DNA from: Chloroflexota bacterium
GTDB taxonomy: Bacteria; Chloroflexota; UBA6077; SHYK01
NCBI GenBank assembly: GCA_035652535.1
Contig: DASRDP010000025.1
Span: 1 to 37,397, forward strand
Reading direction: 5' to 3'
DNA: 37,397 nucleotides
Made by a program: the position numbers and the translations under genes. Positions 1-37,397 of the stretch are shown here, one piece after another (position 1 is the first letter of the stretch; every line of letters begins with the position of its first letter). A model generated the notes under the pieces. It was not told the DNA's origin and ran no database searches. It worked only from the letters and a program-made list of their open reading frames with translations.

Positions 1-666
1 AGCAAAATACAGCCGCTGAATGCTGTAGTCCTCTGTGGGGTAGGCATCGTCCACAATGGGCCTGGGAACGTCGATGACGACGCCGCCCACCATGTTGATC
101 AGCTCCTGGAAGCCGGTGAAGTTGACCAGCGCGTAGTGGGAGATGTGCAGGCCGAAGTTCTGCTCCATGGTCCGCTCCGCGAGCCCAGCGCCGCCCCCCT
201 CGAGGTGGCGCAGCTCGCCGAACGGGTACGCTTCGTTGATTCGCTGCTCGCCGAGGCCGGGGATTGGCACCCAGAGATCGCGCGGAAACGAGATCAGGGT
301 GGCGTTTTTCCGCACCGGATCGATGGAAAGGACGCTCATCGTGTCCGTTCGCGTCGGGATCCCGGCCGCGCGCTCGTCCTCGCGCTGATCGACACCCATG
401 AGCAGGATGTTGATCCGATCGGTGCCGGTCCAGTCCGGAATCCAGAAGAGTGGCGCGTCGCGGATCAGCTTCGACGGGTCGCGCACGTTCGACACGTCGA
501 ACGCGACGTGCGGGCTGGTCGAAAGCGCGGCGGCGGGCGCGCTCAGCGCGACGGTGCGCAGCGCACTCGCGAAGGCCGTGCCCCCGATCGACAGGCCGCC
601 GCCTACGTATGCGACGTACGCGACACCCAGGACCACCCAGAGGGCGCGGCTGACGATCAGACGCAT
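1..666 (-). CDS. LytR-CpsA-Psr (LCP) family protein, N-terminal part, cut by the window edge
   Basis: LCP proteins are membrane-anchored enzymes outside the cytoplasm; in Gram-positive bacteria they transfer undecaprenyl-linked glycopolymers onto peptidoglycan, and they also occur in Chloroflexota. The visible 222 residues begin with an N-terminal membrane segment (about 8-45). The LCP core follows with its usual motifs: NILLMGVDQR (86-95), the RTDTM motif (106-110), SFPRDLWVPIPG with the conserved Arg-Asp pair (129-130), INEAY (143-147) and the VNFTGF...VGGVVIDV stretch (181-200). The frame stays open to base 1, so the C-terminal part is missing. ATG 666 is the first start after the in-frame stop of the upstream gene, only 9 bp away, so the two are probably cotranscribed. 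Family assignment is firm; the polymer handled is unknown. Confidence 0.9.
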   Translation of the reverse strand, partial: MRLIVSRALWVVLGVAYVAYVGGGLSIGGTAFASALRTVALSAPAAALSTSPHVAFDVSNVRDPSKLIRDAPLFWIPDWTGTDRINILLMGVDQREDERAAGIPTRTDTMSVLSIDPVRKNATLISFPRDLWVPIPGLGEQRINEAYPFGELRHLEGGGAGLAERTMEQNFGLHISHYALVNFTGFQELINMVGGVVIDVPRPIVDDAYPTEDYSIQRLYFA

Positions 667-675
667 CCGGGAGCG

Positions 676-1260
676 CTAGGCGGGAGTGGCGGCATCGTCG
701 CGGAGAGGGTGCCTTCCGCTTGCCTTTCGAGCCTGGATCCTGTCGACGTTCCAGAGGTCCGAGTAGTTCAGCGCGCGCGGGCAATGGCCGTAGGCTTCCT
801 CCACCTCGACCACGATGCCCTGCAGAACGCTTCGGCTCAGGTCGGGATTGTAGACCTCATCCTCCACGGCGAGTCGACCCAACTCGTCACGTTCCACGAT
901 CCGCACCCGCCCATTGACCCGAACAACCTCCGAGATGCCCGGGATCAGGAAGATCAAGCCGACGTGCGGGTTGTCGTCCATGTTCAGGTATGACTGGAAC
1001 AGCTTGTTTCCCTCGATGTCGGGGACCAGCAGGTGCCGGTCGTCCAAGATTCGGACAAAGCCCGGCTTTCCGCCTTTCGGCGATGCGTCACACCGCCCAT
1101 CACTGCTGCTGGTCGCCATGACGATGAAGGGCGATTGACGGATGAAGGCTTTGATGCGCTCCGGGAGGTAGTCCGTCACCTTCATTTGGATCTTCTCGAT
1201 CGGGAATCCGAATGACCGGGTAAATCGGTTGTCGAACGCCGGATCGCGCAGCTCAGTCAT
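676..1260 (-). CDS. Pyridoxamine 5'-phosphate oxidase-like (PPOX) FMN-dependent flavoprotein
   Basis: This 194-residue split-barrel protein resembles the MSMEG_1061/DR_2398-type PPOX group, whose members bind FMN or F420 and mostly have unknown substrates. Supporting segments are the strand FIVMATSSSDGRCDASPKGG (about residues 44-63), the LLVPDIEGNKLFQS cofactor-loop region and the hydrophobic strand HVGLIFLIPG followed by VRVNGRVRIV. The frame is open upstream to 1428, but ATG 1260 is preferred because a purine-rich Shine-Dalgarno stretch (GGAGGAAGGTGG) lies just before it and the family N-terminus matches. It lies 9 bp ahead of the LCP gene on the same strand and is divergent from the amidohydrolase operon. 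Function beyond a flavin-linked redox protein cannot be read from the sequence. Confidence 0.85.
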   Translation of the reverse strand: MTELRDPAFDNRFTRSFGFPIEKIQMKVTDYLPERIKAFIRQSPFIVMATSSSDGRCDASPKGGKPGFVRILDDRHLLVPDIEGNKLFQSYLNMDDNPHVGLIFLIPGISEVVRVNGRVRIVERDELGRLAVEDEVYNPDLSRSVLQGIVVEVEEAYGHCPRALNYSDLWNVDRIQARKASGRHPLRDDAATPA

Positions 1261-1417
1261 TCCGCCACCTTCCTCCCCGCGCCGGTTCGATTCTATCAAC
1301 CCTGCCAGCATTATCGGAGCCATTTCGCCCAATCGGGACCTCTGGCATACTTGCGAGGCACCGCGGCCGCTTCGAACCGGCTGCCGCGGCCCGTAGGCCA
1401 ATGTGCGGGGGCGCGTG
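1261..1417. promoter_or_regulatory. Divergent intergenic region between the PPOX gene and the amidohydrolase operon
   Basis: These 157 bp must hold promoters for both directions. A GATAAT hexamer on the minus strand (1311-1316) and a CATACT hexamer on the plus strand (1346-1351) could serve as -10 elements. Neither has a convincing -35 partner at 17 bp, so promoter positions are tentative. Confidence 0.3.
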
Positions 1418-2590
1418 ATGCAGATCAAGCACGGACTGATTAGCTGCGATTCCCACGGTCAGCTCGATCGTGAGGCCTTCACCAGTCGGATGTCCGCCGC
1501 GCGGTGGGGCGACCGAATTCCGCAGGTGGTTGAAGTCGACAACGGACGAGGCGACCGCGTCCACCGCTGGTCCGTGAACGGGAAGATCCAGGGGCCGGGT
1601 CCCTTCGCCGGGGGAATCGTGAACTGTCCCGCGGCGATGAGCGATCCGTCCCGCCGCACACATCCGCAGCGCTGGGAAGAGGTCCCGAAGAAGGTCTACG
1701 ACCCGGTCGAACGGCTGCGTGCCCTCGACGAAGATGGCGTCGACGCGGAGGTCTTCTACCCCAACAATCCCATCGCGAGCTTTAGCTTTCCCACAGACGA
1801 CCCTGTCTTCGAGCTGGATTGCGTCCACGCGTACAACGACGCGATCTGTGAGTTCCGGCGTGTGAGCGATCGCTTCATTCCCCTGGCGCTGATCCCCTAC
1901 CGGAATTCCATTGAGACGATCGTAGCGGAGGTGACCGACGCGGTCCGGAAGGGCGCCGGGGGCGTCATCATGCTGACCGAGCCGGGGATCACCATTCCCG
2001 GCGTCCCACGGACGAACGATCCGTTCTGGGATCCCTTCTGGGCGTGCTGTCAGGACCTGGGCGTACCCATCAGCTGGCACGGATCCGGGGGCCTCATCAG
2101 CGAGCTGGCGGTTCCCCTTTGGGAAGGGTACAACCGCGCCCAGGCTCACACGGCGCTGACGGCTCGGTTGTGCGTTACGCCCGCGACGATGATCTCGAAT
2201 CTGCTGTTTTCGGGTCGTCTCGAGCGGTACCCGGGCTTGAAGTGGGTGTGCGCCGAGACGGGCATGGGCTGGCTCACGTACGTGCTCGAGAGCTGCGACC
2301 ACGAGTGGGAGCGACGACAGCTCTGGCGCGACGGGCTGGAGACGCGGCCGAGCGAGGTGTTTCGCCGCCAGATCTTCGCCGATTTCTGGTTCGAGCGGGC
2401 GGGCGTCGAGCTCCGCGATTTCATCGGCGTCGACAACATCATGTGGGAGTCCGACTACCCCCACGTCACCTCCACCTACCCGGAGTCCCGGGATTGGGTC
2501 GAGCGCGTGCTCGTCGACGTGCCGGCCGAGGAGCAGCGGAAGATGCGGTGGGAAAACGCCGCCCGCCTTTATAAGCTGGACATCGAGTAG
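1418..2590 (+). CDS. Amidohydrolase-2 family metal-dependent hydrolase/decarboxylase (tandem copy 1)
   Basis: A 390-residue TIM-barrel protein of the amidohydrolase-2 (ACMSD-like) superfamily, whose members decarboxylate or hydrolyse aromatic and ring-cleavage acids. Family marks: the N-terminal SCDSH segment (His13), YNDAICEF (139-146), SWHGSGG with metal-ligand-like His221, AETGMGW (279-285), and the C-terminal WESDYPH with Asp346 and His349. In this family that Asp is the usual metal/catalytic acid. In the N-terminal motif, where relatives often read HVxEP, this copy has HGQLD. The start is uncertain: GTG 1403 and GTG 1415 are also in frame, and 1418 is chosen because the protein then begins like its tandem neighbour (MDLRFGLISADDH). 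It heads a same-strand run reaching 10147, with an 11-bp gap to the next gene. Substrate unknown; an aromatic or carboxylated acid is inferred from context. Confidence 0.88.
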   Translation: MQIKHGLISCDSHGQLDREAFTSRMSAARWGDRIPQVVEVDNGRGDRVHRWSVNGKIQGPGPFAGGIVNCPAAMSDPSRRTHPQRWEEVPKKVYDPVERLRALDEDGVDAEVFYPNNPIASFSFPTDDPVFELDCVHAYNDAICEFRRVSDRFIPLALIPYRNSIETIVAEVTDAVRKGAGGVIMLTEPGITIPGVPRTNDPFWDPFWACCQDLGVPISWHGSGGLISELAVPLWEGYNRAQAHTALTARLCVTPATMISNLLFSGRLERYPGLKWVCAETGMGWLTYVLESCDHEWERRQLWRDGLETRPSEVFRRQIFADFWFERAGVELRDFIGVDNIMWESDYPHVTSTYPESRDWVERVLVDVPAEEQRKMRWENAARLYKLDIE

Positions 2591-2601
2591 GAGCCGGCAG
2601 C

Positions 2602-3732
2602 GTGGATCTCAGGTTCGGGCTCATCAGCGCCGATGACCACGTTCAGGAGCCGCCCGATCTGTGGACAGCGCGGCTGTCGCGCGCAATCTGGGGTGACCGC
2701 GTGCCCCGCATCGAGGCGCAGACGGACGGGTCCGAGTGCTGGGTCGTCGACGGCCGGCGGGCACCGCTCGGGGGACCTGCTGAGCTGGGCGCGGCTCTCG
2801 CTGACCGGGCAGGGAGTCCGCTCCGATGGGAGGACGTGCCCGAATCATACTTCGTGCCAAGGCGGCGCCTGGAAGCGATGGACCGGGACGGCGTCGACTG
2901 CTCCGTGCTGTATCCGACGGCCGCGGGCGTAGCCGGCGAGACGCTCACGGCGATCCGCGATCGCGACCTGCAGCTCGCCTGCATCCGCGCGTACAACGAC
3001 TGGCTCGTGGACGAGTGGGCAGCGTTCGACTCGCGGTTCATCGCCCAGTGTCTCGTGCCCCTCACGAGCGTGCCGGACGCCGTGGACGAGGTGGTCCGCG
3101 CCGCGGACAAAGGGCATCGCGGCGTTGTACTCCCCGCGATCCCGAGCTTTGAGACGGGCGTCCCTCACCTGAATGACGCTGCATGGGACCCATTCTGGGC
3201 CACGTGCGCGGAGCGCGCGCTTCCGGTCTGTTTCCACGCAGGCGCCCCCGGCCCCATCCAGATCAGCCCGGACCCGCGCCTCGCTCCGCGCCTCGCCGGC
3301 GCCTTTCGCGCCATCACGCGCCCCGCGAGTCACATCCCGGTCATGGTGAACTTCCTGATCTCTCGCATCTTGCTCCGGCACCCCGCGCTGCGCGTAGTCT
3401 TCGCCGAGAGCGCCCTCGGCTGGGTGGCCTATCTCCTCGAGTTCACCGACCACCAGTTTCGGGAGGACCGCGTTGATCGCGAGGGCTACGAGCTGAATCC
3501 GTCGGGGATGTTCCACCGGCAGTGCGCGGTCACCGGCTGGTACGATCGCGCGGCCGTCAGGACGCGCCAGCACATCGGCGTGGAGAACATTATGTGGTCG
3601 ACGAACTTTCCGCTTACCACGTCAACGTGGCCGAACACGCGGGAGTTCGTCGCGCGCGCCATGGCGGAGGTGCCGGAAGACGAGCGCCGCCGAATCCTGT
3701 GGGGGAATGCCGCCGCCATCTACCGCCTGTAG
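2602..3732 (+). CDS. Amidohydrolase-2 family protein (tandem copy 2), altered active-site motif
   Basis: This 376-residue paralogue of the preceding gene shows the same order of motifs: ISADDHVQEPPDLW (8-21, His13), RAYNDWLVDEW (129-139), CFHAG with His212, AESALGW (268-274) and a C-terminal MWSTNFPLTTSTWP segment. That last segment aligns with WESDYPHVTSTYP of copy 1, so the conserved Asp is Asn335 and the conserved His is Leu338. This suggests changed chemistry, a partner role or loss of activity. The N-terminal HVQEP motif, missing in copy 1, is intact here. The start is GTG 2602, preceded by GGAG about 9 bases upstream. The gap to copy 1 is 11 bp and to the cupin gene 22 bp, supporting one transcript. 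Family is clear; activity is not. Confidence 0.87.
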   Translation: MDLRFGLISADDHVQEPPDLWTARLSRAIWGDRVPRIEAQTDGSECWVVDGRRAPLGGPAELGAALADRAGSPLRWEDVPESYFVPRRRLEAMDRDGVDCSVLYPTAAGVAGETLTAIRDRDLQLACIRAYNDWLVDEWAAFDSRFIAQCLVPLTSVPDAVDEVVRAADKGHRGVVLPAIPSFETGVPHLNDAAWDPFWATCAERALPVCFHAGAPGPIQISPDPRLAPRLAGAFRAITRPASHIPVMVNFLISRILLRHPALRVVFAESALGWVAYLLEFTDHQFREDRVDREGYELNPSGMFHRQCAVTGWYDRAAVRTRQHIGVENIMWSTNFPLTTSTWPNTREFVARAMAEVPEDERRRILWGNAAAIYRL

Positions 3733-3754
3733 ACACTGTGAACGGGGGAAATCC

Positions 3755-4879
3755 ATGGCCGCAATCACGCAGCAATCAACCGTCGAGAAGAGCTCATGGA
3801 ATCCGCGGTCGGCGTACGAAAGCTGGATCGCCCGCCTTGGTCTGCCGATCCATCGAGGCCATCACGTCGACAACCTGGCGACCGTTGAGCTAGGGCCATG
3901 GCCCGAGCGGGGCTGCAACGCCGCTTTCCTCATGTTGAAGGGCATGGAGGACATCCACGAGGCGCGAATCGTCGAGATCCCGCCCGGTCGGACACTGACG
4001 CCGTCGCGGCTCGCTCTGGAGGAGCTGGTCTACGTCGTAAACGGGCGCGGGCTCTGCAGCGTGTGGGGAGCTGAGGGACTGCCAAAGCGCTCCTTTGAAT
4101 GGGGCGCGCACAGCATCTTCATGGTGCCGCCAAACTACACGTATCAGCTCGCCAACGCCCACGGAGCCGAGCCTGCGCGGCTGCTCATCACGAACTATCT
4201 TCCCCTCGCGCTCCAGGCGCTCCCAGACCTCGATTTCTTCCTCGATAACCCGAGGGTCGACCTCAGCATCCTGTACGGCGAGAACGACAGTCCCTATTCG
4301 AGCGCGGTCGTGACGCACCCGTTGGGCAATCGCGCAGGCCTGCGGAACCTGTGGATCGGCAATTTCTTCCCTGACATGGCGACCTGGGACAAGCTCGAGC
4401 CCTACCGCACGCGGGGCGCCGGCGGGACGACGGTGTATTTCCGGTCGAAGACCGGGAAGGGTGGCCACATGTCCGTCTTCCCGCCCCGTCGGTACAAGAT
4501 GGCGCACCGACACGGCCCCGGTCGGGTGATCGTGATTCCGTCTGGCGAGGGCTATACGATCCTGTGGCCGCCCGGCGGCGAGAAGACCATCGTGAATTGG
4601 CAAGAGGGGACGGTGTTCACGCCGCCGGAAGGCTGGTACCACCAGCACTTCAACGTCGGCGTGTCACCCGCCCGATACATCGCCTTCGGACCGCCACGCA
4701 TCCTCGCGGGGAAAGGCGATCGCATCGAGGACCTACAGATCTCGTACCCGGAGGAGGAGCCGTGGATTCGGCAGAAATTCGAGGAGGAGCTGGCGAAGCA
4801 GGGACTCACCTCCGACGTTCCACCCGAGGCCTATCGCGACCCGGACTACGCGTGGGACTATGGCGACGATGGAGACTGA
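3755..4879 (+). CDS. Double-domain cupin (gentisate-dioxygenase-like bicupin), tandem copy 1
   Basis: A 374-residue protein with two beta-barrel cupin domains (about 65-150 and 225-312), the plan of gentisate 1,2-dioxygenase-like and related bicupins. The C-terminal cupin carries a metal site: His251-x-His253 in MAHRHGPG, then GEGY, and His296/His298 in WYHQHFN. The N-terminal cupin has the fold signature (EELVYVVNGRG, 89-99) but no His at the ligand positions (LTPSRLALEE), so it is probably structural. ATG 3755 is preferred over the upstream in-frame codons, since GGGGGA lies at the right distance and the paralogue starts alike. It sits 22 bp after amidohydrolase copy 2. Aromatic ring cleavage is possible from context, but isomerase-like or unknown roles fit equally well. 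Confidence 0.85.
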   Translation: MAAITQQSTVEKSSWNPRSAYESWIARLGLPIHRGHHVDNLATVELGPWPERGCNAAFLMLKGMEDIHEARIVEIPPGRTLTPSRLALEELVYVVNGRGLCSVWGAEGLPKRSFEWGAHSIFMVPPNYTYQLANAHGAEPARLLITNYLPLALQALPDLDFFLDNPRVDLSILYGENDSPYSSAVVTHPLGNRAGLRNLWIGNFFPDMATWDKLEPYRTRGAGGTTVYFRSKTGKGGHMSVFPPRRYKMAHRHGPGRVIVIPSGEGYTILWPPGGEKTIVNWQEGTVFTPPEGWYHQHFNVGVSPARYIAFGPPRILAGKGDRIEDLQISYPEEEPWIRQKFEEELAKQGLTSDVPPEAYRDPDYAWDYGDDGD

Positions 4880-4880
4880 C

Positions 4881-4909
4881 TTGCGCGTTCCGATGGACCG
4901 GGCTATTGT
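4881..4909 (+). promoter_or_regulatory. Possible internal promoter between the two bicupin genes
   Basis: TTGCGC (4881-4886) and TATTGT (4904-4909) are separated by exactly 17 bp in the 68-bp gap. They could form a housekeeping-type promoter for the second cupin and downstream genes. The evidence is motif matching only. Confidence 0.3.
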
Positions 4910-4947
4910 CAACGTGCGTTGGGAGATCCCGAAGGAGTTGATCGTTC

Positions 4948-6078
4948 ATGGCAATTGAGACTACCGCGCCGCAGCCATACGTCACGGCCTCTGGTGGGCA
5001 GAGCCGGACGCCCTACGAACAATGGATCGCGTCCACCGGTGTGCCGATCCATCGGGGCTACTATATCGAGGACGCGCGGACCATCGAGCTGGGCCCGTGG
5101 CCCGAACGGGAATGTAACGCTGCCTTCCTCGTCCTCGCGGGACAGGAGGGCGTGAGCGAGGCGCGCATCACCGAGATCGCGCCGGGCACCACGCTGCCGC
5201 CCCTGAAGTTCGCCCTGGACGAGGTCATCTACGTGGTCGAAGGCCGCGGGCTGACGACTGTGTGGGCCGGCGAGGGAGGTCCGAAGAAGACGTTCGAGTG
5301 GCAAAAGCACAGTATGTTTCTCGTTCCCCGGGGGACCACGTATCAGATCAGCAGCACGCAGGGCAATCAGCCTGCGCGCCTGCTCCACTACAACTACCTG
5401 CCCATCGCGATGAACATCGTCCCAGACCCCGGCTTCTACTTCGCCAACACCTACATCGATCCGAAGATCTCGTCGGGCGAGGATTACTACTCGGAGGCGA
5501 AGTCCTTTGTTCCGGAGGGGTCCAGAACGGGGCGCGTGATCTGGTATGGCAACTTCTTCCCCGACATGCGGGCGTGGGACAGACTCCACACGTATGAGGA
5601 GCGCGGCGCCGGGGGGCTTCGCGTGGGCATCCAGTTCGCCAACTCCACCATGTGGAGCCACATGTCCGTATTTCCATCGCGGACGTACAAGAAGGGCCAT
5701 CGCCATGGACCGGGCGTCGTCATCATCATCCCGGGTGGCGAAGGCTACTCCATCATGTGGGAAGAGGGTAAGGAGAAAGTGGTGGTGCCCTGGCACGAGG
5801 GCAGCGTCTTCGTACCGCCGAACCGCTGGTTCCATCAGCACTTCAATCTGGGCGCGACCTATGCGCGATACCTCGCCTTCCACGCGCCCCGTGGTGTGGC
5901 GGGCCGGAGCGAGCGGGTGGAGGACCTGGCGCGGGATCAGATCGAGTACCCGGACGAGGATCCCTTCATCCGCAACAAGTTCGAAACGGAGCTGAAGGCC
6001 CGCGGCCTCTCGAGTCTGATGCCGAACGAGGCCTATCGCGATCGCGACTACAAATGGGACTACGGCGAGGGCGACTGA
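4948..6078 (+). CDS. Double-domain cupin, tandem copy 2
   Basis: A 376-residue paralogue of the preceding bicupin, colinear along its length, with shared blocks such as GVPIHRG, ELGPWPER, GNFFPDM and EAYRDRDY. The metal-binding residues lie again only in the C-terminal cupin: His251-x-His253 in GHRHGPG and His296/His298 in WFHQHFN. The N-terminal cupin (LPPLKFALDEVIYVVEGRG) lacks the His ligands. AAGGAG at 4932-4937 places the start at ATG 4948. The gap to the next gene is 29 bp. Two diverged but complete copies suggest either a heteromeric enzyme or related substrates; neither can be decided from sequence. Confidence 0.85.
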   Translation: MAIETTAPQPYVTASGGQSRTPYEQWIASTGVPIHRGYYIEDARTIELGPWPERECNAAFLVLAGQEGVSEARITEIAPGTTLPPLKFALDEVIYVVEGRGLTTVWAGEGGPKKTFEWQKHSMFLVPRGTTYQISSTQGNQPARLLHYNYLPIAMNIVPDPGFYFANTYIDPKISSGEDYYSEAKSFVPEGSRTGRVIWYGNFFPDMRAWDRLHTYEERGAGGLRVGIQFANSTMWSHMSVFPSRTYKKGHRHGPGVVIIIPGGEGYSIMWEEGKEKVVVPWHEGSVFVPPNRWFHQHFNLGATYARYLAFHAPRGVAGRSERVEDLARDQIEYPDEDPFIRNKFETELKARGLSSLMPNEAYRDRDYKWDYGEGD

Positions 6079-6107
6079 CCGCAATCGGCTGGGCTGGGCG
6101 CCGGCCA

Positions 6108-7874
6108 ATGCTCAGCCAAGGGAATACGACACGGGAGTGGCCCTTGGGTCGTCGGTTCGTGTTGCTGTGCGCTGCGGTCACCATTGCCGCCACCCTCGGC
6201 TGCGGGAGCCGACCGGCAAGGGACCCGTCGCGAGCTGACGCCACGTCCCCATCCGCGACCGGGCCGAAGCGAATCGTCGCGGCGATCATGAGCGACCCGC
6301 CCACGATCAGCGCCCACTTCATTCTCGCCGGGTCCGGGACGATTCCCGGCGGTGACGCGATGACTGGGCTGCTCGATGCCGGCCTCACGGTCACCGACGA
6401 TCATGGCGACCTCCGCCCACAGCTCGCCGAGCGCGTTCCGTCGGTTGAGAACGGGTTCTGGACCGTGCACCCCGATGGCACGATGGAGACCGTGTGGAAG
6501 ATCCGCGGCGGCGCCCAATGGCACGACGGATTGCCGCTTACGAGCGATGACATCCTCTTCACCGCCGGTCTGGCGCAAGACAGGGATCTGACCTTCTTTC
6601 ACGATCCGGCGATCGAGCCGGTCGCCGCGGTCGACGCGCTGGATGCGCAGACCGTGCGGGTGGCGTGGGCGCGCCCCTACATCCAGGCGGACCACCTTTT
6701 CGGCCTGTCGACGATCTCGCCGCGACCGCGCCATCTGCTCGAGCCGATCTTGCAGAGCGCCGAGGATAAGACGTCGGTGTTTCAGGCGCCGTACTGGACG
6801 ACCGATTTCGTCGGCGCGGGACCGTTTCGCCTGCGGGAGTGGGTGCGCGGGAGCCACCTGATTATGGAGGCGAACGACGCGTACGTTCTCGGGCGTCCAC
6901 ACCTCGATGAGATCGAAGTGCGCTTCATCCCCGATCCGAACGCGCTCGTCGCCAACGTCCTGGCCGGCACCGTCGAGCTGACCATGGGGCGAAACATCTC
7001 GCTCCAGCAGGCGATGCAGCTTCGTGACTCGTGGCGCGACGGCCGGATCGACGTGGGATTCACGGACTGGATCGCGCTCTACCCGCAGCTCCTGAATCCC
7101 AGCCCCGCGGTGCTCTCGGACGTGGATTTCCGCCGCGCGCTTCTGTACGGCCTGGATCGCGAACAGCTCGTCGAAACGCTCCAATACGGGCTCGTTCCGG
7201 TCGCGCATAGCTTCGTCAATCCCAACGAGTCCGTCTACCCAGAGATCGAGGACAGCGTCGTGAAGTATCCGTATGACCCGCGCCGCGCAACGCAGCTCAT
7301 CGAAGGACTGGGGTATGCGAAGGCTGGTGACGGGATCTACCGCGACGCTGTCGGCCAGCAGCTCTCGCTCGAGGTGCGCACGAGCGGCGGGGACGACACG
7401 CAGGAGTCCGGTGTCATCTCTGCGGCCGACGCGTACAAGCGGTTCGGAATCGCGGCGGAGCCCTATCTCATTCCGCAGGCGCAGCGCAACGACCGCGAAT
7501 ACAACGCAACCTATCCAGGCTTACGTCTGTGGCGCCTCCCCAACGATCTGGGGCGTGTTGATCGGTACGCCAGCAGCGATGCGCCGTTACCGGAGAACCA
7601 CTTCAGCGGAGCGAACCGCTCGCGGTACATCAATCCCGAGTTCGATGCGCTCGTCGATGCCTATATGACCACGATTCCGCTGGCTGAGCGAGTTGGATGG
7701 CTACGGCAGATCGTGCACCACATGACCGACCGCGTGATCATTCTCGGGCTTTGGTACAACACCGAGGCCATCGTGATCGCGAATCGCATCACGGGTGTGG
7801 CGAACAAGCGGACCGGAGACGCGGACCTGCCGTGGAACGCCGAGCAGTGGGACGTGAAAAACGTGGCCGCGTAG
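6108..7874 (+). CDS. ABC transporter substrate-binding lipoprotein, family 5 (oligopeptide/dipeptide type)
   Basis: A 588-residue solute-binding protein of the SBP family 5 (OppA/DppA-like). It starts with a lipoprotein signal peptide ending in lipobox TLGC, with Cys32 as the lipid anchor. The mature protein has the usual family-5 landmarks: TVWKIRGGAQWHDGLPLTS with the domain-1 strand, VGAGPFRLREW, a PNALVANVLAGTVEL segment, FRRALLYGLDREQL, and a C-terminal PEFDALVDAYMTTIP segment. ATG 6108 has only a weak Shine-Dalgarno; TTG 6144, with GGGAG six bases upstream, is an alternative and would keep the signal peptide. No permease or ATPase gene of this transporter class lies nearby. Its place between the bicupins and the Rieske gene suggests it captures the compound degraded by this operon. 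Confidence 0.88.
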   Translation: MLSQGNTTREWPLGRRFVLLCAAVTIAATLGCGSRPARDPSRADATSPSATGPKRIVAAIMSDPPTISAHFILAGSGTIPGGDAMTGLLDAGLTVTDDHGDLRPQLAERVPSVENGFWTVHPDGTMETVWKIRGGAQWHDGLPLTSDDILFTAGLAQDRDLTFFHDPAIEPVAAVDALDAQTVRVAWARPYIQADHLFGLSTISPRPRHLLEPILQSAEDKTSVFQAPYWTTDFVGAGPFRLREWVRGSHLIMEANDAYVLGRPHLDEIEVRFIPDPNALVANVLAGTVELTMGRNISLQQAMQLRDSWRDGRIDVGFTDWIALYPQLLNPSPAVLSDVDFRRALLYGLDREQLVETLQYGLVPVAHSFVNPNESVYPEIEDSVVKYPYDPRRATQLIEGLGYAKAGDGIYRDAVGQQLSLEVRTSGGDDTQESGVISAADAYKRFGIAAEPYLIPQAQRNDREYNATYPGLRLWRLPNDLGRVDRYASSDAPLPENHFSGANRSRYINPEFDALVDAYMTTIPLAERVGWLRQIVHHMTDRVIILGLWYNTEAIVIANRITGVANKRTGDADLPWNAEQWDVKNVAA

Positions 7875-7919
7875 GGCGGGCGTCCCTCCGAAGGCGGCGG
7901 CGAGAGAGGAGAGAAATCG

Positions 7920-9110
7920 ATGTTGACGGCTGAAGAGAACGAACTGCTGACCCGGGTCGGCCCCGGGGCGCCCGCCGGCGAGTTGTTCCGCCGCTACTGG
8001 CTCCCGATCGCCGTCGCGCAGCAGCTTTCCGACGAACGGCCGACCACGTTCGTCCGCGTGCTGGGAGAGGATCTCGTTCTCTTTCGTGACAAGCGCGGCA
8101 TGGTGGGACTCATTGCCGACCATTGCTCGCATCGCGGTGCCTCGATGCTGTACGGCCGCGTGGAGGAGCGGGGGATCGCCTGCGCCTATCACGGCTGGCT
8201 CTACGACACGAAGGGCAATTGCCTGGAAACGCCCGCGGAGCCGTCCGGCAGCATGTTTCACTTGACTGTGAAACATCGCGCCTATCCGGTCCAGAAATTC
8301 CTCGGCCTCTACTGGGCGTATCTCGGGCCGGAGCCCGCGCCGCTCATCCCCCCGTACGACATCTGGGTCCGAAAGGATGGCACCCATCGCCTCTACGTCC
8401 AGCCTCAGCTCGACTGCAACTGGCTCCAGCCGATGGAGAACTCCGTCGACCCGAGCCACTCGCGAATCCTGCACGCCGACGTGACCGCTCGCCGCCGCGG
8501 GCTCACCATCGCGAACACGACCCGGGGAAAGACCGACGAGGTCGAGTATTTCGACTTCACCGAGCTGCCCATCGGCATCATGAAGAAACGAGTCTCCCGC
8601 AACGGGCACCTGGACGAGCATCCCCTGATCTTTCCGAACATCTTGCGACACGGAAACGATACCCAGATCCGGGTTCCCATCGACGATACCCACACGTGGG
8701 TCGTCTTCGTGAATTTCGAGCCAAGCGAGGACGGCAGCATCGTAGAGGACGGGGACGAGCTGCCGGTGGAGTACCTCGGCCCGTACAAGGAGCCGGCGGC
8801 CGCGCGCTATCCATGGACGCGGTACACGATGGACGACGTTCAGCCGCAGGACCACATGGCCTGGGAGTCGCAGGGCCCAATCGCGGACCGCTCCGTGGAG
8901 CGACTGGCGACCTCGGACCGCGGAATCGTGATGCTGCGACAGATGCTCCGTCGGGAGATCGAGAAAGTCCAGCGGGGCGAGGATCCCATCGGCATCGTGA
9001 GGGATCCCAACCTCCACATGATCGACACGAACCACACGGCGCAGATGGTGGAGTGGAGTGAGGCCGCCCGCCGGCGCGGGCACGAGCCCTACAGCGCTCC
9101 GGTGCGCTGA
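7920..9110 (+). CDS. Rieske non-heme iron oxygenase, alpha subunit (phthalate-dioxygenase/demethylase-like)
   Basis: A 396-residue ring-hydroxylating or O-demethylating oxygenase. The Rieske [2Fe-2S] ligands are Cys69-x-His71 and Cys88-x2-His91 (DHCSHRGAS ... CAYHGW). The mononuclear iron site is visible in NWLQPMENSVDPSHSRILH (His180 and His185, with Asp177 as the likely electron bridge); Asp333 in TSDRGIVMLRQML is the probable third ligand, as in phthalate 4,5-dioxygenase-like enzymes. AGGAGA 7 bases upstream supports ATG 7920. Such enzymes need a reductase, and none is in the window, so it must be supplied from elsewhere. It is followed 62 bp later by a 4,5-dihydroxyphthalate-decarboxylase-like gene, which points to an aromatic carboxylate substrate. 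Confidence 0.93.
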   Translation: MLTAEENELLTRVGPGAPAGELFRRYWLPIAVAQQLSDERPTTFVRVLGEDLVLFRDKRGMVGLIADHCSHRGASMLYGRVEERGIACAYHGWLYDTKGNCLETPAEPSGSMFHLTVKHRAYPVQKFLGLYWAYLGPEPAPLIPPYDIWVRKDGTHRLYVQPQLDCNWLQPMENSVDPSHSRILHADVTARRRGLTIANTTRGKTDEVEYFDFTELPIGIMKKRVSRNGHLDEHPLIFPNILRHGNDTQIRVPIDDTHTWVVFVNFEPSEDGSIVEDGDELPVEYLGPYKEPAAARYPWTRYTMDDVQPQDHMAWESQGPIADRSVERLATSDRGIVMLRQMLRREIEKVQRGEDPIGIVRDPNLHMIDTNHTAQMVEWSEAARRRGHEPYSAPVR

Positions 9111-9172
9111 GGGGCGCCCAGGGTGCTTTGCGCGGGATTTCCAGCCGCGCGTTCCGTGGGCGGAGGGGAGCG

Positions 9173-10147
9173 ATGGGCAAGCTGGCGCTGACGCTCGCCT
9201 GCGGCGGTTACGATCGCACCCAGGCCCTCATGGACGGGACCGTCGCCATCGAAGGCGTCGACCTGAACTACCTGCGAATCGAGCCGCCAGGCGAGATCTT
9301 CTGGAGGCAGGTGCGCCACGACGAGTTCGATGTGTCGGAGCTGACCATGTCGGCGTACATCATCGGGCTTTCGCGGGGCGACGACCGGTTCGTGGCCATT
9401 CCCGTCTTCCCGCTGCGCCTCTTTCGTCATGCATTTATCTGGGTGCGAGACGACGCGGGAATCATCACACCAACTGACCTGCGGGAAAAGCGAATCGCGA
9501 TTCCCGAGTACCACATGACCGCCATGCTCTACATTCGCGGCATGCTCCAGCACGACTACGGCGTTCTGCCCGAGGAGATCGACTGGTACCGAACCCGCGT
9601 AGAGCGGGTGGAGCTCAACCTCTCACCGAAGATCCGGATCAGCGACGCCCAATCTGCCAATTGGGAGGAGATGCTCGCGCGCGGCCAGCTGGACGGGACG
9701 ATGGGGACGCGCGCGCCTCGGGCGGCGGGAAGCGACTCTCCGGGCGTGCGTCGGCTCTTTTCGGAGGTACGCGACGTCGAGGCGGACTACTATCGGCGCA
9801 CCGGAATCTTCCCCATCATGCACGTCGTCGCCATGAAGCGAGAGATCTACGAGCGCAACCGATGGGTCGCCAAGGCGCTCCTCGACGCGTTTGAGGCATC
9901 CAAGGCACACGCGTATGCCCGCATGCGCGACGTCTCCGGCATCTATTCTCTCCCATGGCTCAGCGTCGAACAGGACCGGACGCGCGCAATCTTCGGGGCG
10001 GACCCGTATCCCTACGGGCTAGAGCCGAACCGGACGACGCTCGAAGCGGCAACGCAGTACTCCTACGAGCAGGGGCTGAGCGCGCGCAAAGTCTCGGTGG
10101 AAGAGATGTTCGCGCGCGAAACCGTCGACGTGTTCGTCGAGCACTGA
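9173..10147 (+). CDS. 4,5-dihydroxyphthalate decarboxylase-like protein (periplasmic-binding-protein fold)
   Basis: A 324-residue protein that starts with the hallmark LALTLACGGYDRTQALMDG, followed by VDLNYL, EIFWRQ and DVSELTMSAYI, the pattern of the Pht5/4,5-dihydroxyphthalate decarboxylase family and its NMT1-like relatives. The family uses the fold of solute-binding proteins. No export signal is seen, which favours an enzyme in the cytoplasm. ATG 9173 is chosen over the upstream in-frame ATG 9128 because GGAGGGGAG precedes it and the family N-terminus begins here. Next to a phthalate-dioxygenase-like oxygenase, decarboxylation of an aromatic dicarboxylate or its diol is a sensible guess. 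However, many family members in uncultured bacteria have no shown activity. It ends the run that began at 1418. Confidence 0.82.
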   Translation: MGKLALTLACGGYDRTQALMDGTVAIEGVDLNYLRIEPPGEIFWRQVRHDEFDVSELTMSAYIIGLSRGDDRFVAIPVFPLRLFRHAFIWVRDDAGIITPTDLREKRIAIPEYHMTAMLYIRGMLQHDYGVLPEEIDWYRTRVERVELNLSPKIRISDAQSANWEEMLARGQLDGTMGTRAPRAAGSDSPGVRRLFSEVRDVEADYYRRTGIFPIMHVVAMKREIYERNRWVAKALLDAFEASKAHAYARMRDVSGIYSLPWLSVEQDRTRAIFGADPYPYGLEPNRTTLEAATQYSYEQGLSARKVSVEEMFARETVDVFVEH

Positions 10148-10246
10148 GCGCCCGACATTCCACATGTGCCGCGCCGGGTAGCGGGCGTTGGTACGGTAGA
10201 TACCTGTCAATATTTGTCCCCGCGTGGATTTTTCTCTCCACATGTT

Positions 10247-10350
10247 TTGACGTGACGAACGCCGCGGAGTAGGTTAGATCCGTGCGGCATGCACCTGTCT
10301 CCCTTGCTCCGCGCTCAGGGAGGCGTGCCCCTCGTGATCGCACGAGACAG
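10247..10350 (+). promoter_or_regulatory. Candidate promoter and structured 5' leader of the first beta-propeller gene
   Basis: TTGACG (10247-10252) and TAGGTT (10270-10275), 17 bp apart, form a plausible housekeeping promoter in the 223-bp gap. The leader can fold in two mutually exclusive ways. A small hairpin CTCGTG/CACGAG (10331-10336 with 10341-10346) competes with a long-range pair CTGTCTC/GAGACAG (10295-10301 with 10344-10350), just before the GGAGGAGGAG ribosome site. A regulatory role is speculative. Confidence 0.35.
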
Positions 10351-10370
10351 GATGGAGGAGGAGGAGTACC

Positions 10371-11984
10371 ATGCGTAGTGTCTTCCGGTCCCTACTGGCG
10401 GCGATCTTTGGTTTGGCGTTGATACTCCCGCAGGCCCGGAGCGCCTCGGCGGCAGGGCCTACGGTGCTGAAACCGTCCGTCAAGATCAACATGCCCGGTC
10501 TTCCGCTCAACCTGGCCAATCCCCGCGGGACCGGATTGAGCACCGACTTCATTCGGTACGACCCGGTGACCCGACTCATCTACCTGACCGACGGCGCGAA
10601 CAAGTCCGTCGACGTATTCAACAGCGTCGGTCAGCAGATGGTGGGACGGATCACCGTGCCCGACTCGCCCCACGACGCCATCACCGACGACAATCTCGGC
10701 GTGCTCATGGTCCCCTTATCCAACAAGAACGTCGCCATCATCAATCTCCAGACTCTGGCCGAGAGCGATGTGACGGTGGGCGGCGCCAGCATCGCGGATC
10801 TGGCAGGGTATGATCCCGCGACCCACATTCTTGTGGTTGGAAGCAAGGGAACGCCTCCGCAGCTCTCGTTCATCCATGTTGATCCAGCAGGAAGCACGCT
10901 CCTGGGCCAGTTCCAGACGGTGAGTCCTGAGGAGCCGCGGTTCTTCAACGGGAAGTACTACGTCTCGGCGCCGAACCAGATCCTCGTGGTCGACGCAACA
11001 ACGCGGTCGATCGTGCAAACCCTCAGCGTTCCCGGCTGCAGCGGGCACGGTTATGCGCAGGGGCCGGGGTCGGAGTTCTACCTGGGCTGCACGGCGGGCG
11101 GGGTGATCGTCAATCTGGCGACACTCTCGATCGTTGCCCACTTCGATCCGAGCGCCATCAGCGATACCGACCAGCCGACCTATGACGCGAAGAACAACCG
11201 CTACTATGCGCCCGGACATATCACGCGTAACGGCGCATCGGTGGCCGTGATGGCGGTGATCGACGCGAGCACCCATCAATTGCTCAATACCTTCGACATC
11301 GACCCGGGCTCCGAGACGCAGGCTGCCGCCGATGCGAACGGAGTCGTCTATGTCGCGACCGCGCCGGCCCTCGGCGGGGAGTGCCTCAGCATCTGCCTCT
11401 TCGGCTACGAGCCATCGGCTCCGGCCGGCAAAGACTTCACGGTTACCAGCAGCGGCGCAGGCTCCGTCTCGCTGAGCTGGACCGGCGGGCTCGGTGACTC
11501 GAGCTTGCGGATCAACCGCTTCACGGCCTCTGGTACATCCCTCGTCGCCAGCCCCGCGGTACTGTCTACCTCGGCCACCGACACGCTGCCCGCGGGGACG
11601 AACCTGGCGTGCTATCAGCTTCAAGCGCTGGGCGCCACGAGCGCGGTCATCGCGCAATCGGATATCGAGTGCGTGGTGACGAATATCGCGTCGCCGAGCC
11701 CCCTGACGGCCCCAATGCCAATCAGTATCGTGCTGCACCAGGGGTCGGTCGCGACGGTATCATGGGGAGCGGCGCCGGGGGTCACGAGCTACCTCTTCGC
11801 CGAGCTTCGATCCGGGCGCGTTCAGGTATTGACGCCCGGACAGCTCACGGCGACGGACGCCCTGTCCGGCGCGGACTGTTACGTCGTCATCGGTCGGGGT
11901 TCGACGACGAGCATGAGCGACGGCGTGTGCGCAATCGGCGGCGCCGCGACCGTCGCAACGGACTCGCGCAGCTCGAGACACTAA
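10371..11984 (+). CDS. Secreted beta-propeller protein with two C-terminal cysteine-paired domains (copy 1)
   Basis: A 537-residue exported protein of unknown role. It has a Sec-type signal peptide (about 1-28, ending SASA-AG). A YncE/NHL-like repeated region (about 35-345) follows, with blade motifs such as YDPVTRLIYLTDGANKSVDV and VVDATTRSIVQTL. Two Ig/FnIII-like beta domains follow (about 350-432 and 445-530); each has a Cys pair near its end (ACYQL...ECV; DCYVV...VCAI) that could form disulfides. No membrane anchor or sorting signal is seen at the C-terminus. GGAGGAGGAG sits just upstream of ATG 10371. It is followed by a perfect GC hairpin and a paralogue at 12203. A ligand-binding or surface scaffold function is possible, but no catalytic motif was found. 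Confidence 0.8.
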   Translation: MRSVFRSLLAAIFGLALILPQARSASAAGPTVLKPSVKINMPGLPLNLANPRGTGLSTDFIRYDPVTRLIYLTDGANKSVDVFNSVGQQMVGRITVPDSPHDAITDDNLGVLMVPLSNKNVAIINLQTLAESDVTVGGASIADLAGYDPATHILVVGSKGTPPQLSFIHVDPAGSTLLGQFQTVSPEEPRFFNGKYYVSAPNQILVVDATTRSIVQTLSVPGCSGHGYAQGPGSEFYLGCTAGGVIVNLATLSIVAHFDPSAISDTDQPTYDAKNNRYYAPGHITRNGASVAVMAVIDASTHQLLNTFDIDPGSETQAAADANGVVYVATAPALGGECLSICLFGYEPSAPAGKDFTVTSSGAGSVSLSWTGGLGDSSLRINRFTASGTSLVASPAVLSTSATDTLPAGTNLACYQLQALGATSAVIAQSDIECVVTNIASPSPLTAPMPISIVLHQGSVATVSWGAAPGVTSYLFAELRSGRVQVLTPGQLTATDALSGADCYVVIGRGSTTSMSDGVCAIGGAATVATDSRSSRH

Positions 11985-11991
11985 CGAACGG

Positions 11992-12031
11992 GCGGGGTGA
12001 CGAGCACGCCGCGGCGTGCTCGTCACCCCGC
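11992..12031. terminator. Perfect 40-bp GC-rich palindrome after the first propeller gene
   Basis: The left arm 11992-12011 is exactly complementary to the right arm 12012-12031, 20 bp each with no spacer. It begins 7 bp after the stop codon. No T-tract follows on either strand, so it would act as a T-less terminator, an RNA-stabilising 3' end or a protein-binding palindrome. Confidence 0.7.
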
Positions 12032-12202
12032 AACCGGCCGGGCTATTCAACGAAGAGGCCTGCACGACGGTTCAGGGCCTCGATGGGCACGCTCCAATTG
12101 GGTCCACGGGAGCAAGTCACGAGGTCGACAGAAGAGGAGCCGCAGACGGCATCCTGGGTCGGCAGAAGAACAGGTCGCAGCAGATCCGTGAAAGGAGCAG
12201 TC

Positions 12203-13843
12203 ATGCAATTTGCGCGAAGGGCGCTTCTCGGGGTGTTCCTCGTCGCGACGGTGTCTCTCGTCAACATCTTTCCGGCAGCAGCGGCGCCCGACGGGATCGT
12301 CAGGCTCGTCTCGGTGCCGGGCTTGTCGAACAACTGGAGCTTCGACATCACCTGGGTGGACTCTCCGTCGCACCGCGCCTTCATCGCTGATCGGGACAAC
12401 AAGGGGATTACGATCATCGACACGAACAACGCGCGGTACCTGGGCACGATCAAGGGCTTCGCAGGGCCATTGCCGAACAATACCGGCGGCCCGAATGGCG
12501 TCGTCGCGGCGCCAGATCTCAACGAAGTGTGGGCCGGCGATGGCGATAGCACGCTGAAGGTTGTGGATCTCGGAACCCAAGCGATCACCCACTCCATCCC
12601 GACCGGCGGCGTCAAGCGAGCGGACGAGCTGGCGTACGATCCCGAGCACCGCATCATTCTCGTGGCGAACGATGCCGATAACCCCCCGTTCCTCACCTTC
12701 GTGAATGCGCAAACGTTCGCCGTCCTGGGTCACATTCCGCTGCCGCAGGCCACAAATGGGGTCGAGCAGCCCCAATACGACACGGGGCTCCACAAGTTCT
12801 TCCAGGCAATCCCAGCGACGGTCGCAAATCCGGGCGGCGAGCTCGACCGAATCGACCCGCTGACGATGCAGATCGAAGCAACCTATGGGCTGCAAAACTG
12901 CGGTCCGAATGGGCTCGCGATCGGCCCCTCCGAGACGGCGCTCCTTGGCTGCAACCATTCGGCGCCCGGGACTCAGATCAACTCACAGATTATCAGCCTT
13001 ACCACGGGTACGGTGTTGCGGACCATCACCCAGACCGGCGCGCCCGACGAAGTCTGGTACAACCCGGGTGACCACCGCTACTACCTTGGCGCGACAGGGT
13101 GGACGTCGACGGGCCTTGTTGGCGGACCGAATACACCCGTGCTCGGAATCATCGATGCGCTGACGGGCACGTTTGTCGCCAATATTCCCACTGGAACAAA
13201 CCGCGCCGCCTCGGTGGCGGTTGATTCCTCTAACAACTTCGTGGTGCTTCCGCACCGCGCAGACCTGGGCCAGCCCGCAGAAGTACGGATATACGCCCCC
13301 ATGGGCGGGGAGGCCTTCTCGCTCACCGCGAAGGGGCCCACCAGCTCGGGCGAGGCGCTCCTGACCTGGTCCCCGGCCACCGTCCAGCCTCGCTACGAGC
13401 TGTCGCGGCTCACTCCGTCTGGCGTCACGACGCTCCAGATATCTGGGGGGAGTACTTCAGCCTTCGTCGACGGCATTCCGGTCGGGACACCGTGGGCCTG
13501 CTATCAGCTCGCGTCGATCGACGCGCTGGGAGCCACGGCGGCGAAGTCGGATGAGCTGTGTGAGCTGCCAGGCACAGGGTTCGGAACGCCTCCAGACCAA
13601 TTCACCATTCAGCTGAATCAATCACCGACGGCGTCTCTGTCATGGAAGTCCGTCGCGGGCGCGTCCAATATCCTCGTCGTGCCCTTGGGAACCAGCCGAC
13701 TTCAGGTCCTTCCGGGATCGGCCACGTCCACGCAAGACGCGACAGGGGGTTCGCTGACGTGCTACGGTCTTGCCGACCTGCAGGGGGCGAGCCTGGCCGG
13801 CGTGGCGCCTATTCTGTGCGCGATTCCAGGCCAGTCTCAGTAA
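12203..13843 (+). CDS. Secreted beta-propeller protein with two C-terminal cysteine-paired domains (copy 2)
   Basis: A 546-residue paralogue of the preceding gene with the same layout. It has a signal peptide (about 1-27, ending PAAAA), then a YncE/NHL-like propeller region (to about 365) with motifs such as HRAFIADRDNKGITIIDTNN and NEVWAGDGDSTLKVVDLGTQ. Two beta domains follow (about 370-455 and 465-540), each with a Cys pair (ACYQL...ELCEL; TCYGL...ILCAI). Although the frame is open far upstream, ATG 12203 is clear: AAAGGAG precedes it and the signal peptide starts here. It lies 171 bp beyond the palindrome that ends copy 1, so it may have its own promoter, though none was convincing. The function is unknown; the matched pair suggests two surface or secreted proteins with different ligands. 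Confidence 0.8.
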   Translation: MQFARRALLGVFLVATVSLVNIFPAAAAPDGIVRLVSVPGLSNNWSFDITWVDSPSHRAFIADRDNKGITIIDTNNARYLGTIKGFAGPLPNNTGGPNGVVAAPDLNEVWAGDGDSTLKVVDLGTQAITHSIPTGGVKRADELAYDPEHRIILVANDADNPPFLTFVNAQTFAVLGHIPLPQATNGVEQPQYDTGLHKFFQAIPATVANPGGELDRIDPLTMQIEATYGLQNCGPNGLAIGPSETALLGCNHSAPGTQINSQIISLTTGTVLRTITQTGAPDEVWYNPGDHRYYLGATGWTSTGLVGGPNTPVLGIIDALTGTFVANIPTGTNRAASVAVDSSNNFVVLPHRADLGQPAEVRIYAPMGGEAFSLTAKGPTSSGEALLTWSPATVQPRYELSRLTPSGVTTLQISGGSTSAFVDGIPVGTPWACYQLASIDALGATAAKSDELCELPGTGFGTPPDQFTIQLNQSPTASLSWKSVAGASNILVVPLGTSRLQVLPGSATSTQDATGGSLTCYGLADLQGASLAGVAPILCAIPGQSQ

Positions 13844-13864
13844 CGAGTCGCGTGGCTGGCAATG

Positions 13865-13910
13865 GCGGGGGGCGGATTCCGCGCGCGCAGGCAGCGCGAC
13901 CGCCCCCCGC
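13865..13910. terminator. GC-rich hairpin after the second propeller gene
   Basis: An 11-bp perfect stem (GCGGGGGGCGG at 13865-13875 with CCGCCCCCCGC at 13900-13910) encloses a 24-nt loop that can itself pair through CGCGC/GCGCG. It begins 21 bp after the stop codon. There is no T-tract, as with the other hairpins in this window. Confidence 0.6.
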
Positions 13911-14011
13911 GCGTGTGTTGCGCTCCGCGGGGGCCGCGCGCAGGCTATGCGCGTCGCGGGCGTTGGCTTGCCGTTTCGGCTGGGAAGCCCCGACCAATCA
14001 GGAGCTTACCC

Positions 14012-15694
14012 ATGGGTCATTACGTTCGGAGCATGCTCTTGGCGGTGACGACGTACGCGCTTCTGGCGTGCGCGGTCGATTCACCACGTGCGCAGACCTC
14101 ATCTCAGCCAGCCAACCCAACGGCGCCCAAGGTCCTCAACATCGTCGGCAGCGAGCCGTCGGTCATCGGGAATTTTCCCGGCGTGCGCGGAGGGACGGGC
14201 AGCCACGAGGGCATCGCGAATGAGTTTCTGACGGCGATCGACCCGCGCGGCGAGGTCATCCCGCGTCTCGCCGCGGAGACGATATCGGTCGAGACGGGCA
14301 CCTGGCGGGTCAACCCCGATGGGACGATGGATACGATTTGGTCAATCCGCCCCAACGTCAAGTGGCAGGACGGCTTCCCTTTCACTGCCGACGATCTCCT
14401 CTTCACGTACACCGCCTACAAAGATCCGTCTCTCCCTTCGTTTTACGGAGTGGCGCTGGATCTCATGACGTCGGCGGAGGTCATCGACCCGCTGACCTTC
14501 GCGGTCCACTGGTCGCAGCCGTACTTCCAGGCGAATCTCGCGCCGGGCCTGGACCCGATGCCTCGACACCTCCTGGAGGCCGCCTATCTCAACGACAGGG
14601 AAGGTCTGGACTCGAACCCCTACTTCCGACAGGACTTCGTGGGTACGGGCCCGTACCGCATCAAGGAGTGGGTGGGAGGTTCCCACATTACGTTCGAGCG
14701 CAACGACCTGTACTATCTGGGCCGCCCGCCGCTCGACACCGTCGTCCTCACCTTCATCAAGGACAAGAACACGGTTCTGGCCAATCTCCTGGCCGGAAGC
14801 CTCGACGTCGTGTACTTCAAGGACGCGCTCGACGTGGACGCAGCGCTAGAGCTCAAGGATCGCTGGGCAGGGACCAGAAATACCGTCAGCTTCGTTCCAA
14901 CGGAACGACTGATCTCCGTGGAGCCCCAGTTCCGAAGGGACGTCGCGCGGCCGCAGCTCGGGGCGACCGAGCGCGACGTGCGCGAAGCGATGCTGCGCAG
15001 CATTGACCGGCCCGCGCTCGTCGAAACCATCACGCATGGCCTCACCCCGGTCGCGGACAGCTGGATCACCCCGACGAGCAGTCTCGCGGACGTGGTGCGG
15101 AACGTTGCTCCGCATTACGACTACGATGTCGGTCGCGCGCAACAACTGCTGGCTCGGGCGGGCTGGGGAAAGGGGCCGGATGCGACCCTCGTCCACCAGA
15201 CAACGGGGGAGCGGTTCGACTTCGATCTCTGGAACCGGTTTCAGCTCGTCAAGGAACAGACCATCGTCGCCGATTACTGGAAGGCGATTGGGATCAACGT
15301 CAACATCCGTCAGTACCTGCAAAACGACCGAGACCTGCAGGCGCACATCACGGGCGGACAGATGTTGGACCAGACGATCGCGGACTTCACGGTCGCCCGA
15401 CTGCGCAGCGCCGACGTGTCCAGCGAAGCCAACGGCTACCGCGGGCGAAACGTCGCCGGGTACAGCAATCCGCGATTCGACGAGCTGCTCGATCGGCTCC
15501 ACGCCACCATCGGGGCCCAGGAGCAGGCGGAAATCCACGCAAGCCTCGTGCGAGAAGCATTCACGGATCTCGCCGAGCTGCCCCTGTACTTCCAGGTGAC
15601 GGCGCTCGTGGTGCGTGAGGGCTGGAGTGGGTCCCCACCAGGCGGTGGCGCCGGACTGTACTGGGACCTCATGAGCTGGGACAAGCGCGGCTAA
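14012..15694 (+). CDS. ABC transporter substrate-binding lipoprotein, family 5
   Basis: A 560-residue family-5 solute-binding protein. The short signal peptide ends in lipobox LLAC, with Cys20 as the anchor. Typical segments follow: TIWSIRPNVKWQDGFPFTAD, VGTGPYRIKEW, a KNTVLANLLAGSLDVV segment, REAMLRSIDRPALVETI, and the C-terminal PRFDELLDRLHATI. ATG 14012 has AGGAG upstream and directly precedes the signal peptide; the longer open frame from 13862 is not needed. It stands alone, with a hairpin upstream and converging with the sugar ABC operon downstream. It is a diverged paralogue of the binding proteins at 6108, 24167 and 30583. Ligand unknown; peptides are the classic choice, but this family also binds other organic compounds. 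Confidence 0.87.
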   Translation: MGHYVRSMLLAVTTYALLACAVDSPRAQTSSQPANPTAPKVLNIVGSEPSVIGNFPGVRGGTGSHEGIANEFLTAIDPRGEVIPRLAAETISVETGTWRVNPDGTMDTIWSIRPNVKWQDGFPFTADDLLFTYTAYKDPSLPSFYGVALDLMTSAEVIDPLTFAVHWSQPYFQANLAPGLDPMPRHLLEAAYLNDREGLDSNPYFRQDFVGTGPYRIKEWVGGSHITFERNDLYYLGRPPLDTVVLTFIKDKNTVLANLLAGSLDVVYFKDALDVDAALELKDRWAGTRNTVSFVPTERLISVEPQFRRDVARPQLGATERDVREAMLRSIDRPALVETITHGLTPVADSWITPTSSLADVVRNVAPHYDYDVGRAQQLLARAGWGKGPDATLVHQTTGERFDFDLWNRFQLVKEQTIVADYWKAIGINVNIRQYLQNDRDLQAHITGGQMLDQTIADFTVARLRSADVSSEANGYRGRNVAGYSNPRFDELLDRLHATIGAQEQAEIHASLVREAFTDLAELPLYFQVTALVVREGWSGSPPGGGAGLYWDLMSWDKRG

Positions 15695-15750
15695 CTGGCC
15701 GAGACCAGGGGCGACGCGGGGCGGTGGCTGCGTCCTGAGGGGAGGTTCCG

Positions 15751-17076
15751 TTAGGGACGCGCGAGCGCGCGGTTCGCCTTCTCCACGATCTGCTGCTGCG
15801 CCTGCGCCGCGGTGAGCTGGCCGGTCATGATGCCGGTGATCCCATCCTGGATGATCTGGCGGACCTCTTGCCATCCGCGCACGCTGGGCTCGACCCTTGC
15901 CCACTTTGCGACGTCGAGAGCCGCTTTGAAGTGGGGGTTCTCGTTCAGATATCGAGAGGCGTCCGGTGTCTCGACCGCCGACTGCCGCACCGGGAAGTAG
16001 CCGTTCGACGGGTCCAGCCCCCATCGGGCGGTGACCTCAGGTTTCGTGAAGTACTTCACGAATAGCCACGCGGCGAGCTGCTTCTGCGGCGTTGACTTCA
16101 GGATGCTGACGTTTGCGCCGAACAGCACGGTCGCCTTTTTGTCGGTGGTGCCCTGCGGAATGATGCTGACTTCCCACTTGTGGTTGTCGGCGAAGCCCGC
16201 GCTAAGCCGGGGAATGTTGGTGCTGGAGCGAATCATGTACAGCGCTTTGCCGGAGAGGAGATCGTTCTGGTCGTCAGTACCCTGGACCTGGTACGCGAGC
16301 TTTTCCCGTGCAAGGGTTTCGTAGAGCTGCAGCGTCTTTGTCGTCGCCGGCTCATCGAGTCGTGTCTTTTTCCCGTCCGCGCTGACGAGCTCTCCGCCGT
16401 AGCTGTAGACGATCGCGTCGAAGGTTGAGGCGTCGATGGACATGGCGTAGCATTGGCGGCTCGCCGCGACCGCCTTCCGACAATGGTCGATGAATTCGTC
16501 CCACGTCGCGGCCGGATGATCGAAGCCCAGCGATCGGAGCACGTCCATGTTGGTGAACAGCACCAGGTCGCTCTTTGTGTACGGAAACGTCAGTGCCTTC
16601 CCACCGTACTGCGGGAACTTGATCGCCTCCATGAATGAGGACGTGTAGTCCTGGAGCTCCTGGTTGCTGAGGCCGTAGGCTGCGCTATGAATGTAGTCGT
16701 CGAAGGGGATGAGCGCGCCGGCCTCGTAGTACTCGGCTGCCTGGCTCTCGTAAGCGGCCACGAGGTCCGGCGCGGCGTTCGCCTGGATGGCCGAGAGCGT
16801 CTTCTGGTACAGCTTGTCATAATCTCCGACGCTTTCCGCCCGGATTCGAATGTTTGGATTCTCCGCCATGAACTCGTCGATGATCTGCTGCTGAAGGACT
16901 TCCGAGTCTCCAACCTGTCGATGCCAGAACAGCAGCTCGACAGGCTGCGTAATGCGCACGGCGTCGACGTTTCCCGCAGTCGGAAGCTGGCCGGGCGCTC
17001 CGCCTCCGCCGCCGCACGCCGTCAGCAAGGCGAGGCCCAGCACGAATGACATCTCGACGAACCGAATCGGCCTCAT
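15751..17076 (-). CDS. ABC transporter sugar-type substrate-binding lipoprotein (family 1)
   Basis: A 441-residue MalE/UgpB-like binding protein. The signal peptide ends in lipobox LTAC, with Cys21 followed by a run of glycines typical of lipoprotein linkers. The core shows VELLFWHRQVGDSE, PDLVAAYESQAAEYYEAGALIPFD (in two parts), a KSDLVLFTNMDVLRSLG segment and the late KYFTKPEVTARWGLDPSNGYFP region, all usual in family-1 proteins. The frame is open far upstream, but ATG 17076 lies 2 bp after the stop of the permease gene and begins the signal peptide, so it is the real start. It is the last gene of a four-gene operon (20148 to 15751). The ligand is probably a mono- or oligosaccharide or glycerol-phosphate-like compound. 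Confidence 0.92.
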   Translation of the reverse strand: MRPIRFVEMSFVLGLALLTACGGGGGAPGQLPTAGNVDAVRITQPVELLFWHRQVGDSEVLQQQIIDEFMAENPNIRIRAESVGDYDKLYQKTLSAIQANAAPDLVAAYESQAAEYYEAGALIPFDDYIHSAAYGLSNQELQDYTSSFMEAIKFPQYGGKALTFPYTKSDLVLFTNMDVLRSLGFDHPAATWDEFIDHCRKAVAASRQCYAMSIDASTFDAIVYSYGGELVSADGKKTRLDEPATTKTLQLYETLAREKLAYQVQGTDDQNDLLSGKALYMIRSSTNIPRLSAGFADNHKWEVSIIPQGTTDKKATVLFGANVSILKSTPQKQLAAWLFVKYFTKPEVTARWGLDPSNGYFPVRQSAVETPDASRYLNENPHFKAALDVAKWARVEPSVRGWQEVRQIIQDGITGIMTGQLTAAQAQQQIVEKANRALARP

Positions 17077-17078
17077 GG

Positions 17079-17996
17079 TCAGCCTTTGAGCCCCGAACGC
17101 GAAGCCGCGTCGATGAAGTATCGCTGGGCGAAAAGAAAGATGGCCAGCATCGGGGCCATCGTCAGCGTCGCCGCCGCCATCCAGAGGTGGTACTGGACAC
17201 GTGCGTCCGATTGGAACGCGGCGAGCCCCACCTGCAGGAGCCGCATGTTCGGGCTCCCGGTGACGATCAGGGGCCAGAGTAGCGCGTTCCACGCTCCATG
17301 AAAGGTGAGCAAGCCCACGGTGATCAGGCCGGGTCGCGCCATGGGGACCGCCACGCGCCAGAGGAAGCCGAAGCGACCACAGCCGTCGATCTGAGCGGCA
17401 TCCCACAGCTCGTCGGGGATCGACAGGAAGAACTGGCGAAGCAAGAAGATGGCGAACACGCTCGTCATCCATGGAACGATGAGCGCCAGGTACGTGTCGT
17501 ACCAGCCCAGGTTCTTGAGAATGATGAAGTCGGGCACCAGGAGCACTTCGACCGGAATCATCATCGTGCCGAGAAAGCAGATGAAGAGGAGATTCTTCCC
17601 CGGAAACGGAATGCGGGCGAAGGCATACGCGGCGAGCGAGCCGGTGACGAGCACGCTTGCTGTCTGTCCGGTTGCGACGACCACGGTGTTCAGCAGGTAG
17701 CGGCCAAAGGGCGCTGCCTGCCATGCGCGCCCAAAGTTGTCCCACATCCACACAGTGGGCCAAAGGGTCGGCGGAAAGGCGCTTGCCTCCTCGAGACCTT
17801 TCAGCGCCGTCGTCAGCATCCAGTAGAAGGGGAAGAGCATGAGGGCGCCGCCCAGGATGAGGGGCAGGTGCAGGAGCCACGAGCCCACGACTCGGCGTGG
17901 CCTGCGTCGCTCCTCGCCCGACCGGCTGACCGACAGAGAGACGGCCGCTGGCCCGCTGGGGGCCCGTCGCGTGACACGGGGAAGGGTGGTCTGCAT
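17079..17996 (-). CDS. Sugar ABC transporter permease, MalG type
   Basis: A 305-residue inner-membrane permease with six hydrophobic segments. A cytoplasmic N-terminal stretch rich in Arg (1-37) comes first. The EAA loop that docks on the ATPase is seen as DELWDAAQIDGCGRFG (195-210), followed by VAVPMARPGL. ATG 17996, with AGAGGGG upstream, is preferred; GTG 18023 would overlap the upstream gene and has no ribosome site. The gene lies 10 bp after the MalF-type permease and 2 bp before the binding protein. Together with the ATPase at 19024 it completes a CUT1-type importer. Confidence 0.92.
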   Translation of the reverse strand: MQTTLPRVTRRAPSGPAAVSLSVSRSGEERRRPRRVVGSWLLHLPLILGGALMLFPFYWMLTTALKGLEEASAFPPTLWPTVWMWDNFGRAWQAAPFGRYLLNTVVVATGQTASVLVTGSLAAYAFARIPFPGKNLLFICFLGTMMIPVEVLLVPDFIILKNLGWYDTYLALIVPWMTSVFAIFLLRQFFLSIPDELWDAAQIDGCGRFGFLWRVAVPMARPGLITVGLLTFHGAWNALLWPLIVTGSPNMRLLQVGLAAFQSDARVQYHLWMAAATLTMAPMLAIFLFAQRYFIDAASRSGLKG

Positions 17997-18006
17997 CGTG
18001 CCCCTC

Positions 18007-18996
18007 TTACTGATAGTGGACACGGGGCCCCAGGACCCGAACCTGGACGATGGTGAGACCGAGCACGATGAAGAACAACAAGAAGGCGACCGCGGACGCG
18101 TATCCGAGCCGCGTGAATTCGAAGAAGTTCTGGAAGATGTACATGGTCGCGTTCCGCGTGGTTCCGAGCGGACCGCCGTGGGTTGGATCGGTCATCACGT
18201 AAATGCTGCTGAAGCTTTGGAATGCGCCGATTGTCGAAACGACCATGAGAAAGAACAAGGTCGGCGAGAGAAGTGGAAGCGTGACGTGGCGCAGGATGCC
18301 CCATGACCCCGCGCCGTCGATGCGGGCGGCGTCATAGACCTCGCCAGGTATGTTGGCGAGGCCTGCAAGCACCACGACGATGCTAAACCCGATGGTGTGC
18401 CACACGGTGAAAACGATGATGCAGACGAGCGCCAGGCTCGGCCCCGCAAGCCACGCCGGCGGCGCGACCCCAAAGGGTTGCAGAAGCAGCTCGACGACGC
18501 CCCGGGGCTCCAGAAGCCACTGTTGAGCGGGAACACCGATGAGACCCAGCCCGAAGTTCAAGATCCCGTATTGGGCGTGGAAGATCCATCGCCAGACGAG
18601 CGCCGCTGCGACGACCGGCGTGACGTACGGAAGGAAGTACACGAGCCGATAGAGCACGCGGCCTCGGATGCGTTGCGATAGGGCGTAACCGATCGCAGTC
18701 GATAGCACAAGGTTGGCGACGATGACGCCCAGCGCGTAGTAGACGGTGACTTTCAGCGAGTCCCAAAACTCTGGATTTGTCAGCGCATTGGCGTAGTTCG
18801 CGAGGCCGGTGAACCCTCCTTGCTGGATACGCCAATTGAACAGGCTGATGTAGAAGGCGTAGAAGATCGGCAAGAAATGAAAGGCGAGGAGGATGACAAA
18901 GGCCGGCAGGACGTACAGGTACGCTTGGAAAGCCCCTCTGCCTTGCGCCGCTCCGTCGCTCTGAAGTGCCAGCTTCACGGCCGAGCGCCGGGCCAT
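18007..18996 (-). CDS. Sugar ABC transporter permease, MalF type
   Basis: A 329-residue inner-membrane permease of the CUT1 (MalF/UgpA) class. The first membrane segment is at about 25-53, with a PAFVILLAFHFLPIFYAFYI core, and five more follow. The EAA loop is DAARIDGAGSWGILRHVTLP (222-241). The insert between about 140 and 185 is longer and less hydrophobic than in many relatives. It pairs with the MalG-type permease 10 bp downstream and follows the ATPase gene by 27 bp. The ribosome site before ATG 18996 is weak, which may point to translation coupled to the upstream gene. Confidence 0.92.
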   Translation of the reverse strand: MARRSAVKLALQSDGAAQGRGAFQAYLYVLPAFVILLAFHFLPIFYAFYISLFNWRIQQGGFTGLANYANALTNPEFWDSLKVTVYYALGVIVANLVLSTAIGYALSQRIRGRVLYRLVYFLPYVTPVVAAALVWRWIFHAQYGILNFGLGLIGVPAQQWLLEPRGVVELLLQPFGVAPPAWLAGPSLALVCIIVFTVWHTIGFSIVVVLAGLANIPGEVYDAARIDGAGSWGILRHVTLPLLSPTLFFLMVVSTIGAFQSFSSIYVMTDPTHGGPLGTTRNATMYIFQNFFEFTRLGYASAVAFLLFFIVLGLTIVQVRVLGPRVHYQ

Positions 18997-19023
18997 CGTG
19001 TGTGCGATCGCTCGTCTCGCGCG

Positions 19024-20148
19024 TTACACATGAACGGTCACGCCCGCTCCGCTACCCGCGCCTGACTCCAACCGACCGCCAGACTCCGGGTCGAAGAAGA
19101 TGGCGCGGTTCGGTTCGACGGATATCGCCATGTGATCACCCACGGTGACGCGCATCCTCGGATCGACGCGCGCGACGAAGCGCGTATCCCCGGCGCATAG
19201 ATGGACGAGCTGCTCGCTGCCGAGCGGCTCGACGACGTCGACGGTTGCACGGCCAACGTTCCCACCACCGGACGATTGGCTTGGCGTGACTTGGACCGCT
19301 TCGGGGCGGACGCCGACGATGACCGCGTCTCCCTCGCTCCGGGCGATTCCGGGAGCGAGTGGGACTGAGAAGGTGTCCGTCTCAGCGCGAAGAGCGCCGG
19401 CGTGTGCGTGTACGCGCCCCGGGAAGAAGTTCATGCCGGGGCTTCCGATGAAACCGCCGACGAACAAGTTGGACGGGGAATCGTAGATCCGTTGCGGCTG
19501 GTCCACCTGCTGGATCGAGCCGGAGCGAATGACCGCGACCCGGTCCGCCATCGTCATCGCCTCTGTTTGATCGTGCGTGACGTAAATCACCGTTGCCTCA
19601 AGGCGCCGCTGAAGCTTCACGATCTCCGACCGTGTTTGCAGGCGTAGCTGTGCATCCAGGTTCGAGAGCGGCTCGTCCATGAGGAAGACCTGCGGCTCGC
19701 GGACGATGGCTCGGGCGAGCGCCACACGCTGGCGCTCGCCGCCGGAGAGCTGCCGAGGCTTGCGCTGGAGCAAGCGCTCCAGGTCCAGCATCGCCGCCGC
19801 TGCGCGCACCCGACGATCGATCTCGGCCCGAGGCGTCTTCCGCATCCGGAGGCCGAACGCCATGTTGTCGTATACGCTCATATGCGGGTAGAGGGCGTAA
19901 TTCTGAAAGACCATCGCGACGTCGCGGTCGCGCGGCGGGAGGGCGTTGACGGGGCGGTTGCCGATCACGATCTCGCCTGCGCTGGGCTCCTCGAGGCCGG
20001 AGATCAGGCGCAAGATCGTGCTCTTCCCGCAGCCCGACGGCCCGAGGAGGACCATGAACTCGCCGTCCTCGACGTCGAGGGAGACGTCGTCGACGGCGGT
20101 TACGACGCCGAATCGCTTCGTAACGCCGCGCATCTGTACGCTGGCCAA
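19024..20148 (-). CDS. Sugar ABC transporter ATP-binding protein (MalK/UgpC type)
   Basis: A 374-residue ATPase that powers import through the two permeases downstream. Visible motifs: Walker A GPSGCGKST (36-44), Q-loop Gln82, signature LSGGERQR (134-141), Walker B VFLMDEP (154-160) and switch His192. A C-terminal OB/TOBE region (about 235-374) is typical of MalK-like regulators. The likely start is TTG 20148, with AGGGGG eight bases before it; ATG 20133 is in frame but has no ribosome site and would trim strand 1. It is the first gene of the operon and is divergent from the methyltransferase gene across 119 bp. In some species such ATPases serve several importers, but a full cassette is present here. 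Confidence 0.95.
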   Translation of the reverse strand: MASVQMRGVTKRFGVVTAVDDVSLDVEDGEFMVLLGPSGCGKSTILRLISGLEEPSAGEIVIGNRPVNALPPRDRDVAMVFQNYALYPHMSVYDNMAFGLRMRKTPRAEIDRRVRAAAAMLDLERLLQRKPRQLSGGERQRVALARAIVREPQVFLMDEPLSNLDAQLRLQTRSEIVKLQRRLEATVIYVTHDQTEAMTMADRVAVIRSGSIQQVDQPQRIYDSPSNLFVGGFIGSPGMNFFPGRVHAHAGALRAETDTFSVPLAPGIARSEGDAVIVGVRPEAVQVTPSQSSGGGNVGRATVDVVEPLGSEQLVHLCAGDTRFVARVDPRMRVTVGDHMAISVEPNRAIFFDPESGGRLESGAGSGAGVTVHV

Positions 20149-20203
20149 CGATGCTGCCCCCTGTGGACGATTCCGTCGATGGCGATATGAGCCGCCCGGC
20201 CCA

Positions 20204-20239
20204 AGTATACGGAGCGCGTGCCGAGCAGTTCTCTATACT
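20204..20239. promoter_or_regulatory. Divergent pair of TATACT -10-like elements
   Basis: TATACT occurs on the plus strand at 20234-20239 and, mirrored, on the minus strand at 20204-20209, with 24 bp between. They point away from each other toward the methyltransferase gene and the ABC operon. The matching -35 boxes are poor, so activators may be needed. The mirror arrangement could also be an operator. Confidence 0.4.
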
Positions 20240-20267
20240 GCCGGGGAGTGAATTTGCGGGGTGGAGG

Positions 20268-21440
20268 ATGGTGGACGCCAGCCGCGATTTGGCCCGCGCG
20301 CGTGTCGATCAGGTTGGGAGCCTCCTGCGTCCGTCGTGGCTGAAGGACGTCTATGCGCGCCACGGTCGGGGAGAGGCAACAGACGAGGAGCTGCGCGCCG
20401 CGCAGGACGAGGCCGTCCGAGCGGTCGTCGCGCGGCAGGAAGCGATCGGTTTCCCGATCGTCACCGACGGTGAGCTGCGGCGACTGAACTTTCAGGACAG
20501 CTTCTCCGTCTCGGTCAGCGGCTTCGCCGCGACGCCCAGCACCGCGCAGTTTCACGAGCAGCGGGTCGAGGGCGGCCGCCCGGGACAGCGCTGGGACCCG
20601 GGGTACGTGGGCGAAGGGCCTGCCGTGGTGCACCGTCGGCCGGTTGTGGAGCGGATCGCCCTGGCTCGAAATCTGCCGCTCGAAGAGTTCCGCTTCACTC
20701 ATGCGATTGCCCACGCGCCGGTCAAAGTTACCCTCATTGGTCCGGATAGGATCAGCCAGCGTTTCGACGCCGAGGGTTCGCGCGCCGTCTACTCGGACGT
20801 CCAGAGGTTCGTCGACGACGTCGTCCGAGTGGAACGGGCGATGATTCAACAACTTCAGGACGCCGGCTGCCCCTACGTCCAGATCGACGCGCCGGGCTAC
20901 ACCGCGTACGTGGATCCGCCGTCGCTGGCGCAGATGCGCGTGCGCGGCGAGGATCCTGACGCCGCCATGGCGCGGTCGATGGCCGCCGACAATGCCATCG
21001 TCGATTCGTTCCCCGGCCTCCTGTTCGGAATCCATCTCTGCCGCGGAAATCAGGCAGGTATGTGGCACCGCGAGGGGCACTACGATGCGATCGCGGAGCG
21101 ATTATTTTCCACGCTCCATCACCAGCGCTTCCTCCTCGAGTACGACACCGAGCGAGCGGGGAGCTTCGAGCCCCTGCGGTTCGTGCCGCGCGACAAGATG
21201 GTGGTGCTCGGCCTCGTCAGCACGAAATCCCCAGAGGTTGAAGCCGAGGACGAGCTGAAGCGACGAATCGAGGAGGCGAGCCGGTTCGTTTCCGTCGATC
21301 AGCTTGCCCTCAGCCCGCAGTGCGGCTTCGCGTCCGACATCGTGGGCAACCCGCTCAGTGAAGACGACCAATGGCGGAAGCTCGAGGTCGTTCTGGCGGT
21401 CGCTCGAGACGTGTGGGGCGCGCCGGCAGCGACCCAATAG
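20268..21440 (+). CDS. Cobalamin-independent methionine synthase (MetE) C-terminal-domain-like methyltransferase
   Basis: A 390-residue protein corresponding to the catalytic barrel of MetE/UROD-like enzymes, without the N-terminal half of full MetE. Zinc ligands line up: His256-x-Cys258 (GIHLCRGNQ), Glu291 (FLLEYDTE) and Cys352 (SPQCGFAS). The N-terminal DQVGSLLRP and VTDGELRR motifs are typical of the short MetE-like proteins. It may methylate homocysteine or another thiol, but short forms often lack shown methionine synthase activity; the methyl donor is unknown. ATG 20268 is chosen where similarity begins. The GGAGG there abuts the start, so GGGG at 20257 or the GTG at 20271 may be used instead; the exact start is uncertain. 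It is divergent from the sugar ABC operon and 113 bp upstream of tlpA. Confidence 0.85.
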   Translation: MVDASRDLARARVDQVGSLLRPSWLKDVYARHGRGEATDEELRAAQDEAVRAVVARQEAIGFPIVTDGELRRLNFQDSFSVSVSGFAATPSTAQFHEQRVEGGRPGQRWDPGYVGEGPAVVHRRPVVERIALARNLPLEEFRFTHAIAHAPVKVTLIGPDRISQRFDAEGSRAVYSDVQRFVDDVVRVERAMIQQLQDAGCPYVQIDAPGYTAYVDPPSLAQMRVRGEDPDAAMARSMAADNAIVDSFPGLLFGIHLCRGNQAGMWHREGHYDAIAERLFSTLHHQRFLLEYDTERAGSFEPLRFVPRDKMVVLGLVSTKSPEVEAEDELKRRIEEASRFVSVDQLALSPQCGFASDIVGNPLSEDDQWRKLEVVLAVARDVWGAPAATQ

Positions 21441-21540
21441 GTTGCCACGAGTGCTCCCCGTGGCTCATAACCATTTCGAGGGGCAGTGCAGCACGCGGTG
21501 GAAACAGAACCATCCGTCGCGCCGCGCCGTATTCCAACAT

Positions 21541-21546
21541 AGGAGG
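21541..21546 (+). promoter_or_regulatory. Strong Shine-Dalgarno site (AGGAGG) that sets a non-ATG start
   Basis: AGGAGG is the full anti-16S complement and lies 7 bases before CTG 21554 and 10 before ATT 21557. No ATG, GTG or TTG lies in frame nearby, so this site argues for a CTG (or ATT) start of the TlpA-like gene. Confidence 0.6.
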
Positions 21547-21553
21547 TCAGCTT

Positions 21554-22150
21554 CTGATTGTCGATCCCACCCGAGCGGCCAAGACCATCGCACGTCGTCG
21601 AGTAATCAACCGCACCGCTCTGGGGCTGCTCATTGCCAGTCTGGTTCTCGCGGCGTGCGCGTGCTCGTTTCTTCCCATTGGTGCGCCGCAGACCCCCACG
21701 AGCTCCGGCAAGGATTTCACCGTGGTCGCGTATCAGGGGCAGGACGTGTTTGGCGGCCAGGAGGTGAAATTCTCGAACGTGCTGGGTCGGGGGAAGCCAA
21801 TTGTTCTCAACTTCTGGGGCGGGAAATGCCCGCCGTGCCGGGCCGAGATGCCAGAGTTTCAGAAGGTCGCCGACGACTTTGCGGGCAAAGTGACCTTCGT
21901 CGGCATCGACGTCGGCCCGTTCACCGGATTGGGGACCCACGATGACGCTCAGAAGCTTTTGAAAGATCTCGGAATCCGCTACCCTGCGGGATACGCCGTT
22001 GACCCGTCGCCGCTCCAGCCGTACGGGGTTCGCGCCATGCCGACGACGGTGTACATTAGCGCAAAGGGCGACATCGTAGACACCGTGAATGGCGCGGTCC
22101 GCGAGCCGCAGCTCCGCGCGGCCGTTCAAGAACTGCTGGGCGCCACATGA
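21554..22150 (+). CDS. TlpA-like thioredoxin-fold lipoprotein, probable CTG start
   Basis: A 198-residue extracytoplasmic thiol-disulfide protein. A signal peptide with Arg-rich start (RRRVINR, 14-20) and hydrophobic core ends in lipobox LAAC (Cys35). The thioredoxin domain has the active site WGGKCPPCRAEMP with Cys92 and Cys95, then FVGIDVG and the cis-Pro loop VRAMPTTVYIS. It could reduce disulfides outside the membrane with electrons passed by CcdA, whose gene overlaps its stop codon (ATGA). The start is unusual: CTG 21554 has AGGAGG 7 bases upstream, while the only in-frame ATG (21371) lies inside the previous gene. ATT 21557 or a sequencing error that hides an ATG are alternatives. The fold and role as a CcdA partner are well supported. 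Confidence 0.88.
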   Translation: MIVDPTRAAKTIARRRVINRTALGLLIASLVLAACACSFLPIGAPQTPTSSGKDFTVVAYQGQDVFGGQEVKFSNVLGRGKPIVLNFWGGKCPPCRAEMPEFQKVADDFAGKVTFVGIDVGPFTGLGTHDDAQKLLKDLGIRYPAGYAVDPSPLQPYGVRAMPTTVYISAKGDIVDTVNGAVREPQLRAAVQELLGAT

Positions 22151-23037
22151 TCTCAGCCCGCGTCCCACAGGAGCGCATGGGCCTCGCGGTTTCGGCAGCC
22201 GTGCTGCTGGGCGCGGGGTTGGCCGCGATCGTGACGGGGCCCCACCTCGGCCAGATCAATGGCGGAGTCGAGTCCGTTTCGTCGATCTCGGGTTCTGCGC
22301 TCGGCCGCCTGGCAAACGTTCTGCCTTTCGGCTACGCCTTTGGCGCGGGCATGGTCGCGGCGGTGAACCCGTGCGGCTTCGCGCTCCTTCCTGCCTACCT
22401 CGCGCTGTTTGTCGGAGCAGCGGGGGAGGCTGGCGCATCGCGTGGCTTCTTCCCACGTCTTGGGCAGGCGTTCCTGGTGAGCGGGGTGATGACGGCCGGG
22501 TTCGTCCTGGTATTTGGCGGCGCGGGGCTTGCCCTCGGCGCTGCCTCGTCGATGCTGACCGCGTTCCTTCCGTGGATCGGGCTCGTCGTGGGAGTCGGGC
22601 TGATCGGCGCGGGCGGACGAATGGTGGCGGGGATCGGGCTGTATACGAACCTGGGCGACCGCATCGCCGATCGCCTGGGCTCGCGGTCGACGGAGCCGGG
22701 TCCCCGCGGCTATTTCGCGTACGGGCTTGCGTACGCTGCAGCATCCCTCAGCTGCGCGCTCCCCATCTTCCTTGGCGTCGTAGCCGGCGCGCTCGCGACG
22801 GGCGGCGCGGCCTCGGCGACGTTCCAGTTCGTTCTCTATGCCCTGGGAATGGGGACGGTCGTGACGGCGCTGACGGCCAGCATTGCCCTCGTTCGTTTCG
22901 GGATTGTGAATCGCGCTCGATCCCTCGTGCGATTCGTCGAACCGGCGAGCGGGGCGCTTCTCCTCCTCGCCGGCGGCTACGTCGTCTACTACTGGCTCAC
23001 GCTCGGCGGCATCCTGCAGAGCTGGCGCCCGGGATAA
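22147..23037 (+). CDS. ccdA: CcdA/DsbD-like transmembrane thiol-disulfide transporter
   Basis: A 296-residue membrane protein that carries reducing power across the membrane, from cytoplasmic thioredoxin to extracytoplasmic thioredoxin-like proteins. The two redox cysteines appear in their family settings: Cys76 in NPCGFALLPAYLALF and Cys203 in SLSCALPIF. There are about six to seven hydrophobic segments, and an extra one near the N-terminus (12-30) precedes the core. Its ATG overlaps the TGA of the TlpA-like gene, which indicates translational coupling and joint function. Likely clients are the TlpA-like protein and, by inference, the redoxin lipoprotein encoded convergently 20 bp away. A role in cytochrome c maturation is the classic alternative, but no ccm or ccs gene is nearby. 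Confidence 0.92.
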   Translation: MISARVPQERMGLAVSAAVLLGAGLAAIVTGPHLGQINGGVESVSSISGSALGRLANVLPFGYAFGAGMVAAVNPCGFALLPAYLALFVGAAGEAGASRGFFPRLGQAFLVSGVMTAGFVLVFGGAGLALGAASSMLTAFLPWIGLVVGVGLIGAGGRMVAGIGLYTNLGDRIADRLGSRSTEPGPRGYFAYGLAYAAASLSCALPIFLGVVAGALATGGAASATFQFVLYALGMGTVVTALTASIALVRFGIVNRARSLVRFVEPASGALLLLAGGYVVYYWLTLGGILQSWRPG

Positions 23038-23044
23038 CGCGCGG

Positions 23045-23068
23045 CCGACGACTTCGCTCAGTCGTCGG
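23045..23068. terminator. Hairpin between the convergent ccdA and redoxin genes
   Basis: A perfect 8-bp stem (CCGACGAC at 23045-23052 with GTCGTCGG at 23061-23068) encloses an 8-nt loop. It overlaps the last codons of the redoxin gene and lies 7 bp after the ccdA stop. It could end transcription in both directions, though no T-tract follows. Confidence 0.5.
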
Positions 23069-23648
23069 TCGTCGACTGCACCGGCTGCAGGATGCGGCAG
23101 GCGTCGAGACCGGGATCCACGTTGATCGAGTCCTTGTCCTGAAGGATCGAGCGAATGACGCCGTCCGCGTCGATGGTGAAGGTCGTCCGCTTGACCAGGT
23201 GGCGGCTCGCGTCGTAGACGCCGTATTCGCTGGCGACTTCGGCCGTCCAGTCTGAGAGCACAGGAAGCGTCGTTCCGATCGAGTCGGCGAAGGCGCGGGC
23301 GACGTACGGATTTTCCTGGATGATTCCCAGCACCTGCGCATTGGCTTGGTTGAACTCGGACTCACGGTCCGAGTAATTCGTCAGCTCCTCTGTTCAGCCC
23401 CCGCTGAAGGCCCAGACATAGAAGGCAAGCTGGACCGTCTTTCCTCGGAAGTCGCTGAGCGTGACGCGGTTGCGATTCTGGTCCTGCAGGGTAAAGTCGG
23501 GTGCGATGTCACCGACCGCGAGCTGGTGGCGCGGTGCGCTTGTGGACTGCGCCGTCGCGGGCGCCGAGGCGCTCGGGGCGGTGATCGGTTGGCACGCCGC
23601 GACCACGATCGAGGCGAGAAGCGCAATCATGATCCATCGATGAGCCAT
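23058..23648 (-). CDS. Putative selenoprotein: peroxiredoxin-like lipoprotein with in-frame TGA (Sec85) at the catalytic position
   Basis: Read through its single internal TGA (23394-23396), this frame encodes a 196-residue AhpC/TSA-Bcp-type redoxin. It has a signal peptide with lipobox VAAC (Cys19), a Ser/Ala/Pro/Thr-rich linker (20-40), then [12 protein letters not shown] and VTLSDFRGK. Next come FYVWAFSGG-[TGA]-TEEL (76-89), VLGIIQENP and the C-terminal [19 protein letters not shown] aligns with the family pattern F(T/S)xxC-T-x-EL, so the TGA replaces the peroxidatic cysteine exactly, and 111 residues of matching family sequence follow in the same frame. Cys184 is the only candidate resolving residue in the mature domain apart from the lipid-anchor Cys19. 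ATG 23648 has GAGG 8 bases upstream. It would reduce peroxides outside the membrane. A nonsense mutation of a Cys codon is the alternative. Confidence 0.78.
23354..23374 (-). promoter_or_regulatory. Candidate bacterial SECIS hairpin downstream of the in-frame TGA
   Basis: In the redoxin mRNA, ACUCGGAC and GUCCGAGU form a perfect 8-bp stem with the 5-nt loop CGUGA. The stem starts 20 nt, and the loop 28 nt, after the UGA. Bacterial SECIS elements lie within the coding region shortly after the UGA and carry a G early in the loop; here the second loop base is G. No covariation evidence is available. Confidence 0.6.
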
Positions 23649-23692
23649 GGCCTGACCTCGGGAACATCTGTACCGGTTGAACAGGAGCACGA

Positions 23693-23721
23693 GCGCCAAA
23701 CCGGCCTTCGTTGTTTGGCGC
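23693..23721 (-). terminator. Hairpin between ridA and the redoxin gene
   Basis: A perfect 9-bp stem (GCGCCAAAC at 23693-23701 with GTTTGGCGC at 23713-23721) with an 11-nt loop lies 48 bp after the ridA stop and 45 bp before the redoxin start. It may separate the two transcripts. The rest of this 120-bp gap shows no clear promoter. Confidence 0.45.
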
Positions 23722-23768
23722 GCGCCCATGGTACGCGGTGAAGCGGGCCGCGGATTCACGGGGGGCGG

Positions 23769-24158
23769 TCAATCGTCGAGCACCGCGACGGCCTGGATCT
23801 CAACGAGCATCTCCGGGCGCGCGAGGGAGTGGACGCCGATGAGCGCGCTCGCCGGGTAGCCTTTCGAGAAATAGGCTTTGCGCAGCTCGACGAACTCGTC
23901 GCCGAACCGACTATCCGTGATGAAGACCGTCATGGTGACGATGTCGTCCAGCGTGCCACCGACTTGCGCGAGGGTGTCGCGAATACGGGTGAAGGCCGCG
24001 TGCGTCTGCGCGGCGAAGTTGCCCGCGAGGGAGTTTCCCTGCGCATCGTTCGCGCCTCCAACACCGGCGAGGTAGACGGTCGTGCCACCCTTTGTTCTCA
24101 CCGCCCGCGAATAGGACCGCGATGACTCGCGCTCACCGGCCAGGTGCTCTTTGCTCAT
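23769..24158 (-). CDS. RidA family (YjgF/YER057c/UK114) enamine/imine deaminase-like protein
   Basis: A 129-residue RidA-like protein. The family hydrolyses reactive enamines and imines made by PLP enzymes, and related Rid subgroups act in catabolic pathways. Visible traits are GNFAAQTHAAFTRIRDTLAQVG, TMTVFITD, YPASALIGVHSLARPEMLVEI and the final AVAVL. Arg114 and Glu120 stand where the catalytic Arg and Glu of active RidA lie, so deaminase activity is plausible. AGGAGG just before ATG 24158 fixes the start. It follows the family-5 binding protein gene by only 8 bp on the same strand, so it is probably expressed with it. That pairing suggests a role in breaking down the transported nitrogen compound. 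Confidence 0.9.
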   Translation of the reverse strand: MSKEHLAGERESSRSYSRAVRTKGGTTVYLAGVGGANDAQGNSLAGNFAAQTHAAFTRIRDTLAQVGGTLDDIVTMTVFITDSRFGDEFVELRKAYFSKGYPASALIGVHSLARPEMLVEIQAVAVLDD

Positions 24159-24166
24159 ACGTCCTC

Positions 24167-25915
24167 CTACTCCCATCGCCACTGGTGGACGTTCCAGGTG
24201 GTTCCCACCTGGGGTGGCCAGCGACGCCCGGGACCGACGAGTCCCTTGCGCACGGCCACAGACTCGGGGTTGTACAGAAGCCCGAAGATTCCGACGTCCT
24301 CCGTCATGACCTTGAGGGCGTCCACGACAGCGTCGGCGCGCTCGGCCGGATCGAGGGAGGTCGATGCCAGAATGTAGTTCCGATCATAGTCGGCGTTCTT
24401 CCAGCAACCCCGGTTTGTTCCGACGTATCGACGCTCCGCGACGGCGCACTGATCCGAATGAGCGACGTTCATCGTCTGCGGGATGTCGATGGGGCCGGCC
24501 GTCACGTTGAGGCCGGGGAAGCTCACCCGGTACTCGGTATCGGAGATGCGCGACTGGGGCACGGTCGTTTGCACCACCTGAACGCCAACCTGGGCCAAGT
24601 TGGCGCCCATGATGCTGCCTTCCTGCTCGTTGTCGGCGCCGGCCGTCGTCCACAGATCGACCGCGAACGCTTGGCCGCCCGCGTTCACCAGATTGTCGCC
24701 GCGCCGGGTCCAGCCCGCCTCCTGGAGGAGCGCCGCTGCCCGCTGCGGGTCGTACGGGTATTTGGCGATCGCCGCGTCGACGCGGGGAAACAGCGGATCA
24801 CTCGGCGCCATCATCACATCGGCGACGCCGGACATCCCCTCCGTCATGACCTGGGCGAGCGTATCCCGATCGATCCCATGCACCAGGCCTCGTCGGACGC
24901 GAACATCGAAGAGCGCCGGCTGACCATTTCGGGTCGGGTCGAACTGTATTTGCGCGAACTGGAATCGCGCGGGCATCGTGATGACCTGGCCATCACCGGA
25001 CTGCTGCCACTGCTGGCGCACGGTGATCGCCTGCTGCTGGCCCAGCGTAATCCCGAGCGTTGCGTCAATCGAGCCGCTCAGCAGATTCGAGACGAGGGTG
25101 TTGGCGTCTGGGATGATGCGCATCACCAGCTCATCGATCGCCGGCTTCCCCATGAAGTAGTCGTCGAAGGCGCGATAGATCAACTGAGCGCCGGGGTCCC
25201 ATTCCGTCAGCCGGAATGGCCCGTCGCCCACGTAGGCCGGGCTGGTCCAGAACGAGCTGTTCAGGAATGCGTCGTGATCGCCGGCGTCATAGAGAGCGCT
25301 CAAGATATGGTCTGGGAGCGCTTCGAACTGACGGGTGATCAGCTCGTCCGCCCATGGGTAGGGCGCCTTCCAGTACATCTGGAACGTCTTCCCGTCGAGC
25401 GGCTCGACGCGGTCCACAAAGCGCTCCGGCTCGCGCTCCCGCATGGGAATGAGCGGATCAGCGTAGACGCGGCCTGCGAACGCGAAATCCTGGGATGTGA
25501 CGGGGAATCCATCGTGCCACTTCGCGTTGTCGCGAATGTGCCACGTGGTCGTCATCGTTCCGTCGGGATTGACCGTCCAGGTGCCGTCGTCCCGAGAAGG
25601 CAATGCGAACGCCAATAGGGGGCTTCGGTTTCCCTGGGCGTCCTTCAGGACGAGCGGGCTGTTGCTCAAAAACCCGTATTCACCGCCGTACGTCCGCTGG
25701 GGCTCGAGCTTGCCAGCGAGGTTGGTGATCTCCTGCCCGATGGCGACCGTGACGGTTGACTTGTGGGGCGCCGTTCCGCTGGATGGCGGAGACACCGCGC
25801 CCGGGCTCGATGTTGAGCGAGCTGGCGCACACGCGGCGATGCCGACGATGAGCGCCGCGCCGATGATCGATGTGAGCGGACTGCGCGCCACCGCGCGTCG
25901 CCGTGCGCACCTCAT
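24167..25915 (-). CDS. ABC transporter substrate-binding lipoprotein, family 5
   Basis: A 582-residue family-5 solute-binding protein. The signal peptide, with an Arg-rich start, ends in lipobox IAAC with Cys29, followed by a Ser/Pro-rich linker. Domain marks: TTTWHIRDNAKWHDGFPVTS, VGDGPFRLTEWDPGA, ANTLVSNLLSGSIDATLG, a DVRVRRGLVHGIDRDTLAQV segment, and the C-terminal block NADYDRNYILASTSL. ATG 25915 is fixed by AGGAGGTAA just upstream. It leads a two-gene unit with ridA, 8 bp apart. GATACT (25988-25993, minus strand) may be its -10 box, without a good -35. No permeases are encoded nearby. Ligand unknown. Confidence 0.88.
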   Translation of the reverse strand: MRCARRRAVARSPLTSIIGAALIVGIAACAPARSTSSPGAVSPPSSGTAPHKSTVTVAIGQEITNLAGKLEPQRTYGGEYGFLSNSPLVLKDAQGNRSPLLAFALPSRDDGTWTVNPDGTMTTTWHIRDNAKWHDGFPVTSQDFAFAGRVYADPLIPMREREPERFVDRVEPLDGKTFQMYWKAPYPWADELITRQFEALPDHILSALYDAGDHDAFLNSSFWTSPAYVGDGPFRLTEWDPGAQLIYRAFDDYFMGKPAIDELVMRIIPDANTLVSNLLSGSIDATLGITLGQQQAITVRQQWQQSGDGQVITMPARFQFAQIQFDPTRNGQPALFDVRVRRGLVHGIDRDTLAQVMTEGMSGVADVMMAPSDPLFPRVDAAIAKYPYDPQRAAALLQEAGWTRRGDNLVNAGGQAFAVDLWTTAGADNEQEGSIMGANLAQVGVQVVQTTVPQSRISDTEYRVSFPGLNVTAGPIDIPQTMNVAHSDQCAVAERRYVGTNRGCWKNADYDRNYILASTSLDPAERADAVVDALKVMTEDVGIFGLLYNPESVAVRKGLVGPGRRWPPQVGTTWNVHQWRWE

Positions 25916-26027
25916 GAGTTACCTCCTAGACAACGCGCCGAGGGGGTCGGCTCCCCCGATGGTCATGGCCGTGCGAAGTGACCCACTAGTATCGCCGCGA
26001 GTGCGACCGTGCGCCAGCCGGTGCCCA

Positions 26028-26408
26028 TCAGCGCTGGACGCGCCATTGCGCCGGGTCCAGGTCCGGGGATAGGAAGATGAAGATGCTACGGCGTGGCCCC
26101 TCCAGGTCGCGCGTGATGTGGCCCTGGCCCGACGTATCGTCGGCGAGGAGGACATCTCCGGCGCCCATGCGGCGCTTGCTGCCGTCGCCGCACTCGATCT
26201 CCACAAGCCCGCTGAGGTTCACGACGAACTGGCGCCGTGGCGCGGGGTGGTAGTCCAGCGCGCCGCCCACTGGCGTCTCGCGGAACACGACGTTCGTAGC
26301 GGCGATGGGGGCCGAGTTGGTCCCGTAGTTGACCGGGTTCAGCGGGATGTCCAGGTCTTCAAAGTGCGATCGGCCGTCCTCACCGGTGTAGATCCAGGTG
26401 CACTTCAT
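26028..26408 (-). CDS. Small single-domain cupin protein
   Basis: A 126-residue single cupin barrel. It shows RETPVGGALDYHPAPRRQFVVNLSG (in two parts), then IECGDG, MGAGDVLLADDTSGQGH and FIFLSPD, a pattern of small cupins of unknown role. Only His residues at DYH and GQGH stand near the metal-ligand positions, so metal binding is possible but incomplete compared with the HxH motif. ATG 26408 is preferred, with AAAGGAGA upstream; the open frame to 26471 lacks a ribosome site. It is divergent from the kinase gene and 112 bp upstream of the binding-protein/ridA pair, perhaps in one transcript. It may sense or process the same compound, but this is speculation. Confidence 0.8.
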   Translation of the reverse strand: MKCTWIYTGEDGRSHFEDLDIPLNPVNYGTNSAPIAATNVVFRETPVGGALDYHPAPRRQFVVNLSGLVEIECGDGSKRRMGAGDVLLADDTSGQGHITRDLEGPRRSIFIFLSPDLDPAQWRVQR

Positions 26409-26493
26409 CGCGTCTCCTTTTGCCCGCCTTGCGCCGTGATTCGTTGTGCTCCCTTGCAAACCGTCACGCAATGTCCGATGCTGTGGGCCGGCG

Positions 26494-26522
26494 TGTTACA
26501 AAGGGGCGCTTCGGGCGTAACA
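26494..26522. promoter_or_regulatory. Inverted repeat TGTTAC-N17-GTAACA in the divergent cupin/kinase region
   Basis: TGTTAC (26494-26499) and GTAACA (26517-26522) are perfectly inverted within the 171-bp divergent spacer. They could be an operator for a dimeric regulator. A weak TTGCAA-N17-GATGCT promoter (26454-26482) points at the kinase gene just upstream. A 6-bp match can arise by chance. Confidence 0.25.
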
Positions 26523-26579
26523 ATCATCGCCGGACGGCGGCGGCCGTCGCAACTCCCACCGAACCAAGCTGGAGTCATT

Positions 26580-28625
26580 GTGCCGGTTCTGGGTCAGGGA
26601 GCCGTGCTCAAGCGCGGCACCTTTGTCATCGAGCGACTCCTGGGACGAGGCGGCTTTGGAGAGGTCTATCTCGCCGCGCAGCCGCGCGTCGGGCGGCAGG
26701 TTGCCGTGAAAGTGCTGCGGCCCGGACTGGGGGAAGACCCGGACGTGCTCCGCCGGTTCGAGCGCGAGGCCCGCGCTGCTGGAAGCTTCCTGCACCCGCA
26801 CATCGTCCCGGTGCTGGACTTCGATTTCGATGAGGCGGAGGCTGTTTGGTTCCTCGCGATGCAATACGTGCCGGGTGGCCGCACCCTGCGCGACCGCCTC
26901 GTCGACCCCCTCAGCGTCGACGAGGCGTCGCAGATCGTGAGCGCGCTCGCCTCGGCGCTGGACACGGCGCACGCTCGGGGCGTCCTGCATCGTGATGTGA
27001 AGCCCTCCAACGTGCTGCTGGACGAGGCGGACCGCCCGCTCCTGTCGGACTTCGGGATCGCCCACCTTGACAGCATCTCAGCGGTGACCCAGCCGGGCGT
27101 ACGGGCTGGGACCGCGCTGTACATGGCGCCGGAACGTTGGAAGGGAGAGCCTGCCGACGCGGCCGGCGATCAGTATTCACTCGCGGTCATGGCCTACCAA
27201 ATGCTCGCCGGCCGGCCGCCCTTCGTCGGCGACCAGCATTCCCTCATGATGCAGCATCTCTCCGTCGAGCCACCGCGCCTTGTTCGGGTGCGGCCGGAGA
27301 TTACCGAGGCGATGGACCTCGCGGTGCTCCGAGCGCTGCGCAAGGAGCGCGGCGATCGCTTCGACACCTGCGGCCAGCTTGCGGATGAGCTGGCGCGCGC
27401 GGTCGAGGCGCGGCGGCTCTCCGCCCTCGCGATGGAGTATGAGAACGCGATGGCGCTGGTTTGGAGCGGAGACCTCCGCGGTGCGCTCGCTCGGCTCGAG
27501 GCCGTTCAGCGACAGCGCGTTGGGTTCCGGGACACCGATCTCCTCGTCGACCGATTGCGCCGGGAGCTGGCCGAGGCCGACCCCGACGACAATCAGGCCC
27601 CCGCGAGTCCGCCATCGCCCGTGGCCTTCGAGTCCTTTTCGAGCCAGGAGCGCCCAGCGCCAGACGTGCCGATCTCGAAGAGCGCCGGCGCGCCCGTGGA
27701 TGCATCGAACCCCCCGGGCGCTGACGCGGGGCGCGCCGCATCCCCGGGCCACCGTCGGGAGGCCGGGGACACCGTGACGAGCTTCCCGACCCGTGACCTG
27801 CAGCTGCCAACTGATGACGGGCGCGGCGTTTGGGACCCGTACGTGGCGCCCTCGGTTCCCGTCCCATCCCGCCAGGACGCGGGGGCTCCAGCGGGGACGG
27901 CACCGGGACCTGGACGGACCGGGAGAGCGGGCGCGTCCACGTTGGACGACAAGCGCGCGCGGCCCCCACTTCTGCTCGTGCGAATCGTCGGGGCAGCCGT
28001 GGTCGCCGTCGCGGCCGCGGGCGTGCTTCTGTCGCGTGGACTGGATGGTGGTGGAGTCCAGGAGCCAGTGAGCGACGACCGACCCGCTCAGGCACTGCCC
28101 GCCAGGACCGCGGTCAGCGCTGCGCCCGACGATACCGTTCACGTCGAGGCCGACGCAGATTGGGATCGGGCACTCGCCCAGTTGGACGGGCTCTGGGGCG
28201 AGGACTGGCTCGCCGCCATCGACCTCATCGATCGCTTTCGCCTGGCGCATCCGGGTTACGCCGCCGCGGACGCGAAGCTGTACGCGGCCCTGACCGAATA
28301 CGGGAAGGAGCTGGCGGATTTGGCGCAGGACGACGAAGCCGAGAGTCAGCTTCGTCGCGCGGAAGCGCTGCTTCCCGGGCAGGGCGACGCGGAGTCCGCG
28401 CTTCAATCACTTCCCCGCGAGGCGCAGGGTCGGGCGCCGGCGACGTCGCTTCAACCACCGCAGGCTCGGCCGGCCGTTCCAACCGCGACCATTCGCGCGC
28501 CAACATTCGACGAGCCGGCAGGCGATGCTCCGCCTCCGACGGCAACGCTCCGACCGCCACCGTCGGATCTGTTTCCCTCGGACGATGCGATCCCGACCCC
28601 GACGCTGCGCCCGCCGCCGATCTAA
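26580..28625 (+). CDS. PknB-type membrane Ser/Thr protein kinase
   Basis: A 681-residue receptor-like kinase. The kinase domain (about 14-275) is complete: glycine loop GRGGFGEV (22-29), ATP-binding Lys44, HRDVKPSN with catalytic Asp139, DFG (157-159) and APE (183-185). A helical stretch (275-335) and a long Pro/Ser/Ala-rich linker (335-462) lead to one membrane segment (about 464-486). The outer part has a helical, TPR-like region (about 535-620) and a C-terminal tail with three related blocks, TATIRAPT, TATLRPPP and TPTLRPPP. GTG 26580, with GGAG five bases before it, fits the usual kinase N-terminus; ATG 26478 is possible but would add an unusual extension. A kelch-type exoprotein follows within about 40 bp, so the two may work together. 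Confidence 0.92.
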   Translation: MPVLGQGAVLKRGTFVIERLLGRGGFGEVYLAAQPRVGRQVAVKVLRPGLGEDPDVLRRFEREARAAGSFLHPHIVPVLDFDFDEAEAVWFLAMQYVPGGRTLRDRLVDPLSVDEASQIVSALASALDTAHARGVLHRDVKPSNVLLDEADRPLLSDFGIAHLDSISAVTQPGVRAGTALYMAPERWKGEPADAAGDQYSLAVMAYQMLAGRPPFVGDQHSLMMQHLSVEPPRLVRVRPEITEAMDLAVLRALRKERGDRFDTCGQLADELARAVEARRLSALAMEYENAMALVWSGDLRGALARLEAVQRQRVGFRDTDLLVDRLRRELAEADPDDNQAPASPPSPVAFESFSSQERPAPDVPISKSAGAPVDASNPPGADAGRAASPGHRREAGDTVTSFPTRDLQLPTDDGRGVWDPYVAPSVPVPSRQDAGAPAGTAPGPGRTGRAGASTLDDKRARPPLLLVRIVGAAVVAVAAAGVLLSRGLDGGGVQEPVSDDRPAQALPARTAVSAAPDDTVHVEADADWDRALAQLDGLWGEDWLAAIDLIDRFRLAHPGYAAADAKLYAALTEYGKELADLAQDDEAESQLRRAEALLPGQGDAESALQSLPREAQGRAPATSLQPPQARPAVPTATIRAPTFDEPAGDAPPPTATLRPPPSDLFPSDDAIPTPTLRPPPI

Positions 28626-28667
28626 AGCATGGGAGGTCGTTGTGTGCCGGGTCTGGAGGTAAAGCAC

Positions 28668-30062
28668 GTGCCGAAGCCTGATTGTTCGCCATCGCGGATT
28701 GCCTCGCGGTGCCATCGGCCGCGATGGTGGATCGTGCTCCCAGTCCTTGTCTTCTTGACCGCCCTGCCGGCCGCGAGTCCTCCATCGCTGAACGCTCAGG
28801 GGGACGCCGACGAGTGTGAGGTGACTTCGGACCAGGGATGCCCGCTGGAGCTGGGCCAGGAGGTATCCGCCGCCATCACGGACGCGACGGTGCAGCACAT
28901 TTGGCGGCTGGATGTGGACGACGCCCAAGCGTTCCGCATCAAGCTGAGCGAGGGACCATATCGACTCTATGCATACACCCCAAGCAGAGACCTTGTCGGT
29001 CCAGCGCCGGATGGCCTGGGGGACCGCGTGCTCGACATTTCGGATCCGGAGCTCGGCGAGTACATCGTCATCGTGGACAGCCCCACATACCAAACGAGCG
29101 ATGTCCCGTATCGCCTGTCGGCAATGGTGACCAGCGGTCGGGCATGGCACAGCGCCATCTGGGAGCCGAGAAGCCGGGCCATGATGGTCTTCGGCGGATA
29201 CGACGGAACGAGGGTGAAAAACGACGCCCGCGTGTATCGGGTCGCGAGCAATAGCTGGAGCGAGCTGCCGTCGATGCCGCGCCCCCGATCGGGACACGCC
29301 GCCGCATGGGATGATTCGGACGGGCAGGCGCTCGTGGTCGGCGGGCAGATCGAGACCCAGCTCCTGGGCTACGTCTGGTCGTTCCATGCCCTGGAAGGAC
29401 GCTGGATCGATCTTTTCCCGTCGGGCGGCATGCCGCTCCGTCCCACCTATACGGTGGTTTGGGACTCAGCGGATAGCGAGGCCCTCATCTTTGGCGGAGG
29501 AATCACCGAGAGCGGTCCACGGACCGATCTGTGGGCTTATCAGCCAGGGCCGAACGCGACCGTCGAGCTGCGCCCCGCCGGCGGACCGCCGGCGCGCTCT
29601 CGCCATTCGGCTATCTGGGATTCCAACGACTCCCAGATGCTCATTTTTGGCGGCACAGACCTGATGAGTGGCGCCGCGTTGTCGGATCTCTGGGCATATC
29701 GGCCGGCGACGAACGCCTGGATCGACCTCACCGCTCCTGGTGGCCCGAGCCCACGCGCATCGCACAGCGCCGTCTGGGACCCCGTCCGAGCGCAGATGAT
29801 CGTCTTCGGCGGTACCGGCGACGACGGAGAGCCCCTCGACGACCTCTGGGGGTACCGCCCGTCGGCGGGCGGGTGGTTTCGCATCGACGCGGCGAACGGC
29901 CCGTCGGCTCGCGCAGGTCACGTTGCCGTCTGGGACCGCGAATTCGACGACGAGTTCTCACAGATGCTGGTCTACGGTGGCGAGGACGAGCGGGGCTTCG
30001 AGAACGACCTGTGGGCCTATCGGCCCCAGACGAACACCTGGGCCCGCCTCGCATCGCCGTAG
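28668..30062 (+). CDS. Exported six-repeat kelch beta-propeller protein with an N-terminal PPC-like domain
   Basis: A 464-residue exported protein. The signal peptide (about 1-43) has an unusually long, basic N-region followed by WWIVLPVLVFLTALPAA. A PPC-like beta domain (about 50-140) comes next, seen as VQHIWRLDVDDAQAFRI and GEYIVIVDSP. Six kelch repeats (about 148-464) then form a six-bladed propeller; each has a His-rich strand such as HSAIWD, a FGG turn and a DLWAYRP strand ending in Trp. GTG 28668, with GGAGGT 7 bases upstream, is the best start; ATG 28629 and GTG 28644 are in frame. It follows the kinase gene closely, so it is probably in one operon. Kelch propellers bind proteins or sugars; no catalytic residues are evident. 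Confidence 0.85.
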   Translation: MPKPDCSPSRIASRCHRPRWWIVLPVLVFLTALPAASPPSLNAQGDADECEVTSDQGCPLELGQEVSAAITDATVQHIWRLDVDDAQAFRIKLSEGPYRLYAYTPSRDLVGPAPDGLGDRVLDISDPELGEYIVIVDSPTYQTSDVPYRLSAMVTSGRAWHSAIWEPRSRAMMVFGGYDGTRVKNDARVYRVASNSWSELPSMPRPRSGHAAAWDDSDGQALVVGGQIETQLLGYVWSFHALEGRWIDLFPSGGMPLRPTYTVVWDSADSEALIFGGGITESGPRTDLWAYQPGPNATVELRPAGGPPARSRHSAIWDSNDSQMLIFGGTDLMSGAALSDLWAYRPATNAWIDLTAPGGPSPRASHSAVWDPVRAQMIVFGGTGDDGEPLDDLWGYRPSAGGWFRIDAANGPSARAGHVAVWDREFDDEFSQMLVYGGEDERGFENDLWAYRPQTNTWARLASP

Positions 30063-30142
30063 CCGCTCGAGGTGCGCGGGCGTGCTATAACGGCGGTGGA
30101 GCCAATCGCCAACCCGCGCAGCGCGCAGAAAGGAGCCCGAAC

Positions 30143-30535
30143 ATGCCCTCGATCCGGCACCTGGCAATTCGATGTGCGAGCCCCGCGACGATGGCAGAGT
30201 TCTACAAGTCCGTCTTCGACCTCCAGGAGGTGTGGCGGGCGAGCGACAACCGGGTGGTTTATCTCACCGATGGCGTCATCAACCTTGCCCTGCTGCCGCC
30301 CCACGCGGCGGGCGGGGAGGACGATGCGAATGGACTGAACCATTTCGGGTTCCAGGTCGAGAGTATCGACGAGATTCAAGAAAAGCTGGCCTTGGCCGAG
30401 GTGCCGCCGGCGACGCGGCGCCCGCAGGATGGACGCCGGTACGCCGAGTACCGGGCGTGCGACCCGGAGGGGAACTGGTTCGACCTGGCCGAGAAGGGCT
30501 GGACGCTGGAGGCTCCGCCGCCAGCGGTCGAGTAG
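30143..30535 (+). CDS. VOC (glyoxalase/bleomycin-resistance/extradiol-dioxygenase fold) protein
   Basis: A 130-residue protein with the paired beta-alpha-beta-beta-beta modules of the VOC superfamily. Expected metal-ligand positions include His6 (IRHLAIR) and His67 (NHFGFQV). The C-terminal DPEGNWFDLAE shows the usual D-P-x-G-N turn, with Asp where Glu is common. Such proteins may be isomerases, lyases, dioxygenases or resistance proteins; the sequence does not decide. ATG 30143 has AAAGGAG upstream and is clear, although the open frame runs back into the kelch gene. It lies 80 bp after the kelch gene and converges with the next binding protein. Confidence 0.85.
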   Translation: MPSIRHLAIRCASPATMAEFYKSVFDLQEVWRASDNRVVYLTDGVINLALLPPHAAGGEDDANGLNHFGFQVESIDEIQEKLALAEVPPATRRPQDGRRYAEYRACDPEGNWFDLAEKGWTLEAPPPAVE

Positions 30536-30582
30536 ATGGGCGAAACGGCCGCCCTTCCCTCGCCACTGGCAGGCGCGCGACG

Positions 30583-32313
30583 CTACTTCACGTCCCACTC
30601 GTAGGCGTTCCACGTATTGGTGCCGCGGCGCGCGACCTTCGATGCGACGTTCACCATCCGATTGGCGACGGCCGTCGGCGCCGCGTCGTAAAACTGGTCC
30701 AACACGATCACCTGGTCCGTCATGTGATGGACCACGGCGGCCACAGCACGCATGCGATCGGCGATGGGGATCGTCGTCAAGTACGTCTCGACCAGCGCGT
30801 CGAAATCGGGATTCATGTAGTTCGGTCCGTTCTGGCCCACGTAGCGATTCTGGGGTGTGCGCGCCTGTGAGCTGATGAACGTCTCCAGCTGCTCGGCGCC
30901 CGAGCCAGCGCGGCTCATGTCGAACGCTGGAAACGTGGCGCGGTATTCATTATTGCCGCGCACTTGCGGGGAGTCGTCGACGACGTTGACCCCAATCCCG
31001 GCTGACTGCCAGTAATCCGCGATGGCGAGCTTCGTCTTCCTGAGGATATCCATCGGCGACGAGCGAAGCTCGACGACCAGGGGTTGGCCCGACGCGTCCC
31101 GAAACATCCCGTCGGCGCCCCGCGCGTAGGTGAGCGCCTCCACGAGCTGAGCGGTTTGTCGCGGGTCGTAGGGATACTTCACAACGCTATCGATCACGTA
31201 TGGGTATTCGGGGTCGGTCGACCCGATAGTCGTGTGGGCGACTTCCACCTGTCCGGCCATCAGCGTGTCCGCCAGCTCCTGCCGGTCGATGGCGTGGTAG
31301 ACCGCCCGACGGAACCGGACGTCCGCGACCACAGCCGGCGTCGGGTTGAGGAGCTGTGGCCAGACCTTGATGTCGGAGCCAGGCGAGAACTCGATGTGGC
31401 CGTCCCGCCATTGGTCCCGGAGCTGGAGCCCCGGCTCGAACGAGATCCCGCGGCCGATCGGCTGTTCGACCGCTCCGCTCAAGATGTTGGCGATAAGCGT
31501 GGTAGGGTCGGGGATGAACTTGATCTCGATGGCGTCGATCTTCGGCCTGCCAAGCGTGAATCGGTCGAACGCCTCGAGCGTGATGGAGCTGCCCCTGACC
31601 CAGGCGCCCGGCTTAAAAGGCCCGGTGCCGACAAATTCATCCGACCAGTATGGGAGATCGCTGAGGCCCGCCTTGTTCTCCTGGTACGGCTGGGCCAGGA
31701 TGTGCTCCGGCAGCGGCAGGGGCTGGACGTCGCCGGTGGCGGCGAACACGCGATCGGCGTTGATGTAGGGCTTCTGCCAGGTGATGGAGAAGGTGCGCGC
31801 GTCGCGCGCCTCGACTTTCTCGACGGTGTCAAAAGCAGCCACATGGAGGAGGGGAAGGTCGGTGTCCTGGAACACCCGCGAGGTGAACACGAGGTCGTCG
31901 GCTGTGAAGGGGGCGCCATCCTGCCAGAGGGCGCCGTCGCGAATGCGCCACGTGGTCTCCATGCGACCGTCCGGGAACACGCGCCACAGGCCATTCTCGA
32001 CGCTGGGGACCACCTCGGCGAGGAGCGGCTGCAGGACCGCGTTGTTGTCCGCGATGGCGAGACCGGATTGCACGAGCTGTTCGATTTCGGGAGCGCCGGC
32101 GAGGATCCCCCCGGCGGCGCGATTGAGCTGGGAGCGGAGAGTCGGAAGATCCGCGGTCACGGACGAAAGCACGCGCTTCGGCGCGGTGGGAGCCGCTGCC
32201 TCTCGGCGGGCCTCCTGGCCGGATCCGGTCGCGGGCGCGGGTGAGCCGCACGCGACCGAGAACGCGACCAATGTGACCAGGACTCCAGCTGCGTGGCGTG
32301 AAAGCGGGCGCAT
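30583..32313 (-). CDS. ABC transporter substrate-binding lipoprotein, family 5
   Basis: A 576-residue family-5 solute-binding protein with lipobox SVAC (Cys22). It resembles the binding protein at 6108 most closely: VPSVENGLWRVFPDGRMETT matches VPSVENGFWTVHPDGTMETV there, and both have a VGTGPF/VGAGPF motif, a PxPAVV/PxPAVL segment and a DxDALVxxYxTTIPxAxR end. This marks them as recent paralogues. ATG 32313, with AGGAG nine bases upstream, begins the signal peptide; the longer frame to 32385 is not needed. No permeases lie nearby. It converges with the VOC gene and follows the LiaF-like gene after a hairpin, so it probably has its own promoter in 32314-32457. Confidence 0.87.
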   Translation of the reverse strand: MRPLSRHAAGVLVTLVAFSVACGSPAPATGSGQEARREAAAPTAPKRVLSSVTADLPTLRSQLNRAAGGILAGAPEIEQLVQSGLAIADNNAVLQPLLAEVVPSVENGLWRVFPDGRMETTWRIRDGALWQDGAPFTADDLVFTSRVFQDTDLPLLHVAAFDTVEKVEARDARTFSITWQKPYINADRVFAATGDVQPLPLPEHILAQPYQENKAGLSDLPYWSDEFVGTGPFKPGAWVRGSSITLEAFDRFTLGRPKIDAIEIKFIPDPTTLIANILSGAVEQPIGRGISFEPGLQLRDQWRDGHIEFSPGSDIKVWPQLLNPTPAVVADVRFRRAVYHAIDRQELADTLMAGQVEVAHTTIGSTDPEYPYVIDSVVKYPYDPRQTAQLVEALTYARGADGMFRDASGQPLVVELRSSPMDILRKTKLAIADYWQSAGIGVNVVDDSPQVRGNNEYRATFPAFDMSRAGSGAEQLETFISSQARTPQNRYVGQNGPNYMNPDFDALVETYLTTIPIADRMRAVAAVVHHMTDQVIVLDQFYDAAPTAVANRMVNVASKVARRGTNTWNAYEWDVK

Positions 32314-32457
32314 AGGCAGGTCTCCTGCTCGTGGTGGCCATATTCCTGTCGTCGGGTAGGCGATGATGCCCTCTTCGTACGGCACGGACTCCGGGATGGA
32401 CTCCGGCAGTCCGTTCCGAACGCGGTGGGCGTCAGGAGGCCATTATATGGTGGCCCG

Positions 32458-32488
32458 TCTGGAGCGGCGGAACGGCCGCCGCTCCAGA
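32458..32488 (-). terminator. GC-rich hairpin after the LiaF-like gene
   Basis: A 13-bp perfect stem (TCTGGAGCGGCGG at 32458-32470 with CCGCCGCTCCAGA at 32476-32488) with a 5-nt loop begins 13 bases after the stop of the LiaF-like gene. It is a strong terminator-type hairpin but has no T-tract. Confidence 0.65.
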
Positions 32489-32501
32489 TCTGAGCAGAGG
32501 G

Positions 32502-33206
32502 CTAGTGCTTGACGGTCACGCCACCAAAGAGCGCCGAGACGTCGATCTTGAGGCGAGGCGCGCCGGGGGCAACCACGTCCGCCTCGAGATCTTTCATGTC
32601 GTACCCGCCGAAGATTGGGGTGCCCGTCATCTCGACCTGCCAGCCATCCGGCACTCGGATTTCGATGCCTCCGCACGTCGTTTTGGCGGTGACGGTCGCG
32701 CCGGCTGGGTCCAGCTTCGCCTGTCGTAGGTCGAGGACGATGCCGCCGCACGTGGCGTTGAGGCGCGCCGTCCGGAACTGCTGCGACCGGCTGATGTGCG
32801 TGATGCCGGAGAATCCGACAGAGAGATCGAGATTGTTCTGGTCTGTCGTGGTCGCGATGTCGGCGCTCGATCGGTGGAGGAGGATCGACGCGCCGATGGC
32901 CATCAGGATGAGGGGCCACACCAGGGCGAGCGTGCCGCCCGGCACTAGCTCCAACGTGCCCGCCAGCAGCGCGAGGCCAATCACCATCACGATGACGGGG
33001 CCGATCGCAGCTCCGCGGTTGGTCAGCAGGTGCGAAGCCCCGAGCAGGACGATGACCAGGGGCCACCAGCCACCGATCACCTGACCGGCGGCCGCGTAAC
33101 CGGACTGCTGAAGCAGGATCAACACGCCCAGGGCGATGAGGACACCGCCGATGATCAACCGATCGAAGTTGGGGCCGCTGCGTGTGTGTGGAAATGTCGC
33201 GCTCAT
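32502..33206 (-). CDS. LiaF-like membrane protein (cell-envelope stress family)
   Basis: A 234-residue protein with four hydrophobic segments (about 16-34, 43-61, 68-88, 91-110). A C-terminal LiaF/DUF2154-type beta-solenoid domain (about 120-234) follows, with repeating glycine-rich turns: TCGGIVLDLRQA, TCGGIEIRVPDGW, IFGGYD and LFGGVTVKH. In Firmicutes LiaF restrains the LiaRS two-component system that senses envelope stress; the same fold occurs in Chloroflexota and actinobacterial proteins of unknown role. GGGAGG just before ATG 33206 fixes the start. No sensor kinase or response regulator lies in the window. Its upstream region carries a repeated GGTAGTC motif that could be a regulator site. 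Confidence 0.85.
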   Translation of the reverse strand: MSATFPHTRSGPNFDRLIIGGVLIALGVLILLQQSGYAAAGQVIGGWWPLVIVLLGASHLLTNRGAAIGPVIVMVIGLALLAGTLELVPGGTLALVWPLILMAIGASILLHRSSADIATTTDQNNLDLSVGFSGITHISRSQQFRTARLNATCGGIVLDLRQAKLDPAGATVTAKTTCGGIEIRVPDGWQVEMTGTPIFGGYDMKDLEADVVAPGAPRLKIDVSALFGGVTVKH

Positions 33207-33506
33207 GCCAACCTCCCGTGCGCGCTTCTTCCTTCAGTGTCCAACTGCAGTCGAAATCTGCGAGAGACCCCGGGAGGTAGTCAGATCCCGCGCGAGGGGG
33301 TAGTCGCGCGCCATCGGCGACTTGCGTGGAGGGCCCCGCGTTGCGCGCCGTATCCTAAGGATGCTCCTGTGGCAGGGTGCGGATGAACCGCGCATGGCGA
33401 CCGCGTCGACCGGCGTCGTGCTTCGACGGGCTCAGCGCGAATGGCCTTTCAGCATGCTTGAGCGTCCAGCGTTCGCATACCATCGCACGTTGAGGAGGAG
33501 AGAGGA
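33207..33506. promoter_or_regulatory. 300-bp divergent intergenic region with a GGTAGTC direct repeat
   Basis: No gene is convincing here. GGTAGTC occurs at 33276-33282 and 33299-33305, repeated at a 23-bp period in G-rich surroundings (GGGAGGTAGTC, GAGGGGGTAGTC), about 70-100 bp upstream of the LiaF-like gene. This spacing of roughly two helical turns suits a response-regulator dimer pair. No clear -10/-35 pair was found for the molybdenum hydroxylase gene. Confidence 0.35.
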
Positions 33507-35807
33507 ATGGCGGAGTGGGCTTCGGCGACCACACTGACGCGGGAAGTCGCGGAGGTGCTCGAGATTCCCGAGGTGCGCGTCGACGCCGGGCTCAAGTCGA
33601 CGGGCCGCGCGCGATACACGGGGGACGTCTATCTGCCCGGCATGCTGTCGGCGCGATTCCTCATGAGCCCCTACCCGCACGCGCGCATCGTCTCCATCGA
33701 CACGACCGCGGCGCGCGCGGTGCCGGGCGTGCACGCCGTGCTGACGGCCGACGACATCGGGCGCCGCCGGTACGGCCGGCTCGTGGCGGACTGGCCGGTT
33801 CTTGCCTTCGACCGGGTTCGATACGTGGGCGAGCGGGTTGTCGCCGTGGCGGCGGAGACGCCGGATGCCGCGGACGAAGCGATTCGGCGTATTGTCGTCG
33901 ACTTCGAGGAGCTTCCCGCCGTGTTCGACGCCGAGGCCGCGCTTCGCGACGATGCGCCCATCCTGCACCCGAACGCCGAGTCCTATTACCCGGCGGGCAA
34001 GTTCCCGGCGCTTCGGCATCCCAACGCTCCCAGCTACGCCACGGCACGCAAGGGCGAGGAGGAGATCGAGCGGGTGTTCGCCAACGCGCACGTCGTTGTG
34101 GAGGACGCCTACTACGGGCCGAGGCAGCATCAGGGGTACATCGAGCCCCATGGGTGCATCGTGTGGTACGACGAAGACGGCCGTCTCCAGGTGGTATCGA
34201 CCAACAAGTCGCCCTTCAGCCTGCGCGACAATCTGGCCAGCGTGCTGGAGATGCCGTCCGATCGCGTTGTCGTGGACAGCCGGTTCATCGGCGGCGACTT
34301 CGGTGGAAAGGCCGTCTCCATCGAGGAGTTCCCGTGCGCCTACCTGGCGCGCGCCACCGGCCGCCCCATTCGCGCCATCATGAGCTACGCGGACGAGCTG
34401 ACCTCCGCGAATCCGCAGCACGAAGCTCGGTACTACCTGCGGACCGCGCTCAATCGCGACGGTCGGATCATCGCCCACGAGTGCCGCGCGATCCAGAACG
34501 CGGGCGCATACGTCGCCGGTCGACCGAACCCCACGGCATCCGCACGCTCTGGAATCGGCTGCATGGCCCCATACAGCATCCCGAACGTGCGATACGAGGG
34601 GTACAACGTCTACACGAACCTTGTGCCCTCCGGGAGCATGCGGGCGCCGGGAGACTTCCATCGCGCGCACGCCGGCGAATGCCACGTGGACCATCTCGCG
34701 CGCGAGATCGGATTGGACCCGGTCGCCTTTCGCCTTCGCAATTGCCTGAAGCCCGGGGATACGACGCTGACGGGGGAAAAGGTCCGAAATCCGCGCGCCG
34801 TCGAAGTCTTGGAGACCCTTCGCCGCGAGACCCGTTGGGACGAGCGGGCGCGCACCCCCAATCGCGGCCAGGGAGTCGCCCTTCGGTACCGGCACGTCGG
34901 CGAGGGGAAAACGGAGCTGCTCTTCCGTCTGGCGCCGGATGGCGCGGTGGAGATCATCACGGGAAACGCCGACCAGGGCGGCGGATCGCACACCGTGATT
35001 CAGCGGACGGCGGCGGCCACACTCTCGGTGGATCTCGGTCGCGTGCGCGTGCGGTACGGCACGACGGCTGAGGCGCCGCGGGATCCGGGCTCGGGCGGAA
35101 GCCGCACCACGCACATGGTGGGACGCGCCGCCATCGAGGGCGCGCGGATCCTGAAGGACAGGCTCGAAGAGCTGGCGGCCGAGGTGATGGGCTGGACCGC
35201 CGGCGCCGTCCGACTGGAGCGCGACGCGTTTGTGGCGACCGACGGCTCGGGCGAGCGCGCCTCGTATGAGGAGGTCGCGCGACGGATCGCGGCCGGCCCG
35301 CCGGTCGAAGCGGTGGGCGCGTTCGATCCGGCGGAGCACCACTCCGACGAGGGCGGCGACTACAACTTTTTCGCCTACATGATGGACGTCGAGATCGACC
35401 CGGAGTCAGGGAGCGTACGGCCGACCGAAGCGGTGGCGGTCGTCGATGTGGGGACCATCATCAATCCCGTGGCGCACCAGGGACAGCTCGACGGCGGGTT
35501 CGTGTTCGGGCTAGGCCAGGCTTTGACCGAGGAGCTGGTCCACCAGGACGGCCGCATCGTCACAGCGAGCCTCGGCGAATACAAGCTGCCGACCCAGATG
35601 GACGTGCCGCGCTTCCGCTCCGTGTTGCTGCCCACGGAGATCGGGCCCGGCCCCTTCGGAGCGAAGGCGGCGGGCGAGACGACGAACACCGCCGTGGGCG
35701 GCGCCATCGCCAACGCGATCTACGACGCCTACGGCGTTCAGATCACCGCCTGCCCCATCACCGCCGAGCGCGTCTACGAGGCGCTCCACCCGGCGAACGG
35801 GGCGTGA
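33507..35807 (+). CDS. Xanthine dehydrogenase/CO dehydrogenase-family molybdopterin-binding large subunit
   Basis: A 766-residue aldehyde oxidase/xanthine dehydrogenase-type large subunit. The N-terminal a/b hammerhead domain (about 25-140) begins KSTGRARYTGDVYLPGMLSA (29-48) and includes YVGERVVAVAAE. The molybdopterin region has FIGGDFGGK (260-268), SGSMRAPGDF (375-384) and the NADQGGGSHTV loop (487-497). The active-site base is Glu724 in GAKAAGETTNTAVGG. The CoxL-specific AYRCSFR loop is absent, so this is not a form I CO dehydrogenase; it hydroxylates some heterocycle, aromatic or aldehyde. A purine-rich stretch GAGGAGGAGAG precedes ATG 33507. The FAD and iron-sulfur subunits that such enzymes need are not in the window, which is unusual. 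Confidence 0.93.
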   Translation: MAEWASATTLTREVAEVLEIPEVRVDAGLKSTGRARYTGDVYLPGMLSARFLMSPYPHARIVSIDTTAARAVPGVHAVLTADDIGRRRYGRLVADWPVLAFDRVRYVGERVVAVAAETPDAADEAIRRIVVDFEELPAVFDAEAALRDDAPILHPNAESYYPAGKFPALRHPNAPSYATARKGEEEIERVFANAHVVVEDAYYGPRQHQGYIEPHGCIVWYDEDGRLQVVSTNKSPFSLRDNLASVLEMPSDRVVVDSRFIGGDFGGKAVSIEEFPCAYLARATGRPIRAIMSYADELTSANPQHEARYYLRTALNRDGRIIAHECRAIQNAGAYVAGRPNPTASARSGIGCMAPYSIPNVRYEGYNVYTNLVPSGSMRAPGDFHRAHAGECHVDHLAREIGLDPVAFRLRNCLKPGDTTLTGEKVRNPRAVEVLETLRRETRWDERARTPNRGQGVALRYRHVGEGKTELLFRLAPDGAVEIITGNADQGGGSHTVIQRTAAATLSVDLGRVRVRYGTTAEAPRDPGSGGSRTTHMVGRAAIEGARILKDRLEELAAEVMGWTAGAVRLERDAFVATDGSGERASYEEVARRIAAGPPVEAVGAFDPAEHHSDEGGDYNFFAYMMDVEIDPESGSVRPTEAVAVVDVGTIINPVAHQGQLDGGFVFGLGQALTEELVHQDGRIVTASLGEYKLPTQMDVPRFRSVLLPTEIGPGPFGAKAAGETTNTAVGGAIANAIYDAYGVQITACPITAERVYEALHPANGA

Positions 35808-35900
35808 CGGGCGACAAACGCGCGTGATCAAACCTGTTTGCTGATCTTGACGCGAGCCGATTGATGACGCATTGCGGAACCGCGCCAGGTTGGATATCGA

Positions 35901-37397
35901 CTATTTGATCTTCGCCGCCCTCATGGCCTCGCGCGCCAGCTCCGTTGCCGTCTCATCGAGGACAAGCTGCTCGTCGACGACAACGCCGTAGTCGCGCTGC
36001 GCCGCCTCGCGCGAGACGTAGCCGAGCCGCACGTCCTCCAGCACGAGCTCCACCGGCCGGTCGAGAGGATCGCCGAAGCCGCCGCCACCGCCGCTCTCCA
36101 GCACGTAGACGTCGCCCGCTGCGAGCTGCATCAGGTCGATCTTGCCGTTGGGCGGCGCGTCGATGGACCCGCCGGCGCGGCGAACGTACACGCGGTTCGG
36201 CGCGGCGTCCTTCCCGCCCTCCAGGCCCCAGGGCGCGCACTGGGTGCGCTCGATGCGCGTGGTGAAGCTCGCCGGCGTGAGCATGCGGACGGCCCGCCGC
36301 AGCCCGAGCCCGCCGCGCTGGCGCCCCGCGCCAGCCGAGTCCTGGATCAGCGAGTGCTCTTCGATCACCAGCGGCGACTTGACCTCGCTGGCCTCGACGG
36401 GCGAGTTGTGGGTGTCGCCGTCGTTGATGCAGATCGTTCCGCTCACCCCGTCCTCGTGGCGCTTGGCGCCCCAGCCGCCGCCCAGCGGCCCAACGAAGCC
36501 GAAGAAAAACCGACCAGTTCGATGGTCGACGCCGTACGTGTGGGAGCTGAGCAGGTCCGCGTGGTGACCGGCGATGGCGCGATCGGGGATGGCGGGGGCC
36601 AGCGCCCGAAATATCGTGTCCACGACCGTCATCGGGATCGTCATCCACATGCGCATGGCGGCCGGTCTTGTGGCGCTGATCACCCGCCCCATCGGCAGCT
36701 CGACCCTCAGCGGACGGAAGGACCCGAAGTTGATGGGCATCCAGAGGGGGCTCGTCACGCACTTGAACGCGACCTCCGCTGCCGACCGGCCGGCCGTGAT
36801 CCCCGAGTTGTAGTAGCCGCCCACCTGGCGGCTCACCTCGCTGAGGTCGATAGTCATGTCCTCGCCCTCGACGATGACGCGCACCTTCAGCGGGATCGGC
36901 TTACCGTGGGTGATCCCGTCGTCGTCCATGAAGGACTCGGCCGCATAGACGCCGTCGGGGATCTCCGCCACGCGCGCGCGGGCCAGCCGCTCGCTCTGGT
37001 CGTAGATCCGCTCGATGCTCGCGCGCATCGCGGTCTCGCCGTAGCGGTGAAGCAGCCCCAGGTAGCGCGCCTCGCCCGTTTTGATGGCGGCGATCTGGGC
37101 CCGAAAGTCGCCCATGGCCAGGTCGGGGAAGCGCACGTTCATGCGGATGATCTCGGTCAGCTCCCGGTCTTGCTGGCCGCGCTTGAAGATCTTGACGATG
37201 GGGAGCTGGAGCCCCTCCGAGTAGATGTCCTGGGTTGCGCCGCGCAGCACGCCCCCCACGTCCTGCCAGTGCGCCATGGAGGACGCAAAGGCGACGATCT
37301 TCCCCTCCCAAAAGATGGGCAACGTGAAGATCATGTGGTTCAGGTGGCTCCCCATGATGTACGAGTCGTTGGTGAGGAGGATGTCGCCCGGCTCGAT
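35901..37397 (-). CDS. Hydantoinase B/5-oxoprolinase-family beta subunit, 5' end beyond the window
   Basis: 498 residues of a HyuB-like subunit of the ATP-dependent hydantoinase/oxoprolinase/acetone carboxylase family. Visible marks are EPGDILLTNDSYIMGSHLNH at the window edge, FPDLAMGDFRAQIAA, a YYNSGITAGRSAAEVAFKC block, SHTYGVDHRTGR, GGGWGAKRHEDG and the glycine-rich end VLESGGGGGFGDPLDRPVE. The frame runs to the last base, so about 80-90 N-terminal residues are probably missing. These subunits work with a HyuA-type ATPase, expected just upstream, outside the window. It converges with the molybdenum hydroxylase gene; the 93 bp between them show no clear hairpin. The substrate may be a cyclic amide or a ketone. 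Confidence 0.92.
   Translation of the reverse strand: MEPGDILLTNDSYIMGSHLNHMIFTLPIFWEGKIVAFASSMAHWQDVGGVLRGATQDIYSEGLQLPIVKIFKRGQQDRELTEIIRMNVRFPDLAMGDFRAQIAAIKTGEARYLGLLHRYGETAMRASIERIYDQSERLARARVAEIPDGVYAAESFMDDDGITHGKPIPLKVRVIVEGEDMTIDLSEVSRQVGGYYNSGITAGRSAAEVAFKCVTSPLWMPINFGSFRPLRVELPMGRVISATRPAAMRMWMTIPMTVVDTIFRALAPAIPDRAIAGHHADLLSSHTYGVDHRTGRFFFGFVGPLGGGWGAKRHEDGVSGTICINDGDTHNSPVEASEVKSPLVIEEHSLIQDSAGAGRQRGGLGLRRAVRMLTPASFTTRIERTQCAPWGLEGGKDAAPNRVYVRRAGGSIDAPPNGKIDLMQLAAGDVYVLESGGGGGFGDPLDRPVELVLEDVRLGYVSREAAQRDYGVVVDEQLVLDETATELAREAMRAAKIK

Follow-up and report, generated by a model that had tools for sequence, protein, structure and literature searches.

A conserved pair of amidohydrolase-fold proteins in a putative catabolic operon of an uncultured Chloroflexota bacterium, with likeness to the AibH1H2 oxygenase

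The PF04909 family is very large and, to our knowledge, its known oxygenases (AROs, among them AibH2, PtmU3 and SfbO) amount to only a handful. AibH1 has so far been regarded as a special auxiliary case. It belongs to AibH1H2, the 2-aminoisobutyrate hydroxylase of Rhodococcus wratislaviensis, an unequal pair of amidohydrolase-fold proteins in which one subunit carries the full dinuclear ligand set and its partner a reduced one. The locus described below shares this arrangement. Two other enzymes of the family, PtmU3 from the platensimycin pathway and DitZ from Rhodococcus, are also close to it. PtmU3, according to PMC10401708, associates with no helper protein, whereas a helper is proposed for the locus examined here. 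The same paper reports that a small Rieske protein accompanies about 90% of AibH2-like genes. Such a neighbour is the usual ARO trait, and PtmU3 is not reported to need one.

Seven genes on one strand

The window, that is the whole stretch of 37,397 nucleotides analysed, contains between positions 1418 and 10147 seven genes whose families were assigned by sequence comparison with Pfam, NCBIfam and the PDB:

AH1, 1418-2590, plus strand, PF04909, amidohydrolase fold, proposed catalytic subunit
AH2, 2602-3732, plus strand, PF04909, amidohydrolase fold, proposed helper subunit
CU1, 3755-4879, plus strand, weak bicupin match, Cupin_2/Cupin_1 near the cut-offs
CU2, 4948-6078, plus strand, weak bicupin match, Cupin_2/Cupin_1 near the cut-offs
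SBP, 6111-7874, plus strand, SBP_bac_5, extracellular solute-binding protein of family 5
RIE, 7920-9110, plus strand, Rieske and LigXa_C domains, alpha subunit of a phthalate 4,5-dioxygenase / LigXa-type oxygenase
DHPD-like, 9173-10147, plus strand, relative of 4,5-dihydroxyphthalate decarboxylase (match to PDB 9jp7)

From AH1 to DHPD-like the intergenic gaps measure successively 11, 22, 68, 32, 45 and 62 bp for the starts chosen, earlier in-frame starts being available in CU1, SBP and DHPD-like. The initial annotation had described seven same-strand genes of these families, separated by 11-68 bp and including two duplicated enzyme pairs. All of this is seen: AH1 and AH2 are 38% identical (40% by structure alignment), and CU1 and CU2 54%. 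A single transcript for the seven genes is suggested by their spacing alone; no sigma-70-like promoter was detected between positions 600 and 10700, where shuffled sequence gives 1.4 on average. The operon contains no permease gene beside SBP and no electron-transfer gene was found in it, and no member of a reductase or dihydrodiol dehydrogenase family was found among the seven proteins.

The AH1-AH2 pair and its metal ligands

The conserved module of the operon is the amidohydrolase pair. Contigs were scanned with AH2 as query, the best 80 of 581 loci being kept; because of this choice of query, the scan reveals AH2 without AH1 but not AH1 without AH2. Five of its loci (L128, L134, L135, L141 and L142) correspond to places already counted and were left out of the unique counts; in all, 27 unique AH2 places are known. 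A same-strand AH1-type gene lies directly upstream in 25 of them, an AH1-like gene in one and a contig edge in the last, so that the AH2-type gene follows an AH1-type gene directly in 26/26 assessable places. The AH1-like partner of the 26th place shows 38% identity and branches beside AH1 in the tree. These pairs come from MAGs of four phyla; two loci, L144 and L146, carry near-identical sequences in two MAGs. A wider search of 400 genomes of the phylum gave 11 with a match at 1e-60, representing more distant relatives.

AH1 and AH2 form sister clades, each with 100% support, and unpaired relatives possessing full ligand sets (L147-L149) branch outside both. The two trees match each other (Mantel r 0.845, 0/5000 permutations). 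AH2, with a mean column identity of 66% (57% for AH1), is well conserved and is therefore not decaying. The pair arose by its own duplication, apart from AibH1H2, and is 17% identical to AibH2 in a structure alignment. Pfam analysis of 121 of the 127 listed neighbouring proteins identified solute-binding proteins, cupins, Rieske oxygenases, an FAA hydrolase and an HpcH/HpaI aldolase around these pairs. A limited literature search found no description of the AH1-AH2 pair, and nothing useful was found joining the three families with Rokubacteria, or on DitZ.

The initial annotation had named ACMSD-type decarboxylation among the roles of these families. On such a view, AH1 and AH2 would be mononuclear-metal decarboxylases or hydrolases, of the ACMSD or gamma-resorcylate type, acting after ring cleavage. 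They belong to the same Pfam family as these enzymes, and the matches of AH1 to ACMSD and to gamma-resorcylate decarboxylase reach about 1e-9. The closest solved sequences for both AH1 and AH2 are nevertheless PtmU3 and DitZ, at 1e-29 to 1e-33, which places the decarboxylases some 20 orders of magnitude behind. The modelled fold of AH1 discriminates less sharply (VIA Z of 35.8 for DitZ, 34.3 for PtmU3, 30.4 for AibH2 and 29.6 for ACMSD), the ACMSD value being close to that of AibH2, and the missing Rieske ferredoxin near the pairs would also agree with a decarboxylase. On the other side, AH1 retains all six AibH2-type ligands as D11, H13, H221, E280, D346 and H349 (the AibH2 list being that of PMC7782822), which is the D-H-H-E-D-H pattern common to PtmU3 and DitZ. 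Moreover, Glu280 occupies the position of the decarboxylase barrel histidine in alignments with 8yt2 and 3s4t; the ACMSD-type assignment of AH1 is not supported. We consider the decarboxylase explanation of the pair unlikely.

This ligand pattern is constant among AH1-type sequences. The six residues are visible in 26 of 30 rows, the four others being devoid of an N-terminus, and H-E-D-H is present in 30/30. The situation of AH2 is different: D11, H13, H212 and E269 are retained, and the loop Asp and His are changed to N335 and L338. In the 26 unique copies reaching this loop, the His is gone from every one and the Asp is replaced by N (24), Q (1) or E (1), while the other relatives keep E-D-H in 94/94, including the two loop residues that AH2 lost. 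By this ligand test AH2 does not qualify, on its sequence, as an ARO catalyst. AibH1 keeps Asp328 and His331 at the two positions lost by AH2. The AibH2 loop matching the changed loop of AH2 lies near the AibH1 interface (PMC12141560).

One feature of AH1 departs from the known enzymes. PtmU3 and DitZ possess a Glu or Asp two residues past the last His, where AH1 has Thr351, and this position, equivalent to AibH2 Asp342 and PtmU3 Glu313, is T, A, S or V in 30/30 AH1-type rows. According to PMC7782822, the acidic residue of this second sphere is tied to dinuclear centres, and the mononuclear helper AibH1 also does without it. AH1 could hence hold a single metal, like AibH1; the pair would then be non-oxidative, for example hydrating or hydrolysing an intermediate that is a lactone or carries CoA, while AH2 would bind the substrate. 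The fact that no dedicated electron donor was found points the same way. Yet AH1 keeps six direct ligands, and the D342A variant of AibH2 still takes up its metals (PMC10401708), which implies that a two-metal site can do without the acidic residue. This mononuclear alternative appears improbable to us. AH1 is thus the PF04909 member nearest to known AROs and carries the six ligands; since the Thr351 place is not acidic, it is taken here to be ARO-like in its presumed function but is not counted among the proven AROs. No small Rieske ferredoxin gene was detected by motif search in the flanks of the 27 pairs (up to 6 kb, several of them short), a difference from most AibH2-like genes.

The accompanying genes and the host genome

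RIE displays the expected C-x-H...C-x2-H motif at residue 69 and a D-x2-H-x4-H iron site at residue 177, as does the phthalate 4,5-dioxygenase alpha subunit (PDB 7fjl, 7fhr). Phthalate is anchored in the latter by Ser182, Arg207 and Arg244 (PMC10511449). The first two have equivalents in RIE (S181 and R202), whereas Asp232 stands for Arg244, in a poorly aligned stretch, and the RIE operon lacks a reductase gene. Elsewhere in the genome, the four Fer2 matches inspected out of 13 all appear, from their sequences, to resemble xanthine-dehydrogenase-type small subunits and not phthalate-dioxygenase-type reductases. DHPD-like matches the 4,5-dihydroxyphthalate decarboxylase 9jp7 at 3.5e-68 over residues 3-322 of 326, and is a putative decarboxylase related to it. 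Two of the three anchors align, and the operon showed no member of a reductase or dihydrodiol dehydrogenase family; a phthalate route is doubtful, and so is phthalate itself as substrate. Vitamin B2 catabolism (PMC12746152) was judged not relevant.

The predicted structure of CU2 (pLDDT 87.6) shows a bicupin fold. Its best VIA Z scores are with the gentisate dioxygenase 3bu7 (21.2) and salicylate dioxygenase (20.7), oxalate decarboxylase and seed globulins being only about 2 Z below; Foldseek alone put vicilins and oxalate decarboxylase first. In gentisate 1,2-dioxygenase, the iron is bound by three His of the N-terminal cupin. In CU2, the full set (H251, H253, H296 and H298, with H238 in addition) is found in the C-terminal cupin only, and in 29/29 rows the invariant histidines are confined to this cupin, none being present in the N-terminal one. 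In this respect CU2 differs from gentisate 1,2-dioxygenase. Bicupin relatives (32-34%) occur on rhizobial plasmids, with transporter and dehydrogenase surroundings in one annotated record.

These families are extraordinarily abundant in the host genome: 75 Amidohydro_2 and 132 Rieske matches, at least 133 SBP_bac_5 (the number listed, with 133 of 199 candidates scored), about 38 bicupins and 18 DHPD-like matches. Label shuffling was performed with 75/75 AH, 37/41 bicupin, 124/132 Rieske and 18/18 DHPD-like matches and 134 SBP (the 133 listed plus that of the operon itself); the eight weakest Rieske and four bicupin entries (three of them weak, the fourth being the latter half of a split gene) were left out. 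The families proved to be mixed almost at random. The only pair preference is AH-AH (16 observed vs 8.6 expected, p 0.0145), and SBP-SBP neighbours are depleted (18 vs 27.5). Clustering exceeds that of even spacing, with 172 of 387 neighbouring gaps at or below 3.5 kb against about 26% expected, and the longest family runs count 9, 7, 7, 7, 6 and 6 members. A run is therefore not rare in itself in a genome where these families are so abundant.

The seven-gene run could then be a chance neighbourhood of enzymes with unrelated substrates, as the shuffling, which shows no pair preference other than AH-AH, would allow. The exact set has no second copy among the fetched loci and is absent from 20 bicupin-paralogue stretches and 11 further AH-pair stretches. 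Against chance speak the tight succession of seven genes on one strand, with gaps of 11-68 bp, and a partial parallel, AH1-AH2-SBP-cupin-cupin, in another genome (G027, locus L117). We regard pure chance as somewhat unlikely. Beyond the two amidohydrolases, the run belongs among the numerous shuffled gene sets of a genome crowded with these enzymes, and the initial proposal that the combination forms one conserved pathway is not supported: co-conservation holds for the AH1-AH2 pair and not for the whole. What survives of the suggested aromatic-acid pathway is a set of oxidative catabolic genes whose single families are known from aromatic degradation, and such a pathway is plausible for this run.

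A comparable situation is known in SAR202, another case of paralogue expansion in Chloroflexota with many ring-hydroxylating dioxygenases, mostly annotated as phthalate 4,5-dioxygenase (PMC6946804). The maximum given there is 62 of these per genome, against 132 Rieske matches here, and the words amidohydrolase and cupin are absent from the main text of that paper.

Proposed function and significance

Gene order, pairing, ligand pattern and clades are observed here, and the folds are predicted; we infer heteromer formation, metals, hydroxylation, order of steps and substrate class as follows. It appears somewhat probable that the seven genes form a catabolic operon built on a heteromeric dinuclear oxygenase core, AH1-AH2, which the other genes would have joined by shuffling. 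The core would be an AibH1H2-like enzyme of separate evolutionary origin. The operon would ensure the uptake and breakdown of a carboxylated cyclic, probably aromatic, compound. SBP would capture the substrate, and AH1 would activate O2 at a two-metal site (Fe2 or Mn/Fe) and hydroxylate it. AH2, its loop ligands lost and its four others kept, would act as a helper that shapes the complex, the part which AibH1 plays beside AibH2. RIE may perform a hydroxylation or demethylation, DHPD-like a decarboxylation, and CU1 and CU2 ring cleavage at the C-terminal cupin site. More tentatively, AH1-AH2 may represent a separately evolved and obligately two-part class of amidohydrolase-fold oxygenases, in which AH2, having lost its own second metal site, would complete or gate the active site of AH1. 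Such a class would need no dedicated Rieske ferredoxin, and its two genes would have been transferred together among at least four phyla.

The host genome is that of an extreme catabolic specialist. If the proposed function is true, a second helper pair of separate origin would indicate that helper subunits evolve repeatedly in the amidohydrolase fold. The constant loss of the same loop ligands in one partner would provide a sequence rule for finding such helpers, and many 'amidohydrolase' annotations in aromatic operons may hide oxygenases.

The operon and its host genome

The seven genes that the initial annotation had placed on one strand are indeed found there, in an operon opened by two amidohydrolase-fold (PF04909) genes, AH1 and AH2. 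The window is one complete contig (G000:C25) of a draft genome of 4.45 Mb, G000, and contains the following features.

Features of the window
676-1320, - strand: PPOX-type flavoprotein, divergent, adjoining AH1; slightly under the TIGR04025 cut-off
1418-10147, + strand: seven-gene operon, intergenic gaps of 11-68 bp
10371-11984 and 12200-13843: a pair of long proteins side by side, no Pfam match, 25% mutual identity, just past the operon
6111-7874, 13862-15694, 24167-25915 and 30583-32385: SBP_bac_5 genes, four in this 37 kb contig

The bicupins CU1 and CU2 share 54% identity. Across 29 bicupins, H238, H251, H253, H296 and H298 are invariant, all within the C-terminal cupin, and the N-terminal cupin holds no invariant histidine. 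The CU2 model (pLDDT 87.6) best matches gentisate dioxygenase (Z 21.2) and salicylate dioxygenase (Z 20.7), against Z 19.4 for oxalate decarboxylase. In the Rieske oxygenase RIE, the Rieske and iron motifs are both intact; S181 and R202 align with Ser182 and Arg207, two of the phthalate anchors described in PMC10511449, but at the third, Arg244, the aligned residue is D232. The last protein of the operon matches 4,5-dihydroxyphthalate decarboxylase at 3.5e-68.

G000 yields 75 Amidohydro_2 matches, 18 matches of the 4,5-dihydroxyphthalate-decarboxylase-like family and 41 matches to CU2; about 38 of the latter resemble bicupin genes, whether whole, large or in pieces. Its 132 Rieske matches contrast with the maximum of 62 ring-hydroxylating dioxygenases published for SAR202 genomes (PMC6946804), and with only 13 Fer2 matches, four of which were inspected and look like xanthine-dehydrogenase-type subunits. 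Since at least 133 SBP_bac_5 binding proteins (part of the candidates scored) face 31 permease domains of family PF00528, every kind counted, most of these binding proteins, the operon's own SBP included, cannot have their own permease pair.

The five families are clustered in G000, where 172 of 387 neighbouring gaps measure 3.5 kb or less (about 26% expected if evenly spread). Shuffling of the family labels at fixed positions revealed chance-like mixing, except that AH genes adjoin one another more often than expected (16 observed against 8.6, p 0.0145). The seven-gene set is therefore a single draw from a shuffled gene pool. It was not repeated in any other bicupin or AH-pair neighbourhood read; the nearest parallel, G027:C122 in another genome of the same family, reads AH1-AH2-SBP-cupin-cupin, with cupins of a more distant kind (31-38%). 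The proposal of a new aromatic-acid pathway with two duplicated enzyme pairs survives in part. As a pathway the operon is ordinary for G000, and its notable part is the AH1-AH2 pair.

Distribution and origin of the AH1-AH2 pair

With AH1 and AH2 each used as query against 16 genomes of the order, twelve tandem pairs were found, AH1 first (G000, 4; G027, 4; G025, 3; G016, 1). An AH2 alignment scanned against GTDB contigs, of which the best 80 of 581 loci were kept, contributed further pairs, from MAGs whose titles give Betaproteobacteria, Deltaproteobacteria, Binatia and Chloroflexi. The 32 AH2-type rows at 44% identity or more represent 27 unique places, and an AH1-type gene lies directly upstream in 25 of them; in the 26th (L145) the upstream gene is AH1-like (38%), and in the 27th (L136) the AH2-type gene begins 311 bases from the contig end. 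Among the proteins beside pairs elsewhere (56 + 65) are many solute-binding proteins and cupins, together with Rieske oxygenases, HpcH/HpaI aldolases and FAA hydrolases. On the basis of these families, catabolism of cyclic compounds is probably a common theme, though without one shared substrate.

In a tree of 78 rows, AH1 and AH2 form sister clades with 100% support each, and the unpaired relatives L147-L149 branch outside. The distance matrices of AH1 and AH2 agree over 23 paired loci (Mantel r 0.845; best of 5000 permutations 0.36), and 18 of the 23 share their nearest neighbour. The simplest reading is one duplication followed by joint inheritance. The AH2 sequence is still well conserved.

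Metal ligands and possible function

AibH2 binds two metals through D25, H27, H211, E265, D337 and H340 (PMC7782822). LynB7 is reported to have an identical set (PMC10127204) and PtmU3 a close match (PMC7782822). The AH1 equivalents are D11, H13, H221, E280, D346 and H349; all six are seen in 26 of 30 AH1-type rows, the other four lacking the N-terminus, and H-E-D-H in 30/30. The E-D-H residues are likewise complete in 94/94 other relatives, L147-L149 included. In AH2 the loop equivalent to D337/H340 reads T-N-F-P-L. Among the 26 unique AH2-type copies reaching it, the Asp is replaced by N (24), Q (1) or E (1), and none retains the His, which has become L, Q, M or R. The pair thereby contrasts with two further PtmU3-like tandems from actinobacterial genomes (L157 9989-12357, L164 2224-4724), where neither copy has lost any of the six ligands.

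For AH1 and AH2 alike, the nearest proteins of solved structure are PtmU3 and DitZ. The AH1 model (pLDDT 79) aligns best with DitZ (Z 35.8, 3.0 A over 352), then with PtmU3 (34.3), 4dzi (33.8), AibH2 (30.4) and the decarboxylase ACMSD (29.6), and Glu280 sits at the barrel His position of decarboxylases. On these grounds, the two would form an oxygenase with AH1 as catalytic subunit and AH2 as helper, after AibH2 and AibH1, a mechanism that we favour by a small measure. In AibH2, the loop D337-D342 sits close to the interface with AibH1 (PMC12141560).

Two observations weaken this oxygenase reading. Thr351 of AH1 occupies the site of the Asp/Glu found in dinuclear members, an acidic residue that AibH1 also lacks (PMC7782822); as AibH2 D342A retains its metals with diminished activity (PMC10401708), Thr351 appears compatible with two metals, yet makes the claim of activity weaker. 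Moreover, a small Rieske protein accompanies about 90% of AibH2-like genes according to PMC10401708, whereas none was found beside the AH pairs (0/27, flanks of up to 6 kb). If the oxygenase assignment is correct, the AH1-AH2 pair, the notable part of this operon, would constitute a new form of amidohydrolase-related oxygenases.
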